Assembly: GCF_914271545.1 (NCBI RefSeq)
Contig: NZ_CAJZAH010000001.1
Span: forward strand, 682,001 to 746,000
DNA from: Cupriavidus respiraculi
GTDB lineage: Bacteria > Pseudomonadota > Gammaproteobacteria > Burkholderiales > Burkholderiaceae
Length of the DNA stretch: 64,000 nt
Reading direction: 5' to 3'
This document shows, piece after piece, positions 1-64,000 of the stretch; position 1 is the stretch's first letter, and the number at the start of each line of letters is the position of its first letter. Position numbers and translations under genes: made by a program. A model generated the notes under the pieces. That model made no database searches and was not told the DNA's origin. It saw nothing but the letters and a program-made list of their open reading frames with translations.

Positions 1-1290
1 GATGCGCGTGGCGTTGCGGATGGGCGCCAGCGGATTGCGCAGTTCGTGCGAGAGCTGCGCAATGAAATGATCCTTGCGCCGGTCCGCATCGCGCAGGGCC
101 TGCTCGTTGATGCGCTGGGTCACCAGGTCGGCCGCCTGGCGCACCAGGATGTCGAAGAGCCGCAGCTCGCGCTCGGTGGGCGCATGCACGGCGGACCAAT
201 GGGTGGAGATCATGCCGATGATGCCGCCGTCGCGCGATTGCAGCGGCGTGGTCTGCACGGCGTGGATGCCCAGGTGCAGATAGGTCTGCAGGTCTTCCGT
301 GCCCGCCATGTCGGGGCAGGCTTCGACATCGGGCACGCAGACCCGCACGCCATCGCGCAGTGCGGCACCGCAGGTGCTCTGGGAATCGATGTCGACCCAT
401 TTCCAGAATGCGCTCGCGGTCTCGTCGAAACCGTGGCTGGCGAGCAGCTCCAGCGAGCCGGGACCTTCGTCCCTCGGATGCAGCAACTGGATGCTGGCGA
501 ACTGCGACCGCATGATGGTGACCGCGGCATGGAGGATTTCCGCGAACAGGTCCTCGGCGCGTTCGGTATGGGCCAGCCGCATGCTGATGTCGTGCAGCAG
601 CCGGGTGTCGGCAAGCTCCTCCGCCATTTCCTGGCGCGCCGCGCGCAGTTCCGCGGTGGAACGCTCCCGCTCGATGAGGATGCTGATCAGGTGGGCGCCG
701 TAGTCGGCCATCTGCAGCGCCGCGCCGTCGGGCTCGCGCGGCGCGGCGAACGCCACGAACAGCGCGCCGATGGGACGGGCCTGGCGGTCGAATACCGGCG
801 TGGAGAACCAGGCGAGCACGCCGGCCTCCAGGCAGCCCAGGCGCCACGGATCGGGCCAGCGGCCATCGGCGGAGACATCGGCGCAGATGACGCGCTGGCT
901 GGCGCACGCGGCGAACGACGATGCCGAGTGTTCATCGGTCTGCGCCCATGCGTGCGTCAGTGACGCGACGAAAGGCAGCGCAACGGCGCGTTCTTCCGCA
1001 TGGTCGAGCAGCCCGGCCCACTGCGGGGCGAAAGCCACCGCGGCCCGCGCATCGAGCGCCATGCCGAAACTTGCCTTGAGGGCGTCGAGGCAGACCGACA
1101 GCGGCTGCCCGGTGGCGATCACCTCGAGCACGCCGGCCGGCATGCCGAAGCCGGCGGTTCCCGTCCGGGCCGCCTGCTCCCCTGCACTGTCGGCGGCGAG
1201 CGTCGAAGCGCTCGTCTCGATATTAATTTGTACCGATTGCGTCACATTGTCGCTTGGAAATACCGTGGCCCAACGGCGTCTCGCGATCAT
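1..1290 (-). CDS. GAF-domain sensor histidine kinase (3' end outside window)
   Basis: Soluble sensor histidine kinase; only the N-terminal 430 residues are inside the window and the ATP-binding domain is lost at the left edge. Reading from the ATG at 1288-1290 gives two GAF-like regions (about residues 45-200 and 235-385), joined by a short charged coil (ERERSTAELRAARQEMAEEL), then a second linker and a HisKA box at the edge (FIAQLSHELRNPLAP, His about residue 415). No membrane segment is visible, so it probably senses a cytoplasmic ligand or redox signal. It follows the methyltransferase on the same strand after about 78 bases. The start is uncertain: no strong ribosome-binding site precedes 1290, and in-frame GTG 1245 or ATG 1143 are alternatives. 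Family call is firm; the ligand is unknown. Confidence 0.85.
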   Translation of the reverse strand, partial: MIARRRWATVFPSDNVTQSVQINIETSASTLAADSAGEQAARTGTAGFGMPAGVLEVIATGQPLSVCLDALKASFGMALDARAAVAFAPQWAGLLDHAEERAVALPFVASLTHAWAQTDEHSASSFAACASQRVICADVSADGRWPDPWRLGCLEAGVLAWFSTPVFDRQARPIGALFVAFAAPREPDGAALQMADYGAHLISILIERERSTAELRAARQEMAEELADTRLLHDISMRLAHTERAEDLFAEILHAAVTIMRSQFASIQLLHPRDEGPGSLELLASHGFDETASAFWKWVDIDSQSTCGAALRDGVRVCVPDVEACPDMAGTEDLQTYLHLGIHAVQTTPLQSRDGGIIGMISTHWSAVHAPTERELRLFDILVRQAADLVTQRINEQALRDADRRKDHFIAQLSHELRNPLAPIRNATRI

Positions 1291-1368
1291 AAACCAAGCG
1301 CGTCCGGTCCCCGGCACATTGGTGCATGCGCCGCCGCGGCTTTGTGGCCTTAAAGATCACATGGCATG

Positions 1369-2283
1369 TCAGAGCGACCCGGCCGGCCTGGACCCACCGG
1401 AGGCGGACCGGGCGCGTGCCGTCACCAGCCAGCAAGCCCCGGTGAAGCGCACTTCGGAGCCGTGCACATAGGGCGCGAACGCGGTGTGCAAGGTCCGCAC
1501 GATCCGCGCGCGTGTGGGCGCGTCCGCGTTGTCCAATACCAGCCCCACGGGACCGAGCCGCGTGAAATACCCCTCCAGCTCCGCCGCCGGCATCGTGCAG
1601 TCCGCATTCACCGGCTCGATGCCGATGGCGCTCCACCCGCTCGCGGCGAGCACGGACGAGACGCGGTGCGGATCGGCGAAGGCGAACTGCCCCGGGCCGC
1701 CCGGCTGGCGCGCGGGGAGCTGCGGCAGCAGCGGCGCGGCGGCGCGCTCGGCCGTGGTCATGAAGGGGTTCTCGCCGGCATCGCGCCAGACGATCATCCG
1801 CAGTTGCCCGCCGTCGCGGGCGGCGCGCCGCAGATTGGCGAAGGCGGACACCGGGTCGTCGAAGAACATCACGCCGAAGCGCGACACGATCAGGTCGAAA
1901 CTGGCGGCCGCGAAGGCGTGGCGCTGTGCGTCCGCGCAAGCGAACGCCGCGCGTGCCGCGGCCGCTTCGGCGCGCGCGCGGGCCGCCGCAATCATGGGCG
2001 CGGACACATCGATGCCCAGGCAATAGCCGTCGGCGCCGACGCGGCGCGCCGCGGCCAGCGTCGTGCTGCCGGTGCCGCAGCCGACGTCGAGCACGCGATG
2101 GCCCGCGCCGTGCGGCATCGTTTCGAACAGCAGGTCCTCGAAGGGCTGGAACAGGCGGTCCAGCACGGCCTGCCGGTCTACCCACGCGCGGCCCGCGCTG
2201 CCGTTCCACAGCGCACGCTGCTCGCGATTGCCGTCGTGCTCCTCGCCTTGCCGCTCCGTGCGACCTTCATTGCTTTCCTGCAT
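1369..2283 (-). CDS. class I SAM-dependent methyltransferase
   Basis: Predicted cytoplasmic methyltransferase of about 304 residues. Motif I is clear (VLDVGCGTGSTTLAAAR), followed by the acidic end of strand 2 (GIDVSAPMI) and a motif IV-like stretch (FDLIVSRFGVMFFDDP), the order seen in UbiE/COQ5-like and other class I enzymes. The substrate cannot be read from sequence. I chose the ATG at 2283 because AGGGG lies 9 bases before it; in-frame ATGs at 2292, 2304 and 2313 are possible. It is divergent from a MerR regulator, and a SoxR-box-like inverted repeat sits between them, so MerR control of this gene is likely (inference). Confidence 0.85.
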   Translation of the reverse strand: MQESNEGRTERQGEEHDGNREQRALWNGSAGRAWVDRQAVLDRLFQPFEDLLFETMPHGAGHRVLDVGCGTGSTTLAAARRVGADGYCLGIDVSAPMIAAARARAEAAAARAAFACADAQRHAFAAASFDLIVSRFGVMFFDDPVSAFANLRRAARDGGQLRMIVWRDAGENPFMTTAERAAAPLLPQLPARQPGGPGQFAFADPHRVSSVLAASGWSAIGIEPVNADCTMPAAELEGYFTRLGPVGLVLDNADAPTRARIVRTLHTAFAPYVHGSEVRFTGACWLVTARARSASGGSRPAGSL

Positions 2284-2339
2284 TGCGCTCATCCCCTGCT
2301 CCATTGCGGCCATGTCGCCGCGCAAGCTAGACTGTGCAA

Positions 2340-2361
2340 CTTCAAGCTGACTTGAGGTCAA
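2340..2361. promoter_or_regulatory. SoxR/MerR-type operator in the methyltransferase-merR divergent promoter
   Basis: The 18-base CTTCAAGCTGACTTGAGG at 2340-2357 is an inverted repeat (arms CTTCAAG and CTTGAGG, one mismatch) very close to the SoxR box CCTCAAGTTAACTTGAGG. A -35-like TTGACC reads on the minus strand at 2361-2356, so the repeat lies where MerR regulators bind, in the spacer of a promoter firing toward the methyltransferase. The -10 is not clear. Confidence 0.6.
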
Positions 2362-2366
2362 GGGAA

Positions 2367-2816
2367 ATGAATGCGCTCGATATCGGCGAGGTCGCGCGGC
2401 AGTCCGGTGTGCCGGCATCGACGCTGCGGTTCTATGAGGAAAAGGGGCTGATCGTCTCCACCGGCAGGCGCGGCCTGCGCCGGCTGTTCGATGCGGGCGT
2501 GCTGGAGCGCCTCGCGCTGATCGCCCTGGGACGCGCGTCCGGCTTTTCGCTCGACGAGATCGCGCAGATGTTCTCGCCGGACGGGCTGCCACGGATCGAC
2601 CGCCAGCTGCTGGACGACAAGGCGGACGAACTGGACCGCACGATCAGGAAGCTGACCGCGATGCGGGACGGGCTGCGGCATGCCGCCGCCTGCCCCGCGC
2701 CCAGCCATCTGGAGTGCCCGACCTTCCGCCGCATCCTTCGGGCGGCCGGAGCGGGCGCGATTGCCGCGCCGGGACAGGCAGCCCCGCGCCGCGGCGGCCG
2801 CGCTACATCGTCTTGA
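2367..2816 (+). CDS. MerR-family transcriptional regulator
   Basis: DNA-binding regulator of 149 residues. The N-terminus carries a MerR winged helix (DIGEVARQSGVPASTLRFYEEKGLI, residues 4-28 region, then RRLFDAGVLERLALIALGRASGFSL), followed by a dimerisation helix (about 85-110) and an effector tail with two cysteines (CPAPSHLECPTF). The tail lacks the SoxR CxxCxxCxxxxxC cluster, so it is not an Fe-S SoxR even though the operator upstream resembles a SoxR box. The ATG at 2367 is preceded by AAGGGA. It probably controls itself and the divergent methyltransferase. Confidence 0.9.
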   Translation: MNALDIGEVARQSGVPASTLRFYEEKGLIVSTGRRGLRRLFDAGVLERLALIALGRASGFSLDEIAQMFSPDGLPRIDRQLLDDKADELDRTIRKLTAMRDGLRHAAACPAPSHLECPTFRRILRAAGAGAIAAPGQAAPRRGGRATSS

Positions 2817-3534
2817 CCGCCCGTCCGATGTAAAGCACCGGTCCGGTGGGCCGCCCGGTCGGCGAGCCCGCGGGCGGCTCCAGCGTGATTTCGAACAACT
2901 GGTTGGGTTGCAGCGGCGGCAGCCGGTCCAGCGCCACGGCCAGCGTTTCGCCGGGCTGCACCAGGCCCAGCGAGACCGGCGCCGGCCAGTCGTCGGCCTT
3001 GGTCCAGAACTGCAGCGCCCGGCCCGGGGGCGTGTCCTCGGCCTGCAGCGGGATCAGCCTGATCTCGCGTTCCGCGCTCGCCTGCACCAGCCAGCCCGGC
3101 GTCTTCTCGCGCGGGTCCAGCAGCACGACGACGAAGCGCGGCGCCGGTTCGGGGGCCATCAGGCGCGTGCCGAGCACGAGCGCCAGCGACAGCGCGCAGG
3201 CCATGCCGCCGAAGGCAAGCCCGCGCCATAGCGGCAGCGACGTCCACCATTGGGTCGCAGGCCGCCGGGCCGGCTTGCGGGCGGAAGCCGTGCCGATGCT
3301 GTCGGCGATGCGCGGCCAGGTGGCCGGATCGGGCGCGACCGGCTCGACCATCGCGGTCAGCGGCAGCAGGCGCTGCTCCCAGTAGCGCACGCGCTCGGCC
3401 AGCGCCGGCTCGGACGCCATGCGGCGCTCGATTGCCTCGCGGGTCGCCTGCGACAGCGTGCCCAGCACGTATTCGCCCGCGAGGTGGTCGAGGTCGTCCG
3501 TATCGGGTCCCGTCGGGGGCGTGGTGGGGCTCAT
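2803..3534 (-). CDS. anti-sigma factor, RskA/ZAS-like
   Basis: Predicted membrane anti-sigma factor (243 residues) that would hold the ECF sigma factor encoded just upstream. The N-terminal sigma-binding part has the typical LAGEYVLGTL (residues 18-27) and a WEQRLLPL helix; a single membrane segment spans about residues 104-124; the rest is a periplasmic domain resembling anti-sigma-K C-terminal domains. Its ATG overlaps the sigma factor stop by 4 bases (ATGA), so the two are translationally coupled. It ends convergently against merR with a 14-base overlap. Confidence 0.88.
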   Translation of the reverse strand: MSPTTPPTGPDTDDLDHLAGEYVLGTLSQATREAIERRMASEPALAERVRYWEQRLLPLTAMVEPVAPDPATWPRIADSIGTASARKPARRPATQWWTSLPLWRGLAFGGMACALSLALVLGTRLMAPEPAPRFVVVLLDPREKTPGWLVQASAEREIRLIPLQAEDTPPGRALQFWTKADDWPAPVSLGLVQPGETLAVALDRLPPLQPNQLFEITLEPPAGSPTGRPTGPVLYIGRAVKTM

Positions 3535-4217
3535 TGCATGCACTCCCTCAAGGCATCCAGGCCCCGGCGTATCCAGGCCTTGACGGTGCCCAGGGGCGAG
3601 CCCATGCGCGCCGCGATCTCGCCGTGCGAGCACCCCTCCAGGTAGGCGTAGAGGATGCTCTCCCGCTTCGGGCCGTCGAGCGTCTCCAGGCAGGCGCCGA
3701 GCCGGCCCAGCGTGACGTGCGTCTCCTGCGGCGTCGACCGCCCCGCCGCGGCGGCGTAGGCGTTGGCGTCCTCCAGCGCCGCCATGGCCTCTTCCTCCGG
3801 ATAGACCTCGCGCATGCGGGCGCGCACGACGTTCAGCGCCTGGTGGCGAACGATGCTGAACAGCCATCCGCGTCCCGCGCCGAGCGCGGGATCGAACCCG
3901 GAAGCCTTGGCCCATACGCTGACGAAGGCGTCGTGCAGCACGTCCTCCGCCGCCTGGCGGTCGCGCACGATACGCAGCGCCACCCCGAGCAGGTAGGGCC
4001 CGTCGCGCTCATAGAGCGAGCGCAATGCGCGCTGATCCTTGCGCGCACAGCCCGCAATGGCGGCTTCGTAGTCGAACGGCTCCGTAGGTCGCTGCAAGCG
4101 CTGGCTCTTCGGTTGTGATGACAGGTCGTGGCAGCCGCGGCTCCCGGGGCCGCGCCGGATGGGCACGATCATAGCGTAGCGGTCCGCGGGCCGGCGCGGC
4201 GCGGCCGCCCGGCCCAC
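3531..4217 (-). CDS. ECF RNA polymerase sigma factor
   Basis: Sigma-70 family factor of the ECF type, up to 228 residues. Region 2 is visible (YLLGVALRIVRDRQAAEDVLHDAFVSVW and GRGWLFSIVRHQALNVVRAR, roughly residues 65-130), and region 4 near the C-terminus (ILYAYLEGCSHGEIAARMGSPLGTVKAWIRRGL). The GTG at 4217 has TGAGG upstream and lies 7 bases after the DUF3455 stop; ATG 4172 is an alternative that would remove a poorly conserved N-terminus. Operon order DUF3455 lipoprotein, sigma, anti-sigma suggests a cell-envelope response and autoregulation, but the signal is unknown. Confidence 0.9.
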   Translation of the reverse strand: MGRAAAPRRPADRYAMIVPIRRGPGSRGCHDLSSQPKSQRLQRPTEPFDYEAAIAGCARKDQRALRSLYERDGPYLLGVALRIVRDRQAAEDVLHDAFVSVWAKASGFDPALGAGRGWLFSIVRHQALNVVRARMREVYPEEEAMAALEDANAYAAAAGRSTPQETHVTLGRLGACLETLDGPKRESILYAYLEGCSHGEIAARMGSPLGTVKAWIRRGLDALRECMQ

Positions 4218-4224
4218 GAAGGCC

Positions 4225-4767
4225 TCACGCCGCCTTCCAGAAAATGTAGTCCGCCTGGTAGCGCACGGTCTGTTTCGCGCCCTTGTTCGCGGCCGCGCAC
4301 GCGGCGGCCGGGGCGACCCCGCCCCTGGTGGCGAGGCGCTGGATATAGGTCACCCCCGTCATGGCGCCATTGCCTTGCGCGGGATTGGCCTTGACCAGCT
4401 GGAGCGGAATATTGCCGGCGCCGGCGGGCGAGACGGCGACCTGCGTCGCGGTGACCTTCGAGCCGTCGCTCGCCTCCCAGGTGGCCGGCGGGCCGTAGTA
4501 CCTGCCGACCGGCTTGCCGGCGCGGTCGCTGAGCACGGCATCCGGGCCGACGAAGGCCCATTCGAACTGGTCCGCCATGTCCTTCCTGGGCCGGCATTCG
4601 TAGAGGATCTCGCCGGCGCCGACGGTCTGCATGGCGACGCGATGGCCATCCGGGACCTTGACGGCGTCCGCCACGGGACTCATCGGCGCGGCGGCGTGGT
4701 GCGTGCCGCCGGCGCAGGCCGCCAGGGCGGAACATGTTGCAAGGCAGAGTAAGGAAGTACGTGACAT
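4225..4767 (-). CDS. DUF3455 lipoprotein
   Basis: Predicted lipoprotein of 180 residues with an N-terminal signal and a lipobox ending in Cys18 (LAAC). The mature part resembles DUF3455 proteins (KVPDGHRVAMQTVGAGEILYEC near the start; W/Y-rich middle with YYGPPATWEASDGSKV). No enzymatic function is known for the family. It is the first gene of the sigma/anti-sigma operon, 7 bases upstream of the sigma start, which suggests it is either a target or a sensor partner of that system. Confidence 0.8.
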   Translation of the reverse strand: MSRTSLLCLATCSALAACAGGTHHAAAPMSPVADAVKVPDGHRVAMQTVGAGEILYECRPRKDMADQFEWAFVGPDAVLSDRAGKPVGRYYGPPATWEASDGSKVTATQVAVSPAGAGNIPLQLVKANPAQGNGAMTGVTYIQRLATRGGVAPAAACAAANKGAKQTVRYQADYIFWKAA

Positions 4768-4976
4768 GGCTGGGCTCCTGATGCAGTGCAGGTGAATGAG
4801 CGGTACGTCGCAACGCGGCGGTTGCCATGGCTCTACACGCGCGAAGCCGGTTTGGATGCGGGCAAGGGGAAAAAAATATCGGGCGCCGCGGAGGCCGCCA
4901 CCGGTGGCGCGGATCGTGCGTCGTGCCGCTGGCGAGCGCCCGATTCCCGCTGGCGCCGAACCCGGAGGACACCATC

Positions 4977-5441
4977 ATGGGCATTTTCAGCGACATCCTG
5001 AACAAGCTGCGCGGCAAGGCCAAGCCGGCGCAGGCCGGAACGGCCGGCGGCGCGGCGGCGGGCACCACCGCCGGCACCGCTCCCGCGGCGGGCGCGCCGG
5101 CAGCGGCGCCCGCCACCGGCACGGCCGCCCCCTCGGCCCCGCCGGCCCAGGCGCAGGCGAGCGCGGCGCCGGCCACGCTGGCCGACGTGGACGTCGAAAA
5201 GATCATGGACCAGCTGGTCAGCGAGAGCGGCCAGAAGCTGAACTGGCGCACCTCGATCGTGGACACGCTCAAGGCGCTGGGCATCGACAGCAGCCTGGAG
5301 CACCGCAAGAGCCTGGCGCAGGAGCTGAAGTACGACGGCGACATGAACGACTCCGCGGCAATGAATATCTGGCTGCAGAAGCGCGTCATGAAGGAACTGG
5401 CGTCGCATGGCGGCAAGCTGCCGCCTGAACTGACCGACTGA
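4977..5441 (+). CDS. DUF3597 protein
   Basis: Small protein of 154 residues. The ATG at 4977 follows a strong GGAGGA. It has a short N-terminal helix (MGIFSDILNKLRGK), an Ala/Pro/Gly/Thr-rich low-complexity linker (about residues 15-60), and a conserved C-terminal helical domain (MDQLVSESGQKLNWRTSIVD through ALGIDSSLEHRKSLAQEL) typical of DUF3597. Function is not known; family members resemble LysM-associated stress proteins only loosely. Divergent from the DUF3455 gene. Confidence 0.8.
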   Translation: MGIFSDILNKLRGKAKPAQAGTAGGAAAGTTAGTAPAAGAPAAAPATGTAAPSAPPAQAQASAAPATLADVDVEKIMDQLVSESGQKLNWRTSIVDTLKALGIDSSLEHRKSLAQELKYDGDMNDSAAMNIWLQKRVMKELASHGGKLPPELTD

Positions 5442-5496
5442 GGGCGGCCCCGGCGCGGCGGCGATTGCGCGGATCGGCGGCGGTGCAGCGCCGGGA

Positions 5497-6915
5497 CTAC
5501 GCCGCGGGCAGCGTGATACGAACCCGCAGGCCGCCGGCCTCGCCGGTCTCCATTCGTGCCGCGCCGTTGTGCGCCTCGCAAACCTGGCGCACGATGGCCA
5601 GCCCGAGGCCGCTTCCCGGCTCCGGGGTGCTACCCAGCCGCACGAAGCGGGAGAAGGCGCGCTCGCGGTCCTCGGGGGGTATGCCGGGCCCGGTGTCTTC
5701 GATCACGACGTCGTGCGCGTCCGTCCCGCACGCCACGCACACGCTGACCGCACCGCCGGCCGGGGTATAGCGCACCGCGTTATCGAGCAGGTTGGCCAGC
5801 ATCTCGCGCAGCATGCCGGCATCGCCCCGCACCCACGCCGGGCCGTGCGGGCCTGTCATCCCGAGGTCGACCCCGCGCCGCCGCGCCGCCAGATACCACT
5901 CGGCGCACATATCCCGGCACAGGCCTGCCACGTCGATCCGTTGCAGCTCGCCAAGGCGAAGCGTCCGCGCATCGCCGTCGGCGGTGCGCGCCAGCGTCAG
6001 CAACTGGTTGGTCAGCCTCACGGTCCTGTCGATGGCGGCGCGGATGTCGGCCAGATGCGAGGGGTCCGACGTTACCGCGTCGTCCCGGTACCGGCCCAGC
6101 TGATCCACATGCCCCTTGACCAGCGACAGCGACGTGCGCAGTTGATGGGACGCATCGTCCAGGAACCGCCTCTGGTTTTCCAGGACGGCGCGCAGTCTTT
6201 CCAGGTACTGGTTCAGCGTCCGCACCAGTGGCTGGATCTCGACGGGCAGATCTGCCCCGCTCACTGGCGCGAGGCTGGCGGCGTTGCGCTCCGCGATGCG
6301 CTGCTGCAGCCGTTTCAGCGGCCGCAGCGTCGCCGCCACCGTCAGCATCAGCAGACCGAGTGCGGCGATCACCGTCAGCGCCTGTTGCCACAGCGTGGAG
6401 ATCAGCAGCCGTCTCGCCATGTCGTCCCGCATTTCGAGCGTCTCGCCGACCTGGACCAGCGCCATGCCGCTACGGGGCCCTTCGATGACGGGCTGCCACA
6501 GGGCCGCGATCCGCACCGGCGCGCCCGAGTAGGCAGCGTCATAGAAATGCACGAGCGCCGGATAGTCTTCGCTGCGCGGCGTGTCGGCCGGCATCGGCGG
6601 AATATCGCTCTCCCCCGACACGAAGCGGCCCTGCGGGTCGAGCACGCGGTAAAAGATCTTTCCCCGCGAATCGATCTGGAAGGTGTCCAGGGCCACATAC
6701 GGCACGTCGACGACCACCCGGCCCTTTGCCACGTCGATGCGCTCGGCAATGGCCCGCGCCGATGCCAGCAGCGTCCGGTCGTGGGCCTTGTTGGCTTCGG
6801 CCAGTGCCGTGCGGTAAGCGATGATGGCCGACAGGACGCACACCACCAGCAAGGTCAGCGCGAGTCGCCACGACAGCGTGCGGCGCAGGCTATTGGGCAT
6901 CGGGCCGCGCGTCAT
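5497..6915 (-). CDS. tctE: TctE-like sensor histidine kinase
   Basis: Membrane histidine kinase of 472 residues. Membrane segments at about 18-34 and 172-195 bracket a periplasmic sensor domain of the TctE type. The H-box is FLDDASHQLRTSLSLV with His257, then an N-box (LLDNAVRYTPAGG), and the G-boxes EDTGPGIPPEDR and GSGLGLAIVRQV. It overlaps the response regulator upstream by 26 bases. In the known TctDE systems the kinase senses external tricarboxylates and induces the tct transporter; here a TctC-type receptor lies divergently, supporting that role, while tctAB is about 50 kb away. Confidence 0.9.
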   Translation of the reverse strand: MTRGPMPNSLRRTLSWRLALTLLVVCVLSAIIAYRTALAEANKAHDRTLLASARAIAERIDVAKGRVVVDVPYVALDTFQIDSRGKIFYRVLDPQGRFVSGESDIPPMPADTPRSEDYPALVHFYDAAYSGAPVRIAALWQPVIEGPRSGMALVQVGETLEMRDDMARRLLISTLWQQALTVIAALGLLMLTVAATLRPLKRLQQRIAERNAASLAPVSGADLPVEIQPLVRTLNQYLERLRAVLENQRRFLDDASHQLRTSLSLVKGHVDQLGRYRDDAVTSDPSHLADIRAAIDRTVRLTNQLLTLARTADGDARTLRLGELQRIDVAGLCRDMCAEWYLAARRRGVDLGMTGPHGPAWVRGDAGMLREMLANLLDNAVRYTPAGGAVSVCVACGTDAHDVVIEDTGPGIPPEDRERAFSRFVRLGSTPEPGSGLGLAIVRQVCEAHNGAARMETGEAGGLRVRITLPAA

Positions 6916-7576
6916 GGCGCTGTTCCAGCAGGTAGCCCACGCCCCGTACGGCGGTGATCACCAGACCGGCTGGCTTGAGCTTCTTCCGAACCCGGGAAAC
7001 GTACAGCTCGATGGTCTCCGGGTTGACCTCGTCGTCGATGGAAAAGACGCATTGGAACAGCACGTCCCGCGTGGCGACCCTGCCCGCGCGCAGGAACAGC
7101 GCCTCGAGCACGGCCAGTTCGCGACGGCTCAGCGTGAGCGCCTGGCCGCCGCACGAGAAAGACCGTTCAGCGGTATCGAACGACAGACCGCCATAGGTCT
7201 TGAGCGGCTGGCCGCCCTGGCGCCGGCGCAGTTGCGCCTTGATCCGCGCCTCCAGTTCGCCCATGTCGAAGGGCTTCGCCATATAGTCGTCGGCGCCCAT
7301 GTCGAGCCCCAGGATACGGTCGGACACCTCGCTGCGGGCGGTCAGGATCAGGATCGGCGTCGTGACATGGCGCGCGCGCGCGGTGCGCAGGACATCGAGC
7401 CCGTCGGTCCTGCCCAGCGAAAGATCGAGCAGGATCACATCGTAGGTCGCCGTGCCGATCATCGACAGGGCGCTTTCGCCATCGGGCGCGTGGTCCACGA
7501 TGAAGCCACTGTGGGTAAGCGACCGGATGACCAGCGCGGCGAGTTCGGGATGATCTTCGACGAGGAGTAAGCGCAC
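6890..7576 (-). CDS. tctD: TctD-like OmpR-family response regulator
   Basis: Two-domain response regulator of 228 residues. The receiver has the acidic pocket (VEDH), phosphoacceptor Asp51 (VILLDLSLG) and Lys101 (MAKPFD); the C-terminal winged helix carries LSRREL and the conserved YVSRVRKKL recognition region. The start is a GTG. It is the promoter-proximal gene of the tctDE pair and is divergent from the TctC-type receptor at 7712, its probable target. Confidence 0.92.
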   Translation of the reverse strand: MRLLLVEDHPELAALVIRSLTHSGFIVDHAPDGESALSMIGTATYDVILLDLSLGRTDGLDVLRTARARHVTTPILILTARSEVSDRILGLDMGADDYMAKPFDMGELEARIKAQLRRRQGGQPLKTYGGLSFDTAERSFSCGGQALTLSRRELAVLEALFLRAGRVATRDVLFQCVFSIDDEVNPETIELYVSRVRKKLKPAGLVITAVRGVGYLLEQRHDARPDAQ

Positions 7577-7601
7577 GTCAGGCTAGGGTAAACGTGGAAT
7601 G

Positions 7602-7627
7602 GCCAAGCGCCACCATGACAGCTTGGC
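7602..7627. promoter_or_regulatory. inverted repeat between tctD and tctC-like gene
   Basis: GCCAAGC at 7602-7608 and GCTTGGC at 7621-7627 form a perfect 7-base inverted repeat with a 12-base spacer in the short divergent region. Its place and symmetry fit an operator, perhaps for TctD, but OmpR-type regulators usually prefer direct repeats, so the assignment is weak. Confidence 0.35.
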
Positions 7628-7711
7628 GACAGGCCGGAATCGTACGATAAAGCCGGGTCGCGATGGTGGATGTCGACGGCCGGCCGCATCGGCGGCATAA
7701 CGAGAAAACAC

Positions 7712-8695
7712 ATGGAGACAAGCATCGTGCGCCGGACGCTGATGGTCGTCGCATTGCTCTTCGGCTCGATGCACCTCGCTGACGGGGCCCGCGCGGACGG
7801 CACGCCCGCGAAATGCATCGCGCCGGCGAAGCCCGGCGGCGGGTACGACGTGACGTGCAGGATTGCCGGCGCGATCCTGAAGGACGCGGGACTGGGTCCG
7901 GTCCGCATCGCCTACATGCCTGGGGGAATCGGCGCTGTGGCATTCAACGCGATGGTCGCGCAGACGCCAGGCGATGGCGATGCCATCGTCGCGTTCTCCA
8001 GCGGCGCCCTGCTCAATATCGCGACCGGCCGGTTCGGCAAGTATGGGATCGAGGACGTCGAGTGGCTGGCCGCCGTCGGCATCGACCACGGCATGATCGC
8101 CGTGAGCGCGAACTCGCCCTATCGCTCGCTGAACGACCTCGTGGCGGCAATGCGGGCGACGCCGCGCAAGGTACTGTTCGGGGCCGGCGGCTCCATCGGC
8201 AGCCAGGACTGGATGAAGGCCGCACTGCTCGCCCGGCGAGCGGGCGTCGACCGGGGTGCGCTGCGCTATGTCGCCTTCGAGGGCGGCGGGGAAGCGATGG
8301 CCGCCTTGCTCGCCGGGCACGTGCAGGTGGTGTCGGGCGACATCGCCGAAGCGCTCGGACTGATCGACACGGGGCGGATACGCGTGCTTGCCGTGCTGTC
8401 CCAGGAGCGCCTGCCCGGCCGCCTCGCGACCATCCCGACCGCTCGCGAACAAGGCGTGGATCTGCAATGGCCCATCCTGCGCGGCTTCTATATGGGCGCG
8501 CAAGTCGCGGATGCGGACCTGCGCCGCTGGCGCGGCGCGTTCGCCAGGGCGGCGACGCACCCCGACTACGAGCGGACCGTGCAAGCCCACGGCATGGTGC
8601 CGATCGCCATATCCGGCCCCGAACTCGACGCCTATGTCAGGAAGGACGTAGCCCGCTACCAGCGGCTGGCCCGTGAATTCGGCCTGCCGAAGTAG
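7712..8695 (+). CDS. tctC: TctC/Bug-family periplasmic receptor
   Basis: Tripartite tricarboxylate transporter substrate-binding protein of 327 residues. It begins with a signal peptide (hydrophobic stretch VVALLFGSMHLADGARA) and then the Bug-type loop (APAKPGGGYDVTCR) that binds a carboxylate between the two lobes. The divergent tctDE pair indicates that it belongs to the tricarboxylate (citrate-like) system. It diverges from the common Bug pattern, for example GGSIGSQDW in place of the usual YGSAGNGS. The ATG at 7712 gives the best signal peptide; an upstream ATG at 7670 is unlikely. Confidence 0.85.
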   Translation: METSIVRRTLMVVALLFGSMHLADGARADGTPAKCIAPAKPGGGYDVTCRIAGAILKDAGLGPVRIAYMPGGIGAVAFNAMVAQTPGDGDAIVAFSSGALLNIATGRFGKYGIEDVEWLAAVGIDHGMIAVSANSPYRSLNDLVAAMRATPRKVLFGAGGSIGSQDWMKAALLARRAGVDRGALRYVAFEGGGEAMAALLAGHVQVVSGDIAEALGLIDTGRIRVLAVLSQERLPGRLATIPTAREQGVDLQWPILRGFYMGAQVADADLRRWRGAFARAATHPDYERTVQAHGMVPIAISGPELDAYVRKDVARYQRLAREFGLPK

Positions 8696-8761
8696 CGTGG
8701 CCGACGGCGCAATGCCCGCCGGCCATCATGATTCCCAACCGCTTTCGACCAGAGAGAACCC

Positions 8762-9751
8762 ATGTCCCACTTCGACTCCTCACGCCGCCGGCTCATCCAG
8801 GCCACCGCCGCCATGGCCGCCGCCTCCATCATGCCGACGCTTGCACGCGCGCAGGCGTGGCCCACCAAACCGATCCGGTTCGTGGTGCCGTTCGCCCCGG
8901 GCGGCAGTTCCGAGATCGTTGCGCGCTCGCTGGCCGCGGAACTGACCTCCATCCTGGGAGTATCGGTCTTCGTCGAGAACAAGCCCGGCGCCGCCGGCAA
9001 TGTCGCGATGGGGGAAGTGGCCCGTGCGGACGATAACCACACGATCATCCTCGGACATATTGGCACGCTGGCGGTCAATCCCTACATCTTCGCCAAGCTG
9101 CCGTACGACGCCGGCAAGGACTTCCGGCCCGTCTCGCTGTCCGCCAAGGTGCCGAGCCTGTATGTGGTTCACCCCGACGTGCCGGCGACGAACCTGAAGG
9201 AGTTCGTCGCGCTGGCGAAAAGCAAGCCTGGCAAGCTCAACTACGGCTCCGCGGGCAACGGCAGCGCGGGGCATCTGGCGTTCGAATATCTGAAGGCCGC
9301 CACGGGCACCTTCATCCTGCATGTGCCGTACCGCGGCAGCGGCCCGCAGATCAACGATCTGCTGTCGGGACGACTGGAGGCTGCCGCCGTGGGCGCCCCG
9401 GCGATCCTGCCCTTTATCAAGGCCGGCAAGGTGCGGTGCATCGCCACCGGCTCGGCGCAGCGGATACCGCAGCTGCCTGACGTGGCGACGGTGGCCGAAC
9501 AGGGCTACCCGGGATTCGAAATGACGCAGTGGTACGGGGTGCTGGCCCCGGCCTCGATGCCGCCGGCCGCCGTGGAGAAGCTGGCCGCCGCAAGCGCCAA
9601 GGGCATCCGCAGCCCGTCCTCCACGCAGCGGTTGATCGCCGACGCCGCGATCATCGTCGGCAGCAGCCCCGCCGAGTTCACGGCCTTTATCGCGCAGGAG
9701 CAACAGCGCTGGAAACCCATCATCGCAAAGGCGGGCATCAAGCCGGACTAA
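8762..9751 (+). CDS. Bug-family periplasmic receptor
   Basis: TctC-type solute receptor, 329 residues. The signal has a twin-arginine look (SRRRLIQ) and a cut after ARAQ. Bug signatures are VPFAPGGSSEIVARSLA and LNYGSAGNGSAGHLAFE. AGAGAACC stands before the ATG. It closely resembles the receptor at 11691-12704 (shared GHIGTLAVNP/GHVGTLAVNP, LNYGSAGNGSAGHLAFE, NDLLSG), so these two look like paralogues. It lies 66 bases after the tctC-like gene with no own transporter, as is usual for orphan Bug receptors. Ligand unknown. Confidence 0.88.
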   Translation: MSHFDSSRRRLIQATAAMAAASIMPTLARAQAWPTKPIRFVVPFAPGGSSEIVARSLAAELTSILGVSVFVENKPGAAGNVAMGEVARADDNHTIILGHIGTLAVNPYIFAKLPYDAGKDFRPVSLSAKVPSLYVVHPDVPATNLKEFVALAKSKPGKLNYGSAGNGSAGHLAFEYLKAATGTFILHVPYRGSGPQINDLLSGRLEAAAVGAPAILPFIKAGKVRCIATGSAQRIPQLPDVATVAEQGYPGFEMTQWYGVLAPASMPPAAVEKLAAASAKGIRSPSSTQRLIADAAIIVGSSPAEFTAFIAQEQQRWKPIIAKAGIKPD

Positions 9752-9779
9752 GCCGGAATCGGCCCCAGACCGGGTAAAG

Positions 9780-9800
9780 GGCCGCGCCCTGCGCGCGGCC
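9780..9800. terminator. GC hairpin between convergent genes
   Basis: GGCCGCG (9780-9786) and CGCGGCC (9794-9800) form a 7-base perfect stem with a 7-base loop between the convergent Bug receptor and SBP genes. There is no clear U-tract on either strand, so an intrinsic terminator is only possible. Confidence 0.3.
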
Positions 9801-9803
9801 GGT

Positions 9804-10556
9804 TCAGTGCCCGCCGCTCAACGGGGCCACCGCCGCGCCGCTGATGCCATGGCGACGCAAGGCGTCGGCCACGAAGCCGCTGGCCTTCATGTCCTCGACA
9901 AAGCGGCGCAGCGCCTGCGCCGCTTCGTCGCCCCGCGTCTTGGGCACGCCCATGGCCTGGCGGATCTCCATGAACCGGCCCGGCAGCAGGCGCAGCCCGC
10001 CAAGCCGCCGTGCGTCCGCCTCCAGTTGTTGGCGCACGCCCGCCGCGACGTCGGCGCCCTGCTCCAGGAACGTATCGACCACGGCCGGCGACGTGGGCGC
10101 GCGCAGCATGGTGGCGTGCCGCAGAGCGCGGCTCAGATACAGATCGTAGGCGCTGCCCTTGCCCACCATCACGCTGGTGCCTTCGCGGTCCACCTCGTCG
10201 TTGCCTTGCAGCGGCGATGCGTCCCGCACCAGGTAGCATCCCTCGATCAGCACATACGGCTCGGTGAAGGCGATGCTCGCGCCCCGTTGCGGGTCCACCG
10301 CGAAAAAGCCGATGTCCGCACTCTCGGCGGACACCGCCTCCACCGACTCGCCGGCGCTGGCGAGCACGACCAGTTCCACTTCCACGCCGAGCCGCGCGGC
10401 GAATGCCGTGGCGAGATCGACCGATACACCGCGGGCGCCGCCCTGCCCGGCGCGCGCCGCGAGGATCGGATTGCCCACGTTGATGGAGGCGCGCAAGCGG
10501 CCGGTCGGTGCAAAGATGGACTTCAGATGGTCGGTCATATCGGACGATTTCCGCAT
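9804..10556 (-). CDS. family 3 solute-binding-like protein without signal peptide
   Basis: Periplasmic-binding-protein type II fold (SBP family 3, amino-acid type), 250 residues: an N-lobe with GVSVDLATAFAARLGVEVELV, then SADIGFFAVDPQRG, FTEPYVLIEGCYLV and a cross-over segment VMVGKGSAYDLYLSRAL. No signal peptide, lipobox or membrane segment is visible from either ATG (10556 or 10538), unlike transported receptors. It is the last gene of a Bug-Ldh-SBP operon. It may be a cytoplasmic enzyme or sensor built on this fold (inference); cyclohexadienyl-dehydratase-like enzymes show that such reuse occurs. Confidence 0.75.
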   Translation of the reverse strand: MRKSSDMTDHLKSIFAPTGRLRASINVGNPILAARAGQGGARGVSVDLATAFAARLGVEVELVVLASAGESVEAVSAESADIGFFAVDPQRGASIAFTEPYVLIEGCYLVRDASPLQGNDEVDREGTSVMVGKGSAYDLYLSRALRHATMLRAPTSPAVVDTFLEQGADVAAGVRQQLEADARRLGGLRLLPGRFMEIRQAMGVPKTRGDEAAQALRRFVEDMKASGFVADALRRHGISGAAVAPLSGGH

Positions 10557-10586
10557 GGAGTTGAAAAGGCGTGCACAACAGCCGGG

Positions 10587-11639
10587 TTACGCCGCATATC
10601 GCTGCAACAGTGCCATCGTATCGGCATCGAGCGTAATCCCGTGCGCACGATGCCTCTCCAGCCGGTCCAATTCGATCTCCCCCGGCACGATCACCGGCCG
10701 CTCGGCGTCCACCGCCGGACTGCCGTGCAAAATGGCCGCGAAGTCGTTCATCCGCCGCGCCAGCCAAGCGGTCGAACCAAGCCGGCGGGTATCGATCAGG
10801 ATAAAGAAGTGCCCGAGGTTCTGCGGTTCGTCCGGCGCGTCCACCCATGACTTGACGTGCGTGAGATAGGCGGCGTTCGACAACAGGCCGGCGAACAGAT
10901 CGACCATGAGCGCAAGGCCGTACCCCTTGTGCCCGCCGATCGGCATCAGGAAGCCATCGAGCGCCGCACGCGGGTCGGTGGTGGGAACGCCGCGGCTGTC
11001 GGTCGCCCACGTATCCGGGATCGCCTCGCCGCGTTTGAGGGCGGCGCGAATCTTGGCGCGCGCCACCACGCTCATGGCCATATCGAGCAGAAACGGCCTG
11101 CCGCCCGGATTGGGCACCCCGAAGCCGAGCGGGCTGTTGCCCAGCCGCGCGTCGCCGCCGCCCCAGGGCGCGATGGTCGTGGTGGCGTTGCTGCCGATGA
11201 TGCTGGCATAGCCCTGTTCGGCGGCCAGCAGGGAGTACGGGGATACCGGACCGAAGTGGTTGCTGCCGCGGGCGAACACCATGCCGATACCGCAGGTGCC
11301 TGCCACTTCCATGGCGGCGCGAAGCGCATGCATGCCTACCACCGGTCCCACGCCATTGTCGCCGTCGACCACGCGCAACGCGGGAGCGATGTCGGTCACC
11401 ACGATGTCCGGTGTGGCATTGATGCCGCCGCTGTTCAGGCGCTCGCCATACGACTCGGCCCGGCTCAGGCCGTGCGTATGCAATCCGAACAGATCGGCGA
11501 GCACCAGGATCCGCGCGACGTCGGCGGCGTCGTCGGGGGGAAGCCCCAGGCCCTGGAACGCGCGTGTACCGAGGTCGAGCAGCGCGGCTTCCGTGTGAGC
11601 CGTCGCGGTGGTGGTCGTGGTGGTGATGGTCGAGGTCAT
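10587..11639 (-). CDS. Ldh-family (malate/L-lactate/ureidoglycolate-type) NAD(P)H oxidoreductase
   Basis: Cytoplasmic 2-hydroxyacid dehydrogenase of the Ldh family (DUF/malate-2 family, unrelated to Rossmann LDH), 350 residues. Recognisable are the N-terminal HTHGLSR motif (HTHG binding the nicotinamide), GSNHFGPVSPYS with the catalytic His, NATTTIAPWGG and the C-terminal GGHKGYGLALMVDLFAG. The first residues are a threonine-rich tract (TSTITTTTTTATAHT). Substrate cannot be told from sequence. It lies between a Bug receptor and a cytosolic SBP-like protein, so it probably oxidises or reduces the hydroxyacid that the receptor captures. Confidence 0.88.
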   Translation of the reverse strand: MTSTITTTTTTATAHTEAALLDLGTRAFQGLGLPPDDAADVARILVLADLFGLHTHGLSRAESYGERLNSGGINATPDIVVTDIAPALRVVDGDNGVGPVVGMHALRAAMEVAGTCGIGMVFARGSNHFGPVSPYSLLAAEQGYASIIGSNATTTIAPWGGGDARLGNSPLGFGVPNPGGRPFLLDMAMSVVARAKIRAALKRGEAIPDTWATDSRGVPTTDPRAALDGFLMPIGGHKGYGLALMVDLFAGLLSNAAYLTHVKSWVDAPDEPQNLGHFFILIDTRRLGSTAWLARRMNDFAAILHGSPAVDAERPVIVPGEIELDRLERHRAHGITLDADTMALLQRYAA

Positions 11640-11690
11640 TGCGTCGTTGTGGGTGTGTGTGTGGAGGGCGTGCGCACGGATGGCATTCGG

Positions 11691-12704
11691 CTACTGCGAA
11701 CTGGCAAGCTTTGCGTCGCTGACGACGCGCGCCCAGCGGGTCCGCTCCGCCTTGATGAAGGCCGCGAACTGCTGCGGGCCTTGACCGATGGTTTCGCTGG
11801 AGTCCTGCTCCAGCCGCCGCTGCACCGACGCCGAGCGCAATGCCTTGATCGCTTCTGCATTGAGCCGCGCGACCACGGGCGCCGGCGTGCCGGCGGGCGC
11901 GAGAATGCCGAACCACTGGGAACTCTCGAAGCCCGGGTAGCCTTGTTCGGCCACGGTGGCCACCTGCGGCAGCACCGCTAGCCGCTTTGCCGAGCCGACC
12001 GCCACGATCCGCACGCGGCCCGACCTGGCGTGCTCGAGAAGGCCCGGGGTACCGGCGGACGCGGCGTCGATGTTGCCCGCCAGCAGGTCATTGATCTGCG
12101 CGCCCGTACCCTTGTACGGAACGTGGCGCACATCGATGCCGGCCGCGGTCTTCAGCATCTCGAAGGCCAGGTGGCCCGCGCTGCCGTTGCCGGCGGAGCC
12201 GTAGTTCAGCGCGCCGGGCTTCGCCCTGGCGAGCGCAACGAATTCCGGCAGCGATTTCGCGCCGACCTTGTCGCCGACAGCAAAGATCATCGGAACCTTC
12301 GCCAGCAATGTCACCGGCGCGAAGCTGCGCTCGGGGTCGTAGGCCAGCTTCGGCATCATTGCCGGATTGACGGCCAGGGTGCCGACGTGGCCAAGAATCA
12401 GCGTGTAGCCGTCCGGCGTGGCCCGCGCGGCCTCCGCGGTCGCGATCGTGCCCTGGCCTCCTCCCTTGTTTTCCACCACGATGGCCTGCCCGAGACCGTT
12501 GGACATCTCGGCGGCGACGGCCCGCGCAATCACGTCGGAGCTGCCCCCGGGACCGTACGGGACCAGCAGGCGGATCGGCCGGGTAGGCTCCCAGCCGCGC
12601 TTGTCCGGCTCGCCTGCGTGGACCGGCGCCAGCGGCATGAGCGCCAGGTGCGCCACGATGGCCGCGATAGATCGTCGAAATACGTGCCGGGGCTGAATCG
12701 CCAT
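11691..12704 (-). CDS. Bug-family periplasmic receptor
   Basis: TctC-type receptor of 337 residues with a signal peptide (SIAAIVAHLALMPLAPVHA). Bug motifs are VPYGPGGSSDVIARAVA and LNYGSAGNGSAGHLAFE. It is the first gene of the Bug-Ldh-SBP operon and is divergent from a LysR regulator at 12821, with a LysR-type palindrome in between. Close paralogue of the receptor at 8762-9751. Ligand probably a small carboxylic or hydroxy acid (from family and neighbour). Confidence 0.9.
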   Translation of the reverse strand: MAIQPRHVFRRSIAAIVAHLALMPLAPVHAGEPDKRGWEPTRPIRLLVPYGPGGSSDVIARAVAAEMSNGLGQAIVVENKGGGQGTIATAEAARATPDGYTLILGHVGTLAVNPAMMPKLAYDPERSFAPVTLLAKVPMIFAVGDKVGAKSLPEFVALARAKPGALNYGSAGNGSAGHLAFEMLKTAAGIDVRHVPYKGTGAQINDLLAGNIDAASAGTPGLLEHARSGRVRIVAVGSAKRLAVLPQVATVAEQGYPGFESSQWFGILAPAGTPAPVVARLNAEAIKALRSASVQRRLEQDSSETIGQGPQQFAAFIKAERTRWARVVSDAKLASSQ

Positions 12705-12788
12705 GGTGCTGTCTCCATCTCTGATGTCGCCGTCGATCGCGGCAACGGATGGACGAGATGTTGGACGGCAGGCGTTCTGCAGTAAAGT

Positions 12789-12811
12789 GCAATTATCAGA
12801 TCAATTATTGC
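12789..12811. promoter_or_regulatory. LysR-type operator
   Basis: A 23-base imperfect palindrome with outer arms GCAAT (12789-12793) and ATTGC (12807-12811) and AT-rich interior lies 10 bases before the lysR ATG and about 85 bases before the divergent Bug gene. This is the classic place and shape of a T-N11-A site. Confidence 0.6.
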
Positions 12812-12820
12812 GCTCCCAGC

Positions 12821-13717
12821 ATGAAATTCGACCTCGTCGACATCCGCGCCTTTCTTGCCGTCGCGGATCTGTCCAGCTTCCGCGCCGCCTCCGACGCGTT
12901 GCACCTGTCGCAATCGGCGGTGTCCCGCCGCGTCGACAAACTGGAGGCGGCGCTGGGCGTCAAGCTGCTGGACCGCACCACGCGGAGAGTGGAGCTGACG
13001 AGCGTCGGCCGCAGCTTCGTTCCGCGTGCCCGCAACGTGCTCAACGAACTCGAATCGGCGCTGGTCGGCGTGCAGGACATCGCGCAGCGGCTCTCGGGCC
13101 TGGTCACCATCGCCTGCGTGCCATCCGCGGTCGGCTACTTCCTGCCGGACATCATTCGCCGGTTCCATGAGAAGTACCCGCAGATCCGCGTCAAGGTCAT
13201 CGACGAGTCGTCATCGACGGTGCTTACCACGGTGGCGCGAGGCGACGCCGATTTCGGGCTGACCTACATCGGCACCCATGACGCGGACATCGATTTCACA
13301 CCGTTGCTGGAAGACCCCTTCGTCGTGGCCGTGCGCCGCGATCATCCGCTGGCGAAGAAGCGCAGCGTCGCGTGGGAGGATCTGGAGGGGTTCGACTTCA
13401 TCAGCCTGGCCCAGGGAAGCGGCAACCGGTTCCTGATGGACCAGGCGTGGGCGCAAACCGGCCATCGGCCGCGCTGGCTGTGCGAGGTCCAGCACGTGCC
13501 GGCGTTGATCAGCCTGGTGGAGGCGGGACTGGGCGTTGGCGTCGTGCCGCGGCTTGCCATGCCGCCCGCCAACCACGCGACGCTGGTCAGCGTGAAACTG
13601 AAGGCCCCGGCGCTGAGCCGGACGCTCGGGCTGATTCACCGGCGGGGACGCAGTCTGAGCGTTGTCGCTACGCTGCTGTTCGAGCTGCTGGTGCAGCCGC
13701 GGGGCAGGCTGGCGTGA
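12821..13717 (+). CDS. LysR-family transcriptional regulator
   Basis: LysR regulator of 298 residues: N-terminal winged helix (FLAVADLSSFRAASDALHL then SQSAVSRRVDKLEAAL and LLDRTTRRVELTSVG, about residues 9-60) and a C-terminal co-inducer domain. The ATG at 12821 is taken because it starts just before the HTH; an upstream in-frame ATG would include the operator. Divergent from the Bug-Ldh-SBP operon, which it very likely controls. Confidence 0.93.
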   Translation: MKFDLVDIRAFLAVADLSSFRAASDALHLSQSAVSRRVDKLEAALGVKLLDRTTRRVELTSVGRSFVPRARNVLNELESALVGVQDIAQRLSGLVTIACVPSAVGYFLPDIIRRFHEKYPQIRVKVIDESSSTVLTTVARGDADFGLTYIGTHDADIDFTPLLEDPFVVAVRRDHPLAKKRSVAWEDLEGFDFISLAQGSGNRFLMDQAWAQTGHRPRWLCEVQHVPALISLVEAGLGVGVVPRLAMPPANHATLVSVKLKAPALSRTLGLIHRRGRSLSVVATLLFELLVQPRGRLA

Positions 13718-13784
13718 TCGTGGCCGCCGGCGCCTGCGTTGCGTGGCACGGCGCATCGGCGCCCTGAACACCTGCGGCCGTACC

Positions 13785-13818
13785 CTCTCCCCCTCTCTCG
13801 CTCGCGCGAGACGAGAGA
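13785..13818. repeat. CTCTCCC hairpin element, copy 1
   Basis: Between convergent lysR and the FMN dehydrogenase, TCTCTCG (13794-13800), the palindrome CTCGCGCGAG (13801-13810) and CGAGAGA (13812-13818) fold into one long hairpin preceded by CCCTCTCCCC. It may act as a two-way terminator. Similar pyrimidine-rich hairpins lie at 57785-57815 and 60387-60413. Confidence 0.5.
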
Positions 13819-13826
13819 CCACAACG

Positions 13827-14927
13827 CTACGGCGAACGATGCAGTACCGAAGGCCCCAGCCCCTCCAACCGCGGCTGGCCCAGCAGCGCCATGGCCACCT
13901 CGAGCTCGGTCTGGAGAATCGTCAGCATATGCGCCACGCCCGGCATGCCGCCGACCGCCAGCGCATGCAGCACGGGCTGGCCCAGCAGGACGGCCGAGGC
14001 GCCCAGCGCCATCGCCTTGACGATGTCGGTGCCGCGCCGGATGCCGCCGTCCAGCAGCACCGGCACGCGGCCCGATACCGCCTGCGCGATGGCGGGCAGT
14101 ACGTCGATGGTCGCGGGCACCGTATCGAGGGTGCGGCCGCCGTGGTTGGACACCACGATGCCGCTCACGCCGGCATCGAGCGCGGGCCGCACGTCCGCCG
14201 CGTTGAGCATGCCCTTGATGACCACCGGCAGCGCCGTCTGGCCGCACAGCCAGGCGATATCCCCCCACGTCGGGGCGCCGCGCAGCATGCCCTGGAACAC
14301 CGGGCTGCCCGCGCGCGCGATGACCGGCTCGTTGGGCGCGAAGCCCGCCAGATTGACCGCCGAGATGCCGGGCGGGAGGCGGAATCCCGCACGCTGCTCG
14401 ATATTGCGTATCCCGCTGACCACGGCGTCGGCGGTGACCACGATGGCCCGGTATCCCGCGTCCTCGGCGCGGCGCACCAGCGACAGGGTGTCGTCCCGGC
14501 GCGGCTGCATGTAGAGCTGGAACCACAGCGGGGCGCTGGCATGGCGCGACACCTCCTCCAGCGTGACGCTGGCCTGCACGCTGACCGTCATCCACGTGCG
14601 GGTCAGTCCGGCAGCCTGCACCGTGGCGACTTCGCCGTCCGGATCGACGAGCTTGTGAAAGGCGGTCGGACCGATCAGCACCGGATACTCCAGCGGCTCC
14701 CCGAACAGCGTCGTGCGCGCCGATGCCTGCGACAGGTCGGCCATCACGCGCGGCAGCAGCCGCAGCCGTTCGAGCGCCGCGCGGTTCTCGTGCTGCGTAA
14801 TGCCGTCCGCCGCCGCGCCCGCGATATAGGCGCGGATGGCGGGGTCCATCATGGCGTGGAAGTGCCGCTCGTAGTCGGCAAGCGATACGGTGTCGGCGGG
14901 AATGGGCCGGGGCGTGGGCATTGGCAT
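13827..14927 (-). CDS. FMN-dependent alpha-hydroxy-acid dehydrogenase
   Basis: Flavoenzyme of 366 residues of the glycolate oxidase/lactate dehydrogenase/mandelate dehydrogenase family. The active-site signature SNHGGRTLDTVPATIDVLP is present (His is the catalytic base), as are the FMN-phosphate region (LLDGGIRRGTDIVKAMALGA) and PVVIKGML with the conserved Lys. The start ATG at 14927 comes 7 bases after the piuC stop, so it is the third gene of the Fur-controlled receptor operon. The reason for an alpha-hydroxy-acid oxidase in an iron operon is not evident; it could process hydroxycarboxylate siderophore parts (inference). Confidence 0.85.
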   Translation of the reverse strand: MPMPTPRPIPADTVSLADYERHFHAMMDPAIRAYIAGAAADGITQHENRAALERLRLLPRVMADLSQASARTTLFGEPLEYPVLIGPTAFHKLVDPDGEVATVQAAGLTRTWMTVSVQASVTLEEVSRHASAPLWFQLYMQPRRDDTLSLVRRAEDAGYRAIVVTADAVVSGIRNIEQRAGFRLPPGISAVNLAGFAPNEPVIARAGSPVFQGMLRGAPTWGDIAWLCGQTALPVVIKGMLNAADVRPALDAGVSGIVVSNHGGRTLDTVPATIDVLPAIAQAVSGRVPVLLDGGIRRGTDIVKAMALGASAVLLGQPVLHALAVGGMPGVAHMLTILQTELEVAMALLGQPRLEGLGPSVLHRSP

Positions 14928-14934
14928 CGCGGAC

Positions 14935-15621
14935 TCAGAGTTCGGCCCAGCGCCGCAGCAGGTTGTGATAGTGATTGACCAGTCCGAGCACCGCCTCATT
15001 GTCGTCGCCCAGCTGGCGGCGCACGTCGATGATCGCGCGGTCCAGTTCGTACAGCGTGGTACGCAGCGCATCGTCCTTGACCATCGACTGTGCCCAGAAG
15101 AACGATGCCCAGCGGCTGCCGCGGGTAATGGGCATCACGCGATGCAGGCTCGAAGCGGGGTAGACCACCATATGTCCTGCCGGCAGCTTGACCGAATGCG
15201 TGCCGTAGGAGTCCTGCACCAGCAGTTCGCCACCGTCGTAGTCGTCGGGATCGCTGAGGAACAGCGTGGTGGATACGTCGGCGCGCATGCGCATGCCGCC
15301 GGTGCCCGGCACGGTGCGGATGGCGTTGTCCACGTGCGTGCCGAAGGTCATGCCCTGGTCGTAACGGTTGAACATCGGCGGCAGCACGCGCAGCGGCAAT
15401 GCGGCCGAATGGTAGGTTTCGTTGCGTCCGAGCGCGTTGAGCACCAGCTCGCCGAGCGAGCGCGCCTCGGCGCTGTCCACGGGGATCTGCAGGTTGTGCT
15501 TCGTCTTGGCCGCCAGGTCGCCCGCCGTGGCGCGGCCGTCCACCCACTGGCCTTTCTCCAGCACGGTCCTGCAATGCCGCAGCTCCTCGGCGGTCAGCAC
15601 ATCGGGAATATGTATGAGCAT
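14935..15621 (-). CDS. piuC: PiuC/YbiX-type Fe(II)/2-oxoglutarate dioxygenase (PKHD hydroxylase)
   Basis: Iron(II)/2-oxoglutarate-dependent dioxygenase of 228 residues. The metal triad can be read as HVD (THVDNAIR) and the distal His in SSLHRVMPI, with the 2-oxoglutarate-binding Arg in TRGSRW. The N-terminus MLIHIPDVLTAEEL is typical for PiuC/YbiX. In enterics and pseudomonads this gene sits next to fiu/piuA receptors, exactly as here, and iron control is the rule. ATG 15621 fits the family start; ATG 15654 and 15651 would add a non-conserved leader. Confidence 0.9.
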   Translation of the reverse strand: MLIHIPDVLTAEELRHCRTVLEKGQWVDGRATAGDLAAKTKHNLQIPVDSAEARSLGELVLNALGRNETYHSAALPLRVLPPMFNRYDQGMTFGTHVDNAIRTVPGTGGMRMRADVSTTLFLSDPDDYDGGELLVQDSYGTHSVKLPAGHMVVYPASSLHRVMPITRGSRWASFFWAQSMVKDDALRTTLYELDRAIIDVRRQLGDDNEAVLGLVNHYHNLLRRWAEL

Positions 15622-15753
15622 GGTGTTGCCGATCCTGCAAAGCGGGTCCATCAATGCGAAACGCCATACGCGCCCCGGGGAGCGCGTATGGCGAGCGTAC
15701 CAGCCCGGTCCGGGACATCGGCGGCGCGGGGCGCGCCGCCGATGCCCGCGGCA

Positions 15754-18069
15754 TCAGAACGTCATGCCGACATTGAGCATGAAGGTGCGGCGCGAGCCCG
15801 GAACGGCGCGCGACGCGTTGAACGACGACTGGTAGTTCAGGTGATCGGTCAGGTTGTAGCCATTGAGCGAGATGCGGTACTTGCCCTGGCGGTACGCGAT
15901 CATCGCGTCCACCGAGAAGTTCTCCGGCATCCGGCCCGTGTTGGCGCTGTCCGCCCAATACGCCGAAGCGTACTGCAGACCGCCGCCGACCGTGAAGCGG
16001 CCGGGCAGCGGAATCACCGTCTGCGGAATGTCGTAGCTGGTCCACAGCACCACATTGTGGCGCGACACGCCCGGCGCGGTGTTGCCGATCGAGGTGGCCG
16101 TGCTGGAGTGGGTCACTTCGCCATCCAGGTAGGCGTAGGCGATGTTCGCCGCCCAGTTGGTGGTGATGCGGCCGCTCAGGCCCAGTTCCAGGCCGCGGAT
16201 GCGGCGGCCTTCCCCGCTGTCCGCGAAACCGTCGGTGATATCGCCGGTGACCGGATCGACGGTGTAGGCGTTGTCCTTCTTGGTCTGGAACAGCGCCGCG
16301 GTAAAGCCCAGGCGCTTGTTCAGGAAGTCCAGCTTGGTACCGACTTCCACCGTGTCGGCGCGCTCGGGCTCGCCGCTGGCCGCACCGGGCACCTCCGACT
16401 GCACGCCGCCCACGGCCAGCGCGATGTCGGTGCCCACCGGGCGATAGGTGCGCGAGAACGACGTGTAGAACATGGCGTTCTGCGTCGGCTCCCACATCGC
16501 GGCGATCGAGGGGCTCAGCTTCTTCGAGTCGGCCTTGCCGCCGACGGAGGAGGCATTGGTCGAGTACTTGCTCTCGAAGTAGTCCCAGCGCAGGCTGCCC
16601 AGCAGCGAGAACTGGTCGTTCAGCCAGAAGCGGTCGTTGGCGAACACGCCCACGTTGCTCGAGCTGGCGCTGCGCGTGGTCGCGCCGTAAGCCACCGAAG
16701 CGCCCGGCGTCATCTGGAAGGCGGGGTTGACGACGGTCTGGTTGTTGACGCGGCCGGTCCACGTGCCCAGGTCCCGGTCGTCATCCTGGTAGTTCATGTC
16801 CAGCCCCACCATCGCGCGGTGGCGGAAGCCGCCGGTCTGGAATTCGCCCTTCGCGCTGAGCACGTTCTGCACCGCCCAGCCGCGCTGCAGGTAGGTCATG
16901 CCGCCGCCGGCGCCGTAGGAAAGCGGTACGTTGCCGCCCGCCAGCAGGCGCTGCAGGTTGGCGTACGTCACGCCCGCGGGATTGGTCGCGGCGAAGTCCC
17001 GCTCGTAGACGCTCACGCGCGTGTCGTTGTTGATGGTGATGCCGTTATCGAGCTGCTTGGTGAAGCCGGAGGTCACCATATGCACGCTGGACTTGTCACG
17101 GTCGGTGCTGCGCACGTACGAGGTCGACGACGAGATGCCGGGCACGCCGTACTCGAGCAGGGGGCGCGCGATGCCGTCCGCGCCCACCGCCATCGGCTGG
17201 CCGTAGTCGGGCACGCCGTTGCTGTGCAGGTACGAGTAGTTCAGGTGCCATTCGGTGCTGGTGCCCAGGCCCGTGCCGAAGTCCACGGCAAAGCCCTTGC
17301 GGTCGTCGCGCACATGGTCGCGGTCCGGCGTGTTGCCGTCCTGGAACATGCCGTTGATGCGCACGGCCGAGGTGTCGTTGAGCTGGATATTGCTGTCGAC
17401 CGTCGTGCGATAGGTCGATTCCGAGCCCACCGACTGGTCGATGCTGGTGGTGGTGCCCAGATGGGCCCGCTTGCTCGTCTGGTTGATGATGCCGCCGACG
17501 TTGCCCACGCCGAAGGTCTCGCCCGACGGGCCCTTGATGACCTGCACGCTCTCGGTGTTGAAGCTGTCGCGGCGGTAGGCGCCGAAGTCGCGCAGGCCGT
17601 CGACATAGATGTCGCCCTTGGCGGACAGGCCGCGGATGCGGAACTGGTCGCCGCTCTGGCCGCCGTTGCCCTCGCCCGTCGACAGCGTGATGCCGGGCAC
17701 GTTCTTGAGCACCTGCTCCAGGCTGGTGGCGCGCTGCTGCTCGATGATTTCCTGCGGCACCACATTGATGACGCGCGGCGTCTCGCGCACGGTGCCCGGC
17801 ATGCGGGCGATGCCGGTCGAGGCGTTGTTGCTGTTCTCAGGGGTTTGTCCGGTGACCGTGACGGCCGGCAGCACGGTGACATCCTTGGCCGCTTCCTTGG
17901 CCGTTTCCTTGGCCGCTTCCTTGGCCGGTCCCTTGGCATTGTCTCCGCTACCCACCGCGGTCTGTGCCTGCGCCGCCATCGGGATCGACGTGACCGTCAT
18001 GGCCAGACCCGCCGTGGCCGCCCCGGAAACCAGAAGGCGGATCGCCTTCGCTACTGCTTTCTGCTTCAC
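15754..18069 (-). CDS. TonB-dependent siderophore receptor (Fiu-like)
   Basis: Outer-membrane siderophore receptor of 771 residues. Signal peptide about residues 1-36 (ends AAQAQ), a Lys/Ala-rich segment encoded by a tandem repeat (about 45-62), a TonB box region (DVTVLPAVTVTGQTP), the plug domain (RVINVVPQEIIEQQ, VLKNVPGI, QFRIRGLSAKGDIYVDGLRD) and a 22-strand barrel ending in Phe (NVGMTF). The start is GTG 18069, preceded by AGGAG. It heads an operon with piuC and an FMN dehydrogenase. Catecholate substrates are likely from the Fiu/PiuA resemblance and the piuC neighbour. Confidence 0.93.
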   Translation of the reverse strand: MKQKAVAKAIRLLVSGAATAGLAMTVTSIPMAAQAQTAVGSGDNAKGPAKEAAKETAKEAAKDVTVLPAVTVTGQTPENSNNASTGIARMPGTVRETPRVINVVPQEIIEQQRATSLEQVLKNVPGITLSTGEGNGGQSGDQFRIRGLSAKGDIYVDGLRDFGAYRRDSFNTESVQVIKGPSGETFGVGNVGGIINQTSKRAHLGTTTSIDQSVGSESTYRTTVDSNIQLNDTSAVRINGMFQDGNTPDRDHVRDDRKGFAVDFGTGLGTSTEWHLNYSYLHSNGVPDYGQPMAVGADGIARPLLEYGVPGISSSTSYVRSTDRDKSSVHMVTSGFTKQLDNGITINNDTRVSVYERDFAATNPAGVTYANLQRLLAGGNVPLSYGAGGGMTYLQRGWAVQNVLSAKGEFQTGGFRHRAMVGLDMNYQDDDRDLGTWTGRVNNQTVVNPAFQMTPGASVAYGATTRSASSSNVGVFANDRFWLNDQFSLLGSLRWDYFESKYSTNASSVGGKADSKKLSPSIAAMWEPTQNAMFYTSFSRTYRPVGTDIALAVGGVQSEVPGAASGEPERADTVEVGTKLDFLNKRLGFTAALFQTKKDNAYTVDPVTGDITDGFADSGEGRRIRGLELGLSGRITTNWAANIAYAYLDGEVTHSSTATSIGNTAPGVSRHNVVLWTSYDIPQTVIPLPGRFTVGGGLQYASAYWADSANTGRMPENFSVDAMIAYRQGKYRISLNGYNLTDHLNYQSSFNASRAVPGSRRTFMLNVGMTF
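17884..17936 (-). repeat. 12-base in-frame tandem repeat in TonB receptor gene
   Basis: Units beginning CTTGGCCG recur every 12 bases at 17884, 17896, 17908 and 17920, with a partial fifth at 17932. On the coding strand they encode repeated AKEA/AKET four-residue units just before the TonB box. Twelve-base units keep the frame, so copy-number change would lengthen or shorten this linker only. Confidence 0.75.
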
Positions 18070-18340
18070 CAGACTTTCTCCTGCATTGCATTGAACCCGG
18101 GTATCGCCAGCGCGGGCGGCATGCGCCGTCCTTCCCGGAAGCTGGGACGGCGATGAGTGGGTACGGCCCGATTAATGTAAGAACAACAAGACAACCGAAG
18201 ACGGAGACCGGTCGGGTGAGGCAATGCTCTTGACCTGGGAGGAAGCAGACAAAACGCAGAGGGAATGCACGCAACCGGCTCGTATTCAGGGCATGGCAGC
18301 CGGACCCGCGTGCTGGGTGGCTGCCGGATTAGCGCGGGCA
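18070..18340 (-). other. long untranslated leader of the TonB receptor gene
   Basis: About 265 bases separate the predicted transcription start (near 18334) from the GTG at 18069. A minus-strand reading frame (18066-18341) crosses it but has no recognisable protein features and an unusual composition (many Arg, Pro, Cys, Ser), so I do not call it a gene. The stretch might hold a leader RNA or small RNA; nothing specific is recognisable. Confidence 0.35.
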
Positions 18341-18369
18341 AATGTAAATGATTCGCATTTGGAAGTCAA
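18338..18369 (-). promoter_or_regulatory. Fur-box promoter of the TonB receptor operon
   Basis: On the minus strand TTGACT (18369-18364) and TACATT (18346-18341) are separated by 17 bases, a good sigma-70 promoter. The spacer and -10 are covered by AAATGCGAATCATTTACATT, which matches the Fur box pattern of repeated GATAAT-like hexamers in inverted arrangement. Fur-iron(II) bound here would block the promoter. Confidence 0.85.
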
Positions 18370-18451
18370 TTCGTCATCACTCTGTCATCGAGCGTGTTGT
18401 TCGCTGGCGTCAGCGCGCGGACGAAAGACTAACCCTCATGTGGCGCTAACG

Positions 18452-19915
18452 TCATCCGCGCATCGTGTTCTTGTAGATGCTTCCGTCCTTCATGATGAGG
18501 ACGAGGTTGCGGTCCGGGTCGCCGATCAGCGCAAGATTCTCCAGCGGATTGCCGTCGACCACGAGCAGGTCGGCGTACGCCCCTTCCTCGATCGTGCCGA
18601 GCTTCCCAGGATAGGGATTGCGCAGCCCGCTCAGGGCCAGCAAGCGGGCGTTGGTGGAGGTGGCCATCGTCAGCGCTTGCGCCCCCGTGTACCAGCGCGA
18701 AAGATGCGTCAGCATGACGCCCTGGCGCCGGGCCAGCGTGGCCGAAAACAGCAGGTCGGACCCGAAGGCGATCTTCAGACCGTGCTTCTTCGCCAGCGGA
18801 TACACCCGGCTGGTGCCCGCGAACACCTCGATCTGCTTCTCGCGGCTGGGCCCGGTCAGCGGCACCGAATCGTCGTCACTGACGAAGGGCTGCAGGCTCA
18901 GCCACACGTCATGCTTGGCCATCAGCGCCGCCGTGGCGTCGTCCATCAGATGGCCGTGCTCGATGCACTGGACCCCCGCCCTGACCGAGCGCTGCACCGC
19001 CGCCGGCGTATAGGCATGCGACATGACGTAGGCGCCCCAGTCCGCCGCAACTTCCACCGCGGCGCGCAGTTGCGGCTCGGTAAAGGTCAGCATGTCGAGC
19101 GGACTGCGCGGCGTCGATACGCCGCCGCTGCCCACCAGCTTGACCTGCGAGGCGCCATGCAGGAACTGCTCCCGCACGCGCACGCGCACTTCGTCCACCG
19201 TATCCGCGACCATGCTGCCGCCATCCCGTTCCTGCGAACTGATCGCGCTGCCGGAACGGGGAAGCTCCGACGACGCGCGAAAGTCGCCATGGCCACCCGT
19301 GGTCGTGATCATGGCGCCCGAAGGATAGATGCGCGGGCCGGCGATGAGGCCCTCGTCGATGGCCTGCTTCAGCGCAAAAGCCGGCCCTCCCGCGTCGCGG
19401 ATGGTGGTGAAGCCCCGCATCAGCGTATTGCGCGCTTCCGCGCTCGCCGCCAGATGCGCATAGGCAATATCGCCGGCGAGCATGACCTGGATCGGCACCG
19501 CGGCCAACGTCGCATGCCAGTGCATGTCGATCAGGCCGGGCATCAGCACCCGTCCGCCACAGTCGATGACCTGCGCGCCTTCGGGCAAGGGCGGCTTGCC
19601 ACTAGCGACCGACTGGATACGGCCCTGCCGCACCAGCACCGACAGGCCGTCGCGCAGCGTGCTGGAGCGGCCATCGAACAGGCGCAGGTTCGTCAGCAGT
19701 ACCGGCGCGGACTCGGCGGGCGGGCGTGGGCCCGGTTGCGCGCGGGCGAACTCCGGAACCATCGCCGCCAGCAGCGACGTCGCCATGCCGGCGACGAAGC
19801 CGCGCCGCGACAGGTCCGCGGTGACCTGCCTGTTCGCGAAACGCAGACCGCCTTGGCGGCAACCGCCGTCGAGCCGGATACGCAACGGACCTTCACCACG
19901 CAAGCGATCGAACAT
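18452..19915 (-). CDS. exported amidohydrolase (imidazolonepropionase/prolidase-like)
   Basis: Metal-dependent hydrolase of the amidohydrolase superfamily, 487 residues. It starts with a twin-arginine-like signal (SRRGFVAGMATSLLAA, cut near ARAQ). Domain signs in order: N-terminal beta-sandwich (LLTNLRLFDGRS), metal-binding LIDMHWHAT (HxH), FTTIRDAG, the Lys in KLVGSGGVS, SHAYT and CIEHGHLMDD histidines, and the Asp in FGSDLL. Such proteins include imidazolonepropionase-like and peptidase (Xaa-Pro type) enzymes; the substrate is not clear. The ATG at 19915 was chosen to keep the twin-arginine signal. Divergent from the AraC regulator. Confidence 0.85.
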   Translation of the reverse strand: MFDRLRGEGPLRIRLDGGCRQGGLRFANRQVTADLSRRGFVAGMATSLLAAMVPEFARAQPGPRPPAESAPVLLTNLRLFDGRSSTLRDGLSVLVRQGRIQSVASGKPPLPEGAQVIDCGGRVLMPGLIDMHWHATLAAVPIQVMLAGDIAYAHLAASAEARNTLMRGFTTIRDAGGPAFALKQAIDEGLIAGPRIYPSGAMITTTGGHGDFRASSELPRSGSAISSQERDGGSMVADTVDEVRVRVREQFLHGASQVKLVGSGGVSTPRSPLDMLTFTEPQLRAAVEVAADWGAYVMSHAYTPAAVQRSVRAGVQCIEHGHLMDDATAALMAKHDVWLSLQPFVSDDDSVPLTGPSREKQIEVFAGTSRVYPLAKKHGLKIAFGSDLLFSATLARRQGVMLTHLSRWYTGAQALTMATSTNARLLALSGLRNPYPGKLGTIEEGAYADLLVVDGNPLENLALIGDPDRNLVLIMKDGSIYKNTMRG

Positions 19916-20237
19916 GGGCGACCTCCGACAGAAGCGATGACAGCCTGCGCCGGTCGCCGCCACGCGGCGCGCCGTTTCGCAGGCTTTGCCGGGGCAGTGT
20001 GCTACAGCCGCGCAGCCGCATCCGCACCCGACAAAACTTTCAGATCGCCGCGCAAATCTTTTCATCAGGCAGGGTCGGCACCGTGTGCCTGCGGGCGCTA
20101 TGCCACCGTGGCGGTCCTCCCATCGGGAACCGCCCTGCTCCCACGCGCGTCGGCACAAACCGGCGATAATGCGGGCCATTCGAGCCAGTACCAGCCACGC
20201 ACAAGGTCCGCACAGACCTCGCACCGCCCCCCGTTTC
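19916..20237. other. divergent intergenic region, amidohydrolase-AraC
   Basis: Gene-free stretch holding both promoters of the divergent genes. I see no clear operator, repeat or small gene in it. Confidence 0.4.
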
Positions 20238-21143
20238 ATGCAGGAAATCGATTCAAGCTGGAAGTACTCCGAGCATATGCACGCGGAGCTGACGCAGACT
20301 ATCGTCAGCCGCGCGCTACAGGGCTCACCCCTGGGCATCACTCGGGTGCGCTGCGACCGGCGCGACTCGGGGCTCACCGACCCCTACGAGCGAGAGCCGG
20401 CCTATCTGGTCGTGCTGCAGCTTCGTCCGTTCGGCGAGCAGGACCTGTGGGTCGGCGGCAGGCCAGCACCGCATATTCCCTATAGCGCAGGAGCCATGGC
20501 GATCTACGACCTGGAGCGCAACTGGGTGTCGAACCTGATCGGCGCCTACGACTGCATGCAGTTCTACGTACCGCAGACCACGCTGGAAGAAGCGGCCGAT
20601 GACCTTGGCGCACGGCAGATCCGCCGGCTCCATTGCCCCCCGCACCTGGCGGTGGCGGATCCCGTCGTCCATGCCATCGGCCAGGCCCTGCTACCGGCGC
20701 TGGCCAATCCGCAGCAGGCCAGCACGCTGTTCGTCGACCATATCGCGCTGGCGCTGCATGCCCACCTCGTCCACACCTATGGCAACGTGCTGGTGCCCGC
20801 GCCGAAGCTGCGCGGCGGCCTGGCACCGTGGCAATTGCAGCGCGCCAAAGAACTGATGATGGCGCATCTGGACGGCGACATTCCCCTCGCCCGGCTCGCG
20901 CAGGAATGCGGACTTTCCCGCAGCCATTTCGCGAAGGCATTCCGGGAATCGACCGGCATGCCCCCACATCGCTGGCTGGTGCTGCAGCGCGTGGAAAAGG
21001 CCAAGCACCATCTGACGTCCTCGCCGCTGGATCTGGGGCAGATCGCGCTGCTGTGCGGATTCGCGGACCAGAGCCATTTCTCGCGCGCGTTTTCGCGCGT
21101 CACCGGCTGCAGCCCGGGCAAATGGCGCAGGAATCCGCACTGA
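20238..21143 (+). CDS. AraC-family transcriptional regulator
   Basis: AraC/XylS regulator of 301 residues. The N-terminal half is an effector-binding domain without strong family motif. The C-terminal 100 residues carry two helix-turn-helix motifs: LARLAQECGLSRSHFAKAF (first) and IALLCGFADQSHFSRAF (second), ending in TGCSPGKWRR. The ATG at 20238 was selected because the coding pattern begins there. It is divergent from the amidohydrolase. Confidence 0.92.
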   Translation: MQEIDSSWKYSEHMHAELTQTIVSRALQGSPLGITRVRCDRRDSGLTDPYEREPAYLVVLQLRPFGEQDLWVGGRPAPHIPYSAGAMAIYDLERNWVSNLIGAYDCMQFYVPQTTLEEAADDLGARQIRRLHCPPHLAVADPVVHAIGQALLPALANPQQASTLFVDHIALALHAHLVHTYGNVLVPAPKLRGGLAPWQLQRAKELMMAHLDGDIPLARLAQECGLSRSHFAKAFRESTGMPPHRWLVLQRVEKAKHHLTSSPLDLGQIALLCGFADQSHFSRAFSRVTGCSPGKWRRNPH

Positions 21144-21273
21144 CGCCGCGCCGGCCGCCACCGCACTTTTGTACAAAAAGCGGACGGCCGTTCTAGCCGC
21201 GCTTCGCCGCCGGTCCTACATTCGCGCTGAACGTATCGATCAGCGCGGTCCCCGACCGCAGGAGCGCCCGATT

Positions 21274-22227
21274 TTGTCCCGCCTTGCCGCCTGCCCGTCC
21301 CATTTTGCAGAGCCCGCCAGCAGTTCCCCTGTGCCCGGAACACCCGCGTGCACGCCGGACTTCGGCGCGCCGGTGCTGAGCGTGCAGGACCGGCTGCCGC
21401 TGCCCGACGATGCGATCCGGCATGTGCGCAGCCTGGCCCTGGCCATGGAGCGACGGCTGCTGGCCGGGCAATCGGGTGTGGAGGATACGGCGGGCGATCC
21501 GCTGTCGGTGCAGCGGCTGCAGGAGCAGATCGTCCATCTGGCGCGCGTGGCCACCGTCGGGGCGCTGGCGGCCTCCATCGCGCACGAGATCAACCAGCCG
21601 CTGACGGCCATCCGCGTGGAGTCGCACGCCATCCAGCGCTGGATGGCCCGTGACACCCCGCACGCTGCCGAAATCGCGGATGGCGTGCGCCGCATCCAGA
21701 ACCAGTCCGAGCGCGCCGAACAGGTCATCCGCAGCCTGCGCGCACTGATGCGGCGCGAGCCGGCGACGCAGCGCCCGTTCGCGCTGGACCACGCGATCCT
21801 GGAGATCGTGCCGCTGGTCAATGGCGCGGTGAGCGATGCCGACGTCAACCTCCAGTTCGATCTGCTGGCCGGACTGCCGGAGCCGGTCGGCGACCGCGTG
21901 CAGATCCAGCAGGTCGTGCTGAACCTGCTGCTGAACGCGCTCGAGGCGGTGCGCGAACGGGCGACCGGCACGGCGACGGTGAGGCTGCGCACCTTCCAGC
22001 CGGAGCGGGACCGCATCACCGTGGAGGTCACGGACAACGGCGCCGGCATTCCCGCCGACATGCTCGACACGATCTTCGAGCCGTTCTTCAGCACCAGGGG
22101 CGACGGCATGGGCATCGGCCTGGCGATCTGCCGCTCGATCGTCGAGTTCCACGGCGGCACCGTGCGGGCCGCATCGGGCAACGGCATCACGCGGATGGCG
22201 TTTACACTGCCGGTGCGAAGCCCCTGA
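21274..22227 (+). CDS. soluble sensor histidine kinase, FixL/NtrB-like core
   Basis: Histidine kinase of about 317 residues with no membrane segment and no PAS domain that I can recognise. It has the HisKA box ASIAHEINQPLTAIRVE (conserved His), N-box LNLLLNALEAV, and G-boxes VTDNGAGIP and GMGIGLAICRSI, a pattern typical for FixL/DctB-type kinases. The start is unclear: TTG 21274 has AGGAG at the right distance; TTG 21169 would extend it by 35 residues. No response regulator gene adjoins it, so it is an orphan here. Confidence 0.8.
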   Translation: MSRLAACPSHFAEPASSSPVPGTPACTPDFGAPVLSVQDRLPLPDDAIRHVRSLALAMERRLLAGQSGVEDTAGDPLSVQRLQEQIVHLARVATVGALAASIAHEINQPLTAIRVESHAIQRWMARDTPHAAEIADGVRRIQNQSERAEQVIRSLRALMRREPATQRPFALDHAILEIVPLVNGAVSDADVNLQFDLLAGLPEPVGDRVQIQQVVLNLLLNALEAVRERATGTATVRLRTFQPERDRITVEVTDNGAGIPADMLDTIFEPFFSTRGDGMGIGLAICRSIVEFHGGTVRAASGNGITRMAFTLPVRSP

Positions 22228-22295
22228 GCGCAGCCCGCCGCGTCTTGGCGGGGCGTCGCAACGATGTCCTGCGACCTCCCGACCGAGGAACAGCC

Positions 22296-23018
22296 ATGAC
22301 GCTCGCCGCGCTGCAGACCATCCATGCCAACGCACTGGTGGACACGTTCATCAGTCTCAGCGCCGCTTTTCTCTTCGGCGCCATCATCGGTTTCGAACGC
22401 GAATATCGCCAGCGCACCGCGGGGCTGCGCACCAACGTGCTGGTGGCGGTGGGCGCCGCCATCTTCGTCGACGTGGCGCAGCGCCTGACGGGCAACGATG
22501 GCGCGGTGCGCGTGGCGGCCTATGTGGTCTCCGGGGTGGGCTTTCTCGGCGCCGGCGTCATCATGCGCGGCGAAGGCGGCGTGCGCGGGCTCAACACCGC
22601 CGCGACGCTATGGGGCTCCGCCGCGGTCGGGTCCGCGGCCGGGTCGGACATGGTGGTGGAGGCCGCGCTGGGCTGCGCGATGGTGCTGGCCGCCAACACG
22701 CTGCTGCGTCCGCTGGTGAACCGCATCAACCGCGCGCCCATCGACACCATGCACGCCGAAGTCACCAATTCGGTGACCGTGATCGCCCATCGTCCGCAGC
22801 GCAAGGCTGCGATGCAGGAACTGGAAGACGCGCTGTCGGACGCGCAGCTGCCGGCCGGCGATCTGGTGGTGCGGTCCTTCGATGCCGAGGATGTCGCGGT
22901 CGAGGTGACCGTGCTGGCCACCTCGGTCGACAGCGAAGTCCTGGACGGACTGGTGGAACGCCTGAGCCGCTCGCCCTCCGTGCGGCAGGCGTTCTGGAGC
23001 CACAGCACGAGCGAATAG
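22296..23018 (+). CDS. MgtC/SapB-family membrane protein
   Basis: Inner-membrane protein of 240 residues. Four or so membrane segments lie in the N-terminal 130 residues (LSAAFLFGAIIGFEREYRQRTAGLRTN carries the conserved family signature; VVSGVGFLGAGVIMR; ALGCAMVLAANTLL), followed by a soluble ACT-like C-terminal domain. The ATG at 22296 has GAGGAA upstream. MgtC relatives modulate the F-ATP synthase or magnesium homeostasis; function here is not shown by the sequence. Confidence 0.9.
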   Translation: MTLAALQTIHANALVDTFISLSAAFLFGAIIGFEREYRQRTAGLRTNVLVAVGAAIFVDVAQRLTGNDGAVRVAAYVVSGVGFLGAGVIMRGEGGVRGLNTAATLWGSAAVGSAAGSDMVVEAALGCAMVLAANTLLRPLVNRINRAPIDTMHAEVTNSVTVIAHRPQRKAAMQELEDALSDAQLPAGDLVVRSFDAEDVAVEVTVLATSVDSEVLDGLVERLSRSPSVRQAFWSHSTSE

Positions 23019-23137
23019 ACGGCCAATCACGGAAGCGGGCCGAGCCGTGTCTTGCCCGTCGTGCGATCTGCCGGTCTGGCGGACCTAGGGTTACCCACGA
23101 TGTCCGCGCCACGAGGCTTCCCTACAATCGGGTCCAC

Positions 23138-23160
23138 AATATAGATATTAAATCCATATT
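23138..23160. promoter_or_regulatory. AT-rich palindromic operator before the cupin operon
   Basis: An imperfect 23-base palindrome (outer arms AATAT 23138-23142 and ATATT 23156-23160, inner GAT/ATC) stands out as AT-rich in a high-GC region. It ends 13 bases before the ATG of the first gene, so a bound regulator would block transcription or initiation. Confidence 0.5.
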
Positions 23161-23173
23161 ATGGACAAGAACG

Positions 23174-23701
23174 ATGCCACTCGACGCCGCTGACGCCTCC
23201 CCGCTCACCCCCTACCAATATCCCAATCCCGCCCATGCGCTGCCGGAGATCGTCGTTCCCAACGCCATCCCCACCGACAGCCGTCTATGGGTGCCGCAAG
23301 CGGAGAACGTCTGGTTCCGCCCGCTGTGTCTGAACGCCAGCCAGGGGTACTGGATGAACCTGCTCAAGGTGCGCAAGTCCGGCGTGCTCAGCCGCCATCG
23401 CCACCCGCAGGCCGTGCATGGCTTCGTGCTGAAGGGCCGCTGGAAGTACCTGGAGCATGACTGGGAGGCGACCGAGGGCAGCTATGTCTTCGAGCCGCCC
23501 GGGGAGACGCACACGCTATGGGTGCCGCCCGATGTGGAAGAAATGATCACGTACTTCCAGGTCAACGGGATCATGTATTACACGGACCCGTGGGGCAAAG
23601 GCATGGGCTACGAGGACGTCTTTACCAAGATCGACATGTGCAAGGCGCATTTCGAGGCGGTTGGCCTGGGCGCCGACTACGTGAACCAGTTCGTGCGATG
23701 A
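23174..23701 (+). CDS. cupin dioxygenase, 2,4'-dihydroxyacetophenone-dioxygenase-like
   Basis: Small single-domain cupin of 175 residues. The metal-binding histidines are visible in LSRHRHPQAVHGFVLKG and PPGETHTLWVP; the family includes 2,4'-dihydroxyacetophenone dioxygenase, which cleaves the acyl C-C bond to give 4-hydroxybenzoate and formate. The substrate here is not certain. It starts an operon with two SDR enzymes and a Bug receptor; the next gene overlaps its stop by 4 bases. Confidence 0.8.
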   Translation: MPLDAADASPLTPYQYPNPAHALPEIVVPNAIPTDSRLWVPQAENVWFRPLCLNASQGYWMNLLKVRKSGVLSRHRHPQAVHGFVLKGRWKYLEHDWEATEGSYVFEPPGETHTLWVPPDVEEMITYFQVNGIMYYTDPWGKGMGYEDVFTKIDMCKAHFEAVGLGADYVNQFVR

Positions 23702-24453
23702 GCCCGCCCGACACGCCCGGCGCGCGCGCCCGCTACGACTTCGCCGGCATGGTGGCCGTGGTCACTGGCGGCGCGGCCGGCATTGGCGCCGAGGTCGCTG
23801 CCGTGCTGCGCGAGCATGGGGCCACGGTGGTGGTATGGGATCTGCCCGGCGCCAGCGCGCAGTGCGACGATGGCCGGTTCTTCGCAGTCGATATCGCGGA
23901 CCCTGCCACGGTGCGCGCGGCGGCCGACGGCACGCTGACTCGCTGGGACCGGATCGACATCCTCGTCAACAACGCCGGCTATGCCGGCCCCACGATGCCG
24001 CTGTGGGACTACGACCCCGACGAATGGCGCCGGATCGTCGATATCAATCTGGTCGGCACATTCCATGTCTGCCAGGCGGTGGTCCCGGCCATGCGCCGCG
24101 CGGGGCGCGGACGCATCGTCAATATCGCGTCGCTCGCGGGCAAGGAAGGCACGCCCAACGCATCGGCGTACAGCGCCGCCAAGGCCGGTGTGCTGGCGAT
24201 GACCAAATCGCTCGGCAAGGAGCTTGCGATGGACGGCGTACTGGTCAACGCGATCGCCCCCGCGGCGGTTCGCACGCGGCTGCTGGAGCAGATGTCGCCG
24301 GCACACGTGCAGACCATGGTCGACAAGAGCCCGATGCGGCGGCTCGGCGAGCCGCGCGAGGTGGCCGCCATGGTGGCCTGGCTCTGCTCGGACGCGTGCA
24401 CCTTCAACACCGGAGCCGTGTTCGACCTCTCGGGAGGACGCGCCACCTATTGA
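23698..24453 (+). CDS. short-chain dehydrogenase/reductase (SDR)
   Basis: Classical SDR of 251 residues. Cofactor motif TGGAAGIG (residues about 23-30), NNAG at the central strand, and the catalytic YSAAK with upstream Ser in NIASLAG. The acidic residue after strand 2 (VVWDLPG) suggests preference for NAD(H). The ATG overlaps the cupin stop (ATGA), so the two are coupled. Probably oxidises a hydroxyl intermediate of the same pathway. Confidence 0.9.
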   Translation: MSPPDTPGARARYDFAGMVAVVTGGAAGIGAEVAAVLREHGATVVVWDLPGASAQCDDGRFFAVDIADPATVRAAADGTLTRWDRIDILVNNAGYAGPTMPLWDYDPDEWRRIVDINLVGTFHVCQAVVPAMRRAGRGRIVNIASLAGKEGTPNASAYSAAKAGVLAMTKSLGKELAMDGVLVNAIAPAAVRTRLLEQMSPAHVQTMVDKSPMRRLGEPREVAAMVAWLCSDACTFNTGAVFDLSGGRATY

Positions 24454-24540
24454 GACGACCGGATTCGATACCGCCCATCGCGACGGCCCATCGGCGCACA
24501 GACGCCGCGGCCCAACGAGCAAACCCATCAGGAGACAACC

Positions 24541-25518
24541 ATGATCCGCAGCCCCTTCCCCGCTCGCCACCTCCTGCCGCTGGCGGCCGGCCTATCCCTC
24601 GCCGCCGCCATGCCTGCCATGGCGCAATCGGCCAGCTTTCCCACCCACAGCATGGAACTGGTCGTGCCCTTCCAGGCCGGCGGCGGCACCGACGCGCTCG
24701 CGCGCGCCTTCGCGGAATCGTCGCGCAAGCATCTGCCGCAGAACATCGTGGTGGTCAACAAACCCGGCGCCAGCGGCGCGATCGGATGGGCCGACGTCGC
24801 CAACGCCAAACCGGACGGCTACAAGATGTCGCTGGTCACGGCCGACCTGACCATCGTGCCGCATCTGGGACTGACCAAGCTGACCTACGAGAATTTCACG
24901 CCCATCGCACGGCTGAACGCCGACCCGTCGGCGATCACGGTGCGCGCCGATTCGCCGCACGCCACGGTCGAGAGCTTCCTGGAGGCCGCGCGCAAGAACC
25001 CGGGGACGCTTCGCGTGGGCAACGCGGGCAACGGTTCTATCTGGCATCTGGCGGCCGCCGCGTTGGAAGACAAGACCGGCACCAAGTTCAACCATATCCC
25101 GTTCCAGGGCGGCAACCCTGCCGTCCTCGCGCTGCTGGGCGGCCATATCGACGCGGTGACCGTCAGCCCCGCCGAGGTACAGGCCTACGTGGCGGCCGGC
25201 AAGCTCAAGACGCTGGCGGTGATGGCGGACCAGCGGGTGAAGGGCTTCGAGTCGGTGCCCACGCTGAAGGAGCGCAGGATCGATCTTTCCATCGGCACCT
25301 GGCGCGGTATTGCGGTCCCCCGCAACACGCCCCCCGAAGTGGTCGCGGTGCTGCGCACGGCGGCCGCCAAGACCGCGGCCGAGCCGTCGCTGCGCGAGAT
25401 GCTGGACAAGCAGAACCTCGGCTATGCGTATGCGGACCAGGACGAATTCCGCAGCGCGATTGCCAGGGACGATGCCTTCTTCAAGGCGCTGATCGCCAAA
25501 CTGAACCTGCGCCAGTAA
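24541..25518 (+). CDS. Bug-family periplasmic receptor
   Basis: TctC-type receptor of 325 residues. Signal peptide (LLPLAAGLSLAAAMPAMAQ), then VPFQAGGGTDALARAFA and LRVGNAGNGSIWHLA as Bug signatures. RBS AGGAGACA precedes the ATG. It lies in the operon with the cupin and the two SDRs, so it likely captures the substrate of that pathway. It is more divergent from the 8762/11691 pair than they are from each other. Confidence 0.9.
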   Translation: MIRSPFPARHLLPLAAGLSLAAAMPAMAQSASFPTHSMELVVPFQAGGGTDALARAFAESSRKHLPQNIVVVNKPGASGAIGWADVANAKPDGYKMSLVTADLTIVPHLGLTKLTYENFTPIARLNADPSAITVRADSPHATVESFLEAARKNPGTLRVGNAGNGSIWHLAAAALEDKTGTKFNHIPFQGGNPAVLALLGGHIDAVTVSPAEVQAYVAAGKLKTLAVMADQRVKGFESVPTLKERRIDLSIGTWRGIAVPRNTPPEVVAVLRTAAAKTAAEPSLREMLDKQNLGYAYADQDEFRSAIARDDAFFKALIAKLNLRQ

Positions 25519-25592
25519 GGCTTCCCGACTCCGCCCCTCCCCCGCCGGCCGCGGCGCTGCCGCGGCCGGGCAACCTTCGCACTGCATTCCAC

Positions 25593-26312
25593 ATGACCTT
25601 CCAGACCGATCTCTTTCACGGCAAGCGCGCCCTGGTGTCCGGCGCCACGCAGGGCATTGGCGCGGCCATCGCCAACCGGCTCGCGCGCCTGGGCGCCGAG
25701 GTGACCGCCACCGGCATCGACCGCGGCGACGGCTCTCTGGACCCCGCCATCCGGGTCCGCGTGATGGACGTGACCCGCGACGCGCAAGTGGCCGACCTGA
25801 TGGGCGGCTTCGACCGGCTCGACATGGTCGTCAATTGCGCCGGCATCATCCGGCGCGGCGCCGAGCATGAGCCGGACGTATTCGAGCAGGTGCTCGCGGT
25901 CAACCTGACCGGCACCATGCGCATCTGCACCGCGGCGCGCGGCCTGCTTGCGAACAGCAAGGGCGTGATCGTCAATACCGCATCGATGCTGAGTTTCTTC
26001 GGGGGTGCGCTGGTGCCCGGCTATGCCGCAAGCAAGGGCGGCGTGGCGCAGCTGACGAAGTCGCTCGCACTGGCCTATGCGCCGGATGGCATCCGCGTCA
26101 ACGCGGTGGCACCGGGCTGGATCGCGACGCCGCTGACGCAGGCCCTGCAGGACGATCCGGCCCGCGCGGGCCCGATCCTGCAGCGTACGCCGCTGGGGCG
26201 CTGGGGCCGGCCGGACGATGTGGCCGACGCCGTGGCTTTCCTGTGCGCACCGGCGGCGGGGTTTGTCACCGGCGTCATCCTGCCGGTGGACGGTGGATAT
26301 CTCGTGGCCTGA
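25593..26312 (+). CDS. short-chain dehydrogenase/reductase (SDR)
   Basis: Classical SDR of 239 residues. It has the glycine motif SGATQGIG, NCAG in place of NNAG, the catalytic Ser (NTASMLSFF) and YAASK. Overall pattern is like 3-oxoacyl-ACP reductase/2-dehydro-3-deoxy-gluconate dehydrogenase. Last gene of the cupin-SDR-Bug-SDR operon. Distinct from the first SDR in the same operon, so two separate oxidoreduction steps are expected. Confidence 0.9.
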   Translation: MTFQTDLFHGKRALVSGATQGIGAAIANRLARLGAEVTATGIDRGDGSLDPAIRVRVMDVTRDAQVADLMGGFDRLDMVVNCAGIIRRGAEHEPDVFEQVLAVNLTGTMRICTAARGLLANSKGVIVNTASMLSFFGGALVPGYAASKGGVAQLTKSLALAYAPDGIRVNAVAPGWIATPLTQALQDDPARAGPILQRTPLGRWGRPDDVADAVAFLCAPAAGFVTGVILPVDGGYLVA

Positions 26313-26340
26313 GCCCGCGGCCTGAGCGGGCCGTCATCCG

Positions 26341-27165
26341 CTACAGGTTGCGCGACCCCGCCAGCGCCGGGCTTTCCGCGATGCGGCGCCCGATGTCGTG
26401 GCACGCCGCGACCAGCGGCTCCACATAGCCCGCCTGCGGATCGTCCTTCTGGCGAAAGCGCAGCGTGCTGACGCTGACCGCGGCCAGCGGATGGCCGCCG
26501 GCATCGACGATGGCCGCACCGAAGCAGTAGATGCCGGCCTCGTTCTCCTCGTCGTCCACGGACCAGCCGCGCGCGCGGAACACGTCGAGCTGCTCGCGCA
26601 GCGCGCCCGCGTCCGCCACGGTATTCGCCGTGTAGCGCGGGAACGGCATGTCCGCCAGAACGGCGCCCAGCTCGGCCTCCGGCAGCCTCGCCAGATAGGC
26701 CTTGCCGACCGCAGTGGAATGCATCGACACCGCGGTGCCGATGCGCGATGCCATGCGCACCGCGCTCATGCTCTCGAGCTTCTCGATATAGACCATGGTG
26801 TTGCCGTTGGGCACCGCCAGATGCACGGTCTCGCCGGTGACATCGCGCAGCGTCTTGAGCGCCTCGACGGCCGCGAGCCTCAGGTCCGAGCGCGACCAGC
26901 TGCGGCTGGCGAGCTGCATGAGCCGTGGGCCCAGCGTGAGCACGCCGTCGCGCGCGCTCTCACGCAGCATGCCTTCGGCCGCCAGTGCCGCGACGATGCG
27001 ATAGACGGTGGGACGCGGATAGCCGCTTGCCTTGACCAGCGAGGCGACCGTGACGGGCTCCTCCGCATCGGCGACCAGTTGCAGCACGTGCATGAACTTG
27101 GAGAAGGCCGCCGTGCCCGCCACCTTGGCGGTGGGACTGGGTTGGCGCGGCGTGGTGTCGACCAT
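26341..27165 (-). CDS. IclR-family transcriptional regulator
   Basis: Regulator of 274 residues: N-terminal helix-turn-helix (about 22-85: LVADAEEPVTVASLVKASGYPRPTVYRIVAAL), then the IclR effector domain (ETVHLAVPNGNTMVYIEKL and SMHSTAVGKAYLARLP, GWSVDDEENEAGIYCFGAAIVD). It ends convergently against the cupin operon, its probable target. It is 78 bases downstream of the GntR remnant on the same strand. Confidence 0.92.
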   Translation of the reverse strand: MVDTTPRQPSPTAKVAGTAAFSKFMHVLQLVADAEEPVTVASLVKASGYPRPTVYRIVAALAAEGMLRESARDGVLTLGPRLMQLASRSWSRSDLRLAAVEALKTLRDVTGETVHLAVPNGNTMVYIEKLESMSAVRMASRIGTAVSMHSTAVGKAYLARLPEAELGAVLADMPFPRYTANTVADAGALREQLDVFRARGWSVDDEENEAGIYCFGAAIVDAGGHPLAAVSVSTLRFRQKDDPQAGYVEPLVAACHDIGRRIAESPALAGSRNL

Positions 27166-27243
27166 GGGCGTGAGAGGGATTGACTTGGCGGAAAGCGGCC
27201 ATTATCGCCGATGGGCCGGCGCCCCGAGGGCCCGCGGCGCACC

Positions 27244-27858
27244 TTACTGCTCGTCCGTTTCCTCGGCGCGCGCGCTCGCCATCAGCTCGCGCTTGGTATC
27301 CATGATGTGTTCCTCCAGCAAGGCCACCACCGTCGCGATATCGCGCCGGCGGCAGGCCTCGACGAGGCGGCGGTGATCGCGCTGGGGCTTTTCCTTGCCG
27401 GTCGCGATCGACATGGCCACATGGGTATAGCGATCCGTGTTCAGGCAGTACTCCTCGATCAGCCGGCGCAGCCTGCGGTTATTGGCCGGCGCCGATAGTG
27501 CGAGGTGAAAGCGGCGGTTGTACTCGGCCCACTCGTTCAGGTCGGTGGAGGCCTCGTAGGCATCGAGGATCTGGTCCATCGTGTCGAAGTCGCGCTCGAC
27601 CATATTGGGCACGCCGAGCTTGGCGGCATGGCATTCGAGCGCTACGCGGATGTCCAGCAGCTCGCAGATCTGTTCCACGTTCATCCGCACCACGGTCGCG
27701 CCACGATTGGCGCGGTAGACCACCAGCCCCTCCGCCTCCAACTGGCGCAGCGCCTCCCGCACGGGGATGCGGCTCGCGCCGAAGCGCTCGGCCAGCGAAT
27801 CCTGGCGCAGGACCGCGCCGCCAGCGAGGGCCCCGCTCAGGATTTCGCCGCGCAACAC
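27244..27858 (-). CDS. GntR/FCD-family regulator, N-terminus truncated
   Basis: FadR-subfamily regulator. The winged helix (LRQDSLAERFGASRIPVREALRQLEAEGLVVYRANRG) and C-terminal FCD ligand domain (VEQICELLDIRVALECHAA, FHLALSAPANNRRLRRLI) are intact. The HTH normally starts with a helix of the form A-x-x-x-LR-x-x-ILSG; here that helix (AIRNVLRGEILSG) runs straight into sequence that belongs to proC on the other strand, so about 15-25 N-terminal residues, the native start and promoter are missing. The only nearby start is GTG at 27858 in the helix. Probably inactive or altered. Confidence 0.7.
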   Translation of the reverse strand: MLRGEILSGALAGGAVLRQDSLAERFGASRIPVREALRQLEAEGLVVYRANRGATVVRMNVEQICELLDIRVALECHAAKLGVPNMVERDFDTMDQILDAYEASTDLNEWAEYNRRFHLALSAPANNRRLRRLIEEYCLNTDRYTHVAMSIATGKEKPQRDHRRLVEACRRRDIATVVALLEEHIMDTKRELMASARAEETDEQ

Positions 27859-27870
27859 GTTGCGAATGGC

Positions 27871-28647
27871 ATGGCCACCGCGCTGATCGGCGGGCTGGTC
27901 CGCGGCGGCATGCCGCCCTGCGCCATCCACGTGATCGAGCCGGTGGCGGCCACGCGGGAGCGGCTCGCGGCCGAGTATGGCGTGGCCGTGGCGCCGCTGG
28001 CCGATGCCGCCCTGGGCGGCATGGACATGGTGGTATGGGCGGTCAAGCCGCAGCATTTCGACGAGGCCGCGCGGCAGGTGGCGCGTTTCACCGCGCAAGC
28101 GCTGCACGTCAGCGTGGCGGCGGGCATTTCGACGCAGAGCATGGCGCAATGGCTGGGCACCGGCCGCGTGGTGCGGGCCATGCCCAATACGCCGGCACTG
28201 ATCGGCCAGGGCATCACCGGCTTGTTCGCGGCGGCGGGCGTATCCGCCGCCGACCGGGGCATGGTGCAGACGCTCGTCGCGCCCACCGGCGAACTGCTGT
28301 GGGTCGAACAGGAACGGCTCATCGACGCCGTCACGGCCGTGTCGGGCTCGGGGCCGGCCTACGTCTTCTACGTGATGGAGAGCATGGTGGCCGCCGGCGT
28401 GCAGATGGGCCTGGAGGCCAACCAGGCGCGACGCCTCGTCGGCGCGACCGTGGCCGGCGCGGCCGCGCTCGCCAATGCCTCGGACGACTCGCTCGAATCC
28501 CTGCGCGAACGGGTGACTTCCAAGGGCGGCACCACCTTCGCCGCCATCAACTCGCTGGCCGAGGCCGGCCTGCCGCAGGCGTTCGTGGAGGCCATGTGGG
28601 CGGCCAACAGGCGCGCGGCGGAGATCTCGGCGCAGCAGGGCGGCTAG
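27871..28647 (+). pseudogene. proC: pyrroline-5-carboxylate reductase, 5' truncated
   Basis: ProC homologue of 258 residues from ATG 27871. Homology starts at MATALIGGLVRGG, but the first 10-13 residues of the family, with the beta strand and the GxGxM(A) nucleotide loop (typically FIGGGNMA), are absent: the preceding codons read AQHVANG. The rest is intact: VVWAVKPQ, MPNTPALIGQGITGL, the catalytic region AVSGSGPAYVFYVMESM and the C-terminal SKGGTTFAAINSL. Loss of the loop probably abolishes NAD(P)H binding. It may be a second, broken copy; proC is otherwise needed for proline synthesis. Confidence 0.65.
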
Positions 28648-28671
28648 TCCTTCGCCGTGGTGGGCGGCTCC

Positions 28672-29529
28672 CTACTCCCGGCTGCGCACCTTGGTCGACG
28701 ACTCGCCGAACACCCACGTCACCGCGAGGCCCCCCGCAACACCGTCCTTGCGGCGCACCAGCGGGCTGTTCTCGAAGGTGGCGCCATCGAGCCGGTCGTA
28801 GCGCACGAAGGCCCCGACCCAGATATGCCGGAAGCGCTTCGACAACGAGGCCAGCGCCATGCTGCCGGAGTAGCCGCCGCTCGCCTGGTAGGCCGGGCGC
28901 GCGGCGGTGGCGAACTGCTGGTCGACGGAATAGAAGTACTCGTGATAGCGCCCCGTGGCGAACAGCGGCCCGGCCGTCAGGCCGAGGTTCCAGCCGCGCA
29001 GCCCGCCCACGTTGGCTACATCGAGATGCAGGTTCGGCGAGAAGATCCAGCCGATGGCGCGCGGGCTCGATTCGAGCGTCACGGCCAACCGCACTGGCAG
29101 CCGCAGGTCCAGCCGCGTGCGGTCCGTGCCGGAGTGCCACAGGTTCACGTCCAGCGACGGACCGATCTCCACCGAGGTCTTCAGGTCCGACATGCCGCGC
29201 CGTGCGTCGTTGTCGCTGCTCTTGACCGGCACCGACAGCCCGAGGCTCACGTTCAGCTCGACGCGGTCGCTGTCGAACAGCTTGCCGCGCACGCCGTTGC
29301 GATCCGCCCGCAGGACCTCGCCGCGATAGATGAAGTACGGGGTCGGCAGAACGTAGTTGGAGCGCTGGTCCGAGCCGCGGTACTGCGGAAAGCTTACGCC
29401 GCCAACGCCGAGACCCACCTCCCACAGCGGGCGTTCGACTTCGTCGAACTGCTGCGCCTGCGCGGCGGCGGCGAACGTGGATGCGGCGAGCGCCGCCATC
29501 CAGGCAGGCGAGGCGTGTGGTGGGCGCAT
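28672..29529 (-). CDS. MipA/OmpV-family outer-membrane protein
   Basis: Outer-membrane beta-barrel protein of 285 residues with signal peptide (MAALAASTFAAAAQAQ). The mature part shows WEVGLGVGGVSFPQYRGSDQ, the typical MipA beginning, alternating beta strands and ends VTWVFGES. Members interact with murein machinery (MipA) or are envelope proteins of unknown role. It converges on proC with a 24-base gap. Confidence 0.85.
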   Translation of the reverse strand: MRPPHASPAWMAALAASTFAAAAQAQQFDEVERPLWEVGLGVGGVSFPQYRGSDQRSNYVLPTPYFIYRGEVLRADRNGVRGKLFDSDRVELNVSLGLSVPVKSSDNDARRGMSDLKTSVEIGPSLDVNLWHSGTDRTRLDLRLPVRLAVTLESSPRAIGWIFSPNLHLDVANVGGLRGWNLGLTAGPLFATGRYHEYFYSVDQQFATAARPAYQASGGYSGSMALASLSKRFRHIWVGAFVRYDRLDGATFENSPLVRRKDGVAGGLAVTWVFGESSTKVRSRE

Positions 29530-29594
29530 GCGATGTCTCCGTCACTGGCGATGTCGTCAGCGCAGTATGCACCGCGGCGGCTTGGCCCCGCCAG

Positions 29595-30920
29595 TCAGAT
29601 CTCTCCGCCCGCCCCCGCCAGTTCGCGCCGCAGCCGCCAGGCGACGCCCATGCGGCGGATCGGGTCGGGCGGCACCCATCCCGGCCGGCTGTGCGCGAGG
29701 ATGAAGTCCAGCGACGGCGAGCCCATGCCGGCCATGTATTCCGCCATGTAGTGGCCAAGGTAGGTGCCCTTGACCACGCCAACCCCATTGCACCCGACCA
29801 CGCAGTACAGGTTGTCCCGCTGCCGCGCGAACACCGAATGGTGGTTCAGCGTCATGCTGATCAGTCCGCCCCAGCTGTGCGCGAAGGCCTTGTCGCGCAG
29901 GGCCGGGAAGCGCGCCGCGAAGGCGCGCCGATGGTTGCGCACGGCTTCGCGCAGGCGCGCCGCGTTGGCGCGGAGCCGGGGATCGAAATGAAAGGTGTTG
30001 CGCACGAACACGCGCCGGTCCGGCGTCAGCCGCACCGTGGTGCCGGCGGGATGGGCCGACGTCGTTCCCCAGGGCCGGACGCCAGCGAGCAGCGCGCCGG
30101 CTTCCGCATCGGTCAGCGGCTCCGTCAGGCTGGCATACGTGAACAGCGGCACCAGCCTGTTCCTGATCTGGCCGAAGCCCTCGCTGAAGCTGCCCGCGGT
30201 GAGCACCACGGCATCGGCGCGCAGCGAGCCCTGGGCAAACCGCAGCGTATGCACGCCGCCGTAGTCGCACGACAACACGGGGCTCGATTCGAACAGCGTC
30301 ACCGAGGCCGGCAGCGACGCGGCCAGTCCCCGCACCAGCGAGGCGGGATTGACCAGCACGCTTCCCGGGGTATAGACCGCGGCCCGGTAGTAGCCGGTGC
30401 CCAGACGCTTGCGCAGGTCCTCGCCCTGCACGACTTCGTGCGCGAACCCCGCCGCCGCCAGTCCCCGCGCGAAATGCTCCAGCGCCGGGATATTGCGCTC
30501 GTCGTGCGCCGCCATGTACTTGCCCGCATCGTCCCAGTCGCAGGCGATGCCCTGCGCGTCCTTGAGCGCGCGCAGGCGCCCGATCGCGAAGCGGTTCAGC
30601 GCGTGCAGCTGCCGGTCGTATTCCGCATCCGCCTCGCCGCCGTCGACGTTATGGGGCACGTCGATCAGGAAGCCCGCATTGCGGCCGGAGGCGCCCTCGC
30701 CCACCTGCAGCGCGTCGACCAGCGCGATGCTGGCATCGGGATGCAGTTGGGCCAGCCGGCGCGCCAGCGCGACACCGGTAAAGCCGGCGCCGATCACGGC
30801 GTAGTCGAAGCGCAGGCGGCCGACGGCCGCTTTGCCCAGCGGGGCGTGGCGCGACGGCGAGAGGTCGAACCAGCCCGGCGCGCCGTCGATGGCGGGGCGT
30901 TTGCGAATGGGGTGCGTCAT
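29595..30920 (-). CDS. FAD-dependent amine/amino-acid oxidoreductase (DAO family)
   Basis: Flavoprotein of 441 residues. The dinucleotide-binding motif is AVIGAGFTGVALARRLAQ (about residues 40-58) with the acidic end in ALVDALQVGEG; then GRNAGFLID, and the C-terminal DAO pattern (CNGVGVVKGTYLG). Related enzymes include gamma-glutamylputrescine oxidase (PuuB/OrdL-like). The substrate is probably an amine or amino acid. Upstream of mipA on the same strand with 65 bases between. Confidence 0.88.
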   Translation of the reverse strand: MTHPIRKRPAIDGAPGWFDLSPSRHAPLGKAAVGRLRFDYAVIGAGFTGVALARRLAQLHPDASIALVDALQVGEGASGRNAGFLIDVPHNVDGGEADAEYDRQLHALNRFAIGRLRALKDAQGIACDWDDAGKYMAAHDERNIPALEHFARGLAAAGFAHEVVQGEDLRKRLGTGYYRAAVYTPGSVLVNPASLVRGLAASLPASVTLFESSPVLSCDYGGVHTLRFAQGSLRADAVVLTAGSFSEGFGQIRNRLVPLFTYASLTEPLTDAEAGALLAGVRPWGTTSAHPAGTTVRLTPDRRVFVRNTFHFDPRLRANAARLREAVRNHRRAFAARFPALRDKAFAHSWGGLISMTLNHHSVFARQRDNLYCVVGCNGVGVVKGTYLGHYMAEYMAGMGSPSLDFILAHSRPGWVPPDPIRRMGVAWRLRRELAGAGGEI

Positions 30921-30985
30921 GAAGAAGCGGGAAATGCGGCAGCCGCGATTGTATCCGCGGGTCCCACGGCGCTCGGCGAACAGAC

Positions 30986-31288
30986 CTATCCGCCCATGTC
31001 CTCATACCCTTCGATGATCACGATATCGGCGTCCGAATACGGCGTGCGCAGCGACATCGCGTGCTGGTATTGCGGCGAGCGGTAGCAGTCCAGAGCGGTC
31101 TGGTAGCTGTCGAACTCCAGCACCACGATGCGCGGGCGCGTACTGCCCTCCACCACCTGCCGCTCGCCGTTGCGCACGAGGAAGCGCGCGCCGAACGCCT
31201 CGAACACCGCCTTGTTGGCGGCGATATAGCCCTGGTAACCCTCGGCATCACGCACATCGACCTGTGCGATCCAGTATCCCTTTCGCAT
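30986..31288 (-). CDS. DUF1330 protein
   Basis: Small alpha/beta protein of 100 residues of the dimeric alpha-beta barrel type (DUF1330): MRKGYWIAQVDVRD at the start, then VVLEFDSYQTALDCY and DIVIIEGYE. ATG 31288 has GGGAG upstream. Function unknown. It lies upstream of the DAO flavoenzyme on the same strand with a 65-base gap. Confidence 0.85.
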   Translation of the reverse strand: MRKGYWIAQVDVRDAEGYQGYIAANKAVFEAFGARFLVRNGERQVVEGSTRPRIVVLEFDSYQTALDCYRSPQYQHAMSLRTPYSDADIVIIEGYEDMGG

Positions 31289-31489
31289 GGTGGTACTCCC
31301 TGGCAAGGGCGGGCTTGGTGGTGCCCGCTGGTACGGTCTTCGCTTCCCGGACTACGGTGTGCGATTGCCCGCGCACGGCGTCGAAACCGGCGCCGCGCCG
31401 AGCGATGCACGAGCGGACCGGCAAGCACCTCGGACCACGTGGCAATGCCGGTATGTTAGGTCGAACGCCATTGCAGATGGAGATACGCT

Positions 31490-31696
31490 ATGAAGACGCA
31501 GACTCCTGCGGAGCTGATCGCCAAGATTTCGGAGCGCACCCAGGTTCCCATTCCAGACGTCGAGCGTGCCTACGCCTCCACGTGGAACGAATTGCAGCGC
31601 GGCGCGAGAATTACCGACTACCTGCCGGTGATCGTCGCCAGGAAGGTCGCGGACGACCTGCGCAAGAGCGGGAACGATGGCGCGTCGCTGCACTGA
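31490..31696 (+). CDS. DUF3562-like small protein
   Basis: Small helical protein of 68 residues with GGAGATA before the ATG. The pattern AKISERTQVPIPDVERAYASTWNELQRGARITDYLPVIVARKV resembles DUF3562 proteins of Burkholderiales. No function is known. It stands alone, divergent from the DUF1330 gene. Confidence 0.7.
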   Translation: MKTQTPAELIAKISERTQVPIPDVERAYASTWNELQRGARITDYLPVIVARKVADDLRKSGNDGASLH

Positions 31697-31744
31697 ACCG
31701 CGCAGCCGTCCCTGATCCTGGCGGCCCGCTTCCCCGCCCGTCCG

Positions 31745-33778
31745 CTACAAGACGTTGACCGCAGGCGAGCCTGCCGCCACCTCGACGGTCCGCGTGCCCG
31801 CGGTCGCCGGCAGGGCCGGCGCGGCGCCGTCCGCCAGCGGCTTGAGCTTGTGGAACGTGCAGCGCAGCCTGTCGGGGGTCAGCGTCACCACGGCATAGCC
31901 CTGCGCGTCCGTATCGACATGGCGCAGCCACGGGTTGAACGCCTGCAGCGTGGCGTCGAAGGTATTGACGACCACACCGCCCTGTTCCGCATAGATCAGC
32001 GGCTTGGCGGCCGCGAAGGTGGGATCGCTGTCGACCACGCCGCGGAAATAGCTCTGGAACGAATTGCTCGACAGGCCGGCGGTGACGAGGTCCACCATCA
32101 CCGGCACCGGCGTGGCGGCGTCGTAGTCGTCCATCACCGGGCCGGCGAAGAAGGCGTGGATATCGCCGGTCAGCGCGACCACGTTGCCGATGCCATGCGT
32201 CTTCAGGAAGGCCATCAGGTTCTTGCGCTCGGCGTTGTACCCGTCCCACTGGTCCGCGTTCAGGATGTACTGGCCCAGCAGCGCAGCGGGCGGCAGCTGC
32301 GCGTCCAGCGCCGGCTTGAACAGCGCATCGAACGTGGTGCCGTCGATGCCGGCCGGCGCGAGCACCGCCTTCAGCGCCGTGTACGACATGGCCGGATAGG
32401 TGCCGCCCGCGCTGGACGCGTTCAGGTCGGTGGCCAATGCCGACGTCATGGCACCTTGCAGCGGCGCCAGCGCGCCGTTGGCCTGCACCAGCGCGCCGGC
32501 GATCAGGCCCGCAATGGCCAGGGTGCCGTCGATCTGCATGCGCAGCAGCGAGACCTCGTTGCCCCACAGCTTCCACGTCGTGTTGGCGCTGCCCATGCGG
32601 TCCTGCCACCAGGCACGCTGCGCATCGCCGAGCATGGACACGGGCGTCAGCGCATTGCCGGCCGCCACCATCTTCTGGTCCTCCACCGTGGCCAGCGTGG
32701 CCTTGGGCACGAAATAGCGGCTGCCGATCTCGCTGCCGGCCGCCTGTTCGGGCAGTACATGGTCGGCGCGATACAGCCGCTGGTCCGTCATTACAAGCGT
32801 GGCCAGGTCGCCGAAGGTAAAGGCGCGGTAGAGCTGGATATTGCGGAACGACGGATCCGTCAGGTCGATGCGTACATCGGCCGGCATGAATTCGAACCAT
32901 GCCTGGCTCGCGCCGCGGCGGCGCGCCGTGCTCGGCGACTGGTCTTCGCCGGTATCGTAGGTCTGGCGGTCCTGCCAGCAGTCGTCCGAGAACTCGTGGT
33001 CGTCCCAGATCGCGATGATGGGGAAACGCGCGTGCAGCGCCTGCAGGCGCGGATCGCTGCGATAGGCCTTGTACAGGTAGCGGTAGTCGTCCACCGTGGT
33101 GGCGTAGCGCGCGCCATCGCCGCGCGCGGTGCCGTGCGGCAGCGTCAGCGGTGCGTGGCGGGCTTCCACCTTGCCGCTCTGGAAGCCGGCGCCCACGGTC
33201 TCGTAGATGTAGTCGCCCAGATGGACGATGAAATCCAGCTCCTGCGCGGCGAGTTCCTCCATGCCGGCCCAATGGTTCACGCTCCAGTCCTGGCAGCTCA
33301 CGAACGCGAACCTGAGCTCGGACAGCGGCGTGCCGGGCGTGGGCGCAGTGCGCGTGCGCCCCACCGGGCTGGTATGGCTGCCCACGCGGAAGCGGTAGTA
33401 GTACGTGGTGGCCGCCGCCAGGCCGGTGACCTTGTTGCGCAGGGTGTAGTCCCACTCCGGCAGCGCCGTCAGGCTGTCGTCCACCAGCAGCGTGGCGAAG
33501 TCGGGCTGCGCCGATACCTGCAGCCTCACCGCGACGGGTTGCCCGCCGTTGTCCCCATCCACGCGGGTCCACAGCACGATGCTGTCCGCCTTCGGGTCGC
33601 CCGAAGCGACACCGTGCAGGAACGCGAACCTGTCCTGCGCGGGCGGATTGGGCGCCGGTGCCGGGCCCTCGCCATTTTCCCCGCCCGCGTCGTCGTCGCC
33701 GCCGCAGCCGGCGAGGCCCCCGGTGGCGACCGAGACCGTGACGAAGCTACCCCATTTCAGAAAGCGGCGGCGATCCAT
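31745..33778 (-). CDS. phoD: alkaline phosphatase D, Tat-exported lipoprotein
   Basis: PhoD-type phosphodiesterase/phosphatase of 677 residues. The N-terminus combines a twin-arginine motif (MDRRRFLKWG) and a lipobox (LAGC), then a Gly/Asp linker. N-terminal Ig-like domain (FLHGVASGDPKADSIVLWTRV) precedes the metallophosphatase domain with CQDW, HLGDYIYET, WDDHEF and LTGDIHAF, the known PhoD metal ligands. Its promoter faces that of a CpdB-like nucleotidase and partial PhoB boxes lie between, so phosphate starvation should induce it. AGGAG lies before ATG 33778. Confidence 0.92.
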   Translation of the reverse strand: MDRRRFLKWGSFVTVSVATGGLAGCGGDDDAGGENGEGPAPAPNPPAQDRFAFLHGVASGDPKADSIVLWTRVDGDNGGQPVAVRLQVSAQPDFATLLVDDSLTALPEWDYTLRNKVTGLAAATTYYYRFRVGSHTSPVGRTRTAPTPGTPLSELRFAFVSCQDWSVNHWAGMEELAAQELDFIVHLGDYIYETVGAGFQSGKVEARHAPLTLPHGTARGDGARYATTVDDYRYLYKAYRSDPRLQALHARFPIIAIWDDHEFSDDCWQDRQTYDTGEDQSPSTARRRGASQAWFEFMPADVRIDLTDPSFRNIQLYRAFTFGDLATLVMTDQRLYRADHVLPEQAAGSEIGSRYFVPKATLATVEDQKMVAAGNALTPVSMLGDAQRAWWQDRMGSANTTWKLWGNEVSLLRMQIDGTLAIAGLIAGALVQANGALAPLQGAMTSALATDLNASSAGGTYPAMSYTALKAVLAPAGIDGTTFDALFKPALDAQLPPAALLGQYILNADQWDGYNAERKNLMAFLKTHGIGNVVALTGDIHAFFAGPVMDDYDAATPVPVMVDLVTAGLSSNSFQSYFRGVVDSDPTFAAAKPLIYAEQGGVVVNTFDATLQAFNPWLRHVDTDAQGYAVVTLTPDRLRCTFHKLKPLADGAAPALPATAGTRTVEVAAGSPAVNVL

Positions 33779-33796
33779 GTTGTTGTTCTCCTGACT

Positions 33797-33831
33797 GGCG
33801 AAGGGCGAAAGGCGAAAGGCGGAAGGCGAAA
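33797..33831. repeat. heptanucleotide tandem repeat in the phoD leader
   Basis: Five 7-base units (GGCGAAG, GGCGAAA, GGCGAAA, GGCGGAA, GGCGAAA) run from 33797 to 33831, 19 bases upstream of the phoD ATG, between it and its probable promoter. Copy-number variation could alter leader length. Confidence 0.7.
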
Positions 33832-33884
33832 AATGCCTGGCGCCGCGGCGGCTCCTCCGCGGCAAGCCCGCCATTGTTCGCAAG

Positions 33885-33895
33885 CCTTATGACAG
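33885..33895 (-). promoter_or_regulatory. partial PhoB half-box toward phoD
   Basis: CTGTCATAAGG reads on the minus strand at 33895-33885; the first seven bases are a perfect PhoB half-site. Flanking half-sites at 11-base steps are weak. It lies 107 bases upstream of phoD. Confidence 0.45.
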
Positions 33896-33955
33896 TCTGA
33901 TGTCCCGCCCGCCCGTGGCGTCGCGGCGGCGCCGCGTAGGCAGACCCGCTCCCCG

Positions 33956-34000
33956 GTGTCATCTTCCTGCCACGCGGCTGCCATCTGGCGCCTCGACAAT
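33956..34000 (+). promoter_or_regulatory. PhoB box and -10 of the cpdB-like operon
   Basis: Three direct half-sites at an exact 11-base period: GTGTCAT (33956), CTGCCAC (33967) and CTGCCAT (33978). They match the Pho box rule CTGTCAT-N4-CTGTCAC. A -10-like GACAAT starts 11 bases past the last half-site (33995-34000), as in PhoB-activated promoters without -35. Confidence 0.7.
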
Positions 34001-34033
34001 CGACGGCTCAAAGCACGACAAAGGAGCCGCACC

Positions 34034-36085
34034 ATGCCGCATGCCCTACTCTCTTTCTCCAGACTGGCAACCATGGCGACGGCAGTGCTGCTCGCCGCCT
34101 GCGGCTCCGACGACCAGCCAGGCCCCACGCCCACCCCGCCGGCGGAGGTCGCCGCCGGCACCACGGCCACCCTGGCCTTGCTGGAAACCACCGATCTGCA
34201 CAGCAATGTGCGCAGCTACGACTACTTCAAGCTGGCCGAGGACCAGTCGATGGGCTTCGAGCGCGTCGCCACGCTGATCAGGCAGGCGCGCGCCGAGTTT
34301 CCCAACACCGTGCTGCTCGACAACGGCGACACCATCCAGGGCACCGCCCTGGCCGACTACCAGGCGCAGGTCAGCCCGCTGGCCTGCGGCGACACGCTCG
34401 CCATGTACAAGGTGATGAACGCCGCCGGCTTCGACGGCGGCGGCATCGGCAACCACGAGTTCAACTACGGGCTGCCCTTCCTCAATCAGGTCACCGGCAA
34501 CCGCTTCAACGTCGACGGGCTGCCCGAGCCGGCCGCCCAGACCCCGTGCGCCGGCCCGACGTTTCCGCAGGTGCTGGCGAACGTGCACAGCGTGAAGACG
34601 CGCGCGCCGCTGTTCCAGCCCTACGCCATCGTGACGCGGCAGATCAGCGCGACGGCTCCGGACGGCAAGGCCGTCACCGCGCCGGTCAGGATCGGCATCA
34701 TCGGCTTCGCGCCGCCGGCCATCATGAGCTGGGACAAGCGCTGGCTCGATGGCAAGGTCTACACCGTGAGCGCGAAAGAGGCCGCGGAGCAGTACGTGCC
34801 GGAGATGCGCGCCAAGGGCGCCGACCTGGTCGTGGTCATCTCGCACGGCGGGCTCGATGCCTCGCCGTACTCGCCGGCGATGGAGAACGCGAGCTGGCAC
34901 CTGTCGAAAGTGCCGGGTGTCGATGCCATGCTGATCGGTCATTCGCACCAGGTCTTCCCCGACGCAAACAGCACGGCGGCGCAATTCAGCCTGCCGGGAG
35001 TCGACAAGGCAAAGGGCCTGGTCAACGGGGTGCCCACCGTGATGGCCAACTACTGGGGCAAGCACCTGGGCGTGATCAAGCTGCAGCTGGCCTACAACGG
35101 CACGCGCTGGGTCGTCGATCCCAGTGGCACCGTGGTGCAGGCGCGCTCGATCCAGAACGCGGACAAGAGCTACGTTGCGCCGGACCCGGCCGTCGCCGCC
35201 GCCATCGAAGCCGAGCACCAGGCCACCATCGCCTATGTGAAGACGCCGATCGGCACCACCGACTACCGCATGACCAGCTACTTCGCCGACGTCGGCGATC
35301 CGGGCGCGATCCAGATCGTCAACCAGGCGCAGGCGCAGTATGTGAAGGACTACATCGTGGCCAACCTGCCCGCCCTGGCCTCGCTGCCGGTACTGTCGGT
35401 GTCGGCGCCGTTCAAGAGCGGCTTCGGGGGCGGCAGCGACTACACCGACGTGCAGGCCGGCGATCTGGCCATCAACAACGCCGCCGATCTGTACCTGTAC
35501 CCGAACACCGTGTACGCGGTGAAGGTCAACGGCGACGACATCAAGGCCTGGCTGGAAACGGCTGCGCGCCGCTTCAACCAGATCAGCCCGTCCGCGACCG
35601 CCGACCAGCAGCTGATCGGCAGCTTCCCGGGCTACAACTTCGATATGTTCACCACGCCAGACCTGCGCTACGAAATCGACGTGACGCAGCCCGCGGGCAG
35701 CCGCATCCGGAACCTGACCTACCAGGGCACGCCGTTGTCGGCGGCGCAGGAATTCATCGTCGCGACCAACAACTATCGCGCCAGCGGCGGCGGCAACTTC
35801 CCGGGTCTCGATGGCAGCAAGACCGTCTATGCCTCGCCCGATGCCAACCGCGACGTGCTGATCGCCTATATCAAGAAGGCGGGCGCGATCACCCGCGCGG
35901 CCAATGGCGCGGCGCGCAGCTGGAGCTTCACCAGGGTGGCCACCGCCGGCAAGGTCGTGTTCAGCTCGGCCGCCGGCCAGCTGTCGCAGGCGCAGGCGGC
36001 GGGACTGACGAATATCACGCTGGACAAGGCGGACGACGGCAGCGGCAAGAACCTGTCGCAATACGTCATCGACCTCAATGGCTGA
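34034..36085 (+). CDS. 5'-nucleotidase / 2',3'-cyclic-nucleotide phosphodiesterase lipoprotein
   Basis: Periplasmic nucleotidase of 683 residues, CpdB/UshA type. Lipobox LAAC (Cys23). The calcineurin-like metal motifs appear in order: ETTDLHSNV (DxH), DNGDTIQG, GNHEFNYG, ISHGG and IGHSHQVFP. The C-terminal 5'-nucleotidase domain follows (AINNAADLYLYPNTVYAVKVNGDDI and the substrate-binding GYNFDMF). TALADYQ fits the CpdB branch. AAGGAG precedes ATG 34034. Under PhoB control by the box upstream, it would release phosphate from extracellular nucleotides. First gene of an operon with a Sel1 protein. Confidence 0.9.
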   Translation: MPHALLSFSRLATMATAVLLAACGSDDQPGPTPTPPAEVAAGTTATLALLETTDLHSNVRSYDYFKLAEDQSMGFERVATLIRQARAEFPNTVLLDNGDTIQGTALADYQAQVSPLACGDTLAMYKVMNAAGFDGGGIGNHEFNYGLPFLNQVTGNRFNVDGLPEPAAQTPCAGPTFPQVLANVHSVKTRAPLFQPYAIVTRQISATAPDGKAVTAPVRIGIIGFAPPAIMSWDKRWLDGKVYTVSAKEAAEQYVPEMRAKGADLVVVISHGGLDASPYSPAMENASWHLSKVPGVDAMLIGHSHQVFPDANSTAAQFSLPGVDKAKGLVNGVPTVMANYWGKHLGVIKLQLAYNGTRWVVDPSGTVVQARSIQNADKSYVAPDPAVAAAIEAEHQATIAYVKTPIGTTDYRMTSYFADVGDPGAIQIVNQAQAQYVKDYIVANLPALASLPVLSVSAPFKSGFGGGSDYTDVQAGDLAINNAADLYLYPNTVYAVKVNGDDIKAWLETAARRFNQISPSATADQQLIGSFPGYNFDMFTTPDLRYEIDVTQPAGSRIRNLTYQGTPLSAAQEFIVATNNYRASGGGNFPGLDGSKTVYASPDANRDVLIAYIKKAGAITRAANGAARSWSFTRVATAGKVVFSSAAGQLSQAQAAGLTNITLDKADDGSGKNLSQYVIDLNG

Positions 36086-36095
36086 GGGGAGCGCC

Positions 36096-36929
36096 ATGAT
36101 GGCCAAGGAAAACGCGATGGCGGCGGACACGGCCGCGCGGTCCCGCCGGCGCCGGATGCATCCGCTGCTGCCCGTGGCGCTGCTGGCGATCGCGCTGGCG
36201 ACCGCGGGCGTGGCCGGCACCGCCGCGTGGCGCGAGCAGAGCGAAGCGCGCCGCGTGCAGCTGGCGCAGTGGCGCAACGTGGCCATCGCCGCCGAGGACG
36301 ATGCCGCGCTCGCCGCCCTGCGTGCGGCTGCCCTGGCCGGCGAAACCGCGGCCCAGGCCGCGCTGGGTGAGGCACTGTGGTCGCGCCCCGGCGCGCAACA
36401 GCATGCCGAAGGACAACGATGGTTGTGGCAGGCCGCCGAACGGGGCGATGCCGGCGCGCATTTCGTGCTGGGCAAGGCCGCGTTTCTCGGTGGCCCCGCA
36501 TCCGCTGGCGCAGCGCCTGCGGCAGCCCCGGAGCTGCCGGCGGCATGGCGCCACCTCGGCATCGCCGCCGCAGCCGGCCACGCCGGCGCGGCCTACTACC
36601 TTGGATTGCTCCAGCGCGGCGGCTATGGGCGCACGCCCGATCCCGCCGCCGCCGCACGCTCGTTCACCGCCGCCGCGGAGGCCGGCATCCCGCATGCGAT
36701 GTTCATGCTCGCCAACGCATATCGCGACGGCGCGGGGGTCGCCCGCGACGAAGCGCGCGCGGTGGCGTGGTACGAGGCGGCCGCCGAGCGCGACCACCCC
36801 GAATCCATCCTGGCCCTGGCCATGGCCTATCGCCATGGCGAACTCGGTCTGGAGCGCGACGAACGCAGCTACCGGATGCATCTGGCCGAGAGCGCACATG
36901 CGCTGAAGCATCCGGCGCTCAGGCCGTAG
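36096..36929 (+). CDS. Sel1-repeat membrane-anchored protein
   Basis: Protein of 277 residues with one N-terminal membrane anchor (LLPVALLAIALATAGVAG) and four or more Sel1-like (TPR-related) repeats in the exported part, for example AAYYLGLLQRGGYGRTPDPAAAARSF and AMFMLANAYRDGAGVARDEARAVAWYEAAAE. ATG 36096 is preceded by AGGGG; ATG 36078 overlaps the nucleotidase stop. Sel1 proteins usually mediate protein contacts. Co-transcribed with the nucleotidase; whether it serves phosphate scavenging is unknown. Confidence 0.82.
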   Translation: MMAKENAMAADTAARSRRRRMHPLLPVALLAIALATAGVAGTAAWREQSEARRVQLAQWRNVAIAAEDDAALAALRAAALAGETAAQAALGEALWSRPGAQQHAEGQRWLWQAAERGDAGAHFVLGKAAFLGGPASAGAAPAAAPELPAAWRHLGIAAAAGHAGAAYYLGLLQRGGYGRTPDPAAAARSFTAAAEAGIPHAMFMLANAYRDGAGVARDEARAVAWYEAAAERDHPESILALAMAYRHGELGLERDERSYRMHLAESAHALKHPALRP

Positions 36930-36931
36930 TC

Positions 36932-37885
36932 CTACAGCAGGCAATACCCCACCGGCGCCAGCGGCGCCGGAATATCCGGATGGTCGATCGCCTCCTTCAG
37001 GCCGATCTCGATATTGCGGCAGATGGCGTCCAGCGGCAGATCGTTGGCGCTGGTGCCGAACGGCTCCTCGATCTCGTCTCCGAGCGCGTCGAGGCCGAAG
37101 AAGGTGTAGGCGACGATGCCGACGACGAAGGGCGTCATGAAGCCGATGGTGTCGACCAACCCGAACGGCAACAGGAAGCAGTACAGGTAGGCCGTGCGAT
37201 GCAGCAGCAGCGTGTAGGAGAACGGGATCGGCGTGGTGCGAATGCGGTCGCAGGCCGCGGCCGCCGCGGCCATCGCGCTGAAGGTGTCGTCGAGCGATGT
37301 CGCACGGCAGCCGTCGATGCGGCCGGTGGCGACGCATTCGGCAAGATCGTCGCCCATGCGCAGCAGCAGCGTGGCGGGCGGATTGCTGCTCCGGGCCATT
37401 GCCTCCCATTCCGCCGTGGACAGCAGCGGCAGCAGCGCCGGATCGGGCGCCGCGCCGGATGGCTGGCCGCGCAGCCGGTCGCGCAGCGCGTAGGCATGGA
37501 CGATAGCGCGCGAGATCATGCGCACCCGTACATCGTCCAGACCGAGCTCCGCGCTGGCGGGCCGGGAGGCCGAGATCAGGCTGCGGCACTGGCGCGCCAG
37601 GTTCTGGCTGCGAAAGACCAGCTCGCCCCACAGCTTGCGGCCTTCCCAATACCGGTCGTAGGCCGCGGTGTTGCGAAAGCCCAGAAAGATCGCCAGCGGC
37701 AGGCCGATCAGCGTGAACGGGATGGCCGTCAGCGTAATCTTCAGTTCGAACAGCGCACCGTGGGTGATGGTGACGGCGATGGCCACCAGCACGTTGACGA
37801 GCAGCACGGCCCGGATGCGATTCAGGATGGAGCCGCGCAGGATCAGGAACAGCCTGAGTCCGGACGGGCGGTCACGCACGATCAT
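36932..37885 (-). CDS. bestrophin-family (UPF0187/YneE) channel protein
   Basis: Membrane protein of 317 residues. Membrane segments around residues 15-60 (ILNRIRAVLLVNVLVAIAVTI; LTAIPFTLIGLPLAIFLGFRN) and 215-260 (YLYCFLLPFGLVDTIGFMTPFVVGIVAYTFFGLD) match bacterial bestrophins, which form pentameric anion/cation channels. GRKLWGELVFRSQNL is conserved. GAGGAA stands before the ATG. It converges with the Sel1 gene, 2 bases apart. Confidence 0.88.
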   Translation of the reverse strand: MIVRDRPSGLRLFLILRGSILNRIRAVLLVNVLVAIAVTITHGALFELKITLTAIPFTLIGLPLAIFLGFRNTAAYDRYWEGRKLWGELVFRSQNLARQCRSLISASRPASAELGLDDVRVRMISRAIVHAYALRDRLRGQPSGAAPDPALLPLLSTAEWEAMARSSNPPATLLLRMGDDLAECVATGRIDGCRATSLDDTFSAMAAAAAACDRIRTTPIPFSYTLLLHRTAYLYCFLLPFGLVDTIGFMTPFVVGIVAYTFFGLDALGDEIEEPFGTSANDLPLDAICRNIEIGLKEAIDHPDIPAPLAPVGYCLL

Positions 37886-38169
37886 GGGGATTTCCTCGGT
37901 CTCGCACGCGCCGGTGCAAGGCGGGGAAGTATATCGTCAGCCGCGGTGCGGACCCGCGCGATCTCCGCCTGGTAGCAGCGCTGGGCATTGCCGAACCCCT
38001 CGATGCCGGCGACCTCGGCGCCGGTGGCCCCCGATCGAAGTCCTGACCTGCGGGTCCTGCAGGGTCTGACGCAGCGCCTGCGTGAGGCAGCCAGAGCGCG
38101 CTGACCAGGGCGCTGCGCGAGCTGGAGGAGCGCCACGCGTGTCCGCGAGGCGGGACTGACTGCCGGCCG
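37886..38169 (-). other. intergenic stretch with possible decayed coding sequence
   Basis: Between the bestrophin and ADH genes. The minus strand shows short runs with coding-like third-position GC in different frames, for example LRQTLQDPQVRTS near 38050 and GAEVAGIEGFGNAQRCYQAEI near 37990. They cannot be joined without a frameshift and I do not recognise a family. It may be a gene remnant or just composition. Confidence 0.25.
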
Positions 38170-39381
38170 CTACTGCTGCCCCGGATTGAGTTCCACCTTG
38201 ATCCAGCCCGGCTGCCGCGTGTCGAATGCCTTGTAGGCGTCGAGGGCGCCGGTCAGCGGTTCGCTGCGCGTGAGGATGGCGACGGGGTCGATCACGCCCG
38301 CCCGCACCAGTTCCACCAACTTGGGCACGTACGCGCGGTGATTGCAGTTGCCCATCCGGATGGTCAGGTTCTTGTTCATCGCCGCGCCGATGGGGAAGAC
38401 CTTGTCGGTCGGCGGGTAGACGCCGATGATCGATAGCGTGCCGGCCTTGGCCAGTGCGCGCACCGCCCAATCCAGCGCCTGGGCCGGGGCGTCGCCCGGG
38501 ACCCAGTTGGCGCCGTCGGGACGTGCATGGGGCGCGATGCTGGCGGTGACCTGCTCCTGCTCCTTGACCGACGGGTCCTCCGCGGCCGGACCGTGATGCG
38601 CATGGACGGCATCGACTCCCACCGCGTCGATGGCCCGGTCCACGCCAATGCCGCCGGTCAGCCGCTGTATCGTCTCCACCGGGTCTTCCTCATCGAAGTT
38701 CACGGTCTCGGCGCCTTGCGAGCGCGCCATGGCGAGACGGTCCGGCACCGCGTCCACGGCGATGATCCGACCCGCATGCATAAGCTTCGCGGAGGCGATC
38801 GCGAACTGGCCCACCGGTCCGCATCCGAACACCGCCACCGTGTGGCCGGCATGAATGTCCGCGATATCCGCACCGAAGTAGCCGGTCGGGAAGATGTCCG
38901 AGAGCATGATGGCCTGCTCGTCGGTCACGCTGTCCGGCAGTTTGACCAGATTCACGTGCGCGAACGGGACTCGCGCCTTTTCCGCCTGCAGTCCGTGGAA
39001 GGGTCCGGTCGTCTTGGGGCCGCCATAGAACGACGTACCAGCCTGCTTTCCGTTCGGGTTGGCGTTGTCGCACTGTGCGTAGTAGCCCGCGCGGCAGTAA
39101 GAACAGTAGCCGCAGGCGATGGTGGACGGAATGACCACACGGTCGCCGACATTGAGGTTGCGCACCCCCGGGCCGATCTGCTCGACAATGCCCACGCCTT
39201 CGTGGCCGAGGATGGTGCCCGGCTCGAGTCCTTCCATCGTGCCCCGCACGAAATGCAGGTCGGTGCCGCAGATGGCGCTGGAGGTAAGGCGCACGATGGC
39301 ATCGGTATCCTGCTCGATGGTGGGCTCGGGGACGTCGTCCAGGCGGATATCGCCGATGCCATGAAACACGACTGCTTTCAT
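38170..39381 (-). CDS. zinc alcohol dehydrogenase, glutathione-independent formaldehyde dehydrogenase-like
   Basis: Medium-chain zinc dehydrogenase of 403 residues. Catalytic zinc ligands are seen in SSAICGTDLH (Cys) and ILGHEGVG (His-Glu); the structural zinc cysteines in CGYCSYCRAGYYAQC. The Rossmann motif is VFGCGPVGQFA and the coenzyme Asp in AVDAVPDR. The insert with FYGGPKTTGPFHGLQ and the length match the glutathione-independent formaldehyde dehydrogenase group. GGAG precedes the ATG. It stands alone and may detoxify aldehydes. Confidence 0.9.
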   Translation of the reverse strand: MKAVVFHGIGDIRLDDVPEPTIEQDTDAIVRLTSSAICGTDLHFVRGTMEGLEPGTILGHEGVGIVEQIGPGVRNLNVGDRVVIPSTIACGYCSYCRAGYYAQCDNANPNGKQAGTSFYGGPKTTGPFHGLQAEKARVPFAHVNLVKLPDSVTDEQAIMLSDIFPTGYFGADIADIHAGHTVAVFGCGPVGQFAIASAKLMHAGRIIAVDAVPDRLAMARSQGAETVNFDEEDPVETIQRLTGGIGVDRAIDAVGVDAVHAHHGPAAEDPSVKEQEQVTASIAPHARPDGANWVPGDAPAQALDWAVRALAKAGTLSIIGVYPPTDKVFPIGAAMNKNLTIRMGNCNHRAYVPKLVELVRAGVIDPVAILTRSEPLTGALDAYKAFDTRQPGWIKVELNPGQQ

Positions 39382-39869
39382 ATGCTTGCTCCGATCATGT
39401 TGCGTTGAAGGTCATGCGCCCTGCCCCTGGAACAGCATCAGCGCGCAATAGACCGCGATGGTGGGGCCGTGGGGCACAGCGAAACGCGGACGGCCGCGGT
39501 TAAGCCGCGGCCGGAATGTTCCGGTGCCGCCGCAGATTGCGTGCCTGCCAATCGCATGCGCCCTGCCCGAGGTCCATGCCCAGCGGGCGAGGCGATACCG
39601 GCATCCCACCGGCGCTACGACCCGCGCCGAGCCCTAAGGAGTTACAACGGCCGGTAAGAAAGCACACTCGCCGCGGTCCACCGGTGCGGAGCCCGCCGCA
39701 TGCCGAGATTCGTAGCGGACGCGGAAAGATCCCACGTGCCGACGCAGTCGCAGTGCGCCATCGCCGCGCCCATCTCAATGACGCAGAAGGCGGGCAGAGA
39801 CAGCGTGGCGCGGTGGAACACAACTTGCGGGACGAACCGGTCCGGTAGTGCCAAGACAGGAGACGCGCC
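39382..39869. other. intergenic region with perfect 9-base hairpin
   Basis: Gene-free 488 bases between divergent genes. The notable item is the hairpin CGGCCGCGG (39491-39499), loop TTAAG, CCGCGGCCG (39505-39513). It has no U-tract, and no gene ends there, so it is more likely an operator or RNA structure than a terminator. Small reading frames in the area look like chance. Confidence 0.4.
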
Positions 39870-40415
39870 ATGCAGACGCAACCGCATACGTCCATGAGCA
39901 TGAGCTATGGCCGTTTCGCCGCCATGATCGCCACGTCGACGATCGTGATGTACGGCCTGATGTACCTCAACACGTATGCCCTGGATCATGTGAGGTTCAG
40001 CCAGACCCGGGTGTGGATGGCCCTGCTGATGGGCGCGGCCATGGCCGTGGTCATGCTCTTGTACATGAGGGCCATGTACAAGAGCCGCCGCGTCAACATG
40101 GCGATCTTCGCCGCGAGCATCGCGGTGTTCGCCGGCGCCCTCTGGCTGGTGCGAAGCCAGCAGACGGTCGACGACGTCTCGTATATGAAGGCGATGATCC
40201 CGCACCACTCCATTGCCATCATGACCAGCGAGCGCGCCCACATCCGCGATCCGCGCGTGCGCGAACTGGCCGACGGCATCATCCGTGCCCAGGTGAAGGA
40301 GATCGGCGAGATGAACGACCTGATCGCGGACCTGAAGCGCAATCCCGTGCCCGCCGGGGCGGCGGACCTGCCGGACTACCGCGAGCGCGGTGCCCCACCG
40401 CCGCCGCCTAGGTGA
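39870..40415 (+). CDS. DUF305 membrane protein
   Basis: Protein of 181 residues. Three membrane segments (about residues 14-32, 47-66, 74-92) are followed by a DUF305 domain with the signature MIPHHSIAIMTSERAHIRD, in which histidines and methionines may bind metal; related proteins are linked to copper or heavy-metal resistance. Methionine-rich membrane part (MSMSYGRFAAMIAT; MALLMGAAMAVVMLLYMRAM) fits such a role (inference). AGGAGA precedes the ATG. The C-terminus is a proline run. Confidence 0.82.
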   Translation: MQTQPHTSMSMSYGRFAAMIATSTIVMYGLMYLNTYALDHVRFSQTRVWMALLMGAAMAVVMLLYMRAMYKSRRVNMAIFAASIAVFAGALWLVRSQQTVDDVSYMKAMIPHHSIAIMTSERAHIRDPRVRELADGIIRAQVKEIGEMNDLIADLKRNPVPAGAADLPDYRERGAPPPPPR

Positions 40416-40479
40416 GCGCCGGCCGGCGCACTGCCGCCCGGCGGGGGGCTTGCGCCGCGTGAACGACTTCCAGCCCGGG

Positions 40480-41457
40480 TCAGTCCACCTGCGCCCCCGA
40501 CAGCCGCACCGCCTCGCCCCAGTTCTTCGTCTCGGTGCGGATGAAGGCCGCGAACTCCTTGGGTCCGGCGTTGGTTACGTCGCCCCCCATCTCGACCAGC
40601 TTCGCGCTCAGTTCCGGCTCGGCGACCACGCGGGTCACATCCTGGTTGATCTTCTGCTGCAGCGCGGCCGGCATGCTGGCCGGGGCGAACAGCCCGAACC
40701 ACGTCGCCGCCTGGAAGCCCGGCATGCCGGACTGCGCGAAGGTGGGCACATCGGGCAGCGCCTGCGCGCGCTTCGAATGGGCCAGCGCAATCGCGCGGAC
40801 CTTGCCGGCCTTGAGCGGCGGCAGCGCGGACGACAGCGTCACAAAGGCCATCTGCACCTGCCCGGCCATCAGGTCGGTCAGCATCGGCGCGTCGCCCTTG
40901 TACGGCACGTGCGTCAGTTCGACATTGGCCTTGGCCTTGAGCAGCGCGCCGGTCAGGTGCTGCGGCGATCCGTTGCCGGGCGAGGCGTAGGTCATGCCGG
41001 GCTTCGATCTGGCGAGCGCCAGCAGTTCCTGGAGGTCCCGGGCCTGGACCGTGGGGCTGACCACCAGCACCAGCGGCACCACCGATGCGAGATTGATCGG
41101 CGCGAAGTCCTTGAGCGGATCGTAGGGCAGCGACTTGTACAGGCTCGCGCTGATGGTGTGCGCGGCCGTGGTCATGTAGAGGGTATAGCCGTCGCCCGGT
41201 TGCTTGGCCACCTGCCCCGCGCCGAGCACCGTGCCCGCCCCCGGGCGGTTGACCACCACCACGGGCTGCTTCCACGCGGCGCCGAGCTTCTCGCCGATCA
41301 GGCGAGCAATGACATCGGTGGCGCCGCCGGCGGCGTATGGCACCACGATGCTGACCGGCTTGGCCGGATACGGCGGCTCGCCCTGCGCGTTCGCGCCCGA
41401 CGCGCACAGCATCGCCGCGCCGGCCAGCAGACCGGCGCTCCATCGACTTCCCTTCAT
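40480..41457 (-). CDS. Bug-family periplasmic receptor
   Basis: TctC-type receptor of 325 residues with a signal peptide (AGLLAGAAMLCASGANAQ). Bug motifs: VPYAAGGATDVIARLIG and MTYASPGNGSPQHLTGALLK. It lies 66 bases downstream of the CoA-transferase B gene and may be the last gene of that operon, or stand alone. The operon has a second receptor at its head (47744), so two Bug proteins border the catabolic genes. Confidence 0.9.
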   Translation of the reverse strand: MKGSRWSAGLLAGAAMLCASGANAQGEPPYPAKPVSIVVPYAAGGATDVIARLIGEKLGAAWKQPVVVVNRPGAGTVLGAGQVAKQPGDGYTLYMTTAAHTISASLYKSLPYDPLKDFAPINLASVVPLVLVVSPTVQARDLQELLALARSKPGMTYASPGNGSPQHLTGALLKAKANVELTHVPYKGDAPMLTDLMAGQVQMAFVTLSSALPPLKAGKVRAIALAHSKRAQALPDVPTFAQSGMPGFQAATWFGLFAPASMPAALQQKINQDVTRVVAEPELSAKLVEMGGDVTNAGPKEFAAFIRTETKNWGEAVRLSGAQVD

Positions 41458-41523
41458 TCCCTCTCTCCTCTATGCGTCGGTATCGTGTTCCGACTGGTGG
41501 TTGGCGGTGGCGAGCCCCGCTGG

Positions 41524-42195
41524 CTATGTCCCGAGCGCGTCATCGAGTGGCGCGCCCGTCATCGCCTGCAACGCGGCGAAGCTCAGCCCATCGACGATCC
41601 AGATGACGCGCAGCGCGCCGTCGGCGACGTCGATGGTCGCGACGTCGGTATAGATGCGATCGACCACGCCCATTCCGGTCAGCGGATAGGTGCATGCTTC
41701 GACGATCTTGGGCCGGCCGTCGCGGGTGCGGTGTTCCATCAGCACATGGACGCGCCTGGCGCCCGCGACCAGGTCCATCGCGCCGCCGACCGCGGGTATC
41801 GAGCCCGCGACCCCGGTATCCCAGTTGGCCAGGTCGCCGTTGCGCGACACCTGGAACGCGCCCAGCACCGTCAGGTCGATATGGCCGCCGCGCATCATCG
41901 CGAACGAGGTCACGTGGTCGGTGATGGAGGCGCCGGACAGCAGCGTCACCGGCTCCTTGCTCGCGTTGACGAGGCTGGGATCGACGACGCCCGAGGCCGG
42001 CGCCGGGCCCATGCCGACGATGCCGTTCTCGCTGTGCAGGATGACGTCGCGCCCCGGGGGCAGATGCCGCGACACCAGCGTCGGCATGCCGATGCCCAGG
42101 TTCACATAGGCGCCCTCGGGAATATCGGCGGCCACGCGGGCCGCCATCTCGGCGCGCGTCTGCGCGCGCCAGGGGATCGCTCCGGCCTGCGTCAT
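41524..42195 (-). CDS. CoA-transferase subunit B
   Basis: Beta subunit of a family I (3-oxoacid type) CoA-transferase, 223 residues. It has the active-site glutamate motif SENGIVGMGP (Glu forms the glutamyl-CoA thioester), and the N-terminal NLGIGMPTLVSRHLP. Its ATG overlaps the A-subunit stop by 4 bases. Such pairs (PcaIJ, CatIJ, ScoAB) activate 3-oxoacids such as 3-oxoadipate or acetoacetate with succinyl-CoA or acetyl-CoA. Substrate uncertain. Confidence 0.9.
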   Translation of the reverse strand: MTQAGAIPWRAQTRAEMAARVAADIPEGAYVNLGIGMPTLVSRHLPPGRDVILHSENGIVGMGPAPASGVVDPSLVNASKEPVTLLSGASITDHVTSFAMMRGGHIDLTVLGAFQVSRNGDLANWDTGVAGSIPAVGGAMDLVAGARRVHVLMEHRTRDGRPKIVEACTYPLTGMGVVDRIYTDVATIDVADGALRVIWIVDGLSFAALQAMTGAPLDDALGT

Positions 42196-42878
42196 TGCCC
42201 CCTCCGCACCTGCACCACCCGCTGCACGAAAATGCCCGACGTCATCACATGTTCGGGCGGCAGCGCGCCCAGCGGCACGATCTCGTCGACCTGCGCCACC
42301 GCCGTGGCCGCCGCCATGCACATCACCGGGCCGAAGTTGCGCTCCGCATAGCGGAAGGTCAGGTTGCCCCAGCGGTCGGCCTGCTGTGCCTTGACGAAGG
42401 CGAAGTCGCCGGGCAGCGGGTGCTCCAGCACATAGCCCTTGCCGTCGATCACACGCGTTTCCTTGCCTTCGGCGAGCGTCGTGCCATACGAGGTTGGCGT
42501 GTAGAACGGACCGAGGCCGGAGCCGGCGGCGCGCATGCGCTCGGCCATGGTGCCCTGCGGCACGCATTCGAGCTCGATGCGGCCGGCGCGATAGGCCTCG
42601 GCGAAGGCCACCGCATTCGGCTCCAGCGGATTCGACGAGCGCGCGAACGAACAGATCATCTTGCGCACGCGCCCCGCCTCGATCAGCTCGCTCAGCCCCA
42701 GCCTGCCGTTGCCGGCGTTGTTGTTGACGATGGTCAGCCCGGTGGCCCCCTGCTCCAGCAGCGCGCGCACCAGTTCCGTAGGCACGCCCGAGATGCCGAA
42801 GCCGCCGATCATGATGGTGGCGCCGTCGAACACGTCGCGCACCGCCTCGTGCGCATCCCGCATGGTCTTATCGAGCAT
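42192..42878 (-). CDS. CoA-transferase subunit A
   Basis: Alpha subunit partner, 228 residues, with the glycine-rich IMIGGFGISGVPTEL at the start (CoA-binding) and VNNNAGNGRLGLSEL, CSFARSSNP and ECVPQGTMAERMRAAGSGLGPFYTPT, all typical of the 3-oxoacid CoA-transferase A family. ATG 42878 preferred over 42893. Coupled to subunit B. Belongs to the long operon that starts at 48733. Confidence 0.92.
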   Translation of the reverse strand: MLDKTMRDAHEAVRDVFDGATIMIGGFGISGVPTELVRALLEQGATGLTIVNNNAGNGRLGLSELIEAGRVRKMICSFARSSNPLEPNAVAFAEAYRAGRIELECVPQGTMAERMRAAGSGLGPFYTPTSYGTTLAEGKETRVIDGKGYVLEHPLPGDFAFVKAQQADRWGNLTFRYAERNFGPVMCMAAATAVAQVDEIVPLGALPPEHVMTSGIFVQRVVQVRRGQ

Positions 42879-42902
42879 GGCCCGCCTCCGCACGCGCCGC
42901 GC

Positions 42903-44075
42903 TCATCGCGTCGCTCCGGTGCCCAGGATCACGGTGGACTGGCTCGACAGCGTGCCGCCGTTGCCATGGGCCAGCGCAATCTCGGCGCCCGGCACCTGCC
43001 GCTCGCCGCATTCGCCGCGCAACTGCCGCACGGCTTCGATCACCAGGAACACGCCATACATGCCGGGATGGACGCAGGAGAGCCCGCCGCCGTTGGTATT
43101 GACGGGCAGGCGGCCGCCGGGGGCGATGGCGCCGCCCTCGACGAAGCGCCCGCCCTCGCCCTTGGGACAGAAGCCGAGGTCCTCGAGAAACAGGATGGTG
43201 TTGATGGTGAAGGCGTCATAGAGGCCGACCACATCCACGTCGTCTGGCCGCACGCCCGCCATCGCGAAGGCCCTGGCGCCGGACTCGCTGGCGGCGGTCA
43301 CCGTGAGGTCGTGCATCGACGAGATCTGCCGGTTCCACACGGCCGTGGCATTGCCCAGCACATAGGCCGGCGGCCGCGGGCAATCGCGGGCGCGGTCGGC
43401 GCGCACCATGACGAAGGCGCCCCCGCCGTCCGTGACGAGGCAGCAGTCGCGCACCGTCAGCGGCGACGACACCATGCGCGCGTTCAGCACGTCGTCGATC
43501 GACAATGGCTCGCGCGCCGCCGCCTCGGGATTGCGGCGCGCCCATTCGCGCGCGGCCACGGCCACTTCCGCGAGTTGCGTGCGCGTGGTGCCGAACTGGT
43601 GCATGTGGCGCTGCGCGGCCAGCGCATACGAGGTGATCGGTTGCAACGGCGCATAGGGATGCTCGTACGGCTGCGGATCGATCTGCCGCCACATGTCGAC
43701 CATGCCCTTGCGGTTGACCGCGCCGGTCTTCTGCGTGCTGCCATAGCACACCAGCACCGCATTGCACTGGCCGCTGGCCAGCGCCAGCATCGCGGGCATG
43801 ATCTGCGCGATAAAGCTGGAGCCGCCGAGCATCGTGCTGTCGATGAAGCGCGGGCGCAGGCCGAGGTATTCGGCGGTGGGCATGCTCCACATCGTGGCCG
43901 ATGAGCTGCACGTGGCCAGGCCGTCGATATCGCGCATCGTCATGCCGGCGTCCGCCACGGCCCCGGCGCTCGCCTGCGCCAGGATCTCCATGGCGGTAAA
44001 GCCGTGCGCCTCTCCGATACCGGCCTGGCCCACGCCCACGATGGCCACCGAGCCGCGCAAGTCCCGCAATGTCAT
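42903..44075 (-). CDS. thiolase-fold protein (SCP2/Ltp2-like), canonical cysteines not seen
   Basis: Thiolase superfamily protein of 390 residues. N-terminal SVAIVGVGQAGIGEAHGFTAMEI and C-terminal NTNGGGLSCVHPGMYGVFLVIEAV are typical of the SCP2-thiolase/Ltp2 group. The nucleophilic Cys position (canonical CASG-like) reads STMLGGSSF, without cysteine, and the C-terminal catalytic Cys motif (CGGGG) reads AHGNGGTLS. The His of HPGMYG and Tyr-Asp in VGLYDAFT remain. This fits the retro-aldol acyl-CoA lyases (Ltp2) better than a thiolase (inference). It overlaps the DUF35 gene by 4 bases, the usual partner of such proteins. Confidence 0.85.
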   Translation of the reverse strand: MTLRDLRGSVAIVGVGQAGIGEAHGFTAMEILAQASAGAVADAGMTMRDIDGLATCSSSATMWSMPTAEYLGLRPRFIDSTMLGGSSFIAQIMPAMLALASGQCNAVLVCYGSTQKTGAVNRKGMVDMWRQIDPQPYEHPYAPLQPITSYALAAQRHMHQFGTTRTQLAEVAVAAREWARRNPEAAAREPLSIDDVLNARMVSSPLTVRDCCLVTDGGGAFVMVRADRARDCPRPPAYVLGNATAVWNRQISSMHDLTVTAASESGARAFAMAGVRPDDVDVVGLYDAFTINTILFLEDLGFCPKGEGGRFVEGGAIAPGGRLPVNTNGGGLSCVHPGMYGVFLVIEAVRQLRGECGERQVPGAEIALAHGNGGTLSSQSTVILGTGATR

Positions 44076-44470
44076 GCTTCGCCTCCGGCCAGAAACACCA
44101 CCATGCCTTTGCCGTCGGTGACCCGCACCTGGGCCTGCACCGGCATCCCGATGCGCACCAGCGCCGGCGGCACGCCCTCTACCCGCGACATCAGCCTCAC
44201 ACCTTCCTCCAGATCGACCAACGCCACGTTGTAGTCGCTGCTGACCCCCGGCCTGCCGGCGATGACGCTGAACGAATACACGGTGCCCCTGCCGCTGGGC
44301 GCCACCCAGTCGAGCCGCGTCGCGCCGCAATGCGGACACACCGCGCGCGGAAAGAACACATGCGCGCGGCAACCGCCGCAGCGCTGGATCAGGAAACGGC
44401 CCTGGTCGAGATGGGCGAAATACTCGGCCTCCGGGCCGCTGGGCGCACGCGCGCCGGCATGGGTCTGCAT
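44072..44470 (-). CDS. DUF35 zinc-ribbon/OB-fold protein
   Basis: Partner protein of 132 residues: N-terminal helix, rubredoxin-like zinc ribbon (CGGCRAHVFFPRAVCPHCG, two CxxC pairs) and a C-terminal OB fold (GTVYSFSVIAGRP, VALVDLEEGVRLMSRVEG). DUF35 proteins bind acyl-CoA and form complexes with SCP2-thiolase-like enzymes, such as Ltp2 with the DUF35 part of ChsH2. The stop overlaps the thiolase start. ATG 44470 or 44485 are both possible. Confidence 0.9.
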   Translation of the reverse strand: MQTHAGARAPSGPEAEYFAHLDQGRFLIQRCGGCRAHVFFPRAVCPHCGATRLDWVAPSGRGTVYSFSVIAGRPGVSSDYNVALVDLEEGVRLMSRVEGVPPALVRIGMPVQAQVRVTDGKGMVVFLAGGEA

Positions 44471-44504
44471 GACCGCTCCTTGCATGCTGTCGGGAATGGC
44501 GCGC

Positions 44505-45848
44505 TCAGCGCACCGCCTGGTAGGTGGAAATCGGCCGCCGCTCCGCCACCAGCCTCTCCAGCAGCGGCGCGGGGGTCCACAGTTCGCCGTGCTGGCGGTG
44601 GAAGGCGCGGATGCGCTCCAGCACCCTGTCGAGGCCCACGGTGTCGGCGTGGAACATCGGGCCGCCGCGCGCGGCCGGAAAGCCGTAGCCGTTGACGTAG
44701 ATCAGGTCGATGTCGCCGCCGCGCCGGGCAATGCCCTCTTCGAGAATCCGCGCGCCTTCGTTGACCAGCGCGTAGATCGTGCGCTCGACGATCTCCTCGT
44801 CGGTGACGGGCGCACGCGCGATGCCGGACTGCGCCGCGCACGCTTCGATGATGCGCTCGACCTCCGGGTCGGGAATCGGCACCCGGCTCCCCGGCTCGTA
44901 GCGATAGAAGCCCGCGCCGGTCTTCTGGCCGAGTCGGCCGGACTCGCACAGGCGGTCGGCCACGCGGCAGTAGCGCAGGTGCGCCGGCCGCGTCGGCGCC
45001 TGGCGCTTGCGTGCGGCCCAGCTGATGTCCAGTCCCGCCAGGTCGCCCATGCGCAGCGGCCCCATCGCCATGCCAAAGCGCTCGAGCGCCTGATCCACCT
45101 GCTGCGGCGACGCGCCTTCCTCCAGCAGGAAGTGCGCCTCGCGCGTGTAGGGGCTGACCATGCGGTTGCCGACGAACCCATCGCAGACGCCCACCAGCAC
45201 CGCCACCTTGCCGACCTCGCGCGCGATACGCATGGACGTGCGGATTACCTCGGGCGCGGTGGCCACGCCGCGCACCACTTCCAGCAGCTTCATTACATGC
45301 GCGGGGCTGAAGAAGTGCAGGCCAAGCACGTCGGCCGGGCGCGAAGTCATTCGCGCGATGGCATCGATATCGAGTCGCGATGTATTGGAGGCCAGGATCG
45401 CGCCCGGCCTCGCGATGCGGTCCAGGCGCTCGAACACCGCGCGCTTGACCTCCATGTCCTCGAAGACGGCCTCGACGATCAGGTCGCTGTCGGCTAGCGC
45501 ATCGAGCGAGGTAGCGCCGCGGATGCGCCCGATGCGCGCCTCCATCTCGCCGGCATCGAGCTTGCCCTTGGCCACGGTGCCGGCGTAGTTGCGGCGTATG
45601 GTCTGCAGGCCGCGTTCCAGCGCCTGCTCCCCGGTCTCCACCAGCGTCACCGGATAGCCCGCGCTGGCGAACGTCATGGCGATGCCTGTGCCCATCGTGC
45701 CGGCGCCGACTACGCCGATTCGCCGGATGGCGCGGTCGGCGCCGCCCGGCAGGTCAGCCGCGCCGGCCGCCTCGCGCGCCGCGATCGCCAGATGGCGCTG
45801 CGCGTCCCCTGCGACCTGGCTTGCAATGTTGTTGTCCGCCCCCTGCAT
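44505..45848 (-). CDS. 3-hydroxyacyl-CoA dehydrogenase (FadB-like without crotonase domain)
   Basis: NAD-dependent dehydrogenase of 447 residues. After a 40-residue leader resembling the linker of FadB-type fusions comes the Rossmann domain (IGVVGAGTMGTGIAMTFASAGYPV), SNTSRLDIDAIA, the catalytic GLHFFSPAHVMKLLEVV (His) and two C-terminal HAD helical domains (CDGFVGNRM; YVNGYGFPAARGGPMFHAD). The N-terminal hydratase domain of FadB/FadJ/MFE is absent. ATG 45848 has GGAG upstream; ATG 45869 would overlap the biotin-carrier stop. It oxidises a 3-hydroxyacyl-CoA in the operon's pathway. Confidence 0.9.
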   Translation of the reverse strand: MQGADNNIASQVAGDAQRHLAIAAREAAGAADLPGGADRAIRRIGVVGAGTMGTGIAMTFASAGYPVTLVETGEQALERGLQTIRRNYAGTVAKGKLDAGEMEARIGRIRGATSLDALADSDLIVEAVFEDMEVKRAVFERLDRIARPGAILASNTSRLDIDAIARMTSRPADVLGLHFFSPAHVMKLLEVVRGVATAPEVIRTSMRIAREVGKVAVLVGVCDGFVGNRMVSPYTREAHFLLEEGASPQQVDQALERFGMAMGPLRMGDLAGLDISWAARKRQAPTRPAHLRYCRVADRLCESGRLGQKTGAGFYRYEPGSRVPIPDPEVERIIEACAAQSGIARAPVTDEEIVERTIYALVNEGARILEEGIARRGGDIDLIYVNGYGFPAARGGPMFHADTVGLDRVLERIRAFHRQHGELWTPAPLLERLVAERRPISTYQAVR

Positions 45849-45868
45849 GGCGCTCTCCACCGTCCGCA

Positions 45869-46081
45869 TCAGCGCAGCACGACGGCGGCCTGGCCCTCGG
45901 CCACGTCGTCGCCTTCGGCCACCAGCACCTGCGCCACCACGCCGTCGGCCTCGGCCTCGAGCGGAATCTCCATCTTCATGGACTCCACGGTGATCACCGC
46001 GGTGCCGGACGATACGGCATCGCCCGGCTTGACGTGGACCGCGACCACGCGGCCGGCGACTTGCGATTCGATGGAAGGCAA
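45869..46081 (-). CDS. biotin carboxyl carrier protein, minimal
   Basis: Seventy-residue single biotinyl domain. The biotinylation site is ESMKMEIP with Lys36; symmetric beta-hairpins at PGDAVSSGTAVI and AEGDDVAEGQAAVV are typical of the lipoyl/biotinyl fold. It lies 43 bases downstream of the carboxyltransferase and belongs to the same operon. No biotin carboxylase gene exists in the window, so carboxylation of the biotin must come from elsewhere or the system works as a decarboxylase. Confidence 0.9.
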   Translation of the reverse strand: MPSIESQVAGRVVAVHVKPGDAVSSGTAVITVESMKMEIPLEAEADGVVAQVLVAEGDDVAEGQAAVVLR

Positions 46082-46124
46082 CTTGGTCTCCTTTCAGTGC
46101 GGGGAAATTGGAAGGCGTGCGGTG

Positions 46125-47672
46125 TCACGGCCGGTAGCCGAACGCACCGCGGCTTGCCTGCCGCAGCGGCGCGGCGATGCGGACGAATTCGACAAGCAGC
46201 CGTCTCGTATCGGCCGGATCGATGATGTCCTCGACCACGAAGGCCTCGGCGCTGCGGAACGGCGAGGTCAGCGCGCGTACCCGCGCCTCGATCCGGTCCC
46301 GCGCCGCGGCGGGATCGGCGGCCGCCGCGATCTCGGCCTTGTAGGCGACTTCGAGCCCGCCCTCGACCGGCAGCGAGCCCCACTGCGCGGACGGCCACGC
46401 ATAGCGGAAATTGAAGCGGTCCGCGTTCTGGTGCCCGCCCCCCGCGACGCCGAATGCCTTGCGCAGGATCACCGAGCACCACGGCACCGTGGTCTGTGCG
46501 ATGGCGGTCAGCGCGCGCACACCGGCGCGCATCACGCCCTCCTGCTCGGCCTCCAGCCCGATACGAAAGCCCGGCACGTCGACCAGATTGACGACGGGCA
46601 GGCGGAACAGCTCGGCCAGGTCCACCATGCGCATGTACTTTTCGGCCGTCTGCCGGTCCCAGGCCCCGCCGTAGTGATAGGGGTCGCTCGCGATCAGCAC
46701 CACGGGCCAGCCGTCGATGCGCGCCAGGCCGGCCGCGATGGCCTTGCCCCAGTGCCGGCCGATCTCCATGAAGGAGCCGGTATCGACCAGCGTCTCCACG
46801 ATCGCGCGCACCTTGTAGACGCTGCGCGGATTGGCCGGAATCGCGCGGCGCAATGCGAGCTGGTCCGCCAGGGCATCGCGCTCGCCCTCGCTGCGCGGGG
46901 CCGGCTCGTGGATCGACGACGGCAGGTACGACAGGAAGCGGCGAGCGCGCGCGAAGCCCTCGGCCTCGCTGCCCACCTCGTCGTCCACCACGCCGTTGCG
47001 CGTATGGATATGGCTGCCGCCCAGCTCGTTCTTCGACAGCTCCTGCCCGGTGCGCGCCACCACCGGCGGTCCCGCGACAAAGAGCTGCGAGGTGTCGCGC
47101 ACCATCAGCGAGTAGTGGCTGGCGGCCACGCGTGCGGCGCCCATGCCGGCCACCGAGCCCAGGCCCATGCCGACCACCGGCACGGTGGCGAGGTTGCGGG
47201 CGATATAGGGCCAGGCCTTGAGCTTGGGCAGCAGCGTGTGGCCTTTGATCTCGATGTTCTTGACCGAGCCGCCGCCACCGGTGCCATCGACCAGGCGGAT
47301 GATCGGCATGCGCAGGTCGTGTGCCATCTGTTCGGCCACGATCAGCTTGTCGCCAACCGCGCCGTCGTTGGCACCGCCGCGCACGGTGAAGTCGTCCCCA
47401 ACCACCACCACCGGACGGCCGTCGATCTGCGCGCGCGCCATCAGGAAGTTCGATGGCGTGAAGTCGACCAGCTTGCCGTTCCCGTCGTACTCGCCGGTGC
47501 CGGCGAGGCCGCCGACTTCCACCGTGGAATCCGCATCCACCAGTTGCGCGATGCGCTCGCGCACCGGCAGCCGGCCCTGCTCGCGGTGCCTGCGTATCTT
47601 CTCCTCGCCGCCCATCCGCTGCGCCAGTGTCCTGCGCAAGGCGAGTTCGTCCAGCTCGTTCTGCCACGTCAT
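46125..47672 (-). CDS. acyl-CoA carboxylase carboxyltransferase subunit
   Basis: Carboxyltransferase of 515 residues (AccA3/AccD/PccB-type). N-half: KIRRHREQGRLPVRERIAQLVD, the oxyanion/CoA loops DGTGGGGSVK and LGSVAGMGAARVAASHY; C-half: VNLVDVPGFRIGLEAEQEGVMR, and AFGVAGGGH with oxyanion glycines. ATG 47672 follows GGAAGA with 7 bases. It lies next to a 70-residue biotin carrier. Substrate (propionyl-, methylcrotonyl-, geranyl-CoA or another acyl-CoA) is not determined by these motifs. Confidence 0.9.
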   Translation of the reverse strand: MTWQNELDELALRRTLAQRMGGEEKIRRHREQGRLPVRERIAQLVDADSTVEVGGLAGTGEYDGNGKLVDFTPSNFLMARAQIDGRPVVVVGDDFTVRGGANDGAVGDKLIVAEQMAHDLRMPIIRLVDGTGGGGSVKNIEIKGHTLLPKLKAWPYIARNLATVPVVGMGLGSVAGMGAARVAASHYSLMVRDTSQLFVAGPPVVARTGQELSKNELGGSHIHTRNGVVDDEVGSEAEGFARARRFLSYLPSSIHEPAPRSEGERDALADQLALRRAIPANPRSVYKVRAIVETLVDTGSFMEIGRHWGKAIAAGLARIDGWPVVLIASDPYHYGGAWDRQTAEKYMRMVDLAELFRLPVVNLVDVPGFRIGLEAEQEGVMRAGVRALTAIAQTTVPWCSVILRKAFGVAGGGHQNADRFNFRYAWPSAQWGSLPVEGGLEVAYKAEIAAAADPAAARDRIEARVRALTSPFRSAEAFVVEDIIDPADTRRLLVEFVRIAAPLRQASRGAFGYRP

Positions 47673-47743
47673 GCTTTTGTCTTCCATCGTCGGTGTGTCA
47701 TGCCGCCCCGCGGGCGCGGCCGCTGTGCGCAGGGCGTGCCGCT

Positions 47744-48733
47744 TCAGTCCAGCCGGATGCCGGAGCGCTTGATGATCTCGGCGTACTGCGCCGTTTCGGC
47801 CTTGATCTTCGCGGCGAACGGCTGCGGACCGAGCAGCAGGATGTTTCCCTGCTGGCGCAGCAGCGCCTTGGTGGCCGGGTCCTCGCCGGCGGCGAGGATG
47901 GCTTCGTGCAATGCCTTGACGGTGGCGGGCGGCGTTTTCGCCGGCACGAAGGCGCCGACCCAGAACGAGATGTCGTAGCCGGCATAGCCCTGCTCGGCCA
48001 CGCTCGGGACATTGGGCAGGTCCGGCCAGCGCTGCGCGGAGGACACCGCGATGGCGCGCAGCTTGCCCGCCTTGATCTGCGGCATGGCGGCGGGGTTGTC
48101 GAAGGCCGCGTCGACTTCCTTGCCGAGCAGGCCGATCTGCGCGGCGGCCGAGCCCTTGTAGGGCACGTGGACCATCTTCACGCCGGCCATGGTGTTGAGC
48201 AGCTCGAAGCTGAGCTGGGTCAGGTTGCCGGCGCCGGCCGAGCCATAGGACAGGCCGTCCGGCTTGCTTCTGGCCAGCTTCATCAGGTCGGCCACCGAGT
48301 TCACCGCGCGCGTCTTCTCGCTCTCCGGGTTGGTCGTCAGGATGAACGGCACCGAGACGATCAGCGACACCGGCGCGAAATCGCGCTGCACGTCGTAGCG
48401 CATTTGCTGGTACAGCAGCGGATTGACCGTGATGGTGCTGGAGTTGCTGATCAGCACCGTATGGCCATCTGGCTCCGCATTGGCAAGCGCCGCCGCGGCG
48501 ATCATGCCGTTGGAGCCCGGCCGGTTCTCGACGACCACCGGCTGGCCCAGCTTGCCGTTCAGGTGCGTGGCGACGATGCGCGCCACCAGGTCGATAGAGC
48601 TGCCGGGAGCAAAGCCGACCAGGAACTTCACTGGCCGGGCGGGATAGGTATCGGCGTGGGCGGCGTTGCCGGCAAAGGCAAGCGCGACGGCCGCGCCGGC
48701 GGCCGCGGCACGGAAAGCGTGAGTCAGGCGCAT
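47744..48733 (-). CDS. Bug-family periplasmic receptor
   Basis: TctC-type receptor of 329 residues. Signal peptide (AAAAGAAVALAFAGNAAHA); Bug motifs LVGFAPGSSIDLVARIVA and LSYGSAGAGNLTQLSFELL. It is the first gene of the left operon, directly behind the promoter and operator at 48793-48854, and the IclR gene is divergent from it. It probably binds the starting compound of the pathway. Confidence 0.92.
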   Translation of the reverse strand: MRLTHAFRAAAAGAAVALAFAGNAAHADTYPARPVKFLVGFAPGSSIDLVARIVATHLNGKLGQPVVVENRPGSNGMIAAAALANAEPDGHTVLISNSSTITVNPLLYQQMRYDVQRDFAPVSLIVSVPFILTTNPESEKTRAVNSVADLMKLARSKPDGLSYGSAGAGNLTQLSFELLNTMAGVKMVHVPYKGSAAAQIGLLGKEVDAAFDNPAAMPQIKAGKLRAIAVSSAQRWPDLPNVPSVAEQGYAGYDISFWVGAFVPAKTPPATVKALHEAILAAGEDPATKALLRQQGNILLLGPQPFAAKIKAETAQYAEIIKRSGIRLD

Positions 48734-48792
48734 CGGTTGTCTCCTTGTGCCCGGTGAGCGGAACGGCGCAGCAGCTTGGCTCTACTTTCGAC

Positions 48793-48818
48793 GTTCTATC
48801 GACCAGAACTTTTGTTCT
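48793..48818. promoter_or_regulatory. three-half-site operator, copy 1
   Basis: GTTCT (48793-48797), seven bases, AGAAC (48805-48809), four bases, GTTCT (48814-48818): an inverted repeat plus a direct repeat. The same arrangement occurs at 57700-57725. It starts about 7 bases past the -10 of the left operon promoter, a repressor position. IclR regulators such as PcaU and PobR are known to bind three repeats arranged this way. Confidence 0.75.
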
Positions 48819-48825
48819 TTCACGT

Positions 48826-48854
48826 AGAATACGTAGGCACCCAAATTCGGTCAA
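48826..48854 (-). promoter_or_regulatory. sigma-70 promoter of the left catabolic operon
   Basis: TTGACC (48854-48849) and TATTCT (48831-48826) on the minus strand with a 17-base spacer. The transcription start should fall near 48819, at the edge of the operator. Confidence 0.75.
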
Positions 48855-49032
48855 GGAGAATTCGCGCGGCGCGGTACTTGCACCTTCTTCCCCCGGCACT
48901 CTCGGCGCTTGCACGTCGCAGGAACCGCGGCGGAACGAGCGTTCCGGACAGGCACGCCGGGGCCCCGCGAACGCCAGACGTTAGAATTCAGGCCGAACCC
49001 GCCCACGGCGGCGAATCCCCTCACCATTGCCT

Positions 49033-49803
49033 ATGCCCCAGATCACCACCGAACTTCCCGCTGCCCAGACCGACGGCGTTGCCGCGGTCGACCGTGCGCT
49101 GGCGATTGCCACCGCGCTCGCGCAGGCCGGCACGCCGCTGTCGCTGGCCGACCTCGCGCGGCTCACCGGCATGTACAAGAGCACGTTGCTGCGGCTCCTG
49201 GCGTCGCTGGAGCGCAGCGGTCTCGTGGTGCACCGCTCGGACAAGCGCTATGCGCTCGGGCCGCTGGCCTTCCTGTTCGGCCGCACGTTCGAGACCAGCC
49301 TGGGGCTGAAGGAAGCGATCCAGCCAGTGATGGAATGGCTGGTGACACAGGGCACGGAGAGCCCGTCGTTTCACGTGCAGCACGGCACGGACACGCGCAT
49401 GTGCCTGTTCCGGATCGATTCGTCGCATTCGACGCTGGACCGCGTGCGGGTGGGCGACGTCTTGCCGCTGCACAAGGGCGCGCCCGGCAAGGTCTTGCGC
49501 GCGTATGAAAAAGGCGGTCCCACCGAGGGCGACGCCCAGCTCGTGTTCACCTCGTTCGGCGAGCGCGATCCACTGTGCGGGGCCATCTCGAGCCCGGTGT
49601 TCGGCCCGGCCAACACGCTGCTGGGGGCGCTGTCGCTGTCCGGTCCGCTGGAGCGCTTTTCCGAACTGGCCGTGCAGCGCATGACCGGTCTGCTGCTGAC
49701 GGCCGCGCAGCGCGCCACGGCATCGCTGGGCGGGCAATGGCCTGAACTCGCCGCCGCACCCGAGAAGCCCAGGACGAAAGGGAAGGCCCGCCAGGCGGGC
49801 TAG
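49033..49803 (+). CDS. IclR-family transcriptional regulator
   Basis: IclR regulator of 256 residues: winged helix at about 15-75 (LAIATALAQAGTPLSLADLARLTGMYKSTLLRLLASL), then effector domain (SFHVQHGTDTRMCLFRID; LPLHKGAPGKVLRAYE; FGPANTLLGALSLSG). ATG 49033 chosen; an upstream TTG at 49027 is possible. It lies between the two operons that share the three-half-site operator, divergent from one and convergent with the other, so it is the prime candidate regulator of both. Confidence 0.92.
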   Translation: MPQITTELPAAQTDGVAAVDRALAIATALAQAGTPLSLADLARLTGMYKSTLLRLLASLERSGLVVHRSDKRYALGPLAFLFGRTFETSLGLKEAIQPVMEWLVTQGTESPSFHVQHGTDTRMCLFRIDSSHSTLDRVRVGDVLPLHKGAPGKVLRAYEKGGPTEGDAQLVFTSFGERDPLCGAISSPVFGPANTLLGALSLSGPLERFSELAVQRMTGLLLTAAQRATASLGGQWPELAAAPEKPRTKGKARQAG

Positions 49804-49806
49804 GAC

Positions 49807-50619
49807 TCAGTCGACGGGCATCTCGTGCAGGCATGCGACCTGGATGGGCAATCCCGGCAGCACCGGGTATTTGCGCAGCACCAGCGGGTCATGCCCCGGC
49901 ACCACGTGCCCAGGGGAATCGGCGTGTTCCACGCATCTGCGGTGGCCGTCCAGCATCTCGGCGACGTTGTAGACGATGGGGAAGGGATTGCCCTCGTCCA
50001 TGTTGGCGTAGTAGTGGCTGGCGTCCGACGCCAGCACGACCCAGCCGCGCCGCGTATGCACCCGCACCGCCTGCAGGCCCTTCGTATGGCCGCCGATATG
50101 GACGAGTTCGACGCCGGGACATAGCGCCTCGTCGCCCCGGTGAAACCGCACGCGATCCGCATAGACGCGCCGCACGAGGTGCACCACATCCTCCACCGAG
50201 TAGGCATGGCGCATCACGCCATGACACATGCAGCGGCCGGTGGCGTACTCCAACTCCGCGTCCTGCACGTGGAAGACCGCGGACGGCAGCTTGTCGATAT
50301 TGCCCGCGTGGTCGTAATGCAGATGGGTCAGCACCACGTCCCGGATCGAGGCCGGTTCCACGTCGAGCAGGCGCAGCGAGTCGATGGGGCAGCAGTCCAG
50401 CGTGCGCCTGCGCTGCCGCGCGGCCGCTTCGTTGAAGCCGGTATCGACCAGGATATTGCGGTCAGCGCCCTTCAGCAGCCACACGAAGAAATCCATCGGC
50501 ATCGGCCCGTCGTGCTCGTCCCGCTGCAGGAAGTTCGCCGTGCGGGTCCTGTCCATCGACGCATAGCGCAGCGCGAACACCTCATAGGTGGGAATGGCGT
50601 CGGTATCGTCGGCGCGCAT
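49807..50619 (-). CDS. N-acyl-homoserine-lactonase-like metallo-beta-lactamase fold hydrolase
   Basis: Metallo-hydrolase of 270 residues. The zinc motif is THLHYDHAGN (HxHxDH), followed by His in HIGGHTKG, Asp in LASDASHYYAN and His in VVPGHDP, the set used by AHL lactonases (AiiA type) and related lactonases. In this operon it more likely opens a lactone or hydrolyses a thioester of the catabolic pathway than quenches signals (inference). AGGAGG lies just before ATG 50619. Last gene of the livKHMGF operon; ends 3 bases from the IclR stop. Confidence 0.88.
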   Translation of the reverse strand: MRADDTDAIPTYEVFALRYASMDRTRTANFLQRDEHDGPMPMDFFVWLLKGADRNILVDTGFNEAAARQRRRTLDCCPIDSLRLLDVEPASIRDVVLTHLHYDHAGNIDKLPSAVFHVQDAELEYATGRCMCHGVMRHAYSVEDVVHLVRRVYADRVRFHRGDEALCPGVELVHIGGHTKGLQAVRVHTRRGWVVLASDASHYYANMDEGNPFPIVYNVAEMLDGHRRCVEHADSPGHVVPGHDPLVLRKYPVLPGLPIQVACLHEMPVD

Positions 50620-50633
50620 GGTGCCTCCTGCTG

Positions 50634-51518
50634 TCAGGTCTGCCCTTCGAAGACAAGGCTGATCGCCGGCGCGTACTTGTCGCCGTGGCCGGCGGCAATG
50701 GCCGCATCGAAGCAGGCGATCAGGTTTTTGGCGCCGGTGGCGTTCACCCCCACCTGGTCGCCCAGCGCGGCCGCATACATCAGGTCCTTGCGGGCATAGG
50801 TCACCGGAAAGGCGCGCTCGGGAAAGTCCAGCGGCGCGATGGCTTTCATGCCGTGGTTGCGCAGCGCGAAGCTGTCGGCGGATCCCACCGACAGGGCCGC
50901 GAACAGCCGCTGCGGATCCACCCCGGCCCGGGCGCCGATGGCGCGCGCCTCGGCCAGCGCCAGCACGGTTTCGTACAGCACCATGTTGTTCAGGATCTTC
51001 ACCACCTGGCCAGCGCCCACGCCGCCGGCATGGATGACGTCCGCGGCGAACATGCGGATCAGCGGCTCGATCCGGGCGAACACCTCGTCCTCGGCGCCCA
51101 CCGGTACCGCCAGCGTGCCGGCCTCGGCGGCGGCGCGCGTGCGCATGACCGGCGCATCGGCAAAGCGCACACCGCGCTCGGCCAGCGCCGCGGCCACCTT
51201 CTTTGCTGTGTCCCTGGGCGAGGTGCTCAGGTCCACGACCACCTGTCCCGCGCGGCTGTGCTCCAGCAGTCCGCCGGCGCCCAGCACCACGCTTTCCACG
51301 ACCTCGCCCGAGGGCAGCGACAGAAAGATGACATCCGCTTGCGCCGCAATCTCGGCCAGCGTGGCCTCGCGCACACCGTGCGCGGCGAGCCTGTGCAGCG
51401 GCTCCGGATCGCGGTCGCACGCGCTGACACGGGCACCGCTCTTGCTGGCGAGATGGCGGCACATCGGCTCGCCCATCACGCCGACGCCGATAAAGCCGAT
51501 CGAGTCGATCGTAGACAT
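50634..51518 (-). CDS. 3-hydroxyisobutyrate dehydrogenase-like / tartronate semialdehyde reductase-like oxidoreductase
   Basis: Beta-hydroxyacid dehydrogenase of 294 residues. Rossmann motif IGFIGVGVMGEPMCRHL, substrate-binding DAPVMRTRAAAEAGTLAVPVGA (variant of DAPVSGG), the catalytic Lys in GAGQVVKILNNM, and the C-terminal KDLMYA. The variant loop with TRAAAEA suggests a substrate differing from classical hydroxyisobutyrate. Placed between the aldehyde dehydrogenase and the lactonase-like genes of the same operon. Confidence 0.9.
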   Translation of the reverse strand: MSTIDSIGFIGVGVMGEPMCRHLASKSGARVSACDRDPEPLHRLAAHGVREATLAEIAAQADVIFLSLPSGEVVESVVLGAGGLLEHSRAGQVVVDLSTSPRDTAKKVAAALAERGVRFADAPVMRTRAAAEAGTLAVPVGAEDEVFARIEPLIRMFAADVIHAGGVGAGQVVKILNNMVLYETVLALAEARAIGARAGVDPQRLFAALSVGSADSFALRNHGMKAIAPLDFPERAFPVTYARKDLMYAAALGDQVGVNATGAKNLIACFDAAIAAGHGDKYAPAISLVFEGQT

Positions 51519-51565
51519 GAAGATTTTCCTGGGTTGATTCGTTGCTGGGGTGGCGGCGCGCAGGC

Positions 51566-53056
51566 TCAGCCCGCCGCGGGAGACGACGGCATGTTGGCCG
51601 GGTTCATGCTCCAGTAGATGCCCTTGCTCTGCTGGTACAGCCGCACGCCATTGACGCCCTTCTCCCGCCCGATGCCGCTTTCCTTGAAGCCGCCGAACGG
51701 CGTGGCGATCGACAGTTGCTTGTAGGTGTTGATCCAGACCAGTCCGGTCTCCACCGCGCGCGCCACGCGCCAGGCGCGCTGGTAGTTGCCGGTCCAGATG
51801 CCCGACGCCAGGCCGAACACGGTACCGTTGGCCTGCGCGATCACGTCCGCCTCGTCGTCGAACGGCAGCACGCACAGCACGGGCCCGAAGATCTCCTGCT
51901 GCACCGCGGTGGCGCGCGGGTCCAGGCCGCCGATCACCGTAGGCAGATAGAAGGCGCCGCGCGCCAGTTCCGGCGCCGTGGGCGGGCAACCGCCCGCCAG
52001 CACCTGACCGCCCTCCCGCCGCGCGCCGTCGACGAAGCCGGCAACGCGGTCGCGATGCGCGAAGCCGGCGAGCGGGCCGATGCGCGAACCGCCATCGTGC
52101 GGCATGCCGACGCGGATGGCATTGGCCTTCTCCACCAGCAGCGCCACGGCCCTGTCGTAGATGCCGCGCTGCAGGAACAGCCGCGAGCCGGCCACGCACG
52201 ATTGCCCGCTGCCCTCGAAGATGCCGTCGACAACGCCATCGATGGCGGCCTCGACGTTGGCGTCGTCGAAGAGGATGTGCGGGGATTTGCCGCCCAGTTC
52301 GAGCGCCACCGGAATCAGGCGCTGGGCGGCGATGGCCGCGATGCTGCGCCCGGTGGCCGTGCCGCCGGTGAACGACACCATGCGCACGTCGGGATGGTTG
52401 ACCAGCGCGCTGCCCGTGATGCGGCCATCGCCGGTCACCACGTTGAGCAGGCCCCTGGGCAGCCCGGCTTCCAGCGCCACCTCGCCGAGCAGCAGCGCGG
52501 CCGACGGCGTGACCTCCGAGGGCTTGAGAACCACGGCGTTGCCGGCGGCCAGTGCCGGCGCGACCTTCTGGGCTTCCATCGTCATCGGCGAATTCCACGG
52601 CGTGATGGCGACCACCACGCCATAGGGTTCGTACGCCGTCATCGACAGATAGTCGCCGCGCGAGGGCGTGACTTCGGCACCCAGCGTCTCGCAGACGGCG
52701 GCGTAGTAGCGGAACGTGGCGGCGGCCGACGCGGCCTGCGCCTTGCACTCGGACCACACCTTGCCGTTCTCCAGCATCTGCAGCCGGGCGAACTCGTCGG
52801 CGCGCGCCTCCATGCCGTCGGCGATGCGGTTCAGGAGGCGGGCGCGCAGGTGCGGCAGCATGTCCCGCCACGCCGGGTCGGCGGCGGCCGCGCGCGCCGA
52901 CGCCACGGCGGCATCGACGTGGGCGGCGCTCCCGCTCGACACCCTGAAATTGACCTCGCCCGTGGCCGGGTTGATCGAGTCGAAGGTCGTGTCCGGCGTG
53001 ACGACGTGCTCGCCACCGATCAACATGCCCTTGATTTGCTGCCCTGACTGCTGCAT
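51566..53056 (-). CDS. aldehyde dehydrogenase (NAD(P)+-dependent)
   Basis: ALDH superfamily enzyme of 496 residues. Visible: TPWNSPMTMEAQKVAPALAAGN and KPSEVTP (cofactor), SFTGGTATGRSI, the catalytic Glu in LELGGKSPHILF and catalytic Cys in GSGQSCVAGSRLF, then EIFGPVLCVLPF and the C-terminal PFGGFKESGIGREKG. It lies 47 bases downstream of livF in the operon. The substrate is presumably the aldehyde formed from the imported compound. Confidence 0.92.
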   Translation of the reverse strand: MQQSGQQIKGMLIGGEHVVTPDTTFDSINPATGEVNFRVSSGSAAHVDAAVASARAAAADPAWRDMLPHLRARLLNRIADGMEARADEFARLQMLENGKVWSECKAQAASAAATFRYYAAVCETLGAEVTPSRGDYLSMTAYEPYGVVVAITPWNSPMTMEAQKVAPALAAGNAVVLKPSEVTPSAALLLGEVALEAGLPRGLLNVVTGDGRITGSALVNHPDVRMVSFTGGTATGRSIAAIAAQRLIPVALELGGKSPHILFDDANVEAAIDGVVDGIFEGSGQSCVAGSRLFLQRGIYDRAVALLVEKANAIRVGMPHDGGSRIGPLAGFAHRDRVAGFVDGARREGGQVLAGGCPPTAPELARGAFYLPTVIGGLDPRATAVQQEIFGPVLCVLPFDDEADVIAQANGTVFGLASGIWTGNYQRAWRVARAVETGLVWINTYKQLSIATPFGGFKESGIGREKGVNGVRLYQQSKGIYWSMNPANMPSSPAAG

Positions 53057-53102
53057 TCCGTATGACTCCGTGGATGACGATGGCGGCGCGTTGCGTGCCG
53101 CC

Positions 53103-53816
53103 TCAAATACCAAGATAGGCCTTCTGCACGAAGGGATCGGCCAGCAGTTCCGCGCCGCCGCCGGCACGCACCACGGCACCCTGCTCCAGCACATAGGCAT
53201 GCTTTGCGAGCTTCAGCGCGAGGCGCGCGTTCTGCTCGACCAGGATCACCGATACGCCGGCCTCCCGGTTGATGCGCTCGATGGTGTCGGCGATCTCGGC
53301 CACCACCTTGGGCGCGATGCCCAGCGACGGCTCGTCGAGCATCAGGATTCGCGGCCGCGACATCATCGCCCGGCCGATGGCCACCATCTGCTGCTCGCCC
53401 CCGGACAGCGAACCGGCCAGTTGCCGGCGTCGCTCCGCCACGCGCGGGAACAGCGCATAGACCTGCTCCAGCGCGGCCCTGCGCTCGTCCGCGCGCCTGA
53501 CGGTGTGCGCCCCGACCTCCAGGTTCTCCAGCACCGTCATGCGCGGAAACAGGCGCCGGCCCTCCGGCGACAGCGCCATCCCCATCGCCACCCGCTGCGC
53601 GGCGCTGCTGCGCTGGATCGGCTCGCCGTCCAGCAGCAGCGTGCCGGCCGACAGGGTCTTGAGCCCCATCAGCGCCTTCAGCGTGGTGCTCTTGCCGGCA
53701 CCATTGGCGCCCACCAGCGCCACGATCTCGCCGGCACGCACCGTGAACGAGACATCGCGCACGGCCGCGAGCGGCCCGTAGTGGACGGCCATGTTGGTGG
53801 CCTCAAGCGTGCGCAT
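53103..53816 (-). CDS. livF: branched-chain amino-acid-type ABC transporter ATPase LivF
   Basis: ATPase of 237 residues. Walker A GANGAGKST, signature LSGGEQQM, Walker B ILMLDEPSLG and the switch His region. Size and sequence (PRMTVLENLEVGAH, VGANGAGKSTTLKALMGL) identify the LivF branch. ATG 53816 overlaps the livG stop by 14 bases; ATG 53846 would extend it needlessly. Partner of LivG, LivH and LivM. Confidence 0.93.
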   Translation of the reverse strand: MRTLEATNMAVHYGPLAAVRDVSFTVRAGEIVALVGANGAGKSTTLKALMGLKTLSAGTLLLDGEPIQRSSAAQRVAMGMALSPEGRRLFPRMTVLENLEVGAHTVRRADERRAALEQVYALFPRVAERRRQLAGSLSGGEQQMVAIGRAMMSRPRILMLDEPSLGIAPKVVAEIADTIERINREAGVSVILVEQNARLALKLAKHAYVLEQGAVVRAGGGAELLADPFVQKAYLGI

Positions 53817-54582
53817 GGTCGGGCGCTCCCAGATAGGCTTCGACAACGGCGGGGTTGGCCCTGACCTGCGCGGGCGTGCCTTCGGCGATCTTCTGCCCCT
53901 GCACCAGCACCACGATGCGTTCGCAGGTGCCCATCACCAGCGCCATGTGGTGCTCGACGAACAGCAGCGACAGCTTGTGCTCGGCGCGCAGCGTGCTCAG
54001 CAGCCGCCCGAAGTCCGCGCATTCCTCTGGATTCAGTCCGGCCGCGGGTTCGTCCAGCAGCAGCAGCCGCGGGCGCGTGGCCAGCCCGATGGCGACACCG
54101 AGCCGCTTCTGGTGGCCATAGGCCAGACCGCCTGCGAGCGTGTGGCGATGGGCGGACAGGCCGGTGATGTCCAGTACATGGTCCACGTCGCGGTCGACGG
54201 CCCGCATGGCGGCGCGGAAGCGGGCGCGCCCGGCGATCTGCGTCCATACGGAGACGCCCAGCCGCGAGATGGCACCGCGAAACACGTTCTCCGCGACGGT
54301 GGCACGGGGATACACGGCCGCCGACTGGAACGTGCGCGCCAACCCGAGCCGCACCACCCGGCTCGATGCCATGTGCGCGATCTCGTGTCCGTCGAACGAC
54401 ACGCTGCCCGCGTCAGGCCGCAGCGAGCCGCTGATCAGATTGAAGGCCGTGCTCTTGCCCGCGCCATTGGGGCCGATCAGCCCGACGATCTCGCCCGCGC
54501 GCACATCGAAGCTCAGGTCCCGCACCGCGGCCAGGCCGCCGAAGGACTTCGAGAGGCCGCGTACCTGCAGCAGCGCGCTCAT
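53803..54582 (-). CDS. livG: branched-chain amino-acid-type ABC transporter ATPase LivG
   Basis: ATPase of 259 residues. Walker A GPNGAGKST, the LivG-type FNLISGSLRPDAG, RTFQSAAVYPRATVAENV, a signature-like segment (LAYGHQKRLGVAIGLA) in which the usual LSYGQQR is altered to LAYGHQK, and Walker B LLLLDEPAAGLNPEE. ATG 54582 overlaps the livM stop by 4 bases. Confidence 0.93.
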   Translation of the reverse strand: MSALLQVRGLSKSFGGLAAVRDLSFDVRAGEIVGLIGPNGAGKSTAFNLISGSLRPDAGSVSFDGHEIAHMASSRVVRLGLARTFQSAAVYPRATVAENVFRGAISRLGVSVWTQIAGRARFRAAMRAVDRDVDHVLDITGLSAHRHTLAGGLAYGHQKRLGVAIGLATRPRLLLLDEPAAGLNPEECADFGRLLSTLRAEHKLSLLFVEHHMALVMGTCERIVVLVQGQKIAEGTPAQVRANPAVVEAYLGAPDHAHA

Positions 54583-55586
54583 GCCCGGCCTCCCGCGCGG
54601 CGCGGCAGGCGAAACCCCGCGAGGCCCTGCGGCAGGAACCGCAGGATCGCGATCAACGTAATGCCGTAGAGGATGTTCTGCGTCTGCACCGCGCCGCGGA
54701 AGAGCTCGGGCAGCGGCGTCATGACCAGCGCGCCGACCAGCGGCCCGAACACCGACGTGCGGCCGCCGACCACCAGCATGATGATGGCCGCGACCGACAC
54801 ATGGGTGGAGAACGACTCGGGCGAGACGAAGCCCACGTAGTGCGCGAGGCAGGCTCCGCCCAGCCCCGCGAAGGCGCTGCCCAGGGTGAAGGCGAACAGC
54901 CGGTTGTCCTGCACGCTCAGCCCACTGGCTTCCGCCAGCTGCGCGTTGTCGCCCACCGCGTCCAGCATATGGCCCTTGGGCGTTCGGAACAGCACGGCCA
55001 GGAAGACCACCGTGGCGACGGCCAGCACCGCGGCGAGGCAGTAGAACGACTGCCGGGTGTCGAACGCCATGCCCAGCATCCGCGCCGGCGCGATGTTCGA
55101 GATGCCATTGGCGCCACCGGTGACCGCGCCGCCTTCCAGCAGCGCCAGCCGGAACAGTTCCCCGAATGCGAACGTGATCAGCACGAAATACACCCCCCGC
55201 AGGCGCAGGATCGCGGCGCCGAGCACGAAGGCCACGGCAGCGGCCAGCGCCGTTCCCAGCACCGCGGCCAGCACGAACGGCACCCCGAACTTGCCCGCGA
55301 GCACCGAGCCATAGGCTCCGAGGCCCACGAAGGCGGCATGGCAGAAGGACAGCTGGCCGGTGCGGCTGAGGATCGCCAGCCCGCTGACGATCACCACGTT
55401 CAGGCAGATCAGCACCGCGAGGTGCAGGTGGAACGAACTGCCGCTGATCAGCGGCAGTGCAAGCACGGCCAGCGCGGCCGCCGCGAGCGGCCACGCCCGG
55501 CGCAGCGCTAACGCCGTGGTGGCGGTGTCACGGTGGCCCGGCGCGGCATCGCGCGTCAGAGTATCCATGGTGTCCTGTTTGTCCAT
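54579..55586 (-). CDS. livM: ABC transporter permease LivM
   Basis: Permease of 335 residues with about nine membrane segments. LivM signatures: GLAILSRTGQLSFCHAAFVGLGAYGS and FRTPKGHMLDAVGDNAQLAEASGLSV. The last third has LFAFTLGSAFAGLGGACLAHY. ATG 55586 lies one base after the livH stop. Confidence 0.92.
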   Translation of the reverse strand: MDKQDTMDTLTRDAAPGHRDTATTALALRRAWPLAAAALAVLALPLISGSSFHLHLAVLICLNVVIVSGLAILSRTGQLSFCHAAFVGLGAYGSVLAGKFGVPFVLAAVLGTALAAAVAFVLGAAILRLRGVYFVLITFAFGELFRLALLEGGAVTGGANGISNIAPARMLGMAFDTRQSFYCLAAVLAVATVVFLAVLFRTPKGHMLDAVGDNAQLAEASGLSVQDNRLFAFTLGSAFAGLGGACLAHYVGFVSPESFSTHVSVAAIIMLVVGGRTSVFGPLVGALVMTPLPELFRGAVQTQNILYGITLIAILRFLPQGLAGFRLPRRAGGRA

Positions 55587-55587
55587 G

Positions 55588-56457
55588 TCATTGCTCCTGG
55601 GTGCCGAGCAGGCCGGACGGCCGGAATACCAGCATCACCATCACGAGCACGAAGATCAGCATGTCGGAGAGGCTGCTGCCAAGGAAGGTGCCGCCCAGGC
55701 TTTCCGCGATGCCCAGCAGCAGGCTCGCCAGCGCCGCCCCCGGAATGCTGCCCAGGCCGCCGAGGATAACTACGATGAAGGCCTTCAGCGCGGGCGTGGA
55801 ACCGATGAAGGGAGAGACCGAGAAGAGCGGCGCCATCAGGGCGCCCGCGGTAGCGGCAAGCCCCGCGCCGAGCGCGAAGCCGAGCGGATAGATGACGCGC
55901 GCATTGATGCCCTGCGCCGTGGCGATCTCCGTGTCCTGCACCACCGCGCGCAGCGCGCGGCCGGTGCGCGAATGCATCAGGAACAGGTAGAGCGCGACGA
56001 GCACCAGCGCGGATGCGCCCACCACGTACAGGCGCGACATCGGCATCGCGACCGGCCCCAGGCTCACCAGCCCCTGGGCCACGGCGGGCATCGACTGCGG
56101 GTCCGGCCCGAACAGCATCAACGCGCCGTTCTGCAGGATCATCGCCAGGCCGATGGTGGCGATCATGCCGTTCAGCTCGTCGCCGCGGAACGGCTTGAGC
56201 ACCACCAGTTCGCACAGCCAGCCCAGCACGACGGCCAGCGCGAAGGTGGCCAGCACGGCCGGAAAGAACGACAGGTTCCACTGGGTCACGCACAGGAACG
56301 CGGCGAACGCCCCGAGCATGTAGAACTCGCCATGGGCGAAGTTCACGATGCGCATGACGCCGAACACCAGCGTGAAGCCGATCGCCATCAGCAGGTACAG
56401 CAGGCCGACGATCAGGCCATTGGTCAGCGTCTGCCCGAGCAGGAAGTACAGGTCCAC
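55588..56457 (-). CDS. livH: ABC transporter permease LivH
   Basis: Permease of 289 residues with about eight membrane segments. LivH signatures: TNGLIVGLLYLLMAIGFTLVFGVMRIVNFAHGEFYMLGAF, and MHSRTGRALRAVVQDTEIATAQGIN. The start is a GTG at 56457 in GTG-GAC-CTG-TAC, the position of the family start; an ATG far upstream would add a non-conserved leader. Confidence 0.92.
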   Translation of the reverse strand: MDLYFLLGQTLTNGLIVGLLYLLMAIGFTLVFGVMRIVNFAHGEFYMLGAFAAFLCVTQWNLSFFPAVLATFALAVVLGWLCELVVLKPFRGDELNGMIATIGLAMILQNGALMLFGPDPQSMPAVAQGLVSLGPVAMPMSRLYVVGASALVLVALYLFLMHSRTGRALRAVVQDTEIATAQGINARVIYPLGFALGAGLAATAGALMAPLFSVSPFIGSTPALKAFIVVILGGLGSIPGAALASLLLGIAESLGGTFLGSSLSDMLIFVLVMVMLVFRPSGLLGTQEQ

Positions 56458-56492
56458 GGTGGAGCCCCCGAGTGGTCGCGGCGTCGTCGCGG

Positions 56493-57659
56493 TTACTGGC
56501 AGGCGGTCAGCGTGCAGCGCGCGCGGATGACTTCCTGCCCGCCCTTGACTTCCGCGATATAGAACGGCGCGCTGATCTGGTGGTCCGCGCCATACACGGC
56601 CTTGCCCGTCCACGTCAGCGTGCCCAGGATGCCCTGGTAGTGGTTGATCCCTTCCAGCGCCGTGCGGACCTTGGCGGTGTCGGTGGTGCCGGCCGTGGTG
56701 ATCGCCTGGAACAGCATGCGGCTGCCGTCGTAGAACGCCGGGCTGAAGCCGTTCATCCGCTTCTTGTACTTGGCCTGGTAGCGCTCGCTGTACGCCTTGA
56801 CCGCGGCATTGGCCGGGTCCACGGTGGTATTGACCAGCATGCCCTCGGTCACGGCATTGCCCGCGACGCTGACGATCTCCGGCGTGGACGGTCCGCCGCT
56901 GCGGATGATCAGTCCCTTGAAGCCGAGCTCGCGGGCCTGCTTGACGATCAGGCCGGCGGTGCCGGGCGCGTTGCCATCCAGCTCGATGGCGTCGATGCCC
57001 TTGGCCATCATGCGGGTCAGCAGGGGCACCATGTCCACGCGCTCGCGCTCGAAGAACTCCTTGGCCGCCAACTGCGAGCCGGCCTTGGCGTAGGCTTTCT
57101 CCAGATCGGCGGCGATCTGCTGGCCGGTCTCGTCATTGGGGAACAGCGCCCCGACCTTCTTGACGCCGCGCGTCTTGACGACCCAGTCGATCTGCGGCTG
57201 CGACGTCTCCATCGTCGTCAGGTTCGGGCGGAACGTATGGGGCTTGTCCGCGCCGATGACCTTGGGGGTGAAGCCCAGCGTCATCATGATCACGCCGTTC
57301 TTCTCGGTGATGGGCGACACGGCCAGCGCGGCGGCGGATCCCACCGGCCCGATCAGGTATTTGACCTTGTCCTCGAACACCAGGCGGTTGACCGCGGTCA
57401 CGGCTTCGTTGGCCTGGTACTTGTCGTCGTAGGCGACGACCTGAACCTTGTACTTCTTGCCGCCGACATCCAGCCCGCCCTTGGCGTTGACATCGTCCGC
57501 CGCGAGTTCCGCGGCGTAGAGCATGCCCTGCCCCCAGGCCGCGCCCGCGCCGGACAGCGTCACCACCGCGCCGATCTTCAGCACTTCCTGGGCATGGACA
57601 GGACCGGCCAACGCCAACAAGGCGGCGGCGCCGGCGGCTACTGCGGTTGTGTTCAGCAT
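56493..57659 (-). CDS. livK: ABC transporter substrate-binding protein, LivK-like
   Basis: Periplasmic type I binding protein of 388 residues. Signal peptide AVAAGAAALLALAGPVHAQ, then the Leu/Ile/Val-binding pattern (VLKIGAVVTLSGAGAAWGQGMLYAAELAADDVNAKGG; GPVGSAAALAVSPITEKNGV). GGAGGA lies before the ATG. Head gene of the right operon, behind the promoter and operator at 57700-57763. The companion genes suggest an acyl or aromatic acid rather than an amino acid (inference). Confidence 0.92.
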   Translation of the reverse strand: MLNTTAVAAGAAALLALAGPVHAQEVLKIGAVVTLSGAGAAWGQGMLYAAELAADDVNAKGGLDVGGKKYKVQVVAYDDKYQANEAVTAVNRLVFEDKVKYLIGPVGSAAALAVSPITEKNGVIMMTLGFTPKVIGADKPHTFRPNLTTMETSQPQIDWVVKTRGVKKVGALFPNDETGQQIAADLEKAYAKAGSQLAAKEFFERERVDMVPLLTRMMAKGIDAIELDGNAPGTAGLIVKQARELGFKGLIIRSGGPSTPEIVSVAGNAVTEGMLVNTTVDPANAAVKAYSERYQAKYKKRMNGFSPAFYDGSRMLFQAITTAGTTDTAKVRTALEGINHYQGILGTLTWTGKAVYGADHQISAPFYIAEVKGGQEVIRARCTLTACQ

Positions 57660-57699
57660 GGTGTCTCCTCCATCGTCGAAGCGGGTGGCTCCCGCTATC

Positions 57700-57725
57700 G
57701 TTCTTTTCAGCAGAACGCTTGTTCT
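57700..57725. promoter_or_regulatory. three-half-site operator, copy 2
   Basis: GTTCT (57700-57704), seven bases, AGAAC (57712-57716), four bases, GTTCT (57721-57725): same half-sites and same spacing as at 48793-48818. It starts 9 bases past the -10 of the liv promoter. Confidence 0.75.
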
Positions 57726-57734
57726 GTTTTTCGG

Positions 57735-57763
57735 ATTATGTGAGGCGGGATGGGGGATGTCAA
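57735..57763 (-). promoter_or_regulatory. sigma-70 promoter of the liv operon
   Basis: TTGACA (57763-57758) and CATAAT (57740-57735) on the minus strand with a 17-base spacer: near-consensus and so probably strong when not repressed. Confidence 0.8.
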
Positions 57764-57784
57764 CCTGAACGTGACGGGCGTGTT

Positions 57785-57815
57785 CTCCCTCTCCCGCGCT
57801 GCGGGAAAGGGGGAG
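57785..57815. repeat. CTCTCCC hairpin element, copy 2
   Basis: CTCCCTCTCCCGC and GCGGGAAAGGGGGAG around a GCT loop form a long imperfect hairpin between the liv promoter and the tctA terminator. Similar to copies at 13785-13818 and 60387-60413. Confidence 0.6.
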
Positions 57816-57844
57816 CAAACCCGAGACGACACAAACTACAGACG

Positions 57845-57870
57845 AAAAAAAGGCCCATCGAAATGGGCCT
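57845..57870 (-). terminator. rho-independent terminator of tctBA
   Basis: On the minus strand: stem AGGCCCAT, loop TTCG, stem ATGGGCCT, then seven T (57851-57845). Perfect 8-base stem with an extra-stable UUCG tetraloop; 55 bases after the tctA stop. Confidence 0.93.
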
Positions 57871-57924
57871 TGATGCAAATGCCGGATCGTGGATCCGGCG
57901 GAGGTGCCGTCGTGCGCGGCCTGC

Positions 57925-59427
57925 CTATTCTTCCTGGAACGCTTCTTCCCGCTTGCTCTTGATCGCCGGCAGGGCGACCACGGCCACCAGCGCCGCCGCG
58001 GCGACCAGCAGGCCCAGCGACAGCGGACGGCTGGCGAACACGGTGAAGTCGCCACGCGAGAGCAGCAGCGTGCGGCGGAAGTTCTCTTCCATCATCGGTC
58101 CCAGCACGAAGCCCAGCAGCAGCGGCGCCGGTTCGCAACGCAGCTTGTGGAAGATGTAGCCGATCGCACCGCAGCCCGCGGCCATGAAGACATCGAACAC
58201 GGTGTTGTTCACCGAGTAGACGCCGATGCTGCAGAACACCAGGATGGCCGGATAGAGGAAGCGGTACGGCACGGTGAGCAGCTTCACCCAGATGCCGATC
58301 AGCGGCAGGTTCAGCACCACGAGCATCAGGTTGCCAATCCACATCGAGGCGATCAGGCCCCAGAACAGCGCGGGGTTGCTGGTCATGACCTGCGGGCCGG
58401 GCTGGATGTTGTGGATCGTCATCGCGCCGACCATCAGCGCCATCACCGCATTGGGCGGGATGCCCAGCGTCAGCAGCGGAATGAACGACGTCTGCGATGC
58501 AGCGTTGTTGGCGGACTCGGGACCGGCCACGCCTTCGATGGCGCCCTTGCCGAATTCCTGCGGATACCTGGAGGTCTTCTTCTCCAGCGAGTACGCCGCG
58601 AACGACGACAGCGATGCGCCGCCGCCCGGCAGCACGCCCAGCGCCGAGCCGAGCACCGTGCCGCGCAGCACGGCGGGAATCATGCGCTTGAAGTCTTCCT
58701 TGTTGGGAAAGAGACCGGAAATCTTGTCCGTGAAGGTTTCCCGGTGTTCCTTCTGCTCCAGGTTCGCGATGATCTCGGCGAAGCCGAACAGGCCCATGGC
58801 CAGCGCCGTGATGCTGATGCCATCGGTCAGTTCCGGCACGTCGAACGAGTAGCGGGCCGCGCCCGAATTCACGTCGGTGCCGACCAGTCCGAGCAGCAGT
58901 CCGAGCACGATCATCGAGACGGCCTTGACCAGCGAGCCGGACGCCAGCACGACGGCACCGATCAGACCCAGCACCATCAGCGAGAAGTACTCCGCCGGGC
59001 CGAACTTGAACGCCAGTTCGGACAGCGGCGTGGCGAACGCGGCGAGGATCAGCGTGGCGACACAGCCGGCGAAGAACGAGCCCAGGCCCGCGGTGGCCAG
59101 CGCCACGCCCGCGCGGCCGCGCCTTGCCATCTGGTAGCCGTCCAGCGTGGTGACCACGGCGGAGGACTCGCCCGGCAGGTTCACCAGAATCGCCGTGGTG
59201 GAGCCGCCGTACTGCGCACCGTAGTAGATGCCGGCCAGCATGATCAGCGCCGCAATCGGCGGCAGCGTGTAGGTGATCGGCAGCAACATGGCGATCGTGG
59301 CCAGCGGGCCGAGGCCCGGCAGCACGCCGATCAGCGTGCCCAGCACACAGCCAAGGAAGGCGTAGCCGAGGTTCTGCAGCGATAGCGCCGTGGAGAACCC
59401 CAGCGCGAGGTGGTCGAACAATTCCAT
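57925..59427 (-). CDS. tctA: tripartite tricarboxylate transporter large membrane subunit TctA
   Basis: Membrane protein of 500 residues, about 10-12 segments, TctA family: LGCVLGTLIGVLPGLGPLATIAMLLPITY, GIYYGAQYGGSTTAILVNLPGESSAVVTTLDGYQMAR, GVLPGGGASLSSFAAYSLEKK and FGKGAIEGVAGPESANNA are the conserved family blocks. It follows tctB by 13 bases. No own TctC gene adjoins; the receptors of the window, mainly the tctC-like at 7712, could feed it. Confidence 0.95.
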   Translation of the reverse strand: MELFDHLALGFSTALSLQNLGYAFLGCVLGTLIGVLPGLGPLATIAMLLPITYTLPPIAALIMLAGIYYGAQYGGSTTAILVNLPGESSAVVTTLDGYQMARRGRAGVALATAGLGSFFAGCVATLILAAFATPLSELAFKFGPAEYFSLMVLGLIGAVVLASGSLVKAVSMIVLGLLLGLVGTDVNSGAARYSFDVPELTDGISITALAMGLFGFAEIIANLEQKEHRETFTDKISGLFPNKEDFKRMIPAVLRGTVLGSALGVLPGGGASLSSFAAYSLEKKTSRYPQEFGKGAIEGVAGPESANNAASQTSFIPLLTLGIPPNAVMALMVGAMTIHNIQPGPQVMTSNPALFWGLIASMWIGNLMLVVLNLPLIGIWVKLLTVPYRFLYPAILVFCSIGVYSVNNTVFDVFMAAGCGAIGYIFHKLRCEPAPLLLGFVLGPMMEENFRRTLLLSRGDFTVFASRPLSLGLLVAAAALVAVVALPAIKSKREEAFQEE

Positions 59428-59440
59428 GCTGTCGTGCTCC

Positions 59441-59902
59441 TCAGTTCGTGAATGCGGCTGGCCACACGGGCATCTGCAGATTGATGCCGTAGACGAACGC
59501 GCCGACGCTGATCACGACCAGCGCCACCGCGTTGAGCACCGCCCCCTTCCAGCTGAACTCATGGCTTGCCATCGACGACACCAGCACCAGCAGCACCACC
59601 GACAGCACCATGCCCAGGGGCCGCAGCACCAGCCCGAACAGCACCACCGAGCCCAGGATCCAAAGCAGCGTCTTCAGGTCCCACCGCGCCATGCGATCGC
59701 TCTCGCCTTCGCGCGACATGCTGCTCAGCGCGACGATCACACCGAGGATCGCCAGCACGATGCCAAGCCAGAACGGGAAATAGCCCGGTCCCATCCTGGC
59801 CGCCGTGCCCATGCTGTAGCCCCGCGCGACCCAGGAGAAACTGAGGCCGACCACGATGAACATCAGGCCGGACAGGAAATCGGTTTGCTTTCGTATGCGC
59901 AT
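59441..59902 (-). CDS. tctB: tripartite tricarboxylate transporter small membrane subunit TctB
   Basis: Membrane protein of 153 residues with four segments (FLSGLMFIVVGLSFSWVA, YFPFWLGIVLAILGVIVAL, LLWILGSVVLFGLVLRPLG, LNAVALVVISVGAFVYGI), and GTAARMGPGYFP, the TctB hallmark. ATG 59902 is followed by coding pattern; the 5' region contains a run of eight A. Operon tctB-tctA. Confidence 0.92.
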   Translation of the reverse strand: MRIRKQTDFLSGLMFIVVGLSFSWVARGYSMGTAARMGPGYFPFWLGIVLAILGVIVALSSMSREGESDRMARWDLKTLLWILGSVVLFGLVLRPLGMVLSVVLLVLVSSMASHEFSWKGAVLNAVALVVISVGAFVYGINLQMPVWPAAFTN

Positions 59903-60160
59903 GCAGTCCCCTAACCAAAAAAAATGCGCGAGCGGGCCCGACGCGGCTCCCCCGGGAACCGCGGCATGGGCTGACGCGCGTTGTCGAACCCCCGTCGCGG
60001 CCGATGGCGTCGTGGCCTGCGCCGGGCGGCGCGCCACGAGCCGGGCTTTCCGGCACGGGCCCGCTCTCGTGCGGAGCGGTGCGATGCGGCGGAAATGGGC
60101 CTGCCGATGTCCGAGCATCGCCGGCCCGATAGCGCCTCGCGAAACGGGGAAACCGAACCT

Positions 60161-60179
60161 TACATCATGTCATGATGTA
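60161..60179. promoter_or_regulatory. perfect 19-base palindrome upstream of tctB
   Basis: TACATCATGTCATGATGTA with a central T is perfectly symmetric. It lies 259 bases upstream of tctB and is AT-rich in GC-rich surroundings, as operators are. Confidence 0.6.
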
Positions 60180-60248
60180 TTTCGGCCAAGACAAGGGTTA
60201 TTCCCTACGAATTCACAGCGATGGTGCGTGGTTGGGTGATCCCTCTGT

Positions 60249-60267
60249 TACATCATGGCGTGATGGA
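60249..60267. promoter_or_regulatory. second copy of the tctB-upstream palindrome
   Basis: TACATCATGGCGTGATGGA: left arm identical to the palindrome at 60161, right arm with two changes. The centres are 88 bases apart. Confidence 0.5.
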
Positions 60268-60386
60268 AAGGATCGGGGGGAAGATCGGTCAAGAGCGCGA
60301 CCGAGGTCAAGCCGAATCAGCTGAAGGTAGACTGGGGGATCGTGGAGGGAAGTAAAGCAGCAGTGTATGCAATGTCGGCGGGGGTA

Positions 60387-60413
60387 CTCCCCCTCCCGCC
60401 AGCGGGAGAGGGG
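60387..60413. repeat. CTCTCCC hairpin element, copy 3
   Basis: CTCCCCCTCCCGC, CA, GCGGGAGAGGGG: hairpin with a perfect inner 7-base stem (CTCCCGC/GCGGGAG), 39 bases after the crotonase stop. Perhaps a terminator element. Confidence 0.6.
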
Positions 60414-60451
60414 CCGGCGGTGTGGGTGACGCCGGCAACAGCCACAACGCC

Positions 60452-61210
60452 CTACCGCCCCGCAAACCGCGGCGCCCGCTTCTCCTTCCACGCCAGCGCG
60501 CCCTCCTTGATATCTTCCGACTGCGACGCGCGCCGCATGTCCGCGGCCAGCGCCTCCACGTTCAGCACGCCGCGCGCGAAGTGGTTCAGGTGCTGCTTCA
60601 TGCCGCGCACCGCGATCGGCGCGAGGCCCGCGATGGTGGCGGTCAGCTCGTCCACCCGCTGGCGCAACGTTTCCGCCGGCGCAATCTCGGTCAGGAAGCC
60701 ACAGCGCAGCATCTCGTCCGCGTCGATGCGCTCCGCGGTCAGGAACAACCGCTTGGCGGCGTTCAATCCCAACCGCGTGACATAGCGCTCCATGCCGCGC
60801 TGGTAGAAGTGCAAACCCAGCCTCGCCGCCGGCATGAACATGTCCACCGTACTCGTGCCCACACGGAAATCGCAGGCCAGTGCCAGATCGGTGGCGCCGC
60901 CGTAGACGCCGCCATGGATCTCCGCGATGGTCACCGGCCGGCAGTCCTCCAGCGCATTGGCCATCGCCTCGAAGCCAGGGCCGCGCTGGCCCGACGCGAT
61001 CTTGCCGATATCGAAGCCGCTGCAGAAATACTTGCCGGTGCCGCGCAGCCGCAGCACCAGCACATCGGCCGCGTTGACCGTTTCCAGATGGCGGGAGATC
61101 TCGGCCAGATCGTCGGGGCCGAGACGGTTGGCCACCTCGGGACGGTTGAGCGTGATCGTCGCCACGCGGCCATCGATCTCCAGGATGGGAAGGGAAGAAG
61201 TCGCCTGCAT
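60452..61210 (-). CDS. enoyl-CoA hydratase/isomerase-family protein
   Basis: Crotonase-fold protein of 252 residues. Oxyanion-hole segments CSGFDIGKI and GGVYGGATDLALACDFRV are present. The two catalytic glutamates of hydratases are replaced: the first (GGGCEL) reads GGATDL, Asp for Glu; the second (PEIxLG) reads PAARLG, Ala for Glu. So hydration is doubtful and another crotonase reaction is likely (inference). First enzyme downstream of GST and quinone reductase on the same strand. Confidence 0.88.
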   Translation of the reverse strand: MQATSSLPILEIDGRVATITLNRPEVANRLGPDDLAEISRHLETVNAADVLVLRLRGTGKYFCSGFDIGKIASGQRGPGFEAMANALEDCRPVTIAEIHGGVYGGATDLALACDFRVGTSTVDMFMPAARLGLHFYQRGMERYVTRLGLNAAKRLFLTAERIDADEMLRCGFLTEIAPAETLRQRVDELTATIAGLAPIAVRGMKQHLNHFARGVLNVEALAADMRRASQSEDIKEGALAWKEKRAPRFAGR

Positions 61211-61251
61211 GGGAGTCCTGTGGGTTGCGAAGGAAGGGAAAGCCGGGCCCG

Positions 61252-61995
61252 CTATGCCGCGCGTTCGCGCAGCGCGTCGTCGAAGCGGTCGATGCGCGCG
61301 CTGGCGAACGCCGGGCGCGCCTGCACGCGCTGCCACCATGCGGCGACGCGGGGCGCCGCCTCGGCCGTCAGGGACGCCGGCGACAGCTCGGCGATGCGCG
61401 CGATAAAGGGAATGGCCGCGATATCCGCCAGCGTGAAGCGCTCGCCGAACAGCCACGGCGAGTCGCCGAGCATGGCCTCCATCTTCGGCACCAGCGCCAG
61501 CAGCCGGTCCAGCGCCGCGCGCTTCTCCTCGTCGGTATAGGGCTGCCGCGAGATGCGCTGCCACGCCTCGCGGCGCTCGGCCGTCGGCACGCGGCTCAGG
61601 CGATCCGCCAGTTCGGCATCGCTCCACTGCTGCGCCTGCGGCTGGAACACGATGCTCCAGTTCAGGATCAGCAGGTTGGGCAGCGCCTTGTCGTCGGTCC
61701 AGCGCACGAAGTTGCGCATGACGGCGCGCTGGTAAGCGTCGTCCGGGCGCAGCGGCGGCTCGGGCTGGATGTCGTCGAGGTATTCGCAGATGGTGCCGCT
61801 CTCGTACAACGACTCGCCGTTGTCGAGCCGCAGCGCCGGCACCACGCCGTTGGGATTCATCGCCAGATAGGCGGGCTGGTGATGTTCCTGGCGGCGCATG
61901 TCGATGGGCACGCTCTCGTAGGCGATGTGCTTCTCCGCCAGGCAAAGCCGCACGCGGCGCGACGCGCTGGACAACCAGCTGTGATAGAGCTTCAT
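61252..61995 (-). CDS. glutathione S-transferase family protein
   Basis: GST of 247 residues: thioredoxin-like N-domain (MKLYHSWLSSASRRVRLCLAEKHIAYE, with the N-terminal Ser motif at SSASRRV; NGVVPALRLDNGESLYESGTICEYLDD carrying the cis-Pro and Glu-Ser for glutathione) and helical C-domain. SSASRR resembles the zeta/beta type active site. It may use glutathione as cofactor in the local pathway (maleylacetoacetate isomerase-like or detoxification). 42 bases before the crotonase gene. Confidence 0.88.
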   Translation of the reverse strand: MKLYHSWLSSASRRVRLCLAEKHIAYESVPIDMRRQEHHQPAYLAMNPNGVVPALRLDNGESLYESGTICEYLDDIQPEPPLRPDDAYQRAVMRNFVRWTDDKALPNLLILNWSIVFQPQAQQWSDAELADRLSRVPTAERREAWQRISRQPYTDEEKRAALDRLLALVPKMEAMLGDSPWLFGERFTLADIAAIPFIARIAELSPASLTAEAAPRVAAWWQRVQARPAFASARIDRFDDALRERAA

Positions 61996-62040
61996 GCCTG
62001 CCCTCTCCTTCGGGAATGATGGTGAGCGAAGTGTCCGTGT

Positions 62041-63021
62041 TCAGGGGATCAGCACCACGGCGCCGGTGGTCAGCCGGCCCTCCAGCTGCCGGTGCGCCTC
62101 GCGCACGTCTGCAAGCCCGAAGCGGTGGCCGACGGCGAGCCGCACCTGCCCCGCCGCATGCGCGGCGAACAGCGCCGCGGCTCCGCGCCGCAGCGAGGCC
62201 GCGTCCGCGATGAACGTGCGCAGCGTGGGCCGGCACACGCTCAGCGACTTCGCATGCAGCAACTGCAGGTCGAACGCCTCCACGTCGCCCGAGGCGGTGC
62301 CGTAGTTGATCGCCATGCCGAGCGGACGCAGGCAGGCCAGCGAGGGCACGAAGACATCCTTGCCGACCGCGTCATAGACCACCGCCACACCCTTGCCGTC
62401 GGTCAGCTCCAGCGTGCGCGCGGCGAAGTCCTCGCTGCGGTAGTCGATCACGTGATGGCAGCCATGGGCCAGCGCGATATCGCGCTTGGCCGCCGACCCC
62501 ACGGTGCCGATCACCGTCGCGCCCAGCGCACGGGCCCATTGCGACAGGATCACGCCCATGCCGCCCGCGGCGGCATGCACGAGCACCGAATCGCCCGGCT
62601 GCACCACGTACAGCCGGCGCAGCAGATATTCGGCCGTCAGTCCGCGCAGCAGCGTCGCGCCGGCCACCTCCTCGCTGATGTCACCGGGCAGCGCGACCAC
62701 GCGCGAAGCGGGCACGTTCCGCACCGCCTGGTAGGCCCCGGGGTGGAAATACGCCACGCGCTCGCCCGGCACCAGTCCCTGCACGTCCTCGCCCACCGCC
62801 ACGACGTGGCCGGCGCCCTGCGCGCCGAGCGTGATGGGGAACGGCGTCGCCGCATGCGGGCCATGGCTGCCACGGCGCTGGTAGACGTCGGCGAAATTGA
62901 GTCCGATGGCGGTCTGGCGGATCTGGACTTCGCCCGGTCGGGGCGGGGTCACCTCGACCTCGACCGTCTCCAGCACCTCCGGCCCCCCATGTCTTTGTAT
63001 ATGTATTGCGATTGTATGCAT
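62041..63021 (-). CDS. quinone oxidoreductase, zinc-free MDR family
   Basis: NADPH:quinone reductase-like protein (Qor) of 326 residues. GroES-like N-domain (GLNFADVYQRRGSH; LGAQGAGHVVAVGEDV) without zinc-binding Cys, and Rossmann domain VLVHAAAGGMGVILSQWARALGA. First gene of the qor-gst-crotonase operon. The start codon lies inside a palindrome (TTGTATGCATACGAA, 63012-63026). Confidence 0.9.
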   Translation of the reverse strand: MHTIAIHIQRHGGPEVLETVEVEVTPPRPGEVQIRQTAIGLNFADVYQRRGSHGPHAATPFPITLGAQGAGHVVAVGEDVQGLVPGERVAYFHPGAYQAVRNVPASRVVALPGDISEEVAGATLLRGLTAEYLLRRLYVVQPGDSVLVHAAAGGMGVILSQWARALGATVIGTVGSAAKRDIALAHGCHHVIDYRSEDFAARTLELTDGKGVAVVYDAVGKDVFVPSLACLRPLGMAINYGTASGDVEAFDLQLLHAKSLSVCRPTLRTFIADAASLRRGAAALFAAHAAGQVRLAVGHRFGLADVREAHRQLEGRLTTGAVVLIP

Positions 63022-63026
63022 ACGAA
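63012..63026. promoter_or_regulatory. GTATGCATAC palindrome over the qor start
   Basis: TTGTATGCATACGAA contains the perfect palindrome GTATGCATAC (63014-63023). It overlaps the qor ATG and fits a repressor site. Confidence 0.45.
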
Positions 63027-63148
63027 TTCCTTGGCGGAGGTGGCAAGGCAGGCGGACAGGGTCATGCGGCGGGACGCAGAAACAGGAAGGCCCGCGCGAA
63101 GTTCAGGCATCTTACCGTCGGTCGCACGCTTTCGTATCAAGGAAATCC

Positions 63149-63183
63149 CGTATACGTATTTTTATGGATGATGTTCGTATACT
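63149..63183 (+). promoter_or_regulatory. GTATAC sites and -10 of the CaiB-type gene
   Basis: CGTATACG (63149-63156) and CGTATAC (63176-63182) are 27 bases apart; the second includes TATACT (63178-63183), a good -10, 26 bases before the ATG. The -35 is poor. Confidence 0.5.
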
Positions 63184-63209
63184 TTGCTATCCATCCGCCG
63201 GACGACCTC

Positions 63210-64000
63210 ATGACCCAGACCGCCTCTTCCCTGCCACTGCACGGCTACAACGTTCTCGATCTCACGGTGGCGCGGGCTGGCCCGGCAGCCGTGCGCCTGC
63301 TGTCGGACTGGGGCGCGAACGTGATCCGGGTAGAGCCGCCGCCGCCGCAGGACCGCGGCTCGGTCACGGGCCGGCGCCGCGGCTCGGACGAGCAGAACCT
63401 GCACCGCAACAAGCGCAGCATGTGCGTGGACCTGAAGACGGAGGAAGGGGCGCGCATCCTTTCCCGGCTGATCGCGAACACCGATGTGGTGGTCGAGAAC
63501 TTCCGCTCCGCGGTGAAGGCGCGGCTGGGGCTGACCTACGACAAGCTGAGCGCCGCCAATCCCCGCGTGATCCTCGCCAGCATCTCCGGCTTCGGCCAGG
63601 ACGGCCCCTACTGCGAGCGGCCGGGCGTGGACCAGATCGTGCAGGGCATGAGCGGGCTGAGTTCGGTCACCGGCGAACCGGGACGCGGGCCGGTGCGGGT
63701 AGGCATCGCCATCTCGGACACCACCGCCGGCATGTTCCTGGGCCAGGGCATCCTGCTCGCCCTGCTCCACCGCGAGCGCACGGGCCGCGGGCAATGGGTC
63801 CATACGTCGCTGATCGAATCGATGCTCAACAAGCTCGACTTCCAGGGCGCGCGCTACACCGTGGACGGCGAAGTGCCGACGCAGCAGGGCAATGCCCATC
63901 CGACCCTGGTGCCGATGGGCACCTACCGCGCCAGCGACGGCCTGGTCAACATCGCCGCCAGCACCGAGCGCATGTGGACGAACTTCTGCCAGGCGCTGGA
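63210..64000 (+). CDS. CaiB/BaiF family III CoA-transferase (3' end outside window)
   Basis: Family III CoA-transferase, first 263 residues. N-terminal LHGYNVLDLTVARAGPAAVRLLSDWGANVIRVEPP and the catalytic Asp at residue 170 (VGIAISDTTAGMFLGQGILLALLHRERTGRGQWVHTSLIESML) are typical of formyl-/succinyl-CoA transferases. Divergent from the qor-gst-crotonase operon with which it probably works: CoA activation followed by a crotonase step. Cut by the right edge. Confidence 0.92.
   Translation, partial: MTQTASSLPLHGYNVLDLTVARAGPAAVRLLSDWGANVIRVEPPPPQDRGSVTGRRRGSDEQNLHRNKRSMCVDLKTEEGARILSRLIANTDVVVENFRSAVKARLGLTYDKLSAANPRVILASISGFGQDGPYCERPGVDQIVQGMSGLSSVTGEPGRGPVRVGIAISDTTAGMFLGQGILLALLHRERTGRGQWVHTSLIESMLNKLDFQGARYTVDGEVPTQQGNAHPTLVPMGTYRASDGLVNIAASTERMWTNFCQAL

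Follow-up and report, generated by a model that had tools for sequence, protein, structure and literature searches.

The IclR family of regulators includes both activators and repressors; PobR, for example, acts as an activator, and TtgV is the regulator of an efflux pump. The structure of TtgV has been solved (PDB 2xrn/2xro). Operators of the family were surveyed across 181 orthologous groups by Suvorova and Gelfand (2021, PMC8222616), and the text of that survey gives the consensuses GKTYCRYW3-4RYGRAMC and TGRAACAN1-2TGTTYCA and describes tandem palindromes lying 18-22 nt apart. A literature search, which covered subscription journals in part and the text of PMC8222616, brought up no paper that we recognised as describing the particular regulog presented here.

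The locus lies in a stretch of 64,000 nucleotides of the Cupriavidus respiraculi genome (the window). Judged from its sequence, the arrangement is the three-box/tandem architecture of IclR operators set out in the text of PMC8222616. One pair of boxes stands in the group 1 frame (GTT-11-AAC), an overlapping pair stands in the group 2 frame (AAC-N3-4-GTT), and the tandem spacing, 21 nt at the left operator, is also alike. When the frames are compared by hand with those in the survey's text, the boxes alternate in direction and combine group 1 with group 2 spacing, as is characteristic of three-box sites. The literal consensus letters given there are not reproduced, since by the same hand comparison each half-site is off at one position and the spacers differ too. 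At position 5 the half-site has T (GTTCT), or its complement in the opposite direction, in place of the C of the group 1 consensus, and the spacer letters do not fit RYW3RY.

The preliminary description of this DNA had likened the regulator to the PcaU/PobR type. This stands for the operator architecture and falls for subfamily membership, which is ruled out by a score of 68.3 bits against the PcaR/PcaU/PobR model TIGR02431 (cut-off 284.75). Because the protein is so far under the subfamily cut-off, the likeness is one of architecture and not of membership. The PcaU motif of Acinetobacter, given in the text of PMC8222616 as TTTGTTCGATWATCGMACAMA, differs from the operator found here. The best NCBIfam match of the protein is BhcR (NF045644), at 73.2 bits against an equivalog cut-off of 350, and TtgV is a weak match (E 0.0014) with low sequence similarity.

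Operators and promoters

The pattern GTTCT-N7-AGAAC-N4-GTTCT is present at 48793-48818 and at 57700-57725, as had been reported, and a pattern scan of the window finds these two matches, compared with none in 100 dinucleotide-preserving shuffles. The copies are identical at all 15 box bases and in both spacings and have 5 of the 11 spacer bases in common (read from the sequences), so that the resemblance does not extend beyond the boxes. In both copies the GTTCT direct repeats start 21 bases apart. The genome-wide search that had been proposed as a check gives exactly two matches in 5,594,073 bases, both at these places, and none for the reversed control. The inner palindrome AGAAC-N4-GTTCT likewise has exact copies in the genome only at the two operators. 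With up to 3 mismatches allowed, the genome-wide count is at background level (46 matches versus 60 for the reversed control).

From the aligned sites, the operator is better read as an array of three to four boxes in which the fourth is often present (at least 4 of 5 bases in 9 of 23 aligned sites). The left operator (48793..48830, minus strand) consists of GTTCT at 48793-48797, AGAAC at 48805-48809, GTTCT at 48814-48818 and, as the fourth, AGAAT at 48826-48830, which belongs to a trio with a single mismatch on the opposite strand and overlaps the -10 hexamer. Its palindromes GTTCT-N7-AGAAC and GTTCT-N7-AGAAT have centres 21 nt apart, within the 18-22 nt range known from tandem IclR sites that tetramers bind. 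The right operator (57700..57737, minus strand) has three exact boxes at 57700-57725; the fourth, GGATT at 57733-57737, is poor and fits 2 of 5 bases, and the second palindrome has 3 mismatches.

Promoters with a 17-base spacer had been proposed next to both operators, and a promoter scan of 501 bases around each bears them out on the minus strand, with -10 hexamers that are sigma-70-like. The left operon has TTGACC-17-TATTCT (48826..48854) and the right operon TTGACA-17-CATAAT (57735..57763; 11 of 12 bases), each being the sole promoter-like site in the bases scanned. The gap between the -10 and the three-box site is 7 and 9 bases, respectively, as given earlier. Between the right promoter and an upstream TctA-like ORF (57925-59427, minus strand; assigned by reading of the sequence rather than by profile search) there is a hairpin resembling an intrinsic terminator (57850..57871, minus strand).

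Among 28 sites of this and related genomes, 12 have the end of a -10 within -5 to +9 of the operator, where the remaining flanks would lead one to expect 0.18 for a bin of 15 nt; this bin was picked after earlier results had been seen, and target directions were assigned by hand, one per site. The other 16 are without a promoter in the expected bin by the criterion used, and 3 of these have one further downstream (+12, +24 and +36). A -10 that abuts or overlaps the operator at 12 sites points to repression.

Gene content of the two operons

All genes of both operons are on the minus strand, and assignments are by profile search unless stated. The left operon (40.5-48.7 kb) starts with a TctC-type solute-binding protein (47744..48733) and continues with the carboxyltransferase subunit of an acyl-CoA carboxylase (46125..47672; start hand-chosen) and a small ORF (45869..46081; TTG start hand-chosen) that we take, from its ESMKME motif, to be a biotin carboxyl carrier protein. 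These are followed by a 3-hydroxyacyl-CoA dehydrogenase (44505..45869; profile searches and comparison with relatives), which is without the N-terminal enoyl-CoA hydratase part that relatives have, a ChsH2-like zinc-ribbon/OB-fold protein (44072..44485), a thiolase-like protein (42903..44075; start hand-chosen) and two CoA-transferase subunits (42192-42893 and 41524-42195). The last gene encodes a further TctC-type solute-binding protein (40480..41457).

The right operon (49.8-57.7 kb) starts with a LivK-like solute-binding protein (56493..57659) and a LivH, LivM, LivG, LivF-like ABC transporter (53103..56457), of which LivM and LivF were assigned by profile and LivH and LivG by position and sequence; all four transporter genes are matched in relatives. 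Downstream are an aldehyde dehydrogenase (51566..53056; start hand-chosen), a beta-hydroxyacid dehydrogenase of the HIBADH/2-hydroxy-3-oxopropionate reductase type that scores below the family cut-offs (50634..51518) and, as the last gene, a metallo-beta-lactamase-fold hydrolase (49807..50619; Pfam), AHL-lactonase-like but below NCBIfam cut-offs.

Between the two operons, where it had been placed before, lies iclR (49033..49803, plus strand), encoding the proposed repressor of 256 aa. Its winged-helix DNA-binding domain (HTH_IclR, PF09339) scores 43.7 bits against a curated cut-off of 22, and the C-terminal effector domain (IclR_C, PF01614) 41.3 bits against 24, with the best stretch covering residues 89-160 only. 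The row of genome G030 was left out of the HTH alignment.

Conservation of the operator in relatives

The same boxes with the same spacings adjoin orthologues of iclR and of both operons in other Burkholderiales, including other genera. The analysis of spacing covered 26 regions that surround regulon genes, in this genome and in relatives, hand-picked after a first site scan (one, L063b, includes a hydrolase gene). At one mismatch or fewer, GTTCT/AGAAC pairs peak at N7 (15 matches), AGAAC/GTTCT pairs at N4 (19) and GTTCT/GTTCT pairs at N16 (16), each versus 0.2 in shuffles, and all other spacings from 0 to 20 have at most 3 matches. The best sites are weak at several loci: 13/20 at L042 and L048, 12/20 at L041b and L062b, and 11/20 upstream of iclR at L045 and L046. 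A Rhizobacter locus (L044), whose IclR is 73% identical, lacks both a site of at least 14/20 and any regulon gene over the 20.7 kb that it spans; L061 has a site of 14/20, but its 12.9 kb hold no regulon gene except a partial tctC. Loci L050-L052 (identity at most 38%) were excluded as orthologues.

Alignment A1 omits 8 of the 29 sites of at least 14/20 and adds those of L042 and L048; the training sites were selected partly on consensus. The omitted sites are three that fall within the carboxyltransferase gene (L041 7865, L047 8559, L048 7714), three that overlap others in a shifted register (L039 9706, L046 10840, L064 9088), one of the window (7144) and one next to a broken gene (L039 11891). 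Model R2, trained on sites of relatives with both window sites left out, matches the genome at the two operators and nowhere else, on both strands and at E up to 10, with 150 of 163 first-look candidates scored. Model R1, built from all 23 sites, matches 23 distinct places in 11 genomes at E≤0.3, the range examined (in several genomes scoring covered 150 of 163-481 first-look candidates); 18 are training sites and 5 are new. Four of the new places precede operons homologous to those of the window, in three cases on a contig that is not the one with iclR, and unlinked homologous operons with R1 sites are found in two relatives. The fifth precedes a set reading as aldolase/2-hydroxyacid dehydrogenase/tctC.

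Across 60 genomes of the genus (at most 112 candidates scored per genome, with stricter filters; 3 genomes less than 90% complete), matches at E<0.05 occur in 5, which are exactly those with an IclR orthologue of at least 65% identity. Two genomes without the orthologue have weak matches (E 0.094 and 0.098). The two-operon regulon put forward in the preliminary description is thus supported by uniqueness of the sites, conservation, the held-out model, the unlinked operons and this co-occurrence, and the assignment of both operons to this IclR protein, as a predicted regulon, is well supported by genome comparison.

Mode of regulation

We propose that the IclR protein (49033-49803) acts as local repressor of both operons, whose products would together take up and degrade a single carbon source, a reading to which we give a probability of about 0.88. 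Its binding sites would be arrays in which GTTCT and AGAAC boxes alternate at N7-N4(-N7) spacing, with two dimers probably sitting on the same face of the helix. From the -10 hexamer the arrays appear to extend across the likely transcription start as far as about +26, so that bound IclR would block RNA polymerase at both promoters, and the substrate or an intermediate of the pathway may release it. A more elaborate version, which we consider doubtful, has a four-box operator whose promoter-proximal outer half-site is the -10 itself (TATTCT/AGAATA); a repressor tetramer and RNA polymerase might then compete for the same bases, and the regulator might switch between group 1 and group 2 pairing of its dimers on sites of three and four boxes.

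It is improbable that the same IclR protein binds these sites and activates. The family does have activators as well as repressors. The architecture also resembles PcaU/PobR sites, as far as the text of PMC8222616 describes them, but the position of the operators, on the -10 or beyond it both in the window promoters and at the 12 sites mentioned above, is one from which an activator could hardly recruit polymerase. In addition, both window promoters have a good -35.

It seems very improbable that the sites belong to a different regulator, either a further IclR paralogue or an unrelated protein like LexA (box in Bacillus, CGAAC-N4-GTTCG). There are 18 IclR-like matches in the genome, and IclR paralogues seem to share the half-site: in genome G013, the gene of a paralogue with 35% identity is preceded, at a distance of about 150 bp, by a similar array whose middle spacing is N3, and at control locus L037 a 14/20 site starts 103 bp upstream of the iclR match. 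However, 27 paralogue loci (99,475 bases) hold just 2 sites of at least 14/20, one lying 1.4 kb away from the gene, the five genus genomes with matches at E<0.05 are the five with the orthologue, and the only two sites of this genome are both at operons flanking this iclR. Chance, or recent duplication of one promoter region, could account for there being only two copies in the genome, but is refuted by the shuffles and by the conservation of the boxes in other genera; the spacers, moreover, differ at 6 of their 11 bases and the boxes at none.

A catabolic gene set of Cupriavidus and other Burkholderiales is thereby given a probable repressor, along with an operator of 38 bp and a regulon of two operons, and the pathway substrate can be sought through what derepresses the operons. 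The locus might also serve as a compact, well-conserved case for testing a proposal from the literature, that IclR proteins at three-box sites can pair as dimers in either of two ways.

Autoregulation was sought upstream of iclR, where GGAAC-N4-GTTCC at 48932-48945 matches with 2 mismatches. It is not claimed for this genome because about 0.1 such matches are expected in that intergenic region (a rough hand estimate). Sites upstream of iclR in four relatives (L040, L049, L061 and L064) make autoregulation plausible there.

Operator sites, promoters and gene order

As the preliminary description had it, two copies of GTTCT-N7-AGAAC-N4-GTTCT (boxes 1 to 3) lie at 48793-48818 and 57700-57725. No third copy occurs in the window, and 100 shuffles of the window gave 0 matches. 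The exact-pattern search that it had proposed for the whole genome (5,594,073 bases) returned the same two copies alone, with 0 for the reversed control, and the inner palindrome AGAAC-N4-GTTCT is exact across the genome at these two operators only. Once as many as 3 mismatches are allowed, matches do not rise above background (46 vs 60 for reversed controls), so that specificity depends on near-exact sites.

The two promoters described beside the operators, TTGACC-17-TATTCT and TTGACA-17-CATAAT, were also recovered, each as the sole promoter-like site within the 501 bases scanned around it. They are oriented leftwards, into the left and right operons, respectively. Among 28 sites, including those from relatives, 12 have a sigma-70-like promoter (9/12 matches or better) whose -10 ends between -5 and +9 of the first base of the operator, a bin picked post hoc; the other 255 nt of the flanks hold 3 further promoters, or 0.18 per bin. 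An array that spans the -10 and the start would be placed as expected of a repressor blocking polymerase. A fourth box, following after N7, is variable (mean 2.5/5 matches vs 4.3-4.5 for boxes 1 to 3); 9 of 23 sites have one that matches at 4/5 or more. The promoter-side outer box coincides with the -10, TATTCT, at the left operon and at the related locus L039, being the fourth box in both, and again at L043, L045 and L049, where the near symmetry of the array makes it the first box as aligned.

Each gene set is probably a single operon, judging by gene order and the short gaps between genes. The left one runs from 48733 down to 40480 and encodes a TctC solute-binding protein, carboxyltransferase, small biotin carrier, 3-hydroxyacyl-CoA dehydrogenase, ChsH2-like protein, thiolase-like protein, two CoA-transferase subunits and a further TctC. 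The right one (57659 down to 49807) encodes LivK, LivH, LivM, LivG and LivF (LivH and LivG are our own assignments), followed by aldehyde dehydrogenase (ALDH), beta-hydroxyacid dehydrogenase (HIBADH) and a metallo-beta-lactamase-fold hydrolase. Between them, iclR (49033-49803, plus strand) is divergent to the left operon and convergent to the right. A terminator-like hairpin (57871-57850) separates the right promoter from an upstream minus-strand ORF (57925-59427), TctA-like by our reading. At 48932-48945, 88-101 bases upstream of iclR, GGAAC-N4-GTTCC matches the inner palindrome with two mismatches; it is a possible autoregulatory site, not above chance.

The regulator and its gene context in relatives

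The window protein is an IclR by Pfam profiles and falls below the NCBIfam cut-offs for PcaR/PcaU/PobR and for BhcR. A published survey (PMC8222616) predicts three-box sites for 32 orthologous groups of IclR proteins, and for 94 groups tandem sites at a distance of 18-22 nt. Both spacing frames fit the window operator, but not all consensus letters are matched; the group of the window IclR may already be among those in the survey's supplements.

A collection scan with this protein as query gave 14 loci, 11 with an orthologue of 63-82% identity (L039-L049, L049 being from Cupriavidus sp. AU9028) and 3 with remote relatives of 38% identity or less (L050-L052). Whole-genome searches added G030 (77%), G015 (65%) and four genomes of the order with an IclR of 52-61% identity; these four and the genome of the window (G000) make up the 5 of 399 with a match at E<=1e-60.

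The gene contexts overlap strongly with the window. Left-operon homologues adjoin iclR in L039, L041, L042, L047 and L048, while ALDH and HIBADH lie within a few kilobases of it in L040, L041, L043, L045, L046, L049, L053/L054, L062 and L063, accompanied by the Liv transporter in some loci and not in others. In L041 a single iclR is flanked by left-operon genes on one side and both dehydrogenases on the other, which joins the two in one regulon. Neither gene set is present in L044, or within the 12.9 kb of L061, and L064 has only the aldehyde dehydrogenase of both sets. In L039, broken ALDH remnants (11056-11648) follow iclR, and 11891 has an operator-like site (14/20). The Noviherbaspirillum genome to which this locus belongs also carries, in L040, another copy of iclR together with an ALDH match of full length.

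The window's left operon lacks, at 44505-46125, the biotin carboxylase gene present there in L039, L041 and L047, and its dehydrogenase lacks the N-terminal enoyl-CoA hydratase part found in the same three loci. A 69% identical biotin carboxylase is encoded elsewhere in the genome (G000:C2:1484738-1486072); the best hydratase matches elsewhere reach only 47-48%. L042 likewise has no biotin carboxylase at this place.

Conservation of the operator

When all four boxes are scored (20 letters in total), 19 sequences hold 29 sites of at least 14/20, compared with 16 in total over five rounds of single-letter shuffling (about 3 per round) and 2 in 27 paralogous iclR loci (99,475 bases). Exceptions to the trend are L042 and L048 (best 13/20), L041b and L062b (12/20), the iclR upstream regions of L045 and L046 (11/20), and L044, which has no site of at least 14/20. 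Box pairs with at most 1 mismatch, counted in 26 regions picked by hand (10,712 bases), peak sharply at N7 (15 matches), N4 (19) and, as direct repeats, N16 (16), each vs 0.2 in shuffles; none of the other spacings from 0 to 20 exceeds 3 matches.

A model built from 21 sites of relatives, with the window's two left out (R2), found only the two window places in G000, on both strands (better strand E 1.3e-4 and 7.9e-4), with no other match up to an E of 10 among the 150 of 163 candidates that were scored. Across 60 genomes of the genus, R2 matches at E<0.05 in five (G000, G015, G030, G444 and G451), exactly those with an IclR orthologue. Because four of the five supplied training sites, the telling part of this result is that the other 55 lack such matches; they gave 2 weak ones (E 0.094 and 0.098). 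One of these (L103 1500-1540, G013:C2:150987) is found some 150 bp upstream of an IclR paralogue of 35% identity. It is a variant of the array whose middle spacing is N3 instead of N4; judged by sequence, the half-site is shared and the spacing altered. The same upstream region also holds a separate exact GTTCT-N7-AGAAC.

Unlinked sites and function

A model from all 23 sites (R1), run on 11 genomes at E<=0.3, gave 23 distinct places, 18 of them training sites and 5 new. The new sites lie upstream of a hydrolase-Liv set in L091 and L094 (some 400 bases separate site and hydrolase, and a short reading frame has its start codon immediately behind the site), of ALDH-HIBADH in L093 and of tctC-carboxyltransferase-biotin carboxylase-dehydrogenase in L092. 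The fifth, a strong site in genome G358 (L089 3541-3578), precedes a class II aldolase/2-hydroxyacid dehydrogenase/TctC set, the first two names being our reading of translations; the regulon may, on this sequence, have been extended in that lineage. L089, L092, L093 and L094 are not on the iclR contig.

The family names of the regulon genes suggest uptake and breakdown of a hydroxylated or lactone-type acid, by a route of hydrolysis, oxidation to an acid, activation with CoA, carboxylation and cleavage by thiolysis. The last gene of the window's right operon encodes a lactonase-like metallo-hydrolase (49807-50619). An alpha/beta-hydrolase (so named from our reading of translations) precedes livK in L043, L046, L062/L091, L063 and L094, suggesting that one kind of hydrolase has been replaced by another; L062 has both types.
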